Program-made: the position numbers and the translations under genes | The notes under the pieces: generated by a model | The model's input: only the letters and a program-made list of their open reading frames with translations | Database searches by the model: none | Told to the model about the DNA's origin: nothing | Assembly (NCBI GenBank): GCA_964017185.1 | Contig: OZ024870.1 | Location: 28,605,621 to 28,669,620 of the forward strand | Reading direction: 5' to 3' | DNA from: Rugalucina vietnamica | Lineage: Eukaryota; Mollusca; Bivalvia; Lucinida; Lucinidae | Length of the DNA stretch: 64,000 nucleotides | Part shown: one piece after another, positions 1-64,000 of the stretch | Position numbering within the stretch: position 1 is the stretch's first letter | Layout of the letters: each line of letters begins with the position of its first letter

Positions 1-1119
1 TCACAGAAGCAGGCTAGAGACTTGCACTTTCGGATTTAAGGATGTTCGCTGCTAACATTTGACATTTCGGAACTTCCGGTTTTTCTTTTGTTGAATATCT
101 CGTAAACTGTTGCATATATTTTCCAAATATTTTATATTTGGATACATAGTGATAATATGCATTGAATGAGCCATGAAAATTGTCAATCTAAGAAACTTCA
201 TTTTTTCACCCCACTTTCTGCAACTTTTCAGAAAATTTTAGTTGTCAGTAAAATTTAGGGGGTAGGGTAGATTAAACTTGTATATTGCACATCTTCAAAT
301 TAATTGCACTAGTTCGATGTTTATTTTAGCTGCAGTATATGTGTACATGGTCTTCTAAGTCAGTCTTTGTGTCTTTGTTGTGCTGGTTTTAAAATTTTAG
401 GTGGTTTTATGAAATGGGCTTTAAGAAACAAAACAGCCGAAAAAGGCTTAAAATGGCGATTTTCAAGTTGTTGGTTCTCTCTTATATGCACACTACCCTA
501 TATTTTTCTTTCGTTTATTCGAACAATTTTACAAAGTTCTATGTTGTGTGAAAATACAAGAAAAAGTTTGAATCAACAAATATGGGTTTGGCACATTTCA
601 AAATATTGAGTTTTTCCGACTTTTCAAGTATGGGGGTAGGGTTGGAAAAGGAGTCGTAAAATTTTGCCATCCACTTCAAGTTGCAAATTTTTCTGTGGTT
701 TTGGTCCAAAATAGTCTGCATTAAGTAAATATTATGACTTTTGAAAGCATTCTAGGTGTATTTTTGTTCAAGACAGGTATGTTTCAAAGAATTAAAAAAT
801 AAATTAATTTTACTAAATTTAAAACATGGTGCCCAGAGGTCTCCTTCAGAGGCCTGTAGCTTGAAAAAATGCACACTACCCTATATTTATTTTGTTTTCA
901 AATGTCTTGTGTTGTATTTTGGAATCAAAAAAGAGTGGTTAGAAAAAAAGTTTGAATACTTTTTCTTTGGCAGCGAACATCCTTAAGAAGGAGAGGAATT
1001 GTACTATCCGTGTAGCGAAAACAAAGGCGCTGATCAGCTTCGCGGTTACCGCGAAGCTGGTCTGCGCCTTTGTTTTCGCATATGCAAATTGTTGGTTTTC
1101 TCATGCACAGGCTCCTATA
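1..1119. mobile_element. MITE family A, copy 1 (interrupted by another element, cut by window edge)
   Basis: Family A is a roughly 230-bp inverted-repeat element. Full copies begin GAGCCRC..CATGRGAAAAC and end with the reverse complement, and they contain a strong internal palindrome (GATCAGCTTCGCGG / CCGCGAAGCTGATC) inside GCGAAAACAAAGGCGC. Here bases 1-39 and 983-1119 match the two halves of the right part of a full copy (compare 6130-6363), separated by the 943-bp element at 40-982. The left end lies outside the window. No coding capacity is seen. Confidence 0.75.
40..982. mobile_element. Non-autonomous TTAA-type DNA element, 943 bp, inside MITE A copy 1
   Basis: The ends are GGATGTTCGCTG at 40 and CAGCGAACATCC up to 982, a perfect 12-bp inverted repeat. 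Each end is flanked by TTAA (36-39 and 983-986). Removing the insert and one TTAA rejoins the family A sequence, as seen in other copies. TTAA duplications are typical of piggyBac and Kolobok transposons; which applies is not resolved. The interior is AT-rich, has a direct repeat containing CACACTACCCTATATTT (about 488 and 870), and holds no convincing gene. Confidence 0.8.
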
Positions 1120-1190
1120 AGAAACGAACAAATTGTCGTTGTTAAATCACAACAGCCTAAGGGCGAGGATAGGAGCTCCGCAAATTGATT

Positions 1191-1472
1191 CATTACGAAA
1201 ACACGTCCATGCAATATATAGCAAAAATTTTTTTGGTTGTAAAAATGAAAATTTTCACTGGAAAAAATTTGATTTTGTTTTTAATTTTTGCCCAAAACAT
1301 AGATTGTGGATACACGTTAGAACCGCCTCGGCGAGGCGGTTCTAACGAGTACCCACAATCTATGTTTTGGAGCAAAAATAAGAAAAATAGGTTTACCCCT
1401 GCATACCCCAGTTTCAGTATAAAAGTGGGGTTTAGGGGGATATTCATTGCACGGAGATGTTTTCCTGATGTA
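1191..1472. mobile_element. MITE family B, full palindromic copy
   Basis: Family B elements are foldbacks. The arms run from CATTACGAAAACA..CCATGCAAT through TTTTTGCYCAAAACATAGATTGTGG to a centre of GAACCGCCTCGGCGAGGCGGTTC (near 1320-1342), then return as the reverse complement to TTCATTGCA..GTTTTCC. Related copies are at 1591, 21977, 46324 and 47843. Apparent reading frames on both strands come from the palindrome. Confidence 0.75.
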
Positions 1473-1590
1473 ATTTCTTGTCTGACCGTTGCCAGATACT
1501 TTTATGTTTATCAGTCTTAATAAGTCTGCCACTTTGGTGAGATCACCATGTTTGTTTTGGTTGATTTTAGCTGGATGAGTTCCTTGTCGA

Positions 1591-1777
1591 CATTACAAAC
1601 ACACGCCCATGCAATAAACAGTACTTTGTTTGTTGTAGAAATGCATATTTTCAGCTGAAAATGTTTGATATTTTTCTTGTATTTCCTCAGAACATAGATT
1701 GTGGGTACACGTTGGAACCGCCTCGCTCTCGCGAGTATCCACAATCTATGATTTGAAGCAAAAAAGAAGAAAATATG
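1591..1777. mobile_element. MITE family B, truncated copy next to the LINE
   Basis: This matches the left arm and centre of family B (CATTACAAACACACGCCCAT, then AACATAGATTGTGGGTACACG and the GAACCGCCTCG centre). It loses its right arm around 1765-1777, where LINE-type sequence begins. The LINE may have inserted here, but no target duplication is obvious. Confidence 0.6.
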
Positions 1778-1998
1778 GCAGGCATGATTTACGTGGAAGG
1801 CCGCGGAATGTAAACAATCGTAGTGTAAAACCACGTGACAAGAGTACTACGGGTGCAGCAAAGGCACAGCAAAATAAACAAAAGGACAAACTTAATTCAT
1901 CGTCGAGCAGTGAACCAATAAGCACTCAAAATAAAGTCTAGGACAGACAGGACAGTGTCAATTTTGAGAATAAGTCTGTACCAAATAGTCGTGACAAT

Positions 1999-4900
1999 AT
2001 GAGAAAACATATGAATACATGTAAAAACATTCGATTTGCGCTTCTAAACGTACAGGGTTTAATTACGAAACGTCTCAATAAATTAAACACAAGTGAACTC
2101 CGAACTATTTTTCAAAATAATGATATAATCTGCTTGACTGAGGTTTGGGGTGATCCGTCTCTGTGTGTTGACGGGTTTACGCATTATGAACTACATAGAC
2201 AACTGAATAATATATCATGCACTCGCAATTCAGGGGGAATAATCATATATGTTAGAAACGAGTTTGCTTCAGATGATATACTGTTCAACAAAGTTAATGA
2301 TACACATATATGGTTAAAATTGAACCATAGCATTTTTGATTTTGTAAACGATGTTTATTTGTGTCTTTGTTATATACCACCATCAAATTCTAGTAGACAG
2401 GGTATTATTGAATCAAATATTTTTGATGATATATTACAAAATATCACGCATATAAAACACATTACGAATGATGCTTGTAACATTATATTGGTTGGAGATT
2501 TAAATAGCAGAATAGGACAGGACTGTGACTACGTCGCTGATGACTTTGCTACACATGTATTTGCTTTGCCAGATGATTATATTCCTGACCAAAGTATACC
2601 ACGAAAATCGCAGGATCAAGTCACAAACCAAAATGGCCGACTACTGTTGGAATTGCTTAAGCAAACTGGGCTTCGTGTAGCAAATGGGCGTGTCTGTGAA
2701 GATAAAGATATTGGTTCTTTCACTTTCGTGAGTAGCAGAGGCAGCAGTCTCGTTGATTACTGTATTGTAAATCCTGAATTATTATCAGATTTTAATTCTT
2801 TTTATGTACATGACCCGAATATTGTATCGGATCATTGCTTGATAGAATTCTCTCTTATTTCTAATGTCGAACGTCATGAGTCACATGAATGTAATGATCA
2901 GTCGTCATACTCTTATTACAAATGGAATAATAACCACAAGGAAGAGTATATTAATAGCATATCGACAGAGCAATTTCAGGAACGATTGACTTCATTGATT
3001 GATATTGTTGATGATGCTGCTTGCGCAAATGATATCGATGCTTCTATCTCAGACTTTTCCGAACTAACGCATTCAGTTTGTGACCCATTATTTACTAAAA
3101 CAAAGAAAGTAAAAACACCAGGCAATACGCAAGAAAAGCCTGAACCGTATACATTTGATAATTATTGCTCTGAAAAAAGAAAATCATTTTTTCAGTTTTT
3201 GAATATATTTCGTAAAAGTGCTGCTAATAGAAAAAACATGGTCAAAGCACGAACCGAGTATAAAAATGCCGTTAGGAAATTCAATTTTGAAAGAGATAGA
3301 CAAAAAAGCTTCAAATTGCTCAATGCTAAAGTTAAAAATGCAAAAGACTACTGGAAACTATTGAAAAGTTCCATTTCCCAGCCGAAATCGAAAAATATAT
3401 CCATTGATGTTTTTGAAAACTATTTCAGGGCGGTAAATAACCCCGAAGATCGATTTTTTCAACCCGATGAAGATATATTATTTTTCAATGAGCGATTTTT
3501 AAATTCAGAAACACAAATTATGTTTGATGAACTTAATGTTAATATAACTGTTGAAGAAATACGTAAAGCGATCGGTCAGTTAAAAAATGGGCGTAGTGGT
3601 GGACCAGACAAGTTTTTGAATGAATTTTTCGTACACGGATCAAATACACTTTTACCATATTTGTATAGTCTATTTAATAAAATATTAAATATCGGATACT
3701 TCCCGGAATCATGGAGTGAAGGTTTCATAGTACCATTGCATAAAAAAGGAAAACTTGATGATGTAAACAATTTTAGGGGTATTACTTTATTAAGTATAGT
3801 GGGTAAACTTTTCAGTAGAATTTTAAATAACAGGTTGACTGAATGGGCGGAGGAATATTATGTTTATATAGAGGCACAAGCCGGTTTCAGAGAGAGTATG
3901 AGTACAATAGATAATTTATTTGTTCTTCATGGGCTAATAAGCCATACTATAAATACTGGTGAGAAATTATTTTGCGCCTTTGTAGATTTTACAAAAGCGT
4001 TTGATTATGTTGTTCGCGATATTCTATGGTACAAATTAATTAAACTGGGAGTGAGGGGTAAGATCTTTTAAAAAATGTAGTAATGTCAATGTATAAACAG
4101 ATTAAATCACGAGTAAAACTAGACTGTAATATCAGTACAGGTTTCAGTTGCGAGCTTGGCGTACGTCAAGGAGAATGTTTATCTCCATTTCTTTTCGCGA
4201 TGTATCTCAATGATTTAGAGGATGAATTTTATCTTAAAGGCAGTACTGGGATAGATATAGGTATGCTAAAGATTTTTTTTATTATTATATGCTGATGACA
4301 TTGTTATATTCGCAAATACTGCTCAAGAATTGCAAAGAAATTTAGATATTTTATCAGAGTATTGTCTCAGAAATCGATTAGTTGTCAACACAATTAAAAC
4401 CAAAATAATGATTTTTCGCACAGGGGGTATACTGCCAAGAGATATGAAATTTTATTATAACAATATAGAATTAGAAATTGTAAGTAAATTTTCGTACCTG
4501 GGTATGGTTTTTACTACGGGTGGGTCTTTTTCTGCATGCCAAGAAACCCTAGCTGGTCAAGGTATGAAAGCCATTTATAAGCTTAATAGGTTACTTTGTA
4601 ATTTTACTAATATTACGCCAAAACACAGACTAGAATTATTTGATAAATTAGTTACACCAGTTTTAAATTATGGCAGTGAAATATGGGGGTTTTGTCAAGC
4701 AAAACAAATTGAAAGGACGCATATGATGTTTTGTAAACAATTACTTGGAGTTAAAACTTCAACACAAAATGATTTTATTTATGGCGAATTCGGAAGAATT
4801 GATTATTATTCACGAAGACTATATATTATCATTAAATACTGGTTTAAAATACTTCAAGCTAGTGACAGGAAAAATACAAAATTCATATATGGGTTAATGT

Positions 4901-5496
4901 TAAACGATATTGACGAAAGACCTAACGCCAAAAATTGGGCAGCTTTTGTTAAGAATACACTTTCTAATCTCGGTTTCTTTCATGTCTGGGAAGCACAAGG
5001 GGTTGGGGATGTGAATAATTTTCTGTCAGTTTTTAAGCAAAGGGTAAAAGATCACTTTATTCAAAGTTGGCATGAACGGTTAAACAAATCCAGCAGAGCA
5101 TCATTTTATAGGGAAATATGTGTTTTTGAATTTCAACCATACTTAGAAAAGGTAGTTAATAAAAAATTTCGAAACGCTTTATCAAAAATTAGGTTATCTT
5201 CACATAGACTACACATTGAATCTGGTCGTTGGAAAAGACCACACTCTACTCCAAGAGAAAATCGTGTATGTTTCCATTGTAATATTTTAGAAGATGAGTT
5301 TCATTTTATTTTCGAATGTTCTTTGTATGATGATGAAAGATGTCTTTTTATCAAACCTTATTTTAGACGTAGATATAGTATGTTTAAACTGATTGAATTG
5401 TTCCAGTCATCAAATAAAGGAACACTTAATAAATTAGGAAACTATATTCACAAATGTTTCGAAAAGCGTACAGAGCTTTTCTTGCGTAGAAACTAA
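1999..5496 (+). pseudogene. LINE endonuclease-reverse transcriptase ORF, broken by two frameshifts
   Basis: The first segment (1999-4071) opens with an APE-type endonuclease: ALLNVQGL at residues ~13-20, LTEVWGD at ~45-51, VGDLNSR at ~161-167 and SDHCLIEF at ~274-281. It continues into reverse transcriptase (VPLHKKGK, NFRGITLLS, FVDFTKAFDYV). The frame breaks in a T/A run near 4065-4071, continues at about 4068-4295 (GVRQGECLSPFLF), and returns to the first frame through a T run near 4270, restoring the catalytic LLYADDIVIF box at about 4285. The last segment to 5496 carries CFHCNILEDEFHF..EC, a C-C-H-C knuckle. Both breaks fall in homopolymers, so recent decay or sequencing error are both possible. 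Confidence 0.85.
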
Positions 5497-5520
5497 TAAT
5501 GTTTATAATGTATTCGTCAT

Positions 5521-5567
5521 GTTTTTTTTTTTTTTTTTTTTTTTTTTTTCTCTCTCTCTCTCTCTCT
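5521..5567. repeat. Poly-T followed by (CT)n tract
   Basis: About 28 T residues followed by CT repeats, within the LINE 3' untranslated region. Confidence 0.9.
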
Positions 5568-6129
5568 TAAAGTATACGATGTTATATATGTAAATGTATG
5601 ATGTTATTTGGAGATGAATTAACTAGACTAAGTTTTAATCTCTAATGTAACCTATACGTCGTCTTGTGTTTCGTTTCGGCAAGACGATGTCCGGGTTTAC
5701 ATGAGAGCTATGGTGTCTATAATCGGCTGTAGACTGTATAATGTCCTTATTTTGAAATAAGGTCATTGTTCAGTCCAGCTTTGTTAATGCCTAGACTAGC
5801 ACATATTAAGTAAATGCAGTATTGTTGACGTAACATACATATATATCAAATGATTTATATTTTGCAAATATTGTCATATTATGAAATTATAGTCTTTGTC
5901 AAATGTTGTATATCAGGTATTAATATTTGCACACTGTCCGCCATGGCGCCTCTGTTTCGCATATTTTATATTTATTATTTGCTCATGGGTCAGAATTGAC
6001 CTACTGCAGATATTGTTAAAAAAGTTTGTAAGGTTAGTGGTAGGATGACCTCGACCTCCACTAACCTATGACGAGGTAAATAAAGTTCTTGTTCTTGTTC
6101 TTGTTCTATATACCCAAGTTTTACAATAT

Positions 6130-6363
6130 GAGCATGTGCATGAGAAAACCAACAATTTGCATAGGCGAAAACAAAGCCGCAGATCAGCTTCGCGGTAACC
6201 GCGAAGCTGATCAGCGCCTTTGTTTTCGCTACACGGATAGAACAATCCCTCTCCTACTTAAATACAAAATTTCAAGCCTCTAACCATCTTCTGTGACTGA
6301 ACAGGCCGGTTTTTGTCGGACCTATTCGGAACCCAAATTGTTGGTTTTCTCATGCACAGGCTC
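6130..6363. mobile_element. MITE family A, full copy 2
   Basis: Starts GAGCATGTGCATGAGAAAAC and ends TTTTCTCATGCACAGGCTC, with the internal GCGAAGC palindrome and the TACTTAAA and CTGTGACTGAACAGGCCGG blocks. ATAT flanks both sides, consistent with a short target duplication. Confidence 0.85.
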
Positions 6364-6539
6364 ATATAAAATTGGTGTTTCAGGGGATATATACTTTTCA
6401 TGGTCATGTTTTTCTGGTGTTGTTTGAAGTTGTCTTCTTAATATTCATAAGTTTTGTATATACCTTAAAACTAGGTTCCAAAATTTGTTCATCAATATCA
6501 AGAATGTTCAAACCATCCGTGTCCAAAGAATTGATATTT

Positions 6540-6767
6540 GAGCCACCACATGGGAAAACCAACAATCTGCATAGGCGAAAACAAAGACGCAGATCAGCTT
6601 CGCGGTAACCGCGAAGCTGATCAGCGCCATTGTTTTCGCTACTCGGATACTCCTCTTCTACTTAAATCCGAAATTTCAAGCTTTTAGTCTGCTTCTGTAG
6701 CTGTACAGGCCGGTTTGTGTAGGACCTTTTCGGAAACCACATTGTTGGTTTTCCCACGAGGCGGCTC
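6540..6767. mobile_element. MITE family A, full copy 3
   Basis: Ends are GAGCCACCACATGGGAAAAC and GTTTTCCCACGAGGCGGCTC. The internal palindrome is intact. ATTT flanks both sides. Confidence 0.85.
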
Positions 6768-6808
6768 ATTTATCTACACTGCGCTGGAGTTAAGAAAGAT
6801 TTGACCAG

Positions 6809-6809
<1 letters not shown>

Positions 6810-6841
<32 letters not shown>
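6810..6841. repeat. Poly-A tract
   Basis: About 31 consecutive A residues, with no retroelement body recognised just upstream. Confidence 0.9.
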
Positions 6842-6843
<2 letters not shown>

Positions 6844-6993
6844 TGTACATACTGTTTCAGAGCAATTCTTTCAATCTTACAATCGTCATCTTATCTTTTC
6901 ATCCAGAATGACATTCGAAACAATCGGGTTCCGAGGAGCATTGAAAGTGCCAAAAGGTAAGTACATGGACAATTATACACCGTCCGCGCCCGC

Positions 6994-7047
<54 letters not shown>
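6994..7047. repeat. (GT)n microsatellite, first of a pair
   Basis: An uninterrupted TG/GT dinucleotide run. Open Val/Cys frames across it are artefacts of the repeat. Confidence 0.95.
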
Positions 7048-7050
<3 letters not shown>

Positions 7051-7117
7051 GCAGGCGTTAGATTATATTATGCCTCCAACTTTGAAAAAACTGGAAGGAC
7101 ATATTGTTTTGGGCTTC

Positions 7118-7120
<3 letters not shown>

Positions 7121-7163
<43 letters not shown>
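7121..7163. repeat. (GT)n microsatellite, second of a pair
   Basis: A second GT run about 75 bp after the first, in the same phase and strand. Confidence 0.95.
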
Positions 7164-7164
<1 letters not shown>

Positions 7165-7313
7165 TCACACTATCTGGGAAACTTGAAACTTTTGAACGGT
7201 GAAAGCTAGGGTTTTGAAATTTCATATACATATTCCTCATGAAAAAAGCATGAACTCGTATTTTTCATGACAGTTATGCCCCTTTTCTAGTTTCTGAATT
7301 ATGTTCCTTTGAT

Positions 7314-7374
7314 TTATTTTATTTTATTTTATTTATTTATTTATTTATTTTTTTTTATTTTTTTTTTTTTTTTT
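7314..7374. repeat. T-rich (TTTA)n and poly-T tract
   Basis: Low-complexity ATTT repeats grading into poly-T. From 7375 to 7715 I see only AT-rich unique sequence. Confidence 0.85.
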
Positions 7375-7725
7375 GAAAATCATGTTTGCAAGATATCTTT
7401 AAACATGTTTGAGCAATAACCTTCATATATAGCATACAGATTGAGGCTTAGAAGTAGTTCTCCTGGTGAACTTTTTAGAGAACATTTTGTCAAAATTTGA
7501 AGAAAAAAAAATGCAATACTTTTAAAAGATACTTAAATTATTATACTGTTTGGAAGCAGTAGAAACATTCAAATGGAGAAGGGGGCTCATATTGTACAAT
7601 TTCGGGTAATTAATAATGATGATTTTCAATAGAAAAATCATCCACACTGTATTGAGAGGAAGGACGGGTTAAACCCATGCCCTAATACATTATTTGAATG
7701 GTCTTTTTCATGCACTCCAGACCAC

Positions 7726-7732
7726 TATATAA
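7726..7732 (+). promoter_or_regulatory. Candidate TATA box of the CAP-ZP gene
   Basis: TATATAA in the context CCACTATATAAGCTGG. About 57 bases after it comes a strong 5' splice site (GCG|GTAAGT at 7789), and the first recognisable coding exon of a large plus-strand gene follows 2.2 kb later. The link is positional inference; 5' transcript ends would decide it. Confidence 0.35.
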
Positions 7733-7756
7733 GCTGGCTTTTGGTTCTAATCTGCT

Positions 7757-7788
7757 GTTCTGTTGTGTCCTACATACATGTAGACGCG
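7757..7788 (+). other. Possible untranslated exon 1 of the CAP-ZP gene
   Basis: This runs from an expected start about 30 bases after the TATA-like box to the donor GCG|GTAAGT. The only ATG in it is followed directly by TAG, so it would be non-coding. No RNA evidence is available. Confidence 0.3.
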
Positions 7789-7797
7789 GTAAGTATT

Positions 7798-8312
7798 TTC
7801 CATTTATTATATAGCTATAAATATCAAATGATTAAAACATAAGGATAAAAGCCGAGTAACAAGTGTGCAGATATCAGTCGATATCGGCACACTTACTTGA
7901 TATTGCACACTTTGTTAAAAGCGAAAAAATCTTTTTGTAAAACATTGCAGAATCCTTGACTTGACAGCCATCATGCAATATTGCGAATTTGGGACTTCAA
8001 CTCTAATGACGTCATCTTCATCTGACGTCGCGTGGAAAATGACGTCATACCGTGAACCTGAATTTTGACAATCTCAGATTTAATAAATTTAAGCCCCAAA
8101 AGAGAAAAAGAATTTCAGAAATTGATTCAATTGCAAAATTTGCTTCAGAAAAGTAACAGTGCAAAAATGATATCGTCTGATATTGCACTAGTGCAAAAGT
8201 GATATCACTTATGGGTATTATCGCGGCCTCCGTGTAGAGATTTCATTTTTTAAACTCTCATTAAAACATCAAATATAAGCAGCAGATATTTTATAGCTAT
8301 ATAATAAAAGGG
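7798..8312. mobile_element. MITE family C, about 515 bp
   Basis: The ends form an inverted repeat: CCATTTATTATATAGCTATA near 7800 and TATAGCTATATAATAAAAGG near 8312. The interior is rich in GATATC, TGCACA and TGACGTCA motifs and contains smaller inverted repeats. No gene is seen. Confidence 0.6.
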
Positions 8313-8333
8313 TTATTGCACTGATATCGGTGA

Positions 8334-8407
8334 ATATTGTCCCGAGTTGGGATATCGAAGGACGCTCGCAAACTCGCGTCCTTCGATATCCCAACTCGGG
8401 ACAATAT
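8334..8407. repeat. Perfect 32-bp palindrome with a 10-bp loop
   Basis: Arms 8334-8365 and 8376-8407 are exact reverse complements (ATATTGTCCCGAGTTGGG.. and its complement), with the loop TCGCAAACTC. It would form a strong hairpin. It shares short GATATC and ATATTG words with element C next to it and may belong to a related foldback element. Confidence 0.9.
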
Positions 8408-8640
8408 TATAAAACCGATACCACGGTAAAAGGGCTTGATTTGGTATCAAGGCAATAATTGATTTTGAAAACTTTAAGGTAAGTGTGCAAAACTGCTTAA
8501 AATGAAAACAGAAAAGACAGCTTACAGCAACCCTTAATACGTTTTAGGACGGTACTTCTTCACAACCTGACCAAATTCAACTTTTAAAAAAGCTAAATTT
8601 AAAAAATGAAATGCTTACTAGTATGCATATTCTTAGATAT

Positions 8641-8875
8641 GAGCCACTGCATGAGAAAACAAACAATTTGCGGTTCCGACCAGGTCTGACACAAACCGGC
8701 CTGTACAGTCATAGAAGGTTACTAGACGCTTGAAACTTTGGGTTTAAGACGAAGAGGGACAATACTATCCGACGGTCGAAAACAAAGGCGCTGATCAGCT
8801 ATGAAGTTACTGCACAGCTGATCTGCGTCTTTGTTTTCGCAATTGAATGTTGTTGGTTTTCATATGCAGCGGCTC
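8641..8875. mobile_element. MITE family A, copy 4 (reverse orientation)
   Basis: Begins GAGCCACTGCATGAGAAAAC and ends CATATGCAGCGGCTC. The internal palindrome is more diverged (CAGCTATGAAGTTACTG) than in other copies, so this looks older. Between here and 9952 I see no repeat or gene that I can name; the missing signal-peptide exon should lie in 7.8-9.95 kb. Confidence 0.8.
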
Positions 8876-9952
8876 ACATGATTTAGAACAGAAGAAATAA
8901 GGCGGTAGGCTTTCATGTCAAAACAACTCAAATTAATCTGAAACTGATAAGAAAGTTTCCTCATTTTCACAAATATTTAAAAAAAATAATAAATCACAAA
9001 CATGCATTTTTGTTAAAGATTTTCTCTTAATTTTGAAAGTCTCTCAGTTGTGACTGGCCTAAAAAGTGAAGTTTTGGAACTCAAGTGTGTACGTTTGGAA
9101 ACAAAAATGAATTTTAAGCACTGTGGCATTTTTGTGGCTTTAATTTCAAAAGATAGGTTTGGAATATGTTAGCAAAACAGTTTACATTTCTTTCGCTGTC
9201 TTTCGCTACTAACTGTCAAATGTTCTTATTGAATCAGTGGAAACGGAAGAAATTTTCATGGGAGAACTTGGTGTAACGTGTAAAAATTGATTTTCATTTC
9301 GATTAAAATTGAATGAGAAAATTTTGTCATCTTAAATAATGCAAATCGGGAAAGATTTGCTCTGCGCATGCGCACACTTTTTAACCTCAAATGATCAAGA
9401 CATAAGGTCAGCTACTCCCTTTCTTAAATTCATGAAAAAGAAGTTCCATGATAAACAAGCTCGTAATTAAAACCATCATGTGTCATTGAAAGGTGGGGGG
9501 TGGGGTACTTTTAATTTTATTTCTTCAACATGTTAGTTATCTGCTGGGCGGTACATGGTGAGTTTGCATTGGGGTTTATAGCCAGTTTAAAGTGTACCAC
9601 TATTTTAATGCTTGGGCATGCGCATTGTGTGTTGTACTACTTTCAGCATGCCTGTGGTCGGCATTGAATAACTCCGAAAATACTCATTAAAATGAAAATC
9701 GGTTTCTTGCATTTTGAAGTCTGATATCTAATGCAGAAGCAGAAAATGCAATGATTTCTGATTACATCATAATTTGCTCAAAATTTAGTGGAATATGATT
9801 GTTGCATTTCTTTTTTTGTTCAGTATATATTAGTCCGAGGACTTGAAAATAATTTTAGAGGTCAAGCCTCATATTTCCATTAGGAATGCAGTTTATCTGC
9901 TAAGATTTCCAACGGTTGGGCCCAAACTAAGTATATATATGTATACTTTCAG

Positions 9953-10028
9953 GCATGCGATGCTAAGTACCAGGTCATTTCAGGGCATTCAGCATGCTTA
10001 AGTCAAGCCTCCAACTTCGTTTCTGGTG
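9953..10028 (+). CDS. CAP-ZP gene exon 2 (N-terminal Cys motif)
   Basis: Acceptor TACTTTCAG|GC and donor GGTG|GTGAGT. The 25 whole codons read ACDAKYQVISG followed by a second Cys near residue 15, the N-terminal pattern I associate with molluscan CAP proteins just after the signal peptide. It starts in phase 0 and ends in phase 1, matching exon 3. A minus-strand frame over this stretch is a shadow. Confidence 0.8.
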
Positions 10029-11820
10029 GTGAGTGTCTAATGTATACAATTTTTGCCCCAGATGCAAAGGCCCTGCCCAGTAGAAGTGGGTAGGGATACC
10101 CTGATGCTTTCTTGATTCGATACATTCATACAAATATGAAAAGTCGCAATTAAGAAATGATGCATAGTTTGAAAAATAAATAGAACCCGGATCGCCGGGG
10201 TAGAAATCCATTTGCTGAGTCAAAGAGTCGATTCCCTGACGCAGCATGTCAGGGATACATTGTATCGAATAGCTGTGCTATTAATGTGATCTGCCAACTC
10301 AACCTTCCAACCATGGCAGATAATCTCGAATGAATAAGTGGTGCAATGGAACATAACAACATAGTCTCGGATACGTTTTACAAGTTTCAGTTTTTTGTCT
10401 GTTTGTGTCTCAACATTGTTTTATCTTTTTCTCATTATTAGGAGTCCATAATTTCTTCATATTTTAGATTTGATAGCCTTACGTATCAACTAATAGGATT
10501 GACAGAAGGGATTGCTGTATTTTCCTAATACATGTATGTATTTTTCTAATACATGTAAGTATTTTCTTTTTATCTTTTTATTTTATTCTTCCTTTTATAG
10601 GAGTCAATGCTACACAAAAGAACCAGATTGTAGACATGCATAACCTACTACGAGCCAATGTAACCCCAACAGCCACTAACATGCTTAAAATGGTAGGTTA
10701 TTTTAAGGGGGTGTCAGTTGTCAAAATCTAATACTTGTATCATTTTACCTGTATACAGAAAAATGGCAGTTTTACTAAGAAGACTGTCTCTTATTGACAA
10801 TTTTTTGTATGGGCCTTCAAACATCAAATACATATTGTTTTATGTCCAAATACTCATCTTGGGAGAGGTCAGCAACACGCTTATCAGCAGTGAGAAAGGT
10901 GCTTCAAGTTCCTGGTTTGATTCCGTTTTCATCCATCTGGCATGCTGGATAAATTTTAGTAAAAACTATCACAATAAGGGTGCGTTTAAAGTGCCTGACT
11001 ACAATCTCTGAAAGTTTGTCCACTCAAAGAATCATTTTTCTTGAGGAAAGCATGATATTTATCATATGCACTGGAAACCTTTTACAGCAGATATAGTAAT
11101 AAGTATGATTTCTCCCAAAACATTGACCTTGTGTTCGAAATACTTTCAAATACTGTAGTCAAGAAGTTGGACATCATGTTTATGGTGATAGCTTTTCCTA
11201 ACATTTACACAGCATGCCACACGGATGAAATCATGAAAACGGAATCAAACCAGGAAGTAACTTGAACAATGCTGATAAGCGTGTTGCTGAGCCCTCTAGA
11301 GGTGAGTTTTTGGGCATAACATAATATGTGTTTGATGTTTGAATGACACATACAAGAATGTTTCAAGAATATCTAGACTCCTTGGTAAATTTTTCTTTAT
11401 ACAGGTAAAAATTATACAAGTATTAGATTTTGACATTTGGCATCCCCTTAAGCTAGAATGCTGGTACAAAATGTATATAATTCGACCGAGTCAAGATCAG
11501 GGTAGATATTTGTGTAGATCAGCTGGCTAACTGTCGCTCTGCTCCACTTCGGTACCTCACGGAATGCCGATGGAAATATTCCGTCTAATATTTGTGTTGC
11601 ACTTAAGGCAAAAATAAACATTTTTTTTTTTGTATATTTATTTTTCTTACTGTATGGGAATACGGACTCTACATGTCATGCAAAAATATATTTGCCCATA
11701 TCAGACTTCTTAAAATAATTTCTTGAAGACATTTAGACTAGTGCGCATTAAGTAGCCCTGGTTTTGAACGTTCATTTTCAAAATAGGGGCTACGGACTCT
11801 ACATAAAAATGATGATGTTT

Positions 11821-11865
<45 letters not shown>

Positions 11866-14800
11866 AGTCTCTCAGTATACAAAGTTTGATATGAATATGA
11901 AGAAACATCTCCTTACTTACATTTTATACAATTAAGCGGGCTTCTTGGCCCTTCTCCATTAAATTGACAGGCAACAGGTGCAACACGAAGCTAACTAAAT
12001 CTCTGTATGGCAAGCCATTGGTGAGATGTTCAAATGCGAGATACGAAAATAGTTAACACATAGTCTGAAATGCACAGCATTATAGTACAGTCTGCTGTGT
12101 CGAAATTTTGGCTCCCGTGGCAAATACATGTATTTGGTAAAAGTGTTTCCTATTGATTTTCTTACAGAAAAATGTATGCCATTTAAGATAAAAGATGTTT
12201 CCATATTTTTTTGTATGCCAGTATTAACGTCAAAATGACGTCACAGAATGACGTACCGCCTTTTCTAATTAAATTAGGTAAATTTAGCTGATGTTTTTAC
12301 TAAAACACTAAATAATGGCATTTGTATGCTTACTTTTGATTCAAGAGGTTAAAATGTCTATAGCAATGCGAAAATGCAATTTCGATTCTATGCCGGCTCC
12401 AATGTAAAATTGACGTTGGTTTGACGTCGGTGTGTTGGAATGTGAAATACACAATATAAGAAAAAACTTGAACTCATAAGAACAAAACACACACTGCCAA
12501 TTGTCCAAAATATAACAAAAGATACTAAATTGCTTCTGGCTAAATGACCGCTTCATAAATTGTGCAATTAATAGAAAACATATGATTACAGCAGCATATT
12601 GGCGTTATACCATGTGAATAATGTTGATCATTAATTATTCCAGTTTCTCGCCGATTTCAGTTAAGGAATTGCATCAATCAAAAAGACATTTAAATACTGG
12701 TTTACGTTCATTATCTTTGATTTCAGAATTATACATACAATGATTTTCATTAAAGAAGTATATGGGCCACTTTAGCTTCATTTACGTCACGGAACTTCAG
12801 CGTCATGGCGGGCTGCTTCCAAATGACTCCAAACATTACCACCATTATATTTAAATGTATGGTATTTGTTTATATACTAGTAACTGGCAGTAAAGTAACT
12901 CCCAAGACTATTGGAATGCCATATACAGCACAATGCCTCATTCTCTTTCGTGTGGAATTTTCTATCATCATGTATTAACTAATGGACCATAATGCGCAAG
13001 GATTAGAGACTATTTGGCCTGTATACGCCTATACTTTAGCAGCCCAGAACACTGTTATTAAGCTCCTGATGCTGATCCTTTATGCTGAGGACAATACTTC
13101 CATGTCTTATGAAGATACTCATGCATAGATATTTGCATATTTTCTCATTATTTGGTAGAAATTTCATTTCAAGAGGGGATGGGGGTCTAAATTTCGTAAA
13201 AACTAAAGATCGAAATTTTGAGGTTTTTTTCTGCATGCTCACATTTTCTATCACTAATGTTTGTAATTTAGAGTGTTTAACTGACAGAGACATACAGGAA
13301 TCAAGAAAAAATCACCAAAACTGTTTAATGCCTCTACAATTTGAAATGTTATATGGAAATTATTTGGAAGGTACCTGTACAGCATTTGTACTTTTGAAAT
13401 ATTAGATTACCATATTTGTTATAAAGTTATAAATGAAAGTGGTACAAACTGATGTTTCCTGTCTGGAATCAACTCAAACTCCTACTAGATTTTTTAAACC
13501 TGCATGTGGCTTGAAAAATGGGTAATTACGAAGGTTTTTCTTGGCATTATTTTACATGCAAAATATAATTACTCCGACCAAAACTTTATGGTAAATTCTT
13601 ACAAGATTGTCATGGCCAATATTGCATAACAGATATATACACATGTCATGTTTTATCTAACACGGCTACCTATCTCCACAATTCAGTATAATACAATCAT
13701 TGCTTGTCATTTTGGTACTGTATCGTCCCAGTCAACATTATCGAACATGGCTAGAAAGATACACCACTTCCTGGTATTATGTGAAGCAAATCGTGTAGTT
13801 TGCTTAATGACAAAATCCAGTGATAATTGTGTTCGAACCCAGGACCTCTCAATTATGCCTTGCAAAATGAGGGTGTGAAATATGTTGATTGATTAACTGA
13901 ATAAATGCTTAACATCCCAGTCAATAGCTATGGTCATGTGGGGACTTTGCCTCCATTTTTTTGGACATTTATCCAAAATAAGGACATCATGGCATCTACA
14001 AAATGCTTCAAATATAAGCCCCCAACTAAACCGACAGGGCTTACAATGTATAATACAAAAGGTTGGTTTGACATGAACCACTTCTCCTGGGCAGGCTCAG
14101 AGTGGTTAACCAGTAATCAGATGGTCAGACAGCAGCGTAGAAGCTTAGCCTGAAGGCACCAGCAGCCCATCTATTTTTTAGGTCCTAATATGCAGGTGCC
14201 CATATTCCCACACGACCACCCTTGGAAATCTATCTTGTGGCTGTTTGTTACAGTGCTGAACTGAAAACCATGTCCTCATGACTGATGAATAACAAACAAA
14301 ATAAACAAAATTAGCAACTATGTAGGTAACAGGGCGTGAATAAATCAAGGGTGTATTTGTACAGTATGTTGCCAAAATATTGTAACGCTTATTTACCAAA
14401 TCCGTTTTTGCCTGCGCCCAAATTATAAAAATTGGTTTTGCAGCATCCCAGTTCAACTTCACTGCAGTTAAACTATTGTATATGATAGCCCTTTTATATG
14501 GTTTCAATTTTGATAACTGTATATCTGCTAGTTTTTCCTGAATGAGAAACTAGGACTGATTATCATATTTGGGCTCTCGTTTTTGGGCTCTAGAGTATCG
14601 TTCCCCCCCCTAGAGCCAGCACGCCGCTTTCATATATTGTGCGAATAATGGCAACACATTTGCAGGCAAAAGCTTTTGTTGGCTCTCGGGGGGGAACAGT
14701 ACTTTATAAAACTTTTCCTGATTTCTATGTATTTCATAACAAAAATGGTTGTTTCAGCTCAAAATATACATCCTGGGCCATCGAAAATGAAATAATAAAT

Positions 14801-17800
14801 TCTTCTATTACAAAGCCCCTTATTCAGAGAAGCTAACACGCGAATCAAGAGAACAATTACCAACTTTTATTTTTCCTTCAAACCATAGGCATTTGTAAAT
14901 GGAAATAGTCACTGATTCTTTCGGCCGCGGGTAATGAACTCGCACCAGTGACCCTTTGTAAACCGGCGAAGATAGCTAGACAAACATGCTGCCATTTCAA
15001 AAATTTTACAAACGGGAAGTCAATATCAAAGACAGATTCCTAAAAAAGGTCTAATGATTAAATCATTGTTTAGAAAATGTCTCTAAACGTACGTTTTTTG
15101 AATACTCTGAATATTTCTACTGATCTACTCTGCACTATGTTGTAACGTAGTCAAGGTAGTAAACGCAACCCTGATCTTGACTCAGCCAACTTCACAAATT
15201 CGTTTAAGGAATATGTTTTACTAGATTTTCATACTTTAAGTGAATTTCAATTGAAATGTATCAAGAGGAAATGAAAGTATGTATGACTTTCCCCGATATT
15301 CTGGTAATTTTTAGATATTTCATGTACATTGATATTAACCACTAAATACATAGAGCTAGATATTCATTTTTTTCTGTTAATTATGTCAATTATGGCTTTT
15401 ATTTCACGGGTGAAGTGAAAAAAATATTTGTATTTCATGAGTGGCGAAGTGTTTAAGTACATAAGTACATTCTTTATGGAGATCTTTTTTGAACATGAAA
15501 AAAATGACAGATATGAAATCAAACAAAATCCAGGACAGATACTAGAGTTCAACTTCTTCAGCAACCTAATGCTATTTTATATAATAAACCAATCAGAAAT
15601 ACTTTTTTTTAATTTCAATAAACTTATTTCTGATCTTGATATCCATGCTACGAGGGGGGTTCAGAAAGTTCTGTCATAGGTGTTATAACTTTGTTAATAG
15701 ACATAATAGGTTGCTGTATTATGCCTTGATTGAAAGGGCTACATTTCTCCTATATAATGATGCCAAAACAATGCACGAAAAGAAATAAATACTTCGAAAT
15801 AGACGCCTTGAAAGACACCAAGGGTAAACCACTGGCACGTTTTCTTAAATTTGTGAATATTATTTAAAGAAAATCGACTTCGAAAAAATATAATCCATGT
15901 AATATATTTTTGAAAGATAGAAGAATATATCCTGCAAAAATCAAAATCATTCAGCAGAATTTAATTAAGTTATAGTAAAATGAAATATTGAAAATGGCTT
16001 GTTGTACATACATTAAAAATACAGTTTAAATTCAAATGACATTTATTGACATCTACACGTAGTCCAGGGAGCTTAAAATGCATTTAACCATTTTATTGTT
16101 TCATCCTAGTGTGCTCTATAGTAAACTTATAAAAAAGCAAACACATATAATGGTGCAGCGGTGCCAGAAACGCTATAGGGGTACGTATTTTAATGACGTC
16201 ATATACATTGCTTTATTATAAAGTCAGCATAGCATCGATAACGGCATTTTTGTCACATTGCTTTTCTAAATATATTATTACTTATAACTGTAAAGTTGGA
16301 GAAAATTTGATCGGAAGTTAAAAAGATATAACGCATGAAACGCACACAATAATATTCACAAATTCAAGAAAACTTGCCAGTGGTTTTACCCCAGGTGTCT
16401 TTCAAGGCATGTATTTCGAAGTATTTATTTTGTTCGTGCATTGTTTTGGCATCATTATAAAGGAGAAATGTAGCCCTTTCAATCAAGGTATAATACAGCA
16501 ACCTATCATGTATATTAACAAAGTTATAACACCTATGACAGAACTTTCTGAACCACCCGCGTAATACTCCTAAGTCTTGAGATTGTAAAGATTCAAAATT
16601 TGTTTATCAACCAGACTGGAAATTTAAAAAATAATTTCGGATTCTAGAATTCGCAATATTGTTTCTAAAGGTCCGAAATATAGATTCCCTTCCTACATCA
16701 ATTTCGACAAATGTAGAGAGGAGATTGCATCTGCATTGAATGATTTCGGTAATCGATGGTGTAAACGAGAGGGTGTTGAGGATAATGCTCTTAAAGAATG
16801 GAAAAGAAGTATTTTCACTATCGTGGATAAACGTATAAAGTTTTATTCAAAAAATACTAATCTTTTACCTCCTAAACCTAAATCGTCATTTAGGCATTTG
16901 AAGCAGGGTTTCCAAGAATTTCACAGAAAGTATGTCTTGGTTCCGGCAGACAAAGCCGCAAACAATGTTGTTGTTGTTTGTAGGCTTCACTACGTTAACA
17001 CCTTAAAACAGGAGCTTGATGGTACCAGGGCTTATCTGGAGACAGATACTGATGAAATGTCTGTAGTTAATGCCCACATAAACGATTTACCTGTTAAGTT
17101 TTCTGTATGTGTCATTGAAGGCCAAGACAAACTTCCTACGATGTATTGGTTACCTAAGCTTCACGAAAGACCATACAAAGCTAGATTTATTGCAAATTCT
17201 AGCTCTTGTACTACTACTGAACTTTCTAAATTATTAACTTCCTGTCTTACTGCTATCAAATCTCATGTTATAAGATACTGTGAGACAGTGTATGGAACTT
17301 CAAATAAAAATTGGTTTTGGTCAATAAAAAAATTCTGGTGAGGTGCTCAATAAATTGAAGTGTAGAGGGTTCCGTGCGACGAGCTTGTCCACATATGATT
17401 TTTCTACTCTGTATACAACTTTACCACATAATCTAATTAAGGAAAAACTTCTGGATTTGATAGAGTGGACCTTCAAAAGGGCATTAAAAACTATGGTTCA
17501 CTTTATTTGGCATGTAATGACAGAAAGGCTTTTTCACTTCCTCTGACCAAAGTCGGTATACACTTTGGTCATGTCAGAATGTGTGCGACGCCTTATCCTA
17601 TCTCCTGGATAATATTTACATTAGATTTGGGACCAAGTTATACAGACAAATTGTTGTTGGAATTCCGATGGGTACAAATTGCGCACCTCTCGTAGCTGAT
17701 TTATTTTTATACTGCTACGAAAGAGATTTAATGGATTCTCTTAACCATGATAATCAAGCTGATGTTATCGAGGCTTTTAATTCCACTTCTAGGTACCTCG

Positions 17801-19068
17801 ATGACCTTTTGAACATTGACAACCCTTATTTTGAAGGTATGGTCAATCAAATTTATCCATCTGAACTACAGTTGAACAAAGCCAATATCTCGGATACCGA
17901 AGCCCCCTTTTTAGATCTACATATTTCTGTTGTAAATGGATTTGTTTCTTCTAAAATTTATGATAAGCGCGATGACTTTGATATATAGTAAATTTTCCGT
18001 TTTTGGATGGTGACTTTCCTCGTCGTGCTTCTTATGGTGTATACATTTCGCAACTTATTAGGTTTGCTAGAGTCTGCAATCATGTTACAGACTTCAACGC
18101 TCGAAATAAATGTTTAACGGCCAAACTTCTCCAACAGGGCTATCGGTATCATAAACTTCGAAAAACCTTTTCTTAATTTTATCGTAGACACTATGAATCG
18201 ATTTCCAAATATAATGTTGGGTTAAAGACGCTCTTAAGTGAGGGCCTTTCGGAACCAGAATTTTATGGTGACTTGGTTTACAAATTTAAGAAACTTATAG
18301 GAAGTAATGATTTTTCTTTTCAGTTTAGAAAAATCATAACACGTTACAGACGTATAGGTTATAACTTGAATGTTATGCGACAGTCTGCATGCTTAGTTTT
18401 TAACCCAATCACGGTTGATAACGATGCTGCCTTCTTTAATTGCACGCCGGTGGGTCGGGCGTCAGACTCTATGATGGCCCCGACTTAAAGCTATTCATTT
18501 TAGTTGGTTGGGGCCGGAGCTTATTGTCTGTTGCTTGGCCCACCGGGGTCCAACTGATTTTTTTCTTTTGCTCTGGAGTTAGTACGTTATTCGGCGCCCA
18601 GGGATCTCCATCGTCGGGCAGCTTACTGAATCTATGAGTCCTGGTTTTTGATTCATCAGGAACTTTATCATGATTTATTTGTTTGTTCTTGATGATCCAT
18701 TGACTAGTTAGAGATTCACTACGAGGACCGAAGAACTAACTAAATGTTATGAACCACTGCAGAAGCTGAGGGTGAGTAACTTTGTATTACTGATCGCTCC
18801 AAGTCGATACTTCTGTGGTTGTTCTTTTTGTCTTGGTGTTTAAAATATTTTTGTGCTGTTGGCGCCTTATGTATGTTTTCATATTTTTAGTTAAGTTGAG
18901 GTAACTGAGTGGCCACCTATTGGGAAAATAGCTGCTCATTCGGCTTACGAAATGTTTTCATGGTATAAAAACCTGATTGTTAGTTTGGTTTTTTCCCACC
19001 TCGGTTTTTGGAGTGGGAATCTTTTTCTGATTGCGCCTTTTCCTGATCTTTGCCTACTTGTACCTTTT

Positions 19069-19124
<56 letters not shown>

Positions 19125-22100
19125 GTGTCAGAGCACAAATATATTAAATATGAGGAAATGTCAACACCTTCTCTGTGAGGATTCAATACTTCAGTGCTTT
19201 TGCACTGATGTTGGCATGTGTGTACAGTGCACTAAATGAAGACCGAAAATGGTATCTAGAAACATCTTCAGGATCGTTAGCTCACCTGAGCCGAAGGCTC
19301 ACAAGGCGAGCTTATAGTATAGTAGTCGAGCCGGCGTCCGTCCGTCCGTGCGTCCGTCCACATTTTCAAACTTGAATATCTCTAAGACAACAAGGCCAAA
19401 TTTTATCTAAAGCATCATTGAGGAGGGGGAAAGGTTGTATTAGGTTTTGGGCCAGGTCGGATCAGAACTCTGGTTTCCATGGCAACAGATAGCTCCCATA
19501 GACAAACTTACAATGGGAAAAACATAAAAATCTTCTTCTCTGAAACCACAAGGCCAAGAGCTCTCATGTTTTGTGTGTAGCAATGTCTAGTGGTCCTCTT
19601 CATAAATCCTGCCAACCGTGCCCCTGGGGTCCATACGGGCCCCGCCCCGGGGGCGTCTTTGGGAAAATATAAAAAAAATCTTCTTCTCTGAAACCACAAA
19701 GCCCAGAGCTTTCATATTTTGTGTGTAGCAGTGTTTAGTGGTCCTCTTTATAAATCCTGCCAACCATGGCCCAGGGGTCAAAAATGACCCCGCCCCGGGG
19801 GTCATTAGCTCCCATAGACTTACAGTGGGAAAAATATAAAAAAAAAAAAAACTTCTTCTCCGAAACCAAAACGCCCAGAGCTTTCATATTTTGTGTGTAG
19901 CAATGTCTAGTGGTCCTCCTTATAAATCCTGCCAACCGTGCCCCTGGGGTCCATACGGGCCCCGCCCCGGGGGCGTCATGGGGAAAATATAAAAAAATCT
20001 TCTTCTCCGAAACCACAAGGCCCAGAGCGTTCATATTTTGTGTGTAGAAGTGTATAATGGTCCTCTTTATAAATCCTGCTTACCGTGCCCCTGGGGTCCA
20101 TACGGGCCCCGCCCCGGGGGTGTCATGGGAAAAACATAAAAAATAAAATCTTCTTCTCCAAAACCACAAGGCCCAAAGCTTTCATATTTTGTATGTAGCA
20201 GTGTTTAGTGGTCCTCTTTATAAATCCTGCCAATCATGCCCCTGGGGTCAAAAATGGCCGCGCCCCGGGGGTCATTAGCTCCCATAGACTTACAACGGGA
20301 AAAACATAAAAAAAAATCTTCTCCAAAACCACAAGGCCCAGAGCTTTCATATTTTGTCAGTAGCAATGTATAGTGGTCCTCTTTATAAATCCTGCCAACC
20401 GTGCACCTGGGGTCCATACGGGCCCCGCCCCGGGGGCGTCATGGGAAAAACTTTAAAAAAATATTTCTTCTCCGAAACCACAAGGCCCAAAGCTTTCATA
20501 TTTTGTTTTTAGCAATGTATAGTGGTCCTCTTTATAAATCCTGCCAACTGTGCCCCTGGGGTCCATACGGGCCGCGCCCCGGGGGCGTCATGGGAAAAAC
20601 GAAAAAGAATCTTCTTCTCCGAAACCATATGGCCCAGAGCTTTCATATGTTGTGTGGACCAATGTATAATACTCTCCTTTATAAATGCTGCCAACGGTGC
20701 CCCTGGGGTCCACACAGGCCACACCACAGGCATGTCATTATCTACCATAGACTTATAATGGAAATCTTCTCTGGAACAGCATGACACAAAGCTTGTATAT
20801 TTGATATACAACATTGTCATGTGGAGCTCTACATAAATCCTGCCAATCTCGCCCCTGGGGTCAAATATGGCCCCACCACGGGGGTCATTATAGGACCCTG
20901 ACCTTGTTAGATGATTTTTTCAAGTGAACCAAACTGGCAGAAAAGAGGATACACAATCCAGACAAGAACTCTTCTGCTGATTAAGTAGGGTTTCAAGGTC
21001 ACATGACCAAAATGGCCACCATACCCATATATGGTAAAAACCCCAATTACTTTGTCCAGTGACTGTACTTGTTGACTCTCAGGTGAGCGATCGTTGCCCC
21101 TGGGCTACTTGTTCAAATAAACTGTTCCCCCAAAACACCCTATGTGTTTCTAAAAGAGCTGCTTTTTCAGTAAAAGAACTTAAATATGCTAGGCAACGCA
21201 TAAAACAGAAATAAATGGTCAATACATAATTAGCAAAACAGGTTAATTGAGATCTAAAACCCCAATTTAAGGTTGCAGTAAAATTTTCTACATTTGATGA
21301 TGCATCTGTTGCAGTATACAAGTGATCATTTGTTTCGTTCATTGTTGTATCATGTAGTTCACACAGAAAATGTGCACTCACCCACCAAATATATATAACG
21401 GTTGATTTTTGTTTTATACACATTGATATAGTTATGATAAACTACGATTTGCAGAGCTGGGATGATGACATTGCTTTGGTGGCTCAAACTTATGCGGAGA
21501 ACTGTGTATTTGAGCACGACGACAGTTATAAACGTATGATTCCAGGTAAGTTTCTCAAGTTCTACATTTAGTCATGACCTTACAAATGATAAATGGAATG
21601 CAAACAACACGAGAAAATGTGGTTACCTGATTGGTGATATCAGTTTTGAATCAGTTTAGCACGGGTAATGCAAGATATCGTATATTCTGCTACTTTGAAA
21701 ATGGTGATTACCTTACAGCTCTCTCGACAGCTCTACAACCATTAAAAAGGTAATGGTTTTCATATTGTACGAGGGTCATCTAATGAGTTCTGACAATGAT
21801 CTCATATTTCAGAAGTTTCTATAAAATTACGTAAACATTTTTTTCTGTAAAATAAAGCCATGTAACATGTAAGTCTTTAAACTTTTCTGTTGTTCACCCC
21901 ATCTGTATTTAAGCCAATGCTAGCTGGCTGATCGCCTTGCTTGGAAAGAGCTGAACGTCCAGCTCTTCCTTTACGAAAACTGGCCCATGCATTATAGAAA
22001 GATTTATTTCAGCTGTAAAAATTGAAAATTTCATCAGAAATTGTTTGATATTTTTAATATTTTTGCTCAAAACCTTGAATGTGGGTACACGTTAGAACCG

Positions 22101-25100
22101 CCTCGGCAGTCAGACTATGACAATAACTTTAGCGAGGACGTAGACGATGATAACGATATAAATCGCAGAAAAATATTCATTCGTTCCTTACATCTTTATT
22201 AATGTACTGGCTAACAAGAAATTTCTCCAATTCTACATAGGACGCTATGATGTGGGCCAAAACCTTGCGGCTGCCGACTATTTTTCGTGGTCTGATGTGA
22301 TTTTTGTTAGCTGGCATGGCGAAGTAACCGATTTTACATATGGATCAGCACCGGCTGCTAATGCGGTCGTCGGCCATTACACACAGGTAAAGTGCCAACA
22401 CAACAATAACTGGTACCTATGGTGCGATTGCTTTGTTTGGTTCCCTCACGTGATAAAAAGGTACAAGTAGGCAACGATCAGGAAAAGGCACAATCAGAAA
22501 AAGATTCCCACTCCAAAAACCGAGGTGGGAAAAAACTAAATTAACAATCGGGTACTTATATAATGAAAACACATCGTAAGCCGAATGAGCAGCTATTTTC
22601 CCAATAGGCGGCCACTCAGCTACCTAAACCTAACTAAAAATATGAAAACTTACAGAAGGCGCCAACAGCACAAAAATTTTAAACACAAAGACATAAAGCA
22701 AACAGAACCACCACAGAAGTATCGCCTTGGAACGATCAGCAATATGAAATTACTGGGTAAAGTTTTCTGTGTAAATATTTTCCTCCGTTAGTCAACAATA
22801 TTGGTCTTTTGCTTCAAATTTTTAAAAAGTCAGAATGAATTTTTGTTGGTTAATAAGATGTTTTATCTGGAGAAGTTAAAATCGATAAATTTAGCCATAA
22901 AAGATGAGTTATCAGTCATGACCAAACCAGTAATCATCGGCCTAGCTTTATAATACAGTTTTATCATCTAGTCAAGTCAAATCAAGTCAAGTATATTTTA
23001 TTTAAGAAATAGATCAGCTCTATTAGTGATTTGTTGAGTAATAAATGATTTTATCCCGTTTATTGTGTGTTAGAATCGAAATAGATCAGCTCTAGTGCGT
23101 GAATTGTTGAGTAATATATCACTGTTTGGAGGTCAGTTGTAAAGCAGAGCAAATCACGAGCGCGCAGCGCCAGTGATTTATCTGCGTACAACAATTCACG
23201 CACTAGAGCTGATCTATTTCAATTCTAACACACAATAAACGGGATAAAATCATTTTAACCCTTCAGTTTCTTTAACTTTTCCACCACTGCACTGAAGAAA
23301 TCCCGCCAAACTTTTCACTGTACCGCAAATGTTTACATATGTTTGATACGTTTTGAACGCGTTGAAACGACGTTACACCGTCTAACGTCAAGGTAACGTG
23401 ACTTATGGGATAGCTGACGTCATTATTTAATCAAAATGGCGTCGAAAAGGCGCAAAGTAACGTCAATAAACGGGATAAAATCATTTTAACCCTTCAGTTT
23501 CTTTAACTTTTCCACCACTGCACTGAAGAAATCCCGCCAAACTTTTCACTGTACCGCAAATGTTTACATATGTTTGATACGTTTTGAACGCGTTGAAACG
23601 ACGTTACACCGTCTAACGTCAAGGTAACGTGACTTATGGGATAGCTGACGTCATTATTTAATCAAAATGGCGTCGAAAAGGCGCAAAGTAACGTCACGCT
23701 AACCTGCCCAGTGATTTATACCTCAATATATCACTGCACTTTACCATAGGCTTCTATAGGAAGGGTGTGTTAGAATAAAGTCTCATCTTGGTGAGTACAT
23801 TTTAACAAACATAAAATAATATCACATAAAATAACATCTACACCAAGTTATTCTTTACAGAATTATAGGAGACTATAAAATTGACATTTAAAATAATACC
23901 CCATTTGAATATATATACATGTTAAAAAAACAATTAACGATGTTAACATCACAACTTCAAGATTAAAGATATGTTTAAGAATAAAGAAGTAAGCCTCGGA
24001 AAAGACCGAGGACACATCCTTCACCCACACGAATGGGACAGGGAAAGTTCAAGTAGGTCGTTAGATACCAGCCCGCCATGAACTGGTACTAGAGCGTTAT
24101 GAAAACTTTTCCACGTACCACCCCGTCTCTCGAGGTAAACTATAAGCTGCTTTATAAGCGACAAGCAGCCCATAGGGCAACGAACAGGGAAATTTAACTT
24201 GAGACTTCAAACATTTTCCATCATAACTCTAGGGATTTTTTTTTCAGTCGCTCAGAGAAATTAACTCCACGGTCAGGAGACCAATTTTGCATTCATTCAA
24301 ACTTTTCTGAAATATTATTGCTCAAGAATTAAGTACTTCCAATTAAAAGAAACAACACAACACTATATATCAAACTTTCAAACACTCATTGGTATTCAAC
24401 TCTTGAGTAACTTTTGCCAGTTTTCGAACTCGTCCAAGATGTTAGGGTACATAGTACCTACAAGAACGATTACCGCAACATTTTTCCCATTATAAGTCTT
24501 TGGGGATTTACAGACATTCAATGACAGCTAACTCCGCTGTATGAGGTCGAATTTTGCCGAAATTGAACATATCCAATATATCCTAACTGTCCATGTAAAT
24601 GGTAAGAATGAAGAAGACCCGATAAAAAAAGAAGCGGATGTGGCCAAATTTTAAACTCTCGAACTCATTCGAGATTTCATTGTTGTTCTTGTTACTTGCA
24701 AAAATGATGAAGGTCCACTAAAAATAAAAGCCTTAGCGTTGCCACAATATATTCGTCATTTTAAGTCTATGGTGATTTTTGAAGATGCTTAAATCAGCTA
24801 TAAATCATGCAATCTAATGTCAAATCTAGCCGAAATTTGAACTCATCCAAGATATTCATTGTGCTGTTGTCCTTGCTACTGCCAAGACTAAAAGAATCTA
24901 TGATGGTGAGGGATCTCAGGCAAGTTTTCTGCCGAGGATGAGACTCGAATAATCTGAAAACGAGATTGAGATTTTCTTGTTGAGGCCTCAACGCCATCAT
25001 GGAATATTTTTTTCACCCATCATTTAAACCATTTTGTCAAATACAGTCTCAAGCAGCCATTTTGCTTTTACATGAAACAAAATGCAAACTTAACCAGTGA

Positions 25101-28100
25101 AAAAATAATAATAACATTAATAATAATAATAACATTAATTTTGTATATACACTTACCTTACAAAAATATTTAATCAGCATTTTGTTTGTGCATAAAATTC
25201 TCAGCAAAATTTAATTTTGAGATTTTTTATCAAAGCAATCACTCCTACAAACTTCCTGAAATTAACACCTACAAGTTTATGTTGACATCCAGCTTATCAC
25301 TTCCTTATATGGATGTACACACGAAGATGTACACTTCTATTGGCTAAATACAGAAATGATTGGCATTTTGAGACAGCTAAAATGTACTAGTATTGAGATA
25401 GAAATATCTCAGACAGGCACACAATGGGTGGGTGAGAAAGAAGAAAGAAGTCGCTAAAATGAAGTCGCTATGGTTACCACAACATTGTCTCCATTATTAC
25501 CCAATGTGAGCTATATATTGCCATGGAAACAAGAGTTCTCATCTGATCTGCTTTAAAATATGATGCAGGCGATCCCCTGCCCCTATGCTGCTTCATGTAA
25601 AAGATGACTGTAATGGGCCACCTAGTGTTGGAGATATTCTTACTTGAATGTCTGAACGCACCGACGCGTGCTTGGCGGACGGATAGACAATGCATAGTCT
25701 CATCCTATAAGCTTATCTTGTGAGTCTTCAGCTCAGGTGAGTTAAAACGTGTCGGAGTTAACTGAAAAAGTTCATTCCGCATACAAATTTGGCGAGTGTT
25801 ACGGATAAAGTATTTTTGTATTTATAAAGTTTCTCTTTTCTTTTAGGTGGTTTGGGCACAATCCCATAAAATTGGTTGTGGTTATGCTCAGTGTACGAAC
25901 CTAACTTATGACAACAATGGCAATGTCTTTCCAACAGGACATCTCTACGTTTGTAATTACGCACCAGCGTAAGTATGGTAAAATGCTGTCGCGTCGCACG
26001 GACTAGCTCTTTTCCAACAAGGTTACCAAATATTTTATTGTAAAGATTACGATGGACAGAATCAACAGAAAGCATAAAGATAATTCACAACAGAACCGCC
26101 TGTTATACACTGTAATAATTGACTGGCCACCTTTCAAAAAATAGCTGGTCAGTCAGCTTACCATATAGTTAGCTTTGTATTAGCACATGGCTGACAGTTT
26201 GGTTTTCCCCATCTCGGTTTGTAGGTGGAACTTCGATTCGGATTGCACCAGTTCCTTATCAATGATTAAGTTTTACCTTCTCTAAACAGTAACGAAATTA
26301 CGGAGAAGGTACGTAAGCAGGTACACATTTGAATGATGGTGTTCAACATTTGCAAAATGTTTTGAAAATTACGTTTAAAACACCTCATTCATCATCTGAG
26401 ACAAATCTAGCCCTGAGGTTATAAAACTTTTCATGCTCAGCTCAGCTGAGACTAAAGTTTATCCTGTTCATTAGCTTATTAGCAGGATAAATTACAGGCT
26501 TTGGAGCTCTAGACATTCATTTTCAATATATTTTGGATATTTTAAGTATATATTTATTAGCAGTTGAAATTTCAAGCTCAGCTGAGTTGAGCATGAAATA
26601 CATTTTTTAAGCCTGGGGCCTGGTGTAACTGCCGAAATGCTAACTTCCAACTGTGCGCTTTTGTAAAAGTGTGTTTCGAAATCGATCTTGGTGCGCGCTT
26701 ATTTGAGATTTTGCGCTAAATACAACAAAATTGAGCCACCTCGTGGGAAAACCAACAATGTGGTTTTCGAACAGGTCCGACACAAACCGGGCTGTACAAG
26801 CACAGAAAAGAGCTAGAAGCTTGAAATTTCGGACTTAAGTAGAAGGTGAACTGTACTATCCGAGTAGCGAAAACAAAGGCGCTGATCAGCAGCTGATCTG
26901 CGTCTTTGTTTTCGCCTATTCAAATTGTTGGTTTTCCCATGAGGCGGCTCAAGTACGGTTTTTATTGCCTTACAGGAAATCGACAAAAACACGCTTTGAA
27001 TAGGAAGTTGCCAAAGGAAGATTACTTCAATCTTGGACACATGCATGCGTACAGTTTTACACACATACAGAATCTCTAGATTCTAGACAAATCGCATACA
27101 TTTGTCATGTTTGTATAGTTCGGCTTTGAGCCTTTATTTGCAATTTCGAAATGTAATAATATTAAAGTACTTTCCATAAATATATAATCCATAAACCGAT
27201 GTTCGCGCTTCTATTGTCTGAACACCATCTTTCAGAAACTGCATTTTTCGAAATCTCACTTTTCTGAAACACCACAAGAAAAACATGACCATGCCATCGT
27301 TTTGCAACTCATGAGTCCTAAAAAGTGCCACAAAAAGTTTGAAAATCGGTTCACTAATAAAATAATTATGCCCATAAATCATTTTGAATAGGCATTTTGC
27401 ATGTGCAGGGGAGGTAATCCGAACACCTTAAAACTGAAAATCAAACAAATCTGTGGAATAATTTCAAGAGTTTGGCGTTCAGCTATGCATACAAAACAAT
27501 TTTATTTTGGTTTGGTGCATTTTAGTTATAGAAATAATCAATTTAGATTTTTCCCGGTAAAATAGTTACTTCCCTTGTTGGTAATTTTACAATGGAAAAA
27601 GCCTATTCAAAAATAATTTCTTGCATAAAATTTTTATTTGTTAACCGATTTTCAAAATTTTTGTGGCACTTTTTAAGACTTTTGGAATGCAAAATGGTGA
27701 CATGATCATATTTTTCTTGGGGTCTTTCAGAAAAGTAAGATTTTGAAAAATGCAGTTTCTGAAAGATGGTGTTTAGACAGTAGTTTAATTTACTTAAATA
27801 TTTTATGATTACAGAGGAAATGACGCAGCAAGTCTATACACTCCCTACTCCAACGGCACGTCGTGTGGAGACTGCCCGAATACATGTGATTCGACATACA
27901 ACAGATTATGCGGTAAAGTTTGTAACTTAATGTCACCTTGAAAAAAATTATCACGGGTCAATCATTTAGACTCCATATAATACAAATTAAATACGCAGGA
28001 AGGATTGGCTCCGACCCGATCTACATGACAGAAAGATGTTGACTGGGACGTTAAACAACAATACATATAAAGGAGAGACATAAAGATGTACTAAGTTTCT

Positions 28101-28548
28101 AAACCGCAGATTACGGCTTCTCTACATGGAATAATTGGATCCTGTAATATTATTTTCATATCAAAGATATACAAACTTCAACTTACAGCTATTCCTACCA
28201 ATATCATTTCTGATAGAAGTACATCAGAAATAAAGATGTACTAAATTGGCGATGGTCGCAGACTACGGCTTCTGCTCCTAGCTATACAGGGCCATCGCCT
28301 ATACCGACTGCACTACTACGCTTCTTTAAAAAGAAGTCATCATAGCTCGGCTTTATAGGCGATCCCGTCTAGATCCTGTGCATGGCGAAGCTTGGAAATA
28401 ATATTTTCATATAAAAGATATACAAACTTCAACAGCTATTCCTGTCAAGATAATTTCTAATACAAGCACATCGGAAAATTATAAAGGGGAGAAATAAATT
28501 GGTGATGGTACATATATGAAAACATGTAATTAATTAATAATTATACGT

Positions 28549-28624
<76 letters not shown>

Positions 28625-31600
28625 CATAAACTTCGACGTTTAATATTTTCTAGTATATTCTTGCAGATTGTACGGCGAATGACTGCTATGTAGCACCGAT
28701 AACTGTCCATCAACGATAACTGTCCACCATGGACACTTATCGTTGCAGTCGCAACGATAACTGTCCACAAGCTAAATGGACAGTTATCGTTGAGCATGTA
28801 GGTTTATAATTTACTTTCAACGATATCTGTCTATTTTCGTAGAACACCACGATATTTGCTTAATGATGTTAAACCGTTTCGGTTAGTGCATACCTTGACA
28901 ACCACTTACCGAAAATCATTCATACTTGGGCCATAGGCACCCTGTATGCCAGGCTTTCATTCCAAGGCAATGAATCCCGGGGTGGGGCTTGAGGTTAATA
29001 TACAGACCACCATAAAATGGCTTTTCTGAGGTCTAATTTTGCAGGTGTCTATGTCTTGACAGCATAAATACTTTGATCATATCATACGTACCCTTCTAGA
29101 AGTCCAGATCTTGGCAACTACTTATCAGAGAAGATTTAAACTTGGACCATAGGTACCCTGTTAGGCTGGCTTTCATTCTATGACATCACACCCATATGTC
29201 TATGCCCGGGGGTGGGACTAGAGGTTAAAATCTAGAACACCTTCTGTTCTGTGGTATAGTTTTCTAGAAGTCTAGATCTTGGCAATAACTTATCAGAGAG
29301 GATTTAAACTTGGACCATAGATAACCCGTAGGGTTGGTTGCCTTTCATTCGAGGCTCCTAGGTCCATGGCGGGGGGTGGGGCAAGAGGTTAAAATCTAGA
29401 ACATTTTCAAAATTTGGCTGTTTTGCGATATAATTTTCTAGAAGTCATTTTCTTGACAACCGCTTACCAGAAAGCATTCATACTTGTACCAAATCTATCC
29501 TGTAGGGTTGGTGCAATGGGCTCCTGTGTTCATGCTAGGGGTGGAGTTAGAGGTTAAATCTAAAACACTTTCATAAATTAGCCAAAATTTACATTTTAAT
29601 TCATATCTTGATAGCTGTAGATCAGAAAGCATTCATGCTTGGGCCATTGGTGCACTGTCAACTTAGCTTTTATTACGTGATATCCGACACCAGGGTCCAT
29701 GCCTGGGGGTGGGGCTAGAGGTTGAAAACTAGAACAGCTTAAAATGTTTGTTTTTTTCTTTTACACCTTGACACCCAGTTGGTATAAGAACATACTTCTT
29801 TCGGATAATAAGTATGTATGACCAGACCCTTAACCCAAAAGTAGTCATAGGTCACAATGACCTAATTTCATGGTCCAGTGATTTTGTCTTATATTTTGAC
29901 ACTCAGTTGGTATAGGAAAATGCTTCTTTCAGATAATGAGTAAGTATGAATAGAATTTTGACCTGAAAGTAGTCATAGGTCACAGTGACCAAATCTCATG
30001 GTCCACTGATTTTGTCTTATATCTTGACACTTAGTTGGTATTTGAACATGCTTCCTTCAGATAATGAGTGAGTATGACCAGACCTTTGACCTAAAAGTAG
30101 TCATAAGTCACAGTGACCTAATTTCATGGTCCAGTGATTTTGCCTTATTTTTTGACACTCGGTTGGTATAGGAACATGCGTCTCATAGATTATGAGTGAG
30201 TATGACCAGATATTTGACCTGAAAGTTGTCATAGGTCACTGCGACCTAATTGTCTTATATCTTGACACTTAGTTGGTATTTGAACATGCCTCCTTCAGAT
30301 AATGAGTGAGTATGACCAGACCTTTGACCCAAAAGTAGTCATAGGCCACAGTGACCTTATTTCATGGTCCAGTGATTTTTCCTTATTTTTTGACACTCGG
30401 TTGGTATAGGAACATGCTTCTCATAGATAATGAGTGAGTATGACTAGATATTTGACCTGAAAGTTGTCATAGGTCACTGCGACCTAATTTCATGGTCCAG
30501 TGATTTTGTAATATATCTTGACACTCTGTTGGTACAGGAACATGCTTCTTTCAGAAAATGAGTAAGTTGTCATAGGTCACAGTGACCAAATCTCATGGTC
30601 CACTGATTTTGTCTTATATCTTGACACTTAGTTGGTTTTTGAACATGCTTCCTTCAGATAATGAGTGAGTATGACTAGATCTTTGACCTAAAAGTAGTCA
30701 TAGGTCACAGTGACCTAATTTCATGGTCCAGTGATTTTGTCTTATATCTTGACTCTCAGTTGGTAAAGGAACATGCTTCTTTTAGATAATAAGTAAGTAT
30801 AACCAGACCTTTGACCCAAAAGTAGTCATAGGTCACAATAACATAATTTCATGGCCCAGTGATTTTGTCTTATATCTTAAAACCCAGTTGGTATATGAAA
30901 ATGCTTCCTTCAGATAATGAACGAGTATGACCAGGCCTTTCACCTTAAAGTAGTCATAGGTCACGGTGACCTAACTTCATGGTCCAGTAATTTTGCTTTA
31001 TAGCTTGACACTCAGTTTGTATGTAAGCATGCTTCTTTCAGATGAGTGAGTACGACCAGACATTTGACCCAAAAGCAGTCAAGGGACTTTGTGACCTAAT
31101 TTCATGGTCCATTGATTTTGCCTTATATCTTGATGCTCAGTTGGTATATGAACAGGCTTTTCTCATATAATTTGTGAGTATGACCAGCCTTTTGACCAGA
31201 AAGTAATCATTGGTCACTGAGATCAAATTTCATGGTTTTGTGATTTTGCCTTGTATCTTCTTTAGCAAGAGATGTGTGATCAAGATTTTACATGGTTATG
31301 GGTCGATAGCACCGAATTTTTGACTTCAAAATAGTTGTAGCTATATTTCATAGTAAAATGAATTTGCCTTATATCATCATGGCCTTGGGATGTCTGTGTG
31401 GTGAGTTAGAGTTGGCCCCAGTTTGACAGAACCAAATGCAGTCGAGCTACGCTGTCATGCGACAGCTCTTATTATTTTTGATAGGATTGCGTTTAGAGAT
31501 CTGAAAAACATACATATCGTTTATGAATATCATTTTTCGTATACGAACCAACGGACACACTGCATAAAATGGGTTTGGACTGTATTCGTTTGACCCTAAA

Positions 31601-34600
31601 TGACGTTTGAATCGGGAAATACAGAATTTTCAACAGATATTTTTAATTCATTTGTTTACATGCATGGTTATATTCATCTTTTGTATATTTTATTAGAACT
31701 GATGCAATCTTTAACCTGTTTTATCATATCTTGCAGACATCCTGAAAACCTTGCTAAGGCATGAAGTACCCTTTTGTAGTTCTTGACGACAGGGTCATAT
31801 TTATTGTGGTTGCTGTGTCCGGAGGTAGGTGGCATAGCTATCGGAGGACCTGCTTTAAGGTGTTATCGTCGATGTCTGAGGACGACAGTTTTACTATGTG
31901 CACTATAAAGCATCTCACAGCTGTAGACAGACATCGACTACTTTTAAACTTTTAAAACAGAGAACCCGAGTGTTTACAGTTTCATAAAGGAAGAAATAAA
32001 ATTTGATTAACATATTTTGTTGATATAATACCTACCATTGTCTCAATCTGTAAAAGGCATATCGAGTTTTTTTGCTTAATTCTAACGTTTATTTCAATAG
32101 CATACGATACGATACAACCTATCCTATCTTCTCCACAGCAGGACATTTTATATCTGATTGCATGCACTTCATAACAGTTTAGTGTGATCAAGTTTTCGTC
32201 CTGATCATGGGTACTTTTACCTGTCGTAAACAGTTATCGTTGACAATGCAACTATAAGTGTCTGTAATGAACAGTTATTGTTGCAAACTCAACCGGGTGT
32301 GTCTATCATGTAATGTTTGAATATTTCATTTACTGATTCACACATCCAGATAGTTTAGTGTATCACGAACAGATATTGTTTAAACGTTTTTCACTGATTT
32401 GAATGATTTCATCTGTGGTGAACAATTATCGTTGACTGTGCAGCCGCTTCTGTCTGTAATGAACATTTATCGTTGCAAAGCCAACTGATTCTGACAATCA
32501 TGTACAATAATCTTTGAATGTTTAATGACTGAATTAGACAGCCTCTTTTTCAAATAGTTAAGCGTCTCGTCTATCACGAACAGATATTGTTTAAACATTT
32601 TTCACATTTACTGATTCACACATCCAGATAGTTTAGTGTATCACGAACAGATATTGTTTAAACGTTTGTCACTGATTTGAATGATTTCATCTATGGTGAA
32701 CAGTTATCGTTGACAGTGCAACCGCTTCTGTCTGTAATGAACACTTATCGTTGCAAAGCCACCCGATTCTGTCCATCATGTACAATAATCTTTGAATGTT
32801 TAATGACTGAATTAGACAGCCTCTTTTCAAATAGTTGAGCGTCTCAGATACAGTAATTGTTTGAAGTTTGGCTGTTTTGAATCATTTTACCCGTCGTGAA
32901 CAGTTATCGTTGACAATGCAACCATAACTGTCCGTAATGAACAGTTATCGTTGCAAACTCAACCTGTTCTGTCTATCATGTACAATAATATTTAAAAATT
33001 GCATTTGCTGATTCACACATCCAGGACAAGGCTTTTCAGATAGTTAAGTGTGTCAGGAACAGATATTGTTTAAACATTTTCACCTTTTTGAATGATTTCA
33101 TCTTTGGTGAACAGTTATCGTTGACAGTGCAACCGCTTCTGTCTGTAATGAACACTTATCGTTGCAAAACCACCCGATTCTGTCCATCATGTACAATAAT
33201 CTTTGAATGTTTAATGACTGAATTAGACAGCCTCTTTTCAAATAGTTGGGCGTCTCAGGTGCAGAAATTGTTTGATGTTTGGCTGTTTTGAATCATTTTA
33301 CCCGTCGTGAACAGTTATCGTTGACAATGCAACCACATCTGTCTGTAATGAACAGTTATCGTTGCAAACTCAACCGGTTCTGTCTATCATGTACAATAAT
33401 ATTTGAAAATTGCATTTACTGATTCACACATCCAGGACAAGGCTTTTCAGATAGATAAGTGTATCAGGAAGAGATATTGTTTAAACATTTTCACCTTTTT
33501 GAATGATTTCATCTTTGGTGAAGTTATCGTTGACAGTGCAACCGCTTCTGTCTGTAATGAACACTTATCGTTGCAAAGCCAACCGATTCTGTCCAACATG
33601 TACAATAATCTTTGAATGTTTAATGACTGAAGTAGACAGCCACTTTTTAAATAATTGAGCGTCTCAGGTGCAGTAATTGTTTGAAGTTTGGCTGTTTTGA
33701 ATCATTTTACCCGTCGTGAACAGTTATCGTTGACAATGCAACCATATCTGTCTGTAATGAACAGTTATCGTTGCAAACTCACCCGGTTCTGTCTATCATG
33801 TACAATAATTTTTGAATACTGCATTTAGTGATTCACATATCCAGGACAAGGCTTTTCAGATAGTTATGTGTATCACGAACAGATATTGTTTAAACATTTT
33901 TCACCGATTTGAATGATTTCATCTATGGTGAACAGTTATTGTTGACAGTGCAACCGCTACTGTCTGTAATGAACACTTATCGTTGCAAAGCCAATCGATT
34001 CTGTCCATCATGTATAAAAATCTTTGAATGTTTTATGACTGAATTAGACAGCCTCTTTTCAAAGAGTTGAGCGTTTCAGATGCAGTAATTGTTTGAAGTT
34101 TGGCTGTTTTGAATCATTTTACCCGTCGTGAACAGTTGTCGTTGACAATGCAACCATATCTGTCTGTAATGAACAGTTATCGTTGCATACTCAACCGGTT
34201 CTGTCTATCATGTACAATAATATTTGAAAATTGCATTTACTGATTCACACATCCAGGACAAGGCTTTTCATGTAGTTAAGTGTGTCAGGTACAAATATTG
34301 TTTAAACATTTTCACCTTTTTGAATGATTTCATCTTTGGTGAACAGTTATCGTTGACAGTGTAACCGCTTCTGTCTGTAATGAACACTTATCGTTGCAAA
34401 GCCAACCGATTCTGTCCATCAGGTACAATAATCTTTAAATGTTTAATGACTGAATTAGACAGCCTCTTTTCAAATAGTTGGGCGTCTCAGGTGCAGAAAT
34501 TGTTTGATGTTTGGCTGTTTTGAATCATTTTATCCATCGTCAACAGTTATAGTTGACAATGCAACCATATCTGTCTGTAATGAACAGTTATCGTTGCAAA

Positions 34601-37600
34601 CTCAACCGGTTCTGTCTATCATGTACAATAATTTTTGAAAATTGCATTTGCTGATTCACACATCCAGGACAAGGCTTTTCAGATAGATAAGTGTATCAGG
34701 AACAGATATTGTTTAAACATTTTCACCTTTTTGAATGATTTCATCTTTGGTGAACAGTTATCGTTGACAGTGAAACTGCTTTTGTCTTTAATGAACTCTT
34801 ATCGTTGCAAAGCCAACCGATTCTGTCCATCATGTATAATAATCTTTGAATGTTTAATGACTGAATTAGACAGCCTCTTTTCAAATAGTTGAGCGTCTCA
34901 GGTGCAGTGTTTGTTTGAAGTTTGGCTGTTTTGAATCATTTTACCCGTCGTGAACAGTTATCGTTGACAATGCAACCATATCTGTCTGTAATGAACAGTT
35001 ATCGTTGCAAACTCAACCGGTTCTGTCTATCATATACAATAATATTTGAATATTGCATTTAGTGATTCACATATCCAGGACAAGGCTTTTCAGATAGTTA
35101 TGTGTATCACGAACAGATATTGTTTAAACATTTTTCACCTATTTGAATGATTTAATCTATGATGAACAGTTATCGTTCACAGTGCAACCGTTTCTGTCTG
35201 TAATGAACACTTATCGTTGCAAAGCCAACCGATTCTGTCTATCATGTACAATAATCTTTGAATGTTTAATGACTGAATTAGACAGACCCAGACACCAAGC
35301 GGGAAAGATGTAGACCCAACAAAGACAACATAATAGATCAACAGAAGGTTCAGGATGCCTGAACATGAAAATGTGACGACACACACAAAGAGCAAGATGA
35401 CTAGCTCTTTCCCAGGAAGATAGCCATTCGGCTTGCTTCAACTAAATACAAATTAAGCTTATACAACAGAAGTCGACATACCAAACATAAAACATAAAGA
35501 ATCACAGTAGAACCGCCTTGGAACGGTCAGCAAAAGAAATTTTACTGGAGGGCTTAAATCGATTTTACAGGTGCCAGACAGTTATCGTTGCAAACTCAGT
35601 CGGTTCTGTCTATCATGTAAAGTAATGCATGGATTTTTCATTTACTGATTCACATATCCAGGGAAAGGCTTTTCAGATAGTTTTGAATATCACAAAGAGA
35701 TATTGTTTTAACATTTTTCACGGATTTGAATGATTTTATCTTTGGTGAACAGTTATCGTTGACAGTGCAACCGCGTGTGTCTGTTATGAACCATTATCGT
35801 TGCAAAGCCAACCGATTCTGTCCATCATGTACAATAGTATTTGAATGTTTAATGACTGAATTAGACAGCCTTTTTTCAAATTGTGAAGCTTCTCAGGAAC
35901 AGTTATTGTTTGAAGTATTGCTGATTTGAATCATTTTACCTGTCGTGAACAGTTATCGTTGACAATGCCACCATATCTGTCTGTAATGAACATTTATCGT
36001 TGCAAACTCAACCGGTTCTGTCTATCATGTACAATAATGTTTGAATATTGCATTTACTGATTCACACATCCAGGATAAGGCTTTTCAGATAGTTTAATGT
36101 ATCAGGAAGATATATTGTGTGAACATTTTACACTGATTTGAATGATTTCATCTTTGGTGCACAGTTATCCTTGACAGTGCCACCGCTCTATCCCTTGATG
36201 CTTTATGCCAAGTTTCAAAATTTTAGGCCGTCTGGTTCTAGAGAAGATTTTTTAAAAGTTTTACCACCATATATGGGCATGGCGGCTATCTTGGTCATGT
36301 GACCTGGACCATTTATGTAAACTTTCGTCCCCGCTTCATAAGGAATTAAAATATAAAGGTTTGATCCTTTGGAAGCAGTAAAAACATTCAAAGGGAGATA
36401 GTATGGACTATATTGCGCAATTTCGGGTAATGAACCCTCATCAGTAGCCCTTTTTAAACCAGCAATAGTTTGGCTTTGATTAGCCAAGCGGTTTCAGAGA
36501 AGAAGAGGTTTGAATATTAAGGAAATATACATGTATATAGACCCGGGGCAAGGGCAGACAACTCCCTGGGGTCAATTGTTTTTCAGAAACATAAATCATC
36601 TGTCCATTTGCCCATTCCCAGCAAGTTTTCCCCATTAAACAACATTTTCCCAATTTTCCCTATTCAAATGCATTGGCGACCTAAGTTGACCTTGCTGTAA
36701 AGTAGGTCACAAGGTCATCCCAGATTCATGATTTATATAAATTTTGTATAAGTCCATCCCCTGATGCTTCATGTCAAGTTTCAAAATCATAGGCCTTCTG
36801 AAGATTTTTAAATGTTTTTACCATACATGGGCATGGCGACCATCTTGGACATGTGACCTTGACCATTTATATAAACTTTCGTTCTCTCTTCCTAAGTATG
36901 CCCCACATGAAGTTTGGTTTCATTGAAGAAGGGGTTTCAATATTATCGAAATATACCTGTATATAAGCCCGGCAGGGGCAAACAACCCCTAGGGACCAAA
37001 ATTTTTTCAGAAACATAAATCTTTTGTCCATTTGCTCATTCCCTATTTAAATGCATTGGCGACCTAAGTTGGCCTTGCCGTAAAATAGATCAAGGTCATC
37101 CCAGGATCATGATTTATATAAACTTAGTAGAGCTCCATATCTTGATGCTTCTTGTCAAGTTTCAAAATCATAGGCCTTCTGGTTCTGGAGAAGATTTTTA
37201 AAGGTTTTTACCATATATGGGCATGCCTTTGCTGCTCGCAGCCCGAGGAGGGACCCACACTGGCCACCAAATGTCAAAGGAAAGGCCCGACTGGGACTCG
37301 AACCCAGGATCCCGCGCTTACCGTGCGAGTGCTCTAACCCCTGAGCTACCGAGCCACACGGTCAGCCGTTTACAGAAATCGGGTGCTATCGACCCATTAT
37401 CAAGTTACATCTTGTTCAAACATCTCCTGGTCTAGAAAATATAAAACAAAATCACTGAACGATGAAATATAGGTCACAGTGACCCATATTTATTTTGGGA
37501 TCAAATGTGGGCTAGTAATAATTGACAATCAAATAGCATCTTGTTCACACATCTCTTGCTGTTAGATATACAAGGCAAAATCACTGAACCATAGATTGCC

Positions 37601-40600
37601 AATGATTAATTTCGGGTCAAAAGTCTGGCCATACATGTACATGTACTAACTGAGCATCAAGTAATAAGGCAATATCACAGGACCATGAAATTAGGTCACA
37701 AAAACCTAGGACTTTGGGGCCAAAGGTCTGGTCACTCATTATCTGAAAGAAGCATGCTTACATACTAACTGAGTGTCAAGCTATAAGGCAAAATCACTGG
37801 ACCATGAACTTAGGTCACTGTGACCTATAGTTACTTTCATGTCAAAAATCTGGAAATACTCTTTCACTATCTCAAGGCAGCATGTTCATATACCAACTGT
37901 GTGTAAAGCTATGACAAAATAACTGGACCATGAAATAAGGTCACTGTGAGCAATGACTATTTTGGGTTAAATATCTGGTCATACTTACTCATTATCTGAA
38001 AGAAGCATGTTCCTTTACCATCTGAATATCAAGCTATAATACAAAATCAATAGACCATGAAATTAGGTCTCTGTGACCTATGACTTCTTTCCGATCAAAG
38101 GTTTGGTCATACTGACTCATCATCTGAAAGAAGCATCTTCATATACCAACTGAGTGTCAGGATATAATGCAAAATCACTGGACCATGAAATTAGGTCATT
38201 GTGACATATGACTTCTTTCGGGTCAAAGGTCTGGCCATACTCACTCATTATCTGAAAAAAGCATGTTCCTATTCCAACTGAGTGTCAAGATACGAGGCAA
38301 AATCACTGGACCGTAAAATTAGGTCACACTGACCTAAAACTACTTTCAGGTCAAAGGTCTAGTCATACTCGCTCATTATCTGTAAGAAGCAAGTTCATAT
38401 ACCAACTGAGTGCCAAGATAAAAGGCAAAATCACTGGACCATGAAATTAGGTCATTTTGACCTATGGCTACTTTTGGGTCAAAGGTCTGGTCATACTCAA
38501 TCATTATCTGAAAGAAGTATGTTTTTATATCAACTGAGTTTCAAGGTATAAAAGAAAAACATTTTAGATGTTCTAGTTTTCAACCTCTAGCCCCACCCCA
38601 GGCATGGACCTTGAGTATCGGATGTCATGCAATAAAAGCTAAGTTGACAGTGCACCATTGGCCCAAGTATGAATGCTCTCTGATCAACAGCTGTCAAGAT
38701 ATAGACTAAAATGTAAACTTTGGCTAATTTATGAAAGTGTTCTAGATTTTAACCTCTATCCCCATCACCAAGCATGAACTCAGGAGTCTGATGCTAGCGC
38801 ATGGAAACCAACACGACATGGTATATGTGGCCCAAGTATGAATGCTTTCTGGAAAGCGGTTGTCAAGATATGGACCTCTAGAAAACTATATCGTAGTACA
38901 GCCAATTTTTGAAGGTGTTCTAGATTTTAGCCTCTGGCCCCACCCATGGGCCCAGGGGCCGGATGTCACCCTACAGCTCCAAGTTTGAATCCTGTCTGAT
39001 AAATAATTGCCAAGATCTGGACTTTTAGAAAACTATGCCACAGTACAGCCACAATCTTTGAAGGTGTTCTTGATTTTAACCTTGGGCATGGATCCATAAG
39101 ACGGATGTCATGGAATGAAAGCCACCTCTATAGGATTCCTATGGTTCAAGTTTGAATCCTCTCTGATAACTAGTTGTCAAGATCTGGACTTCTAGAAAAC
39201 TATACCGCAATACAACCAATTTATAAAGGTTTCCTAGATTTTAACCTCTAGCCCCACTCCCAAGCATGGACCCAGGGACCCGATTTCATGGAATGTAAGC
39301 CAACCCTACAGGGTACCTATGGGCCAAGTTTGAAATTTCTCTGATGAATAGTTGCCAAGATCTGGACTTCTAAAATATATACTGCAGTGTGACGCGGACA
39401 CGGACACGAACAAGAACGGGAACGCGTACGACCGAGGTTACTACAACAGCCCTTTGCACTTCGAGCAGTCGAGCTAAAAACCAACCGTACAGAGGGCATA
39501 TGATCCAAGTTTAAATCTTGTCTGCTGACTGGTTGTCTAGATATAGACTCCTTGTGTTTTTTTGTTTCTTTTCAAAAATGGACAGTTATCGTTGACACTG
39601 CAGGTCATATCAACTACAGTAACAATAAGTGTCCATGGTGGACAGTTATCGTTGAAAAATCAACGATAGTTGTCCAGTGGACAGTTATCGTTGCGGCTGC
39701 AACGATAAGTGTCCATGGTGGACAGTTATCGTTGATGGACAGTTATCGGTGCTACACTGCTATAATTACGGCACATTTGATGTAAACACATGTTCATGTT
39801 CGTGTTACGAGAGTTTCTACGTCGGGGATTCGTGTGTTTGTAAGTTATAAAGACACGCAGTTGCTTTCGTCCTGTTGTATCTGGGACGTCATGTTTTAAA
39901 AGCACTATGTCCTCTATGATTTCTCCCTTTTTAATTTAATTATTTTTTTATCTATTTATTTTTATTTTATTTAGTCATTTATTTATTTATTTTGAGGGGC
40001 GGGGGCTTCATTATTTTCTTGAAACTAACAGCCTGAGTATATCAAAAGTTTTGGTCAAGGTCGTTGATGATGACTCAGACATGAGCGGTTAACCAGTAAT
40101 AGGCGGGGGCCCTCTGCCAGATCTATGCGGCGTTCTTCACGTGCACCGAGATGTGTCTGTATATACTGTGAAACATGATGTAACGTTTTAGCCTGCGGGC
40201 GAAATAAATTATTATAGTGCACAAAAACTAAGCGGGACTATCTCCTGCTTATGTAACTGGCAGTGCTCTTGTCCCAACAATAATTGACTCCTCCGCCAGC
40301 AAGGTATAGCCACGCCCACCCCTATTTCCTTAGACAAACATTGTGTTTTTGCACCTATATTTACCTGTAAAAAGCACGTGTTGGTTTGTTTGTCTAACCC
40401 ACGTGTTGTCTAACCGTCATTGACCGTTAGCTAATGTGCAGATTTGAATGGTCAATATAAAATGAATATTAATGATGGGTGGTTTGACGGAGGACTCAAT
40501 TGGGGCTAATGTCTCTTCAACATTCTGGAACCATATTGGAACTGTACGTGGCATTGTCATTCCCAACTTAACTATAATTACTTTATGTCGTATGGGCTTT

Positions 40601-43600
40601 CTAACATCTTAAACCTATGGCTGTGGAATGACGCTAGTTTGTTAAATGACTAGAATTACAGTCTGGGTTGAGAAAGGGCACTTATTGAATGCCCGAATAG
40701 CAATAAATGAAAAGCGGAAATGACAATGATTAAGCAAATGAACAAAACTCAATTCAAATATTTGAAACTGAACAAACATTTGACAAATCTGGGCGAAAAT
40801 AGGTGCCATAAATGTAAAGTCCCAGTCCCACTGCGCTTACGATCACTTAAGATCGCAATACGATTGTTTTAATATTAATTTGAGGGTCATTTCTTTGACC
40901 TCGATATGCAAATTAAGAAACAGGAAACTCGTTGGAAAACATTTTACAAATTTTGCATACGCAGTCTTATCAATAAACTTATGATAAGACAATTGTACGA
41001 CTGCTTACGATTCAGTGGAACTGGCACTGAAGGAACTGACAATACACCAAAACAGAACGCAGTTTCATGCAATTAGACATATTTGACCGGGTGAGTCAGC
41101 TCGATAAGTAGCGTGTCTACTCCAATACGAAGGATACTCGTGGTCGAGATTTCGTGAACAATGCTTATTATGGAATTAATTCGCGTAATGTGAAACTTAC
41201 GACTCACCAGAGTATCTTTATGACACATGTTGATTTTCGCGACAGATTTCCCCGGGGGGGGGGGGCACTCCCTGGTAAGCAGTGTACCGATGCGTGATCA
41301 AAAAAACGATGAGAAAGGGTACTTTTTTTCAAGAAGGGCAGTGCGCAGCGCTGACATCATTTAGGGTAGGCAAAATGTCGTTTTTGTGGAAAAAGGGTAT
41401 GTTTTTTACAATTCTGCTAAAACGCTGTGAAAAGGGGTGGACCGAGGCGTCCTTGGCCGATATGTTTTGGGCCGAAATGACTAAAATGTCTAAAACCTAA
41501 GGGATAAGATATGATTTTCCCTTTCTGTTCAACAATGTGTGTTGCTTCAATAGAAATTATTGTTTCTGCTAATTGAGTAGTTCATACAAATAAAAATGGT
41601 TTGTATTAAATCTTGTCTTTTATACCCTGCTCTCCATAATGCTTGCTATATGTAAGTGCTTGGTATTTATCTACTATATCAAGATTTATTTCAAGTATGT
41701 ATAGAAGCCTAGAGGTGTAGTGGGAAAGCTGCTTGCCTTGTAAACCAGGGGTCAATTCCAGGCTTCTCCAGCTTTTCGTACAAGACTTAAACTAATTTCC
41801 TATCGCCATATTACCTTAGCTGTTTAGTGGGACAAAACACAAAATTAACCAACCAACCATTATTTCATATATATTTGTGTCAATTTTTTGTGTACATTTG
41901 AACAAATTCAGATGCTGAGAGCAAAGCTTGAAAGCCCTGAAACAATTTAAACCCCCAATACTTTATTACTGACAGTTCCAAGGCGATACTTCCTCTGTGG
42001 TTAGTCTGTTTCTCGTTTCAGTGATGACAATTTCTTTTGTATGTGCATTTTAAGGTTTACCATCTTTTCTTATTGTACCTGTATGTTGCCTATTTGTAAC
42101 TTTAGCTATTTCATGTGTTGATTGCATGACCAAATGTTTGTTTATGATCATATCAGTTCCACATTTTTAAGCATTTTAACCCAACAGAGCCAAAGTCTCA
42201 AAGGTGATCTTATAGGATAGGCAGGTACCTGGCATCCATCTTCCGTTACTGTAGTCTGTCTATATTTTAAAATTACTTCTCTGAAGCCATCAGGCAGATT
42301 GTTTGCATATTACACATATAGCATCTTCACGTGGTTATAAAAGAATTATTGCATTCCAGTGTCAGTGGAAAGGGGTACTTTTTGACGGGACACAGTGGAA
42401 AGGGTCACATTTTAAAGCAAACACAGTGAAAAGGGGGTCAAATTTTAAATTTCACACTGTTTAGGGTATGTTCAACAATCCTTTGATCACGCATCGGTAC
42501 ACTGCTTACCAGGGAGTGCCCCCCACCCCCGGGCAGATTTCTCTAGCCTTGCAGACTATTTTGTAAGATTCTTATATTCTTTTTGTTATTGCAGTGAATT
42601 GCAGTGCTGTTTCTAATGGTGGCTTCTGTTCTGATTACAACATCACTCACTGCAGCATGTATTCAAACTTGCCATTTCTTTGCCCGGATGATAGCACGTG
42701 TAACTTCTGTCCAGGTAAGTATAGTCACACACATATTGTTACGAGCAAGCGTAACTAGACAGAAATAAACAGATATGCGACCCTCAATGACCTCAAAATG
42801 TTCTAAGGTAACTGGCTAATCCAGCAAAGAACAACCAACAAGTTTTCAAACTTAATAATTTAATAAACAAATAAATGAAATTAATACAAATAATTTACTA
42901 AATAAATACATAAATAAATAAATCAGTAACTTACAGAACAAATGTCAATCAATCCTTGTCCCTCAAAATTTCAGTTCACTGATGTCCTCAATCCAGTTTC
43001 CAGAACTCAAATCCATATGAGCACAATATATATGTTCATAGTTAGATTATAATAATACACAGAAATAATTTAATCCAAACAAGTGAAACACGCAAAATAT
43101 AATCATTAACTGACTTCGGATTTCTGAATGAATCAGTCTAAATTGAGACCTGTATACATAGATCTGAGGAATTGTCTCCTACATTCCAGTAAGATTATAT
43201 TATAAACTGTTTCTATCTAGAACAGTAAAGAACATGACAGATGCTCTTCAGAACCACCTGGAAAGAAAAACTTCCAGAGGGTTCAAGGGCCGAAATGACC
43301 ACTAAGAATTACATGTAACCCTAGATCACTGGAAGGTTAAGGAAAATCTACACATGTACAAAACATATTATTAATATATGGTGATAAAAATAAGCTACTT
43401 CAGTTTCATCTGGAATTTTTTATAATTAATGTGCTCATAACTTCTTAATTATATAATAGTTATAAAACTAACCAATGGCACACTTCTATCAAGCTCTGGA
43501 CTCTATAAATTCTGGAAACGAACAACATAAAATAAAATATACAATCAAGGTAACTTCGCTTTGATCATACTTGCACAAGTAAAACTTTCATCAACGAATA

Positions 43601-46600
43601 TTAATATCATTAAATCTATCATATATATAATAAGAGCTGTCGCAGGACAGCGTAGCTCGCCTGACTTGTGCTTTGCCACTACATCTGTTAAAATCTATGA
43701 CCCATGACCTTGACCTCAAGGTCACTCAGACGGGTCATGATGGTACAACATAAAACTTCAGACCAATGCAAAGTATCAACTTGATCAATCTACATGTTCA
43801 AGAGATATAGACTTATAAAAACATTAACCAAAACTTAAACACAGAACTTCCAAGTCCGTGACCTTGACCTCAAGGTCATCCAGGTGATTTGTGATGTACA
43901 GCATAAAACCTGAGACCAATATCTATCAACATGCAAGTATCAACTTTATCCATCAACATGCTCAAGAGATTTAGACTTTAACCAAAAAATTTAACACAAA
44001 ATTTCTAAGTCTGTGACCTTGACGTCAAGGTCACCCAGGGAAGGTCATGATGGTACTGCATAAAACTTCAGACCAATATCTACCAACATGCAAAGTATCA
44101 ACTCGATCAATCAACATGGTCAAGAGATATAGACTTACAAAAACTTAAATCAAAAACTTAAACACAAAATTTCTAAGTCTGTGACCTTGACCTCAAGGCC
44201 ACCGAGATTGGGTCATGATGGTACTGCATAAAACTTCAAACCAATATCTAGCAACATGCAAAGTATCAACTCAATCCATCAATATGGTCAAGAGATATAG
44301 ACTTACAAAATCTTTAACCAAAAACTTGAACACAAAATTTCTAAGTCCGTGACCTTGACCTCAAGGTCACCCAGGGTGGATCATGATGGTACTGGGTAAA
44401 ACTTCAGACCAATATCTAGCAACATGCAAAGTATCAACTTGATCCATCAACATGGTCAAGAGATATCGACATAAAAACTTAACCAAAAACTTGAACACAA
44501 AATTTCTAAGTCCGTGACCTTGACCTCAAGGTCACCCAGGGTGGGTCATGATGGTACTGCGTAAAACTTCAGACCAATATCTAGCAACATGCAAAGTATC
44601 AACTCAATTCATCAATATGGTCAAGAGACATAGACTTACAAAAACTTTAACCAAAAACTTAAACACAAAATTTCTAAGTCTGTGACCTTGACCTCAAGGT
44701 CACCCAGGGTGGGTCATGATGGTACTGCGTAAAACTTCAGACCAATATCTAGCAACATGCAAAGTATCAACTTGATCCATTAACATGGTCAAGAGATATA
44801 GACTTTTAAAAAACTTTAACCGAAAGTGTGACGCGCGTAAACGTAAACGCACACAACCGAGGTGACTACAATAGCTCTATGCACGAATCTATGCACTTCG
44901 TGCAGGCGAGCTAATAACAATATTAAAATAACATCACACGCCACCGCGTATGACGAATCATTGCCTGTCTGTTATTGCGTCACAAGCATATTATGATTAC
45001 GAACATGCACATTATGTTTACGTCCGAAAAATCAGAATATTATGCTAAATTATGGATGCCTTTTTCTATTAAAGATGATTTTACCAGTTAATATTGTACC
45101 ATATAAGGTATTTTCAAAATTCTCGAACTGTTTATCTTTTCCTTGCTATGTAGAGACAATGTCTGTAAGTAAACCTACCGTTATGCATACGGACCAGTGT
45201 GTTTTTGTTGAAAAGGGCTAGCCATAAATCTAATAATCAAAAATATTGAATCCAAGACAATTTGTTTAGGTAATCTTTGACTTCTTATGCTTCAGTTCAG
45301 TTATATATTTTCATTTCAGAGGCCGATTCTACACATTTGTTGGCATCGTCAGGTATGTCTTTTAACCTATTGACAGTTTACCTACACTAGCCAAAAGTTC
45401 CAAGTTCGGCTCACATTTCATCGACTTCAAAGTTAAAATTAATCTGAATTCTATTAACACCTTTAATTGGCTGATCCATCGTCGACAACGGTGACAAGTT
45501 TTTTATTACCTAATTACATCAAAAATTATATAGAAGTGGCTATTTGTTATTTTCATCTATTCCGGTAAAAATTATTAATACCATGAAATACTAGTAGTAC
45601 CAGGCAATAGAAAATTCTACTGCCTGGCTAGTGATCAGTCTATTGCCTGATCATATGATATATCACATGACTGCAATGAAACAAGGTAACGACAGGAAAT
45701 AGTACCAGGCAATAGAAAATTCTATTGCCCGGTAAGCTGTCTATTGCCTGGTCACATGATACGTCACATGACTAAAATGTAATTAGGTAATAAAACAGTT
45801 ATTTCAAGCTTAAACAGGCAAAAGTGCAAAACATTTTCCCCTCGGTGCAGATACCGACTTGACACTCTATTGCCAAGTCGGTATCTGCACCTCGGGGAAA
45901 ATATTTTGCACTATTGCCTGCTGAAGCATGAAATAACTGTATAATCATAGAATGAAAGGTGCCTTACTGAATAACCGTACCACATTTTTTAAAATTCGAA
46001 AAAGTTATTATTTTGTGACTTGCAATTTTTGAAATGGCCGTTTTTGTCATTCGAACCTTTTTCATTTAAAAAAAAATAACTCGTATTGAACATGCTTTGT
46101 GTCACATTGAACACTATTTTGTAAAATTTGAATTTCCCGGCCAATGCACTCGACGATTATTGACAAAATGAAAACATGTACACGAGTTTGACAAAGCCTC
46201 ACTGGTGAATGTTTGTTCTTAAGCTTGCCGTGAAGCAAAAGGCATTTATATACATGTAGTAATAGTGCACTTGGGTTCGAAAAACACCAGGATAACATTT
46301 TATACAGCAAAACTGGGGTATTATATGCAATTTGCATGGGTTTACCTATTTTTCTTATTTTTGCTCCAAAACATAGATTGTGGGTACTCCTTAGAACTGC
46401 CTCGCCAATCTATGTTTTGAGCAAAGATAAGAAACATTTTGTGATGAAATTTTTATATTTTATAGCTGAAAAATCTCTGTATATTGCATGGGCATGTTTT
46501 CGTAATGGTGGCCGGTAAAATGAGATACTTGAACTGATATGGGATATTGGGAGCCCCCTAACACGACAGGGTCTCATTAGGAGCTCTTAATAATCTCGAA

Positions 46601-47208
46601 ACTAATAAATTCACCGAACGGATCTACATTCATTTTGTATTATAGCGCCCGAGTAGAGTTGTAACAAAATGATGTTCTCATACTAGACGTATTTATTGCA
46701 GATACTTGTGCCTGTCTGCATGGCGGAATATGTACTCATCGGAGACCCGTGTAATTGTACAGGAACCGGGTTCAAAGGAACCACGTGTCAAACTGTCAAG
46801 TACAATGTATACATGATACATGTAACAGTATGAAACATTCATGCGCTTATACAGAATATATTTACATTTCTGATACAAAGTCTTAAATGAATCTATAGAA
46901 TTGAAATGCGATTCATAGTTCCATGAACAACATCGTGTCATGTGACGTCACGTGATTAAACTTGACGTCATGAAAAACCATGGCTCTCACCAATGTGATT
47001 GGACGTTGTAAACGCCATGACGTCGTCGACGCCGTTCCGCTGTTTCAACACACACTTTGTAAATTCTCTATTTGCTAATAAGTTTGATCGCCTTGATAAT
47101 TTTTCAACAAGTAATAGAAAGAAATGAATGTAAATACAAGAAACATCTTTAAAAAAAAGATGATTGTCGAAGATTAATATCTGTTCTGCAATAGGGTACA
47201 GGATGCAG

Positions 47209-47244
<36 letters not shown>

Positions 47245-50200
47245 GTATGACTCTTGCAGAACCAACTCCAGACATGACTGAGAGGAAATGCTTTTCAAAT
47301 GTCCTTACGGTGAGAGTCCTTAAGAGTCGCTGGACCGAAACGACTCGTTCTGTTGAGCAGAGCCTTTGATCCGAACACGCCTATATTTAATGGAGAAAGT
47401 CCGAACGCATCTTATCTACGATGGCCTGCATGGATCATAAAATTTCAAAATCCACAGATTTTAGATTTTAATTTTTCTTTGCAAAAGCTTTCGTCACACA
47501 AAAAGCGATTAAAATGAATAACAATAAGGACCAATTATGGCTTGTATAGTAAAAAAACATAATCTTAAAGTACTTTTTAAAGAGATGCAGTTTTTTTGCC
47601 TTTTTCATCTTCCATATGGGAAAAACCCGGATGCAGGTCAAAAATGATCTGAGATGTCTTCGACAAATAAGCAATGAGTTTAATTTTTCTGATGTTCTTT
47701 GAGCTATGAAACTGTGGTTCGCTACTTTGCACGCGACCCACTGTGGTTCATAGCTCCATGAACATCAGAAAAATGAAATTCATTTCTTAAAACATTGAAT
47801 CATTTCAATTGATACTCTCTGAACCCCCACCCCCTCTCCTCCATTACGAAAACATGCCCATACAGTAAACTGAGATTTTTAGCTTTAAAAATTGAGAATG
47901 TTAGGCTGAGAAAATTTGATATTTCTCTTATTTTTGCTCAAAACATAGATCGCCAAGGCGGTTCTAACGGGTACCCACATTCTAAGTTTTGGAGCAAAAA
48001 TAAGAAAAATAGGTATACCCCTGCATACCCCAGTTTTACAATATACAGGTGGGGTTTGAGGGGGTATTCGTTGCACGAACATGTTTTCCAGATGTTACTA
48101 TGAAAAAGGGAAATTCAAATTTTTTACCCTTTAAAATCAGAGTAAATTCAGCCTTCGCTCCACGATGATGTAAATATAACAAACCAATCAGAAATACTAT
48201 TTTTAATTTCAATAAACTTGTTTCTGATCTTGATATCCATGCTAATACTCCCAAGTCTTGAGATTGTAAAGATTCAAAATATGTTTATCAACCAGCCGTA
48301 CATATAGTTACTGGAAATTTAAAAATAATTTCGGATTCTAGAATTCGCAAAATTGTTTCTAAAGGTCCAAAATATAGATTCCCTTCCTACATTAATTTCG
48401 ACAAATAGAGAGGAGATTGCATCTGCATTAAATGATTTCGGTAATCGTTGATGTAAACGAGAGGGTGTTGAGGATAATGCTCTTAAAGAATAGAAAAGAA
48501 GTATCTTCACTATCGTGGATAAACGTATTAAGTTTTATTCACAAAATACTTATCTTTTACCTCCTAAACCCAAATCGTCATTTAGGCATTTGAAGCAGGG
48601 TATCCAAGAATTTCATAGAAAGTATGTCTTGGTTCCGGCAGACAAAGCCGCAAACAATGTTGTTGTCGTTTGTAGGCTTCTCTACGTTAACACCTTAAAA
48701 CAGGAGCTTGATGGTACCAGGGCTTATCTGGCGACAGATACTGATGAAGTGTCTGTAGTTAATGCCCACTTAAACGATTTACCTGTTAAGTTTTCTGTTT
48801 GTGTCAATGAAGGCCAAGACAAACGTCCTACGATGTATTGGTTACCTAAGCTTCACAAAACACCATACAAAGCTAGATTTATTGCAAATTCTAGCTCTTG
48901 TACTACCACTGAACTTTCTAAATTATTAACTTCCTGTCTTACTGCTATCAAATCTCATGTTATAAGATACTGTGAGACAGTGTATGAAACTTCAAATAAA
49001 AATTGGTTTTGTTCAATAAAAAATTCTGGTGAGGTGCTCAGTAAATTGAAGTGTAGAGGGTTCCGTGCGACAAGCTTGTCCACGTATGATTTTTCTACTC
49101 TGTATACAACATTACCACATAATCTAATAAAAGAAAAACTTCTGGATTTGATAGAGTGGACCTTCAAAAGGGCATTAAAAACTATGGTTCACTTTATTTG
49201 GCATGTAATTTTCACTTCCTCTGGCCAAAGTCGGTATACACTTTGGTCATGTCAGAATGTGTGCGACGCCTTGTCCTATCTCCTTGATAATATTTATATT
49301 AGATTTGGGACCAAGTTATACAGACAAATTGTTGGAATTCCGATGGGTGCAAATTGCGCACCTCTCGTAGCTGATTTATTTTTATACTGCTACGAAAGAG
49401 ATTTCATGGATTCTCTTAACCATGATAATCAAGCTAATGTTATCGAGGCTTTTAATTCCACATCTACATGTAGGTACCTCGATGACCTTTTGAACATTGA
49501 CAACCCTTATTTTGAAGGTATGGTCAATCAAATTTATCCACCTGAACTTCAGTTGAACAAAGCCAATATCTCAGATACCGAAGCCCCCTTTTTAGATCTA
49601 CATCTTTCTGTTGCAAATGGATTTGTTTCTTCTAAAATTTATGATAAGCGCGATGACTTTGATTTTGATATAGTAAATTTTCCTTTTTTGGATGGTGACG
49701 TTCCTCGTCGTGCTTCTTATGGTGTTTACATTTCGCAACTTATTAGGTTTGCTAGAGTCTGCAATCATGTTACAGACTTCAACGCTCGAAATAAATGTTT
49801 AACGGCAAAACTTCTCCAACAGGGCTATCGGTATCATAAACTTCGAAAAACCTTTTCTAAATTTTATCGTAGACACTATGAATTGATTTCCAAATATAAT
49901 GTTGGGTTAAAGACGCTTTTAAGTGAGGGCCTTTCGGAACCTGAATTTTATGGTGACTTGGTTTACAAATTTAAGAAACTTATAGGAATTAATGATTTTT
50001 CTTTTCAGTTCAGAAAAATCATAACACGTTACAGACGTATAGGTTATAACTTGAATGTTATGCGACAGTCTGCATGCTTAGTTTTTAACCCAATCATGGT
50101 TGATAACTATGCTGCCTTCTTTAATTGCACGCCGGTGGGTCGGGCGTCAGACTCTATGATGGCCCCGACTTAAAGCTATTCATTTTAGTTGGTTGGGGCC

Positions 50201-53200
50201 GGAGCTTCTTGTCTGTTGCTTGGCCCACCGGGGTCCAACTGGTGTTTTTCTTTTGCTCCGGAGTTAGTAGGTTATTCGGCGCCCAGGGATCTCCATCGTC
50301 GGGCAGCTTACTCAATCTGTGAGTCCTTGTTTTTGATTCATCAGGATGTTTAGCATGATTTATTTGTTTGTTCTTAATGATTCATTGACTAGTTAGAAAT
50401 TCACCACGAGGACCGAAGAACTTACTAAATGTTATGAACCACTGCAGAAGCTGAGGGTGAGGTTAGGATCCTGTAAAACCGGTTTAAGCCCGCCAGTAAC
50501 TTTGTGTTACTGATCGTTCCAATGCGATACTTCTGTGGTGGTTCTTTTTGTTTTATGTGTCTTGGTGTTTAAATTTTTTGTGCTGTTGGCGCCTTATGTA
50601 TGTTTTCATATTTTAATTAAGTTAAGGTAACTGAGTGGCCACCTATTGGGAAAATAGCTGCTCATTCGGCTTACGATATGTTTCATGGTATGAGTGCCTG
50701 ATTGTTAGTTTGTTTTTTTCCCACCTCGGTTTTTGGAGTGGGAATCTCTTTCTGATTGCGCCTTTTCCTGATCTTTGCCTACTTGTACCTCTTTATGTAT
50801 TTTCTAATTGCGTTGTAGATACAAACGAGTGTAACACTGGTACCCCGTGCTTGAATGGTGGAGTTTGTTCTGACACACCCGGAAGTTTTACTTGTAATTG
50901 TTCTGGAACAGGTTACGAAGGTGACACATGTCAAAATGGTAAGTACAGCTTAACTACATGTACATGTTCAAAAATATAAAAAAGGGAATGGGTTGACTTT
51001 AGTTTCTTCATATTCATGACTACACAAAAAGACAAGAATTAAAAACGTCACCATGTCCTCAAAGCGCCACTTTAAACAACCAAGTAGCATGAGAGAAGGT
51101 CGGCGTATTTATCCATTCAAAACTGAAATGTAAGGATAAATGAATAATATACCCACACAAAAAGTCTTGTTTCTATGTCAGAAAAGTCCAGCATCTTTTC
51201 ATCTGGTGGTACAGTCCGTAAATGTCAGACCTGATCAGAGACACCAAAGATAGGGCTTTATATGATACGAAACTTCTGTACATTAGTCATATTTTTAAAG
51301 AAAAACCAATAAACATTAGAATTTTGTTCTTTTGACACAGGTAAAAGCTTTGGTCATGTCGGAAAATTGCCTCCATTTTATCGCCTCCATTTTATGGGAC
51401 TTCTAACCAAAAGTGGACGCATACATCGTAAAAATGCTGAAATTCGTATAAGCACCACTCAAGTAAAATACATGACTGTTACCCAGGCTGATATGTATAG
51501 ATAATTTGACTTTAGCATTTTTCAAGGCATGATCAAACTTTCTAAGGCACTCGTGCTGTCAGTCATTTAATACAGTACCCATCTTTGTCTGTAGGCACAA
51601 GTAGCGCATCATTTTTCTCAGCCCCGATGGGTTGTGTAGAAGTGACCCTAGAATATAACAAAAAAAATATTGATACTTTCTGAACCTCTCCACTAAATTG
51701 AGAAACAAGTACACGTCCTTAATATGTTTAATATGATATGGTATTTGGTGGTAAAGGTAAAACAATTGCCCCAGTGGTACACCGTATGTCCACAGTCCAG
51801 TTCGAAGCAGTCATGTGTAAAATGATACGTACAGATTAAAGTTACATGTATATACAAAAGAATATACCTAAAATATTTTCTTTTCTTTTTTTTTTCTCAG
51901 AATACATGAAAATCGCTCAATACCATTGGTTAGAATGACCACTGTTTTTTGTTCGTATATTTTGAGGTCGTTAGCATTTATGATATCTTTTAATTTTATT
52001 GTAGATATAAACGAGTGTAATACTGGGGCCCCGTGCTCGAACAATGGAACATGTTCTAACACACCAGGAAGTTTTAGTTGTAATTGTACTGGAACAGGAT
52101 TCGGGGGAGCAACGTGTACAGACAGTAAGTAAAACGTAACCAGGTATTTATTAAACAGTAGATTGTGATTTATTCTCAAATACTAAGACATAACCGCGTG
52201 GCAATTTAACCAGATCCAGCGCTGTTGGATCTTCAAACGTCTTTCTAATGACACTTCACGGCGGAAGTACAAGTACATGCATCGAAACCAGGACTCATTC
52301 CCGTTTCCTGCCAGCAAACGTGCTGTATGTATACTCAACACGGTTTGTGAGAAAGCATTGCATATAGAAACCAAACTATGCGTACGAGCCAAGAAGTTGA
52401 TTAGAATCTATGCACATTTAAGCTGTTTTCAAGACGTGAAAGGAATGGCACTGATTGTATGTACTATTACCCCACCCCTGTCTTTGGCGGCAACCCAGTT
52501 TCTATTTCATTATAGCACCTGTGAGTGTAGCTATCCAGCAAGGACAATGTAACGCGAACACAGGGACGATAACCTTAAATGTAACGGATGCGCAAGGATA
52601 TTTCGTGTACGTTAGTGGATGTGGTTCTACGGATGGTGAATATGGAGGTTCGGGCGTACCATCAGCGAATGAACAAATGGCAATTACCGGTTGCAATCCA
52701 CAGTGGGTATGAACTTACTTTTTCTTGCCTCATCAGGTTAATTAAGTTGATGAGTGTGTTTTCGTTTTGTTACAATGATGACGAATGATTAAGAATACAT
52801 ACTCAGTTCTAGCAACGTTATGACATACAATAATAATGGTTTTTTTTTATTGGTATTTAGATATGGATTTTTTGCTCTCAAATTTCATTGTAAGCCTATT
52901 TAATTATTGTAGAGTCGAGCTCGGTTTTGATATCAGTTCAGTCTATAGACATGATAGAGTATAGGTATTTAAACCACATTTACATGTATATATAAATAAA
53001 ACATTACTTACTTGACAAATATAAATAGGCAATATTTCAGTTGGGTTGGGCAGTACTCAACAGACTCCATAAGCGTACATATTAAACAAGAAATTTAATT
53101 TAGAGTATTCTAAAATTCTTGTACAAGTTTTAAAACATGTTATAGTATGATACTTTTTCAGGATACCAATGTGACTGTCTTTGTGACGTCGAGAGCCGGT

Positions 53201-56200
53201 GTCATTACGGGCTCGGAGCTAGCTAATGCTCGCACGCTTCTGTGTACACCGAACACAGGCGCCGTGAATGTCAGCTCCAACCTAACTGCTGGGTAATTAT
53301 GTTATTGGTATTGCTACTTACAACAACGTTATTTTCGATGATTAAGCGCGGATTGTCTTGCTTTAAAATAGCAAATTGTTAGAAATAGAATTAGTTTGAT
53401 ATATTCTGGGAGTTAAACATTTATTAAAGTGTCAGTATAAATGTAAATTGCTATCGAAATCACTGTGTATATTAAACAAAAAAAGTACAAGTAGGCAAAT
53501 ATCAGGAAAAGGCGCAATCAGAAAAAGACTCCCACTCCAAAAACCAAGGTGGGAAAAAACCAAACTAACAAACAGGTACTTATACCATGAAAACATTTCG
53601 TAAGCCGAATGAGCAGCTATTTTCCCAATAGGTGGCCACTCAGTTACCTTAACTTAACTAAAAATATGCAAACATACATAAGGCGCCAACAGCACAAAAA
53701 TATTTTAAACACCAAGACATAAAACAAAAAGAACCATCACAGTAGTATCGACTTGGAACAATCAGTAACACAAAGTTACTGGCGGGTTTAAATCGATTTT
53801 ACACGGCCGTAACCTCACCCTCAGCTTCTGCAGTGGTTCATAACATTTAGCTAGTTCTTCGGTCCTCGTGGTGAATCTCTAACTAGTAAATGAATCATCA
53901 AGAACAAACAAATAAATCATGATAAACATCCTGATGAATCAAAAACCAGGACTCACAGACTCACGCCTATTATAGCAACGTCCTTTAGCCGATTTTAAGG
54001 TTGTGTCCGATTAACGTTCTTTTTTATAAAGTTTAAGTGACGTTTTTTCTGTCTCATTCATCGCAGACAGATAAAATGATTAAATATGTTAGCCCAAATA
54101 TGTGTCTTATCAGAAACTTTTCAGACGTATAGCCCTGTCCGCAGACCGCGTGTAAATACAGGTAGCATGGAACTTGTATTGTATATCCGAAACTTCAATG
54201 TTAGCATGTCAGTGAAAATGTAAAATTAGGCGTTTATCAGGAAATGACGCAATCAGAAAAAAACCCTACTCCAAAAACCAGGTGGGTAAAAATGAATTGA
54301 CAAATTGAAGTCTGTTTTTCTGAACCGGTTTACCATAGTGCAACCAACGATTTAAAAAAATTACATCTTATGCTTTGCAAGCGTTTGTCTATCCCGAATT
54401 TAATTCAGGAGTTCGCGCTGTCAAATCATAGTTTTCTCCCTAGCTCTTATGCAGAGAGGGTCACAAAAACGACTGAAAAATTTGTCCGATGCATGGTATC
54501 AGGGTACTAATTACGTATGTTCACAAACCACCATTGTTTGTATTTTAATCTGAGATTGCAAATTAGTGAAGGGTTATTTTTAGAGTTCATTGCATTTGGT
54601 TTATGGACATTGGAACATGTACTGTTACAATACAAGATCGGCAATGTTTACTTGCTGTTTTCACGTGGCATGCATTTGTCCCGTTTGCCTGTAATGGACC
54701 ACAAAACTAAAATTTCAATTTTGATACGACAATAAACATTAAAATGTATGTAGAACTGTACTATGGTTAACATGTACAGCACTTTACATCTTTTTGATCG
54801 TCGACATCGGACGGAAAACTCCTATAATTAACTTTTTTATCCATTGTTCAGGCCCGGAGCGGCCAGTACGGTGACGGTCAACACTATCAAGACGGACGTG
54901 ATGATGATGTTCACGGTCTCTGGGTCCGGCAAGACGGGGACGCCGGTTAGTAGCGCCGGTCTCGGAGATCATCTTCAGCTTCATGTCTGGATTGACGATT
55001 CACATGTTGGTAAGGATGTTCCACTGACACCCCATCTGAAGAACGTTCAGTAGACGCCTGTCAATAAAGTTCAATTTTATTTCATTTCTACATGAATATA
55101 GATATTAGTAGATGCAAAAAGAAGAAATTAATTAATTAATTAATTAGTGCATTCATTTAATAAAAATGAAACTGAGATCCTTTAAAAGCAGTGAGCATAT
55201 AAATGAGAAAGGGGATGGGCCATACCGCGGTTTCGGCTACTTAAGCCGTTTGTCCACAAACATTCATTCATTCATTCATCCATCTGTTTATTTGTATTTA
55301 TTAATGAATTTAAACTACACGTATGAGTTTTTCTTTGGTTCTTACAGGGGCGTTTAGCATTCGAGTAAAAACCGTCAGTCTCGACGTAAGCGGATTTCCG
55401 AGCATAGTCCTCACTGGAAACGATGGAAATGGGACAACGGACGGGTAACTACCTAACTTTACGAAACCACGCCTATGCAATATACATATGAGCCGCGTCA
55501 TGAGAAAACTAACATTTTGCATTGGTGCAAACAAAGGCGCAGTAACTGCGAAGCTGATCAGCGCCTTTGTTTTCGCTACACGGATAGAACAATGCCTCTA
55601 CTTTCTAAATCCAAACTTTCCAGCTTATAGCCATCATCTTTGACTGCACAGACCGGTTTGTTTCCGATCTGTTTATAAAAAAACCGCATTGTTTTTTCAC
55701 GACGCGGCTCATATAAGTTGTATGAATTAAGTTGCTGATATACATAACAACTATCATGAACTTCAAAACGTTCAGCATGAAGATTGACATTCGTATTATA
55801 TATTTGGACACATAAGACATGGTTTCAGTTTATAATTTTCGAATTATCTGCAAAGAAGGTGAGATTAAAATATATGTTTCTGTGTTCTGGTCATTCAAAA
55901 AGATGTTGGTAATTGAAAATTTCAGTTCTAGGAATAAAAATTCCAAATGAGTCTTCACTTGATAAAACCAACAAGATAATAGTTTTCCGACCGGAAAGTA
56001 TGTGTTTCTTTTTCGTTTAAATATTTGTCCACGATACCGTGAGAAATATTCAAAACGCTGGGAAAACACTTTTGATCCCATCCAGATGCTATCATGCTGT
56101 AAAATTTTCAAATGCGATGCTTATTCGGCCATCCTAACACAAACTGGAAACATCGTGTATGCCTAGTACTGTCTTTCGTATTAGCAAAAACTAGCCGATG

Positions 56201-57155
56201 GCGCCGATGATCACAAAAGAAGTACGATGCAGTCCAGATTTGATAAGATGCTTTTACGATGGCTTCACGAAGGCTAAGATGTTCACGCGAATTCAACACG
56301 AAAACCTTCTTGAGACCTTCCGACATGTTTTTGGCATGTCAAACATTTTGGTGCAGTTGCCGAGGGCTAATTAAAGGATATCCTGACGGACATACGATGG
56401 ATAAGGATGCCCTCATGAATGGCCCGATGTCTTCACGATCCGTACCGAATTTGAAAATTTCCATAATGATCGTGTGTCCATCCGTTGTGTCGAAATAGGC
56501 TATGTGTGACGCCTGCATAATGAAATCTCAAAATATAAATCTCGCTGTGTGGGATGCTTATGTATCCTTAAACCTCCCACATATTATTACGTTTTGGTGT
56601 AAAAAGGTAAAAGTAGTATAAGCAATGATCTGGGAATTTGGAATATTTACTTTGACACTACAATTTATGAAAGGTTTATAAATTGACCAATGACCCATGA
56701 ATAGTTATCATGCTGATTGTCATTCTTACACTTTCAGTTGTAAGGCGAAGCCATACTGGGTTGACCTGAACTCCGTCAGCCCGGGATATGTTAGGGTATA
56801 GTGTTTATCTTTTTAACGTTTCTGTTGATTGTACTACGAGTATGTACATTGTTTGTAATGAGGTTTAACGTCTCAGTTATCATTTTTTCGGTCATATTTT
56901 TCAGTTTTGTTTGTATTGAAGTTCAACGTCCCAGTCAACAATTTTCAGTCATATCGGAACGGAAATACCGGTTCTTGGATATAAACAAGTACTCTGGGGA
57001 GTTAACGTGTCTTACTGAAGGACAGTCTTACTGAAGGACACAACACGAAAACCTGATTGGGAATGGAACCCAGGATCTCTCTATTCAGAGTCCGGTGCTC
57101 TACCACCAGGCCACCGCGCTCCCCTAGCTACGTACATGTATATACATACATGTAC

Positions 57156-57203
<48 letters not shown>

Positions 57204-58782
57204 CAACATTATACGCAAGTTACTTGTTTCGAGTGTTCATTTAAGCCGCATTTTTATTTGCTATGGATTTACTATCGTAAAAAAAAAAAGTCGTTTGTTT
57301 ATTTTATTTACAAATGCAGATACAAACCCGGATTTGATTGAGTGACCACCTTTTGAGATACAACATCAAGTCGGATTGGATAGTTATACACTATAAGTCA
57401 TATAAAATTATAGAGAGATGGAGCTGTTGTATCTCAAAAGGCGGAAAAACAGCCACTGTAACTAAATCAAATCCCGGTTTTTGGCTGCTTTCGACAAGGC
57501 TAAATGTATTTACAGAGTGATTCATTCGAAACCTTCTTTCTCGCCGGAACAACCGACGGGCACCAGTTGTATTCCGCAGTTGTGGAAATATGTAACAGTA
57601 CAGGATGTGTCAGTTATGTAAGTGTCTGTTACGTTACTGGTAAACGTAGCACTACTATGATAGTATAGATGCAGTTAAAGTCTTACAACTTATTTTCTGA
57701 AGACTTGGACAGTAAAGCAACCGAATTTAATCAGTTATCAGTGTTCCGCAGTTATTGAAATATGTAACAGTATAAAATATGTCAATTATATAAGTCTCTG
57801 TGACGTTATTTGTAAAATTAACACCAGGCAAAATGATAGTTGTGATGTAGTTGTTGTCATATAACAAATTAAGATAAGAAATTAAAATGGCTGAAGGTAG
57901 AGAGCGATGGACTGGAGGTAGAACGCCGGACTTCAAATCGAGAAGCCTTGCGTTCGAACTTCACTGGCAACAGGTCGTGCCCTTTAGTATGATGCAAATC
58001 CCCACTTAGCACTTGTTAATACACAAGAAGCACTGGGCATAATTATGACTACAATCACGTTGCCCCTAAACATTATCAGGGAATTTCACTACAAAGTCTA
58101 ATTCCGGCGAAACGGTGTATGAGTTTGGTCCCAAAATACCAAAAGACATGTACTTGTTATACTTTGAGAATCTTTTTAGTTTCCTTAAGGTAGAAGTGGT
58201 TATTTCAGACTTGTTCGACTACCACCAGGAAGCGCAGAGACGTAACCATCGACTCCTCGGAAGAAGTTGAAATAACCAACCATTTAAGGATATTGCCGTC
58301 AAGAGGTACGGTGATCTAGTGGTATTACGATGACACGCCCACAATGTACCGCGAGTTTATAATATTTATAAAACTTTTAAAAATCACTACCTTAAGATTC
58401 GAAAGTTTGGTTATTTTCGTCTGTTGGTCCCTTTTGCTTTGAGAAGTTATTATGGGTAGGCTACGTGTTAGACCTGTTCTAACCACCACCCTGACGAATA
58501 TCGAGAGAAAATAAATCTCGTGAAATTCTCACTTTTTCTTCAATCACAGATGTCCAGTCCGAGTTGACGGACCAGCGGAAAGCGAAAGATCCTGAACCGA
58601 TACATGTAGTATCTCACAACCCCAACTGTGAGGTTTGCTTGGACAAATGGGTTCTAGCCGGGGTCAGTGTGTTTGTTGTTATCGTGATCGTGCTGACCAA
58701 CGCTGCTAGTGTCTACCTGTATCTGAGAGGTCGGGGTAGAGCTGTGAAGGGGAGGGCAATTGGACAGGGGAGTGAAAAATGA
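9953..58782 (+). CDS. Multi-exon gene: CAP - EGF-like - ZP domain membrane protein
   Basis: The predicted product is a secreted or cell-surface protein anchored by one C-terminal helix. Nineteen exons with consensus splice sites join in a single frame of 727 residues (numbered from 9953; the start codon and signal peptide are upstream and unassigned). CAP domain: about 26-176, with signature 1 at GHYTQVVWAQS and signature 2 at LYVCNYAPAGN. Cys-rich CAP tail 177-208; EGF-like 209-241; ShK-like six-cysteine module 242-281; linker; EGF_CA 293-332 and 333-372; ZP domain about 374-620 with eight cysteines; RKRR cleavage site 625-628; membrane helix about 684-709; basic tail. ZP modules polymerise into extracellular filaments once cleaved at such a site. 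An egg-coat, mucosal or immune role is inference. Exon 8 is split by an 11-kb element, so this allele may be null, may skip exon 8, or may splice the element out. Confidence 0.85.
10601..10692 (+). CDS. CAP-ZP gene exon 3 (CAP helix 1)
   Basis: Acceptor CCTTTTATAG|GA and donor AAAATG|GTAGGT. It encodes the first CAP helix, with IVDMHNLLRANV and ATNMLKM, which carry the conserved HN..R pattern of the superfamily. Phase 1 at the start, 0 at the end. Confidence 0.9.
10707..11447. mobile_element. TTAA-flanked foldback element in intron 3, 741 bp
   Basis: Arms of about 210 bp (10722-10935 and 11222-11438) are reverse complements with some divergence. Ends are GGGGGTGTCA and TGGCATCCCC, flanked by TTAA at 10703-10706 and 11448-11451. 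Its left end is only 14 bases after the exon 3 donor. Small open frames inside (for example 10718-11011) have no recognisable domain and lie in the arms. Confidence 0.8.
11448..13884. other. Intron 3 stretch without recognised genes
   Basis: AT-rich intron sequence. It contains an ACT trinucleotide repeat (about 11821-11866), a poly-T at 11624-11633 and scattered short open frames of up to 107 codons on both strands with no domain, signal or splice context I can support. Confidence 0.6.
11821..11866. repeat. (TAC)n / (ACT)n microsatellite
   Basis: About fifteen uninterrupted trinucleotide units. Confidence 0.95.
13885..14245. mobile_element. SINE-like element, copy 1
   Basis: Shares most of its length with 63491-63822, including GGTCATGTSGGGAC, GTTAACCAGTAATCAGATGG and GCTTWGCCTSRAGGCAC blocks. 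The other copy has a clear 11-bp target duplication, so the family is retroposed. Fragments of the same family appear near 40040-40110 and 51352-51415. Confidence 0.6.
14246..15589. other. Intron stretch with a small C/G-run inverted repeat
   Basis: Mostly featureless AT-rich sequence. At 14562-14702, GTTCCCCCCCCTAGAGCCAGC and TTGGCTCTCGGGGGGGAAC form inverted ends of a probable short MITE. A fragment 14930-15180 contains no supported gene. Confidence 0.5.
15651..16561. mobile_element. Long-TIR element with TA target duplication, 911 bp
   Basis: The inverted arms are more than 200 bp (TTCAGAAAGTTCTGTCATAG at the left, its complement at the right, with TTTCAAGGC..GTATTTATTT further in). TA flanks both ends (15649-15650 and 16562-16563). 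The unoccupied site is preserved in the second Penelope-like copy at about 48240 (ATGCTAATACTCC), which proves the insertion and the TA duplication. TA duplication points to the Tc1/mariner group; there is no transposase. Confidence 0.85.
16736..18488 (+). pseudogene. Penelope-like reverse transcriptase, frameshifted
   Basis: The pieces 16736-17341, 17343-17546, 17581-17988 and 18273-18488 align with the longer frame at 48515-50173. The upstream part of this copy (from about 16630) keeps codons that are stops in the other copy, so each copy preserves information the other has lost. Recognisable blocks include WLPKLH, YDFSTLYTTLP, GIPMGTNCAPL (preceded by a one-residue duplication) and RYLDDLL. 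Confidence 0.8.
18500..19072 (+). repeat. Penelope-type 3' tail, copy 1
   Basis: The 3' untranslated part after the RT frame. It contains CACTGCAGAAGCTGAGGGTG, GTTGGCGCCTTATGTATG, AACTGAGTGGCCACCTATTG and TTTTTGGAGTGGGAATC, ending CTACTTGTACC. The same tail occurs alone elsewhere in the window, mostly 5'-truncated. Confidence 0.85.
19073..19121. repeat. (TC)n microsatellite
   Basis: About 24 CT units directly after the Penelope-type tail. Confidence 0.95.
19277..21112 (+). mobile_element. Tandem-repeat-bodied element, family T1, copy 1
   Basis: Begins TTAGCTCACCTGAGCCGAAG and ends with CAGGTGAGCGATCGTTGCCC, so the termini carry AGCTCACCTG in inverted orientation. The body is a head-to-tail array of about eight 145-170-bp monomers starting CTTCTTCTCYGAAACCAC. 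Two monomer types alternate: one with GGTCCATACGGGCCCCGCCC, the other with GGTCAAAAATGRCC and TTAGCTCCCATAGACTTAC. A GC-rich open frame on either strand is a by-product. The same family is at 59208-61512. Confidence 0.8.
21455..21545 (+). CDS. CAP-ZP gene exon 4 (CAP domain)
   Basis: Acceptor ACGATTTGCAG|AG and donor TTCCAG|GTAAGT. It encodes SWDDDIALVAQTYAENCVFEH, the CAP helix 2 region with the Cys and the first tetrad His. Phase 0 to phase 1. It lies 10.8 kb after exon 3 because of the repeats in between. Confidence 0.92.
21962..22112. mobile_element. MITE family B, half copy
   Basis: Left arm and centre only (CGAAAACTGGCCCATGCAT to GTTAGAACCGCCTCGGC), so the right arm is lost. Confidence 0.65.
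22241..22386 (+). CDS. CAP-ZP gene exon 5 (CAP domain)
   Basis: Acceptor TTCTACATAG|GA and donor ACACAG|GTAAAG. It encodes GQNLAAADYF, SWHGEVTDFTYG and VVGHYTQ. The second tetrad Glu (in WHGE) and His (in GHYTQ) are present, while the usual GEN position is Gln (GQN). Phase 1 to phase 0; the exon boundary splits signature 1. Confidence 0.93.
22459..22790 (-). repeat. Penelope-type 3' tail, minus strand, 5'-truncated
   Basis: Starts AAGGTACAAGTAGGC, the reverse complement of the tail's 3' end, and includes the complements of GGAGTGGGAATC, GAGTGGCC and GGCGCC blocks. Its 3' end lies only about 70 bases after the exon 5 donor. Confidence 0.8.
22791..23044. other. Intron stretch with no recognised feature
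   Basis: AT-rich; it holds a few AAGTC repeats near 22975-22995. Confidence 0.5.
23045..23780. mobile_element. Foldback element containing a perfect tandem duplication
   Basis: AATGATTTTATCCCGTTTATTG (23045) through CTCTAGTGCGTGAATTGTTG recurs as its reverse complement at about 23180-23255, a 75-bp inverted pair around a short centre. The right part contains two 231-bp direct copies. No coding capacity is seen. Confidence 0.7.
23234..23695. repeat. Perfect 2 x 231-bp tandem duplication
   Basis: Units 23234-23464 and 23465-23695, both AATAAACGGGATAAAATC..GCGCAAAGTAACGTC, appear identical base for base by eye. That implies a very recent duplication or an assembly artefact. Confidence 0.9.
23781..25690. 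other. Intron 5 stretch, mostly unannotated repeat-like sequence
   Basis: AT-rich with an ATAATAATA patch (about 25107-25135). Its right end leads into family T1-like sequence in reverse orientation. No open frame here carries a recognisable domain. Confidence 0.5.
25691..25745 (-). repeat. End of a family T1 element, reverse orientation
   Basis: ATAAGCTTATCTTGTGAGTC..CAGCTCAGGTGAG is the reverse complement of the T1 left end (AGCTCACCTGAGCCGAAGGC...). How far the copy runs to the left is unclear; the tandem monomers are absent. Confidence 0.65.
25847..25968 (+). CDS. CAP-ZP gene exon 6 (CAP signatures 1 and 2)
   Basis: Acceptor TTTTCTTTTAG|GT and donor CCAGC|GTAAGT. It encodes VVWAQSHKIGCGYAQC, completing signature 1, then HLYVCNYAPA, signature 2 split with exon 7. 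Phase 0 to phase 2. Confidence 0.95.
26108..26290 (+). repeat. Penelope-type 3' tail, old diverged copy
   Basis: GACTGGCCACCTTTC..AAATAGCTG..GTCAGCTTACC and TTTCCCCATCTCGGTTT..GGTGGAA match the tail with many changes. Confidence 0.6.
26733..26950. mobile_element. MITE family A, copy 5 (reverse orientation)
   Basis: Ends GAGCCACCTCGTGGGAAAAC and TTTTCCCATGAGGCGGCTC. The central palindrome is partly deleted (GCGCTGATCAGCAGCTGATC). Confidence 0.85.
27205..27786. mobile_element. Foldback element just upstream of exon 7
   Basis: Arms of about 185 bp (27205-27396 and 27601-27786) are inverted: CTATTGTCTGAACACCATC at the left and GATGGTGTTTAGACAGTAG at the right, with TGTGGCACTTTTTA further in. 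It ends about 28 bases before the exon 7 acceptor, so the intron's 3' end lies very close to it. Confidence 0.7.
27815..27912 (+). CDS. CAP-ZP gene exon 7 (Cys-rich CAP tail)
   Basis: Acceptor ATGATTACAG|AG and donor TTATGCG|GTAAAG. It completes signature 2 (..APAGN) and gives YSNGTSCGDCPNTCDSTYNRLC, the short cysteine-rich extension common after CAP domains. Phase 2 to phase 1. Confidence 0.9.
28552..28621. repeat. (GA)n microsatellite
   Basis: About 34 GA units, 45 bases before the exon 8 acceptor. Confidence 0.95.
28667..28689 (+). CDS. CAP-ZP gene exon 8, 5' part (interrupted)
   Basis: Acceptor TATTCTTGCAG|AT. It gives DCTANDCY in frame and then runs into the inserted element, where the frame hits TAA after about ten more codons. 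The last eight bases, ACTGCTAT, are the left copy of the direct repeat. The matching 3' part is at 39764-39839. Together they encode a 33-residue EGF-like module with Cys spacing C4C9C1C1C9C. Confidence 0.85.
28682..28689. repeat. Target-site duplication, left copy
   Basis: ACTGCTAT, repeated at 39756-39763. Because the base before GTAGC and the base after GCTAC are complementary, the event can also be read as a 6-bp duplication CTGCTA with ends TGTAGC...GCTACA. Confidence 0.9.
28690..28768. repeat. Left terminal inverted repeat, 79 bp
   Basis: Matches the reverse complement of 39677-39755 except for one T/C difference near base 60. It contains CAACGATAACTGTCC, then ACCATGG, then GGACACTTATCGTTG, so the TIR folds on itself. 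Confidence 0.92.
28880..31480 (-). repeat. Tandem-repeat body, minus orientation, inside the 11-kb element
   Basis: The left part (28880-29770) has diverged units of roughly 200-240 bp around GGTTAAAATCTAGAACA and TTTTCTAGAAGTC. The right part (29770-31290) has 125-130-bp units around GGTCACAGTGACCTAATTTC and CATGGTCCAGTGATTTTG. It ends with GAGCTACGCTGTCATGCGAC (31445-31475), the complement of the start of the element at 43628. This is a reverse-oriented relative of family T2. Confidence 0.8.
31481..32214. other. Spacer inside the 11-kb element
   Basis: AT-rich sequence without repeats I can name. Small open frames of up to 69 codons (for example 31761-31955) lack domains. Confidence 0.5.
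32215..36185. repeat. Central satellite array of about 410-bp units carrying the TIR motif
   Basis: Units begin near 32217, 32890, 33299, 33708, 34123, 34529, 34941 and 35938 (ACCCGTCGTGAACAGTTATC). Each holds two related halves of about 205 bp, and each half has two copies of CAGTTATCGTTG or CACTTATCGTTG about 45 bases apart, so four per unit. The motif is the one that makes up the terminal inverted repeats. The array is broken at 35280-35575 by a SINE-like insert. Open frames such as 33403-33615 and 34635-34892 are repeat artefacts. Confidence 0.85.
35278..35575 (-). mobile_element. Insertion inside the 410-bp array (Penelope-tail-like, minus strand)
   Basis: It interrupts the unit after GAATTAGACAG. 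It contains GAACCGCCTTGGAACGGTCAGC and AGGGCTTAAATCGATTTTAC, similar to the complement of the Penelope-type tail (compare 53740-53800). The left part (35285-35400) is not recognised. Confidence 0.6.
36190..39475 (+). repeat. Tandem-repeat body, plus orientation, inside the 11-kb element
   Basis: Units of 125-130 bp with AAAATCACTGGACCATGAAAT and ACTGAGTGTCAAG (37440-38560), then longer units with GTTCTAGATTTTAACCTCT and CCAAGATCTGGACTTCTAG (38560-39370). This is the reverse complement of the pattern at 28880-31290. It ends GAGGTTACTACAACAGCCC..GTCGAGCTAAAA (39410-39475), matching the right end of the element at 43628-44915. Confidence 0.8.
37225..37362 (-). mobile_element. tRNA-derived SINE, minus strand
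   Basis: Read on the minus strand, GGCTCGGTAGCTCAGGGG..TTAGAGCAC resembles a box A, and GGGTTCGAGTCCC is a box B; a 7-bp acceptor stem (GGCTCGG with TCGGGCC) can form. The anticodon arm has a mismatch and C instead of T at position 33, and SINE-like sequence continues past the CCA position, so I read it as a retroposon and not a working tRNA gene. Confidence 0.65.
39677..39755. repeat. Right terminal inverted repeat, 79 bp
   Basis: Reverse complement of 28690-28768 with one mismatch, followed directly by the second ACTGCTAT. Confidence 0.92.
39756..39763. repeat. Target-site duplication, right copy
   Basis: ACTGCTAT, identical to 28682-28689 and followed by AATTACGGC, the continuation of the exon. 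Confidence 0.9.
39764..39839 (+). CDS. CAP-ZP gene exon 8, 3' part (interrupted)
   Basis: It continues the frame of 28667-28689 with NYGTFDVNTCSCSCYESFYVG and ends at the donor TGTGTTT|GTAAGT in phase 1. If the element were spliced from GTAGCA (28690) to the AG at 39741-39742, the bases 39743-39763 would add seven in-frame residues, with no stop. There is no good pyrimidine tract at that AG, so this is only a possibility. Confidence 0.85.
39840..41242. other. Intron 8 stretch without recognised genes
   Basis: Contains a TTTA-rich low-complexity tract (39930-39995) and a fragment of the SINE-like family (GGTCAAGGTCGTTG..GCGGTTAACCAGTAAT, 40050-40110). The rest is unassigned. Confidence 0.5.
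41251..42533. mobile_element. TIR element with 8-bp target duplication, 1283 bp
   Basis: Ends are CCCGGGGGGGGG..GCACTCCCTGGTAAGC and its complement up to CCACCCCCGGG, about 50 bp of inverted repeat that includes GTACCGATGCGTGATC. CAGATTTC flanks both sides (41243-41250 and 42534-42541), as expected for hAT-like transposons. Internal blocks such as GAAAAAGGG and GGAAAGGGG recur near both ends. A tRNA-like patch (41700-41790) is weak. No transposase. Confidence 0.85.
42595..42714 (+). CDS. CAP-ZP gene exon 9 (six-Cys ShK-like module)
   Basis: Acceptor TTGTTATTGCAG|TG and donor TGTCCAG|GTAAGT. It encodes 40 residues with six cysteines: LNCSAVSNGGFCSDYNITHC followed by CPDDSTCNFC. The ending resembles ShK/SXC domains; an atypical EGF is the alternative. 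Phase 1 to phase 1. Confidence 0.88.
42715..43627. other. Intron 9 left part
   Basis: AT-rich, with a TAAATAAATAAA low-complexity patch (42895-42922). Nothing else supported. Confidence 0.5.
43628..44917 (+). mobile_element. Tandem-repeat-bodied element, family T2
   Basis: Begins AAGAGCTGTCGCAGGACAGC and ends GGTGACTACAATAGCTC..GGCGAGCTAATAA. The body is about seven 165-175-bp units with GTGACCTTGACCTCAAGGTC, CATGATGGTACTGC and AACATGGTCAAGAGATATAG. The termini are shared with the two tandem-repeat bodies inside the 11-kb element although the internal monomers differ. Tandem-repeat-bearing MITE and Helentron-type elements are known from bivalves; the class here is not settled. Confidence 0.75.
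44918..45319. other. Intron 9 right part
   Basis: No feature recognised. Confidence 0.5.
45320..45352 (+). CDS. CAP-ZP gene exon 10 (33-nt linker microexon)
   Basis: Acceptor TTTTCATTTCAG|AG and donor GTCAG|GTATGT. It encodes about eleven residues (EADSTHLLASS) between Cys-rich modules. Phase 1 to phase 1, so it can be skipped without shifting frame. Support is the splice sites and phase only. Confidence 0.6.
45590..45948. mobile_element. Palindrome-rich short element
   Basis: It has direct repeats of ACCAGGCAATAGAAAATTCTA (45599 and 45702), short inverted CTATTGCCTGG/CCAGGCAATAG words, and a near-perfect hairpin around 45838-45902 (CGGTGCAGATACCGACTTG and CAAGTCGGTATCTGCACC). Probably a foldback MITE. 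No gene. Confidence 0.6.
45949..46323. other. Intron 10 stretch
   Basis: No feature recognised; a minus-strand open frame (46062-46337) has no domain. Confidence 0.45.
46324..46516. mobile_element. MITE family B, reduced copy (reverse orientation)
   Basis: Contains TTTTGCTCCAAAACATAGAT, a shortened centre (GAACTGCCTCG), CAATCTATGTTTTGAGCAAAG and the end GGGCATGTTTTCGTAATGG. Confidence 0.7.
46702..46801 (+). pseudogene. Decayed EGF exon (position of exon 11)
   Basis: Follows the acceptor-like ATTTATTGCAG and clearly resembles exons 12 and 13 (CCTGTCTGCATGGCGGAATATGT, then TGTAATTGTACAGGAACCGG and CACGTGTCAAACTG). About 11 bases are missing relative to exon 12 before TGTAATTGT, which shifts the frame and gives an early TAA, and the donor has changed from G|GTAAGT to G|TCAAGT. 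The first Cys segment is also shortened. Because exon 10 ends and exon 12 begins in phase 1, skipping it leaves the gene in frame. Confidence 0.8.
46802..47842. other. Intron 11 left part
   Basis: Contains TGACGTCA/CACGTGA words near 46945-46975, a GACA microsatellite (47213-47245), and an inverted pair near 47690-47790 (AATTTTTCTGATGTTC and its complement GAACATCAGAAAAAT). No gene recognised. Confidence 0.5.
47213..47245. repeat. (GACA)n microsatellite
   Basis: Eight GACA units after GGAGA. Confidence 0.95.
47843..48086. mobile_element. MITE family B, copy 5
   Basis: CATTACGAAAACATGCCCAT at the left and GCACGAACATGTTTTCC at the right, with a shortened centre (CGCCAAGGCGGTTC). Confidence 0.75.
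48515..50173 (+). pseudogene. Penelope-like reverse transcriptase (552 codons open)
   Basis: A long open frame with RT landmarks: LVPADKAANNVVVV (~39-52), YWLPKLHKTPYKARF (~108-122), STYDFSTLYTTLPH (~190-203), GIPMGANCAPLVADL (~269-283), and CRYLDDLLNI (~315-324), where YLDD is the metal-binding box. It ends FNCTPVGRASDS. A patch near 49190-49230 differs from copy 1 by an indel but keeps frame. The YxDD box and the STLYT motif fit the Penelope-like clade; the exact clade is uncertain. The true start lay upstream of the Met used here. Confidence 0.8.
50174..50798 (+). repeat. Penelope-type 3' tail, copy 2
   Basis: Parallel to 18500-19072. It ends about 20 bases before the exon 12 acceptor. 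Confidence 0.85.
50819..50938 (+). CDS. CAP-ZP gene exon 12 (calcium-binding-type EGF)
   Basis: Acceptor TAATTGCGTTGTAG|AT and donor CAAAATG|GTAAGT. It encodes DTNECNTGTPCLNGGVCSD, then PGSFTCNCSGTGYEGDTC: D-x-N-E-C at the start and the G-[YF] turn are the EGF_CA hallmarks, with six cysteines. Phase 1 to phase 1, one module per exon. Confidence 0.95.
50939..52004. other. Intron 12
   Basis: Contains a short SINE-like fragment (GGTCATGTCGG..CCTCCATTTTATGGGAC, 51352-51410) and a T-rich tract before exon 13. No gene. Confidence 0.5.
52005..52124 (+). CDS. CAP-ZP gene exon 13 (calcium-binding-type EGF)
   Basis: Acceptor TTTTATTGTAG|AT and donor CAGACA|GTAAGT. It encodes DINECNTGAPCSNNGTCSN and PGSFSCNCTGTGFGGATC. 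It is the same length (120 nt) and phase as exon 12, and the two are similar enough to reflect exon duplication. Confidence 0.95.
52516..52706 (+). CDS. CAP-ZP gene exon 14 (ZP-N start)
   Basis: Acceptor TTTCATTATAG|CA and donor CAGTGG|GTATGA. It encodes 64 residues including QQGQCNANTGTITLNV, YVSGCGSTDGEYGG and ITGCNPQW: the first three cysteines of the ZP-N half. Phase 1 to phase 0. Confidence 0.85.
53162..53292 (+). CDS. CAP-ZP gene exon 15 (ZP-N end)
   Basis: Acceptor TACTTTTTCAG|GA and donor GCTGG|GTAATT. It encodes DTNVTVFVTSRAGVITGSEL and LLCTPNTG, the fourth ZP-N Cys. Phase 0 to phase 2. Confidence 0.85.
53484..53965 (-). repeat. Penelope-type 3' tail, minus strand
   Basis: From AAAGTACAAGTAGGCAAATA through the complements of GAGTGGCCACC, GGCGCC and CTGAGGGTGAGG to TGATGAATCAAAAACCAGGA. 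It is 5'-truncated just after the RT end. A further fragment of the tail's very end is at about 54228-54295. Confidence 0.85.
53966..54851. other. Intron 15 right part
   Basis: Apart from the short Penelope-tail fragment (54228-54295) I see no feature. Confidence 0.5.
54852..55009 (+). CDS. CAP-ZP gene exon 16 (ZP linker and ZP-C start)
   Basis: Acceptor ATCCATTGTTCAG|GC and donor ATGTTG|GTAAGG. It encodes TVTVNTIKTDVMMMFTVSG and HLQLHVWIDDSHVG, extended-strand sequence without Cys, as in the interdomain part of ZP proteins. Marked third-position G/C contrasts with the surrounding introns. Phase 2 to phase 1. Confidence 0.85.
55010..55347. other. Intron 16 with ATTA and ATTC repeats
   Basis: Contains an AATT/TTAA run (55125-55148) and CATT repeats (55260-55278). 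No gene. Confidence 0.6.
55348..55444 (+). CDS. CAP-ZP gene exon 17 (ZP-C)
   Basis: Acceptor TTGGTTCTTACAG|GG and donor GGACGG|GTAACT. It encodes AFSIRVKTVSLDVSG and IVLTGNDGNGTTDG, the ZP-C segment before its first Cys. Phase 1 to phase 2. Confidence 0.85.
55460..55710. mobile_element. MITE family A copy 6, after a fragment of family B
   Basis: A 27-bp scrap of the family B end (ACGAAACCACGCCTATGCAA) is followed by family A from GAGCCGCGTCATGAGAAAAC (55490) to CACGACGCGGCTC (55710). ATAT flanks family A on both sides. Confidence 0.8.
55711..56737. other. Intron 17 right part
   Basis: No repeat or gene recognised. Open frames on both strands near 56108-56498 overlap each other and have no domain. 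Confidence 0.5.
56738..56795 (+). CDS. CAP-ZP gene exon 18 (ZP-C)
   Basis: Acceptor TTACACTTTCAG|TT and donor TTAGG|GTATAG. It encodes about 20 residues, CKAKPYWVDLNSVSPGYVR, with the first ZP-C Cys. Phase 2 to phase 0. Confidence 0.85.
57030..57120 (-). mobile_element. tRNA-derived SINE fragment, minus strand
   Basis: On the minus strand it reads GCGCGGTGGCCTGGTGGTAG, then AGCACCGGACTCTG, then GGGTTCCATTCCC: box A- and box B-like blocks at tRNA spacing. The flanks and weak acceptor pairing make it a SINE relic, not a tRNA gene. Confidence 0.55.
57156..57202. repeat. (GT)n microsatellite
   Basis: About 22 GT units. Confidence 0.95.
57203..57515. other. Intron 18 right part with an inverted repeat
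   Basis: AAACCCGGATTTGATT (57327) recurs as its near-complement AATCAAATCCCGGTTTTTGG (57465), and CCACCTTTTGAGATACAACA at 57347 recurs inverted as TGTTGTATCTCAAAAGGCGG at 57426. This is a foldback of about 150 bp that ends roughly 30 bases before exon 19. Confidence 0.6.
57516..57617 (+). CDS. CAP-ZP gene exon 19 (ZP-C)
   Basis: Acceptor TGTATTTACAG|AG and donor AGTTAT|GTAAGT. It encodes SDSFETFFLAGTTDGHQLYS and VVEICNSTGCVSY: two more ZP-C cysteines in the C-x4-C pattern. Exactly 34 codons, phase 0 to phase 0. Confidence 0.88.
57735..57845 (+). pseudogene. Decayed duplicate of the 3' half of exon 19
   Basis: TTCCGCAGTTATTGAAATATG..AACAGTATAAAATATGTCA..TATATAAGTCTCTG matches the end of exon 19 and the first bases of its intron (AACAGTACAGGATGTGTCAG, TATGTAAGTGTCTG). 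The donor GTAAGT has become ATAAGT and the conserved second Cys region is lost. Confidence 0.7.
57888..57985 (+). mobile_element. tRNA-like SINE fragment
   Basis: ATGGACTGGAGGTAGAACGC resembles a box A and GCGTTCGAACTTC a box B at tRNA spacing. Weak; could be chance. Confidence 0.35.
58209..58305 (+). CDS. CAP-ZP gene exon 20 (last ZP Cys and furin-like site)
   Basis: Acceptor GTTATTTCAG|AC and donor TCAAGAG|GTACGG. It encodes TCSTTTRKRRDVTIDSSEEV and HLRILPSR. The Cys is the eighth of the ZP module, and RKRR fits the consensus furin cleavage site found just after ZP domains. I found this exon because exon 19 ends in phase 0 while exon 21 starts in phase 1; it bridges exactly. Phase 0 to phase 1. 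Confidence 0.85.
58550..58782 (+). CDS. CAP-ZP gene exon 21 (transmembrane segment, stop)
   Basis: Acceptor TTCAATCACAG|AT, stop TGA at 58780-58782. After a 33-residue linker with CEVC, the sequence WVLAGVSVFVVIVIVLTNAA and the following aromatic stretch make a membrane helix, followed by RGRGRAVKGRAIG, a basic tail that would face the cytoplasm. This matches the usual ZP-furin-TM order. Confidence 0.9.
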
Positions 58783-58907
58783 AGAGGCGGCGTGAAAATG
58801 ATTGGGATATAACTTTTTACTTTATGAAAATATTGACTTTGGAATAGACATTATCAATAGTTAATGCGTTAATGCGTTTGTTGAACATTTTAATATCATA
58901 TTTTTGA

Positions 58908-58913
58908 AATAAA
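58908..58913 (+). terminator. Polyadenylation signal AATAAA
   Basis: AATAAA lies 126 bases after the stop codon. The 58914-59200 stretch beyond it is AT-rich and empty. Confidence 0.7.
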
Positions 58914-59207
58914 TTTCTGTAAATGTTTTAGAGATTCGTACTGATGCGAAAATGATTCGGATATTAATTTTTTATTACATAAAAATGTTGAAATTTTGTA
59001 TAGGCCATTTTCGTTACGTAAATTTTTATACGTTTCATTATTTTTATTTCATACGTTTGATATCAGTATAAAAATGGGCCCCTTGAAGATGCAAAACTTA
59101 AACTCTGATGCCAGAATATCTTAATAAATTTATTGCCAAATACTAGTGGCGAGGTGAACATAAAATATGTTGGACGCATAATAAAATCGTTTAAACATAT
59201 TATTAGC

Positions 59208-61512
59208 TCACCTGAGCCGAAGGCTCACAAGGTGAGCTTATAGTACAGATGTCGAGCCGGCGCCCGTGCGTGCGTGCATCCGTCCGTCCGTCCGTCCACA
59301 TTTTCAAACTTGAATATCTCTAAGACAACAAGGCCAATCGTGACCAAATTTTATCTAAAGCATCATTGAGGACGGGGAAAGGTTGTATTAGGTTTTGGGC
59401 CAGGTCGGATCAGAACTCTGGTTTCCATGGCAACGGATAGCTCCCATAGACTTACAATGGGAAAACATATAAAAATCTTCTGCTCTGAAACCACAAGGGC
59501 AAGAGCTTTCATATTTTGTGTGTAGCAATGTCTAGTGGTCCTCTTCATAAATCCTGCCAATCATACCCCTGGGGTCCATACGGGCCCCGCCCTGGGGGCG
59601 TGATGGGGAAAATATAAAAAAAAATATTCTTCTCCGAAACCACAAGGCCCAGATCTTTCATATTTTGTGTGTAGCAATGTCTAGTGGTCCTCTTCATAAA
59701 TCCTGCCAATCATGCCCCTGGGGTCCATACGGGCCCCGCCCTGGGGGCGTGATGGGGAAAATATAAAAAAAAATATTCTTCTCCGAAACCACAAGGCCCA
59801 GAGCTTTCATATTTTGTGTGTAGCAATGTTTAGTGGTCCTCGTCTTTATATAAATCCTGCCAATCATGCTCCTGGGGTCAAAAATGGCCCCGCCCCGGGA
59901 GTCATTAGCTCCCATAGACTTACAATGGGAAAAACATAAAAAAGAATCTTCTTCTCCGAAACCACAAGGCCCAGAGCTTTCATATTTTGTCAGTAGCAAT
60001 GTCTATTGTGGTCCTCTTTATAAATCCTGCCAACCGTGCCCCTGGAGTCCATATGGGCCCCGCCCCGGGCGTCATGGGAAAAACTTTAAAAAATCTTCTT
60101 CTCCGAAACCACAAGACCCAAAGCTTTCATATTTTGTGTTAAGCAATGTATAGTGGTCCTCTTTATAAATCCTGCCAACCGTGCCCCTGGGGCCCATACG
60201 GGTCTCGCCCCGGGGGGTCATGGGAAAAACTTTAAAAAATCTTCTTCTCCGAAACCACAAGGCCCAGAGCTTTTATATTTTGTGTGTAGCAATGTATAAT
60301 GATCCTCTTTATAAATCCTGCCTACCGTGCCCCTGGGGTCCATACGGGCTCCGCCCCGGGGGTGTCAAGGGAAAAACATAAAAAAAATCTTCTCCAAAGC
60401 CACAAGGCCCAAAGCTTTCATATTTTGTATGTAGCAATGTGTAGTGGTCCTCTATATAAATCCTGCCAATCATGCCCCTGGGGTCAAAAATGGCCCCGCC
60501 CCAGGGGTCATTAGCTCCCATAGACTTACAATGGGAAAAACATAAAAAAAATCTTCTTCTCCGAAACCACAAGGCCCAGAGCTTTCATATTTTGTCAGTA
60601 GTAATGTATAGTGGTCCTTTTTATAAATCCTGCCAACCATGCCCCTGGGGTCCATACGGGCCCCGCCCCGGGGGCGTCATGGGAAAACGTAAAAAAAATC
60701 TTCTTCTCCGAAACCACAAGGCCCAGAGCTTTCATATTTTGTTTGTAGCAATGTATAGTGTTCCTCTTTATAAATCCTGCCAACCGTGCCCCTGGGGTCC
60801 ATACTGGCCCCGCCCCGGGGGCGTCATGGGAAAAACTTTAAAAAAATCTTCTTCTCCGAAACCACAAGGCCCAAAGCTTTCATATTTTGTTTTTATCAAT
60901 GTATAGTGGTCCTCTTTATAAATCCTGCCAACTGTGCCCCTGGGGTCCATACGGGCCCCGCCCCGGGGGCCTCATGGGAAAAACATAAAAAAAATCTTCT
61001 TCTCCGAAACCATATGGCCCAGAGCTTTCATATGTTGTGTGGACCAATGTATAATACTCTCCTTTATAAATGCTGCCAACGGTGCCCCTGGGGTCCATAC
61101 AGGCCACGCCCCAGGCATGTCATTATCTACCATAGACTTATAATGGAAATATATGAAAAAATCTTCTCTGCAACAGCATGACACAAAGCTTGTATATTTG
61201 ATATACAACATTGTCATGTGGAACTCTACATAAATCCTGCCAATCTTGCCCCTGGGGTCAAATATAGCCCCACCCCGGGGGTCATTATAGGACACTGACC
61301 TTGTTAGATTATTTTTTCACGTGAACCAAAATGGCAGAAAAGAGGATACACAATCCAGACAAGAGCTCTTCTGCTGATGTAAGTAGGGTTTCAAGGTCAC
61401 ATGACCAAGATGGCCACCATACCCATGTATGGTTAAAACCCCAATTACTTTGTCCAGTGACTGTACTTGTTGACTCCCAGGTGAGCGATCGTTGCCCCTG
61501 GGCTACTTGTTT
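59208..61512 (+). mobile_element. Tandem-repeat-bodied element, family T1, copy 2
   Basis: Same ends as 19277-21112 (AGCTCACCTGAGCCGAAGGC; CAGGTGAGCGATCGTTGCCC). It has about eleven monomers (starts near 59476, 59630, 59776, 59947, 60095, 60240, 60388, 60552, 60701, 60850 and 60997), so the array length differs between copies. The unusual monomer containing GGTCAAAAATGGCC appears twice, near 59870 and 60480. Long GC-rich open frames on both strands here are repeat by-products. Confidence 0.85.
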
Positions 61513-61813
61513 ATTAAATAAATTACACTGCTAACCTACACTATGACTGCATAACCCCAGAACCAATTTATATCAGACAAATTTCACATGTTGTTACTTT
61601 TGTTTGTTCTTGTCTCTGGTGTTTTCCCCATCTTATTCGCGAACATATTTTGCAGTCACAAACTGTAAGTTTATTCAAAAAGCACACAAATCCGAAAATA
61701 GCATAAACCGTATGTCAATTCATAAGTCTTATTCTCCGTTATTGCGAGTCTGATAGTTAACCTTTTTTCATCTTACTATATTTGTTCATCCGAAACCTTG
61801 TCATTTGTGAGGT
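61513..61813. other. Intergenic stretch
   Basis: AT-rich, with no feature recognised. Confidence 0.5.
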
Positions 61814-61819
61814 TTTATT
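61814..61819 (-). terminator. Polyadenylation signal for the minus-strand gene
   Basis: AATAAA on the minus strand, five bases beyond the TAG stop of the secreted-protein gene. Very close spacing, but the cleavage site would still lie downstream of the stop. Confidence 0.5.
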
Positions 61820-61824
61820 ATTTA

Positions 61825-62364
61825 CTATAATATAGAACCATTATTTTTGAAACCTCTGGCTCTATTGAGTTTACTAGTGTCACGCATGTCGGAGTTTCGT
61901 TGCTCATCATCCTTCTCAGTTCGATACTGAACATCCTTCTGACTTTGAAACTCAATGGTACCTTTGAGGAGCACAATATTGATTTGTTTATTTCCGATGA
62001 CGCCAATTTTCATACATGGATCCGTTCCCTTCACCTTTAGTTTGTCAGGGAATGTTAGATAAAAGTCCGATAAAGCTTTGCCTCTGTCGCCGAATTTAAC
62101 GTACAATTTTGAGCCATATGATTCCCCAATCATCTCTGCGTCTCTTAACAAAACGCGTTTTGCTTTGTAATAACGCCAGAGCAATATAGCATATTTTCCT
62201 CCTTTTGCAAGTAGATCAGCTGACTCTTTGACGACTCCGCGTTTACCACGATTGTACGTCCACTCTCCGGCCCCGCTGAATGTAGAATCATCATTGGCTA
62301 CGACGAAATGTCCACAAATCAGTACGGTGTACACAATAATGTTTAGTACCAATCCGTCGCGCAT
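61825..62364 (-). CDS. Secreted protein of unknown function, single exon, 179 aa
   Basis: I do not recognise this gene. The first 24 residues (MRDGLVLNIIVYTVLICGHF...) form a good signal peptide. The mature part has one Cys, two basic or dibasic clusters (NRGKRG, KAKR), a possible amphipathic helix (residues ~45-75), then GKALSDFYLTFPDKLKV and MKIGVIGNKQINIVLL, and a charged tail. The longest open frame outside transposons, a signal peptide, a nearby AATAAA and no repeat content support a real gene; intronless structure could reflect retroposition. The DF...P..VK...KxGxxG order weakly recalls nuclease-type C-terminal domains of bacterial polymorphic toxins, but this is memory of a pattern, not a match. 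Confidence 0.6.
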   Translation of the reverse strand: MRDGLVLNIIVYTVLICGHFVVANDDSTFSGAGEWTYNRGKRGVVKESADLLAKGGKYAILLWRYYKAKRVLLRDAEMIGESYGSKLYVKFGDRGKALSDFYLTFPDKLKVKGTDPCMKIGVIGNKQINIVLLKGTIEFQSQKDVQYRTEKDDEQRNSDMRDTSKLNRARGFKNNGSIL

Positions 62365-62424
62365 CTCGGCTCATAGTAACTACAAGTGACCGCGCTTACT
62401 TGCTTTATGTGACACAAATCAGTC

Positions 62425-62600
62425 ACCTCATGAGAAATTATGTTCACTTTTTTTCGACCAGGTCTGTCAAAAAGCGGCCTGCACTCAAAGGGAAGTGGGC
62501 AATTGGCTAGAAATTTATGATTTATAAAAAGAGGGTTGTGTTATAATTGTTGTTCGAGCGAAAACAAAGACACCTATCAGCAATTGTTAAGTTTTTTTTT
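62425..62600. mobile_element. MITE family A, decayed copy
   Basis: CACCTCATGAGAAA..CGACCAGGTCTG..AGCGGCCTG..GGCTAG and GAGCGAAAACAAAGACACC match the reverse orientation of family A. The palindrome and right end are mostly lost. It sits about 60 bases upstream of the minus-strand gene. Confidence 0.6.
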
Positions 62601-63139
62601 CATGACGAGGAACAAATAAATTCGACTCAGCGCACTCATGGCACTCGCATTTCGGTTTCAGTTCCTATAGGATGGATCTTCTCAAGTTTCATGCCAAAAT
62701 GATATGTGATATTCAGTGACATATTTAAAATGTCTGAGGTTTTTAGGTGCAAAATAGCATTATCATATTTTCAGAAGGAAGTAAAATGGTACAACTCCTT
62801 TGTTCGGTACCTAATCTATATGAACGACACAAATGTGATGATTCTAACAATCATTGGCTTAATAAAAATAATACAAGTTTGTGCCAAAGTCAACAGTATT
62901 AAATTATCATGCACGCCCTGCTGAAACGGTACTTGTGCACGCTATATATATGTATCTTTGTACAGTAAAGTGTCGCTTCAGTTTGACGTAAGTATAGAAG
63001 TATTTGGCATAAAACAAACCACCAAGAATGAATAAGTAAGGATTCATATTTTTTTTTAAAGAGGCAAGTGTATGATTATAATGAAGGTGTCAAAATAAAT
63101 TTGCTGATGACTCAAATTGCCTTTGTCGGGTTGGATGCA
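62601..63139. other. Intergenic stretch
   Basis: No feature recognised. Confidence 0.5.
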
Positions 63140-63940
63140 GACTTAACATGCCTCATGATTTATTTGTTTGTTCTTGATGATTCATTGCCGTGACTAGTTA
63201 GAGATTCACTACGAGGACCGAAGAACTAATGTTATGAACCACTGCAGAAGCTGAGGGTGAGATTATGGTCAAGTAAAACCGGTTTAAGCCCAACAGTAAC
63301 ATTGTGTTACTGATCGTTCGAAGGCGATACATCTATGGTGGTTCTTTTTGTTTTATGCCTTGGTGTTTAAAATTTTTGTGCTGTTGGCGCCTTATGTATG
63401 TTTTCATATTTTAGTTAAGTTTAGGTAACTGAGTGGCCACTTATTGGGAAAATAACTGCTCATTCGGCTTACAATACGCTTTCATGGTATTTGTTTGTTT
63501 GAATCGATGCTTTACGTCCAAGTCAACAGCAAAGGTCATGTCGGGACGTTTCCTCCATTTTATGGGACTTTTACCCAACATTAGGATGTCATGACACTCA
63601 AAATGTGCTTCATAAATAGAACCACCCAACTAAGCCAATAAGGCTTCTATGTATGGATGGTTTGACTAAACCACTTTTCCTGGGTAGACTCGGACATGAA
63701 CGGTTAACCAGTAATCAGATGGTCGGTCAGTAAATTAGAAGCTTTGCCTCGAGGCACAAGCTGCTCATCTATTTCTCCTATGCCCCAATGTGCGGTCCTG
63801 TGCCCCAATGTGCGGGGGCCCATTTCATGGTATAAGTACCTGGTTGTTAATTTAGTTTTTTCCCACCTCGGTTTTTGGAGTGGGAATCTTTTTCTGATTG
63901 CGCCTTTTCCTGATCTTTGCCTACTTGTACCTCTCTGTAA
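63140..63940 (+). repeat. Penelope-type 3' tail, split by a SINE-like insertion
   Basis: 63140-63490 carries the left part (TTATTTGTTTGTTCTTGATG, CACTGCAGAAGCTGAGGGTG, GCGCCTTATGTATG, GAGTGGCCAC) and 63823-63940 the right part (CCACCTCGGTTTTTGGAGTG to CTACTTGTACCTC). The two halves are contiguous in the other copies. Confidence 0.85.
63491..63822. mobile_element. SINE-like retroposon, copy 2, with 11-bp target duplication
   Basis: It is flanked by TTTCATGGTAT at 63480-63490 and again at 63823-63833, while uninterrupted tails have this word once. The body matches 13885-14245. The right end has a short direct repeat of TGTGCCCCAATGTGCGG-like units. Confidence 0.85.
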
Positions 63941-64000
63941 TCAATAGCTGTAGAAAAATATCAAAATATACTTTCAAGTTTTCAAATTTAAAAGGGAATT

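Follow-up and report, generated by a model that had tools for sequence, protein, structure and literature searches.

The 64,000-nucleotide stretch of Rugalucina vietnamica DNA analysed here (the window; contig OZ024870.1, positions 28,605,621 to 28,669,620) contains a coding exon divided in two, which raises the question of what the intervening DNA is and how it entered the exon. The intervening DNA is very probably a large non-autonomous DNA transposon that inserted recently, a member of a young family of similarly large elements, most of which carry a satellite-like repeat.

The left piece of the interrupted CRISP/CAP-type exon was located at 28667-28688 and the right piece, then the donor GTAAGT, at 39763-39839, both on the plus strand, from the sequence and the alignment of homologues. 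In a tblastn search, the homologue P0001 was continuous over residues 221-257, which mapped to either side of the element; the left match (28660-28689; 10 residues, 70% identical, E 25) is weak alone, and the right match (39746-39838) had an E value of 2e-6. The alignment of P0001, P0002, and P0022 was unbroken across the rejoined exon, in agreement with the initial annotation, which had proposed that the exon is restored in frame once the element is removed. The relatives of the gene include triflin (PDB 1wvr, E 1.5e-24) and oyster Mr30 (P0022), and by this homology the interrupted exon belongs to the cysteine-rich part of a CRISP/CAP protein. The exon had been described as EGF-like and coding; its coding nature is borne out by the continuous homologues, but the EGF domains recognised by Pfam lie further downstream.

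Translation running on into the element would end nine codons past the insertion site, and this copy of the CRISP/CAP-type gene should therefore be a loss-of-function allele, unless the element is spliced out. Splicing from the GT right after the codon TAT to the AG at 39741-39742 would leave 21 extra bases in frame, equivalent to seven residues, and the gene may then still work. A GT does stand at 28690, and the frame that starts at 39743 runs open into the exon (LSVLHCYNYG...); however, judged by eye, the donor (TAT/GTAGCA) is far from the consensus and no clear pyrimidine tract precedes the AG, and the seven added residues bring a cysteine into a disulphide-rich domain. Such a rescue by splicing is considered unlikely.

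The two ends of the element were compared with each other and with other copies in the same genome. The ends agreed in 78 of 79 letters, with ACTGCTAT on either side. In all of the 23 copies retrieved by queries lacking the flanking letters, which thus serve as an independent test of them, a T precedes the left 79-mer and an A follows the right 79-mer. Accordingly, both letters belong to the element and the terminal inverted repeat (TIR) is 80 bp long, in the form TGTAGC...GCTACA. Ten further copies (33 in total) were found by a pattern starting with T and provide no independent test of that letter. With the limits corrected in this way, the element spans 28689-39756 (11,068 bp); its left TIR (28689-28768, plus strand) starts TGTAGCACC and its right TIR (39677-39756, minus strand) terminates GGTGCTACA. 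Since the T and A are counted as element, the target-site duplication (TSD) is the 6-mer CTGCTA, at 28683-28688 and 39757-39762 on the plus strand, and the 8-bp ACTGCTAT comprises this 6-mer, element end letters, and a chance match. The inverted ends and the duplication described in the initial annotation are therefore real, but they measure 80 bp rather than 79 bp with one mismatch, and 6 bp rather than 8 bp, respectively; its remark that the element is very large for a non-autonomous transposon holds.

A true 8-bp duplication would place the element in a cut-and-paste superfamily with a longer TSD (hAT, Mutator, P, or KDZ/Zisupton). KDZ/Zisupton elements have a KDZ transposase and an 8-bp TSD. 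In favor of such a placement, ACTGCTAT matches flush in the window, and among the 23 copies three more have 8 flush bases and one has 9; moreover, most foldback elements have been assigned to Mutator, and Galileo to P (PMC4079207, PMC3573991). Against it, once the T and A are assigned to the element, the TSD was exact in 28 of 33 copies, with a length of 6 bp in 18, 5 bp in 8, and 7 bp in 2, and the other 5 copies had one mismatch; mispaired flanks used as a control gave 2 of 1056. This range of 5-7 bp differs from the 8-10 bp of Tetris-like Mutator elements and from the 8 bp of KDZ/Zisupton. Only two KDZ matches were found in the genome, and the one on contigs C1-C10, which was the one tested, lies away from the listed ends. 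Zisupton, first considered for the apparent 8-bp duplication, was dropped on these grounds. A longer-TSD superfamily is thus regarded as improbable.

The family was then characterized throughout the genome. The terminal 37-mer had 136 exact copies, and the reversed control pattern had none, which excludes a chance origin of the ends. The initial annotation had named a search for other copies of the ends as its own check, and the adverse outcome, that there would be none, was not seen. Among 100 ends listed, 37 pairs were formed with a median span of 10 kb; the shortest spans 128 bp, and the other 36 lie at 6-18 kb. The insertion target consensus was NWGCWN, and inverted ends with a TSD at many independent sites (33 copies) identify a DNA (TIR) transposon. 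Nineteen copies diverged by 0.45-0.98% from their majority sequence in a star-like pattern, with 300 singleton and 35 shared variants; this set comprises 19 of the 23 copies, four with altered structure being left out, and copies were taken in order of their similarity to the query, which biases the sample towards young ones. The star-like low divergence reflects a recent burst of the family, and the claim that a young TIR transposon occupies a coding exon is supported. The 128-bp copy of bare ends carries its own TSD, ATGGTA, and thus the ends seem sufficient for movement.

The internal organization of the element was examined from the ends inwards. At the left, a cluster of the 16-bp motif CAACGATAACTGTCCA (28694-28833, plus strand) contains 4 forward and 2 reverse sites, and at the right, a cluster on the minus strand (39579-39751) contains 3 forward and 5 reverse sites; the nested hairpins of the two clusters had z values of -8.6 and -9.3, respectively. 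These motif counts were identical in all 23 copies, whereas the number of sites in the core ranges from 0 to 41. The left arm consists of an outer part of approximately 165-bp degenerate repeats (28894-29659, plus strand), whose inverted partner is the outer part of the right arm (38557-39396, minus strand), and an inner part of 128-bp tandem repeats (29754-31287, plus strand), several with the palindrome GGTCAnnnTGACC. The inner part of the right arm (37634-38599, minus strand) also comprises 128-bp tandem repeats, which run opposite to those of the left arm and are up to 85% complementary to them. The left arm measures approximately 2.5 kb and the right arm approximately 2 kb, with single inverted blocks of up to 499 bp at 85%. 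Between them lie a left core part (31290-32214, plus strand), throughout common to more than three other copies and lacking in copy C1c from about position 31530 onward, and a satellite-like core (32215-36190, plus strand) with 36 sites of the end motif, 35 of them in one orientation. Most of these sites fall within a tandem array of 411-bp units (32625-35285) that varies among copies. A tRNA-like sequence (37283-37355, minus strand) is probably SINE-derived, by inference. The element owes its size to the inverted arms and the satellite-like array, and long inverted tandem-repeat arms around a variable middle are the structure of a foldback-like element.

No transposase was recognised among the ORFs of at least 110 aa in the 23 full copies, which were judged by eye with a Pfam run on the longer frames of C1c only, nor in the stretches read of six further copies, of which some long ones were read in part. 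In 17 of the 23 copies, every stop-to-stop frame was shorter than 120 aa, and the longer frames of the other six were placed by eye in the array, a tRNA-like stretch, or nested or foreign inserts. A Pfam search of the 92-aa ORF at 36215-36493 gave no match, nor did the terminal 20-mer and a 25-mer from inside the TIR against viral contigs; three strings of the ends and motif did not occur in the literature searched. Integrases of the rva_4 type are abundant in the genome (at least 134 matches, with 150 of 242 candidates scored). Of the 136 rva_4 and KDZ matches, the 62 on contigs C1-C10 were tested, and all lie at least 79 kb from any of the exact ends listed.

Two copies were considered as autonomous forms and rejected. 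The 16.9-kb copy C7b has long ORFs, reverse transcriptase-like and endonuclease-like by eye, which sit in a 7.6-kb insert within the array. The 13.8-kb copy C1c has a foreign 8.9-kb core with polymerase B and LINE-like fragments instead of the usual core; this form was seen once among 23 copies, and no transposase could be recognised within it. In the 9.5-kb middle stretch read from each of two other long copies, alignment showed mostly expanded array (approximately 7.7 and 8.2 kb); one of these copies has approximately 1 kb matching no other copy, and its only long ORFs come from an adjoining simple-repeat stretch. From the long copies C1:95028008, C6:61524439, and C5:54962383, nine samples of 801 bases were read; the array was found in four (L050, L053, L055, L056) and a weak match in two (L052, L054), and three (L048, L049, L051) match no other copy. 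An autonomous gene may thus sit in the unread part of these long copies.

The polymerase in C1c could indicate that the family is a non-autonomous form of Polinton/Maverick. Those elements carry PolB, integrase, ATPase, and capsid genes between AG...CT ends, whereas the ends here are TG...CA. Integrase-type transposition and a 6-bp TSD (the Polinton value given in PMC10045372) would agree with this origin, as would the PF03175 (DNA polymerase B) match between the arms of C1c (E 8.7e-21). However, the polymerase-type ORF occurs in one of 23 copies, inside the foreign core, which ends in a LINE-like fragment by eye, and a Polinton origin appears quite improbable. A misjoining of repeats inside the exon by the assembly, conceivable in that the element is repetitive, is extremely improbable given the exact duplication at the junction, the conserved ends, and the like architecture at more than 20 other sites with different duplications.

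Recent insertion of a large non-autonomous transposon being the preferred reading, the family was compared with known systems. The TU elements of sea urchin are likewise modular foldback elements with short-motif repeats in their ends, but differ in their 8-bp TSD and in the 15-bp length of these repeats. Dada elements, which lack TIRs and insert in small RNA genes with a TSD of 6-7 bp, were ruled out by the 80-bp TIR, and the insertion site in the window is a protein-coding exon, not a small RNA gene. Tetris of Drosophila virilis (PMC4079207; three structurally complete copies reported) is similarly a non-coding foldback element with long inverted arms and a variable number of tandem repeats; its array units share a short stretch with the terminal domain, and its autonomous partner was not found. 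It differs in its TSD (8-10 bp versus 5-7 bp, mode 6) and in the location of the array, which lies in the arms of Tetris, whereas the motif-bearing array here lies in the core. Galileo of the P superfamily (PMC3573991) shares long, internally repetitive TIRs and strong length variation, and its repeats were suggested as secondary transposase-binding sites; however, it has a 7-bp TSD and a known P-type transposase, in contrast to the TG...CA ends here, for which no transposase was found.

Among integrase relatives, GingerRoot/IS3EU elements share the 6-bp TSD (mode 6 here, 18 of 33 copies). As described in PMC10045372, GingerRoot ends are mostly TA...TA and occasionally TG...CA, complete IS3EU families always have TA...TA, and the group is defined by its transposase, which was not found here. 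Judged from the terminal letters, the TG...CA ends rule out typical IS3EU and leave GingerRoot as one candidate. Ginger1 and Ginger2 (PMC2836005) have TGTNR ends, comparable to the TGTAG in all 23 independent copies, and TIRs of approximately 40-270 and 50-180 bp, but their TSD is 4 bp (5 bp in TDD-4/5) at CCGG/CCGT or RTATAY targets, versus 5-7 bp at NWGCWN. Among the published integrase relatives, those with TGTNR ends have a TSD of 4-5 bp, and those with a 6-bp TSD usually have TA...TA ends (PMC2836005, PMC10045372). The termini and TSD alone suggest that the transposase would be integrase-like (GingerRoot/IS3EU-like).

Under the proposed mechanism, a transposase supplied by another element would bind the paired 16-bp motifs at the ends, the TG...CA termini would be joined to staggered cuts 6 bp (5-7 bp) apart at a W-GC-W site, and repair would then create the target duplication. 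Everything between the ends would be cargo, namely the inverted arms and the array of motif-carrying 411-bp units, an array whose length varies from copy to copy and that may provide secondary binding sites for the transposase. A bolder and rather doubtful proposal is that the family is a superfamily or major lineage not described before, with TGT...ACA ends of palindromic 16-bp sites, a 6-bp NWGCWN TSD, and an integrase-like transposase, in which 10-kb non-coding members were kept because an internal satellite that arose from the binding site at the ends makes these members preferred substrates, and the satellite was thereby spread as cargo.

In summary, the family is a foldback-like, satellite-bearing transposon of a new variety. 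Successful non-autonomous elements are usually small. Here, large and essentially non-coding copies are very young (19 compared), although a 128-bp version was also inserted. With this family, one can ask directly whether a transposon becomes more mobile when it carries internal arrays of its terminal motifs, and how satellites come to be seeded across a genome; the insertion in a conserved exon is a clean marker with which to test populations and splicing.

The two inverted ends of the element were identical at 78 of 79 positions (28690-28768 against the reverse complement of 39677-39755), bearing out the single mismatch first read there, and ACTGCTAT was present outside both ends. In 23/23 copies found by queries without these bases, a T precedes GTAGCA and an A comes after TGCTAC (TACTAC in one copy). 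With this T and A counted as element, the target-site duplication was exact in 28 of 33 copies (6 bp in 18, 5 bp in 8, and 7 bp in 2), and that of the remaining five fitted with one mismatch. The 33 copies comprised these 23, nine more end pairs and a 128-bp element, the ten added copies being retrieved, unlike the 23, with a pattern starting at T. As a control, each left flank was compared with the right flanks of other copies, and an exact match of at least 4 bp was found in 2/1056. The target consensus was N W G C W N (right flank W 27/33, G 25/33, C 22/33, W 28/33). Since the T and A belong to the element, the 8-bp duplication of the initial annotation is a real duplication of CTGCTA, the extra letters being the T and A of the element and a chance A and T in the target.

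The left arm of the element consists of ~165-bp tandem repeats followed by 128-bp tandem repeats, which recur in the right arm in inverted order (single blocks of at most 499 bp at 85%), and the core carries a 411-bp array. The 16-bp motif CAACGATAACTGTCCA had 50 sites in the element (up to 3 mismatches allowed) and none in the rest of the 64-kb window at the same threshold; six sites lay close to the left end, eight close to the right end and 36 in the core, where 35 of the 36 shared one orientation. Both ends fold as nested hairpins (z -8.6 and -9.3), and 0 of 200 shuffles were equally strong. No long ORF was found inside the element, the longest fully internal stop-to-stop frame being 100 aa. 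A 92-aa open frame (36215-36493, minus strand) resembles a secreted-protein exon by eye and had no match in Pfam. All nine GGTCAnnnTGACC palindromes of the window (the oestrogen-response-element consensus) fall in the element (29850-38462), and eight belong to the 128-bp repeats of the arms. The expected count was 0.007 under a first-order random model of the element, against which the nine sites are not independent because they are located in repeat units; element copies contained 4-15 each.

The interrupted gene was traced by tblastn with the homologous protein P0001. The matches fell in order along the window at about 9929-10030, 10600-10692, 21419-21553, 22222-22389, 25847-25969 and 27804-27911, then at 28660-28689 to the left of the element, 39746-39838 to its right, and 42594-42722 (limits of the matches, not exact exon limits), with E values between 2e-10 and 0.004, apart from that of the short match at 28660-28689 (E 25). 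Frames were open at the exons covered, as seen through these matches. Residues 221-257 of P0001 are uninterrupted where the window has the element, and the joined exon aligned with P0001 and two further homologues, P0002 and oyster Mr30 (P0022), without a break at the insertion site, in agreement with the in-frame rejoining originally proposed; Mr30 also matched the right exon piece (tblastn, E 0.001). The exon had been described as EGF-like. A coding exon is indeed interrupted, the homologues being continuous, but the composite exons matched CRISP structures, with triflin (1wvr) at E 1.5e-24, as well as Pfam CAP (E 2e-5, 25.8 bits against a cut-off of 21.1), and EGF domains occur in exons downstream, indicating on sequence grounds that the gene encodes a CRISP/CAP-type protein and that the interrupted exon lies in its cysteine-rich region. 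A read-through frame would enter the element and reach a stop after nine codons. A putative, weak route of rescue would use the GT at 28690 as splice donor and the AG at 39741-39742 as acceptor, adding seven in-frame residues including one cysteine.

Elsewhere in the window, SECIS_1 (RF00031) matches were predicted at 50148-50215 and 18463-18530 (both plus strand; 39.0 and 37.8 bits, gathering cut-off 35), each overlapping the stop codon in one of two copies, 93% identical to each other, that presumably represent a Penelope-type reverse transcriptase. Pfam RVT_1 matched these copies at E 0.097 only, and one has two in-frame stops where the other has tryptophan. Arrays of related ~145-150-bp tandem repeats (19513-20755 and 59471-61112) flank the element on either side, some 39 kb apart, and a perfect 231-bp tandem duplication lies at 23233-23696.

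The species' own assembly (1.09 Gb, 47 contigs) was searched for further copies. The left 111 bases gave 652 candidates and the right 196 bases 731, and every one of the 40 scored in each case reached at least 99%. A lack of other copies of the ends, which would have spoken against the initial annotation, was contradicted by 72 forward and 64 reverse occurrences of the exact terminal 37-mer; the reversed 37-mer, used as a control, had 0 across the genome. Among 100 ends listed, on contigs C1-C10 and part of C11, 74 formed 37 pairs less than 20 kb apart, spanning 128-18,264 bp (median 10,062). Besides the copy in the window, 22 long copies and the 128-bp one were read whole and six more partly. 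Over the left 2.9 kb, 19 of 23 copies (four of altered structure were excluded) diverged by 0.45-0.98% from their own majority sequence, in a sample skewed to the copies most similar to the query, and their variants comprised 300 singletons versus 35 shared. We read this pattern as a recent, star-like burst of the family.

The numbers of end motifs were identical in 23/23 copies, and core sites of CAACGATAACTGTCCA ranged from 0 (copy C1c) to 41. Arrays of ~411 bp (TRF, 2.5-7.6 units) were present in 21/23 copies, not in C8a and C1c, and in two longer copies the array extended over some 7.7 and 8.2 kb. The 128-bp element consists of the two ends alone and has its own 6-bp duplication, ATGGTA. 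Given the constant end motifs, the variable core and this minimal element, the core appears dispensable for movement. The length range is partly due to inserts within copies C1b, C5 and C8a, with duplication-like border overlaps of 7, 5 and 9 bp, and to a 7.6-kb insert in C7b. Copy C1c (stretches L030 and L031) has an 8.9-kb core in place of the usual one (element positions 3330-12234), with a fragment of DNA polymerase B, a zinc-knuckle ORF and an end that by eye is LINE-like; this core may have been captured from a virus-like element.

The element ends TGTAG...CTACA agree with the TGTNR ends described for Ginger and Gypsy-type integrase elements (PMC2836005), and another report describes a 6-bp duplication in IS3EU and GingerRoot and occasional TG...CA termini in GingerRoot (PMC10045372). 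By analogy, such ends and a 6-bp duplication point to an integrase-like transposase as the most likely mover of the family, for which we see about an even chance. Counting against it, none of the copies read had a recognisable integrase-like gene between these ends, and 62 of the 136 matches to the transposase/integrase models rva_4 or KDZ (those on C1-C10) each lay more than 79 kb from the listed exact ends. Six rva_4 integrase frames of 377-437 aa, one of which has two stops, form inverted pairs 9-12 kb apart (C3:1767390/1776231, C3:40272126/40283686 and C6:59342554/59353815), as if a transposase lay in each arm of large elements, and the same search gave a further multi-copy group of frames, 291 aa long and scoring almost equally. 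KDZ had two matches only, genome-wide, one of them (C4:59931228-59931806, minus strand) in a 1048-aa open frame.

Membership in Mutator and KDZ was ruled out by duplication length, and that in Ginger1/2 by duplication length and target. Three strings from the ends and motif were not found in the literature searched. Tetris (PMC4079207) and Galileo (PMC3573991) likewise have long repetitive inverted arms with array units as possible secondary binding sites. The most fitting description of the element is an unclassified, non-autonomous TIR transposon with a foldback-like architecture.
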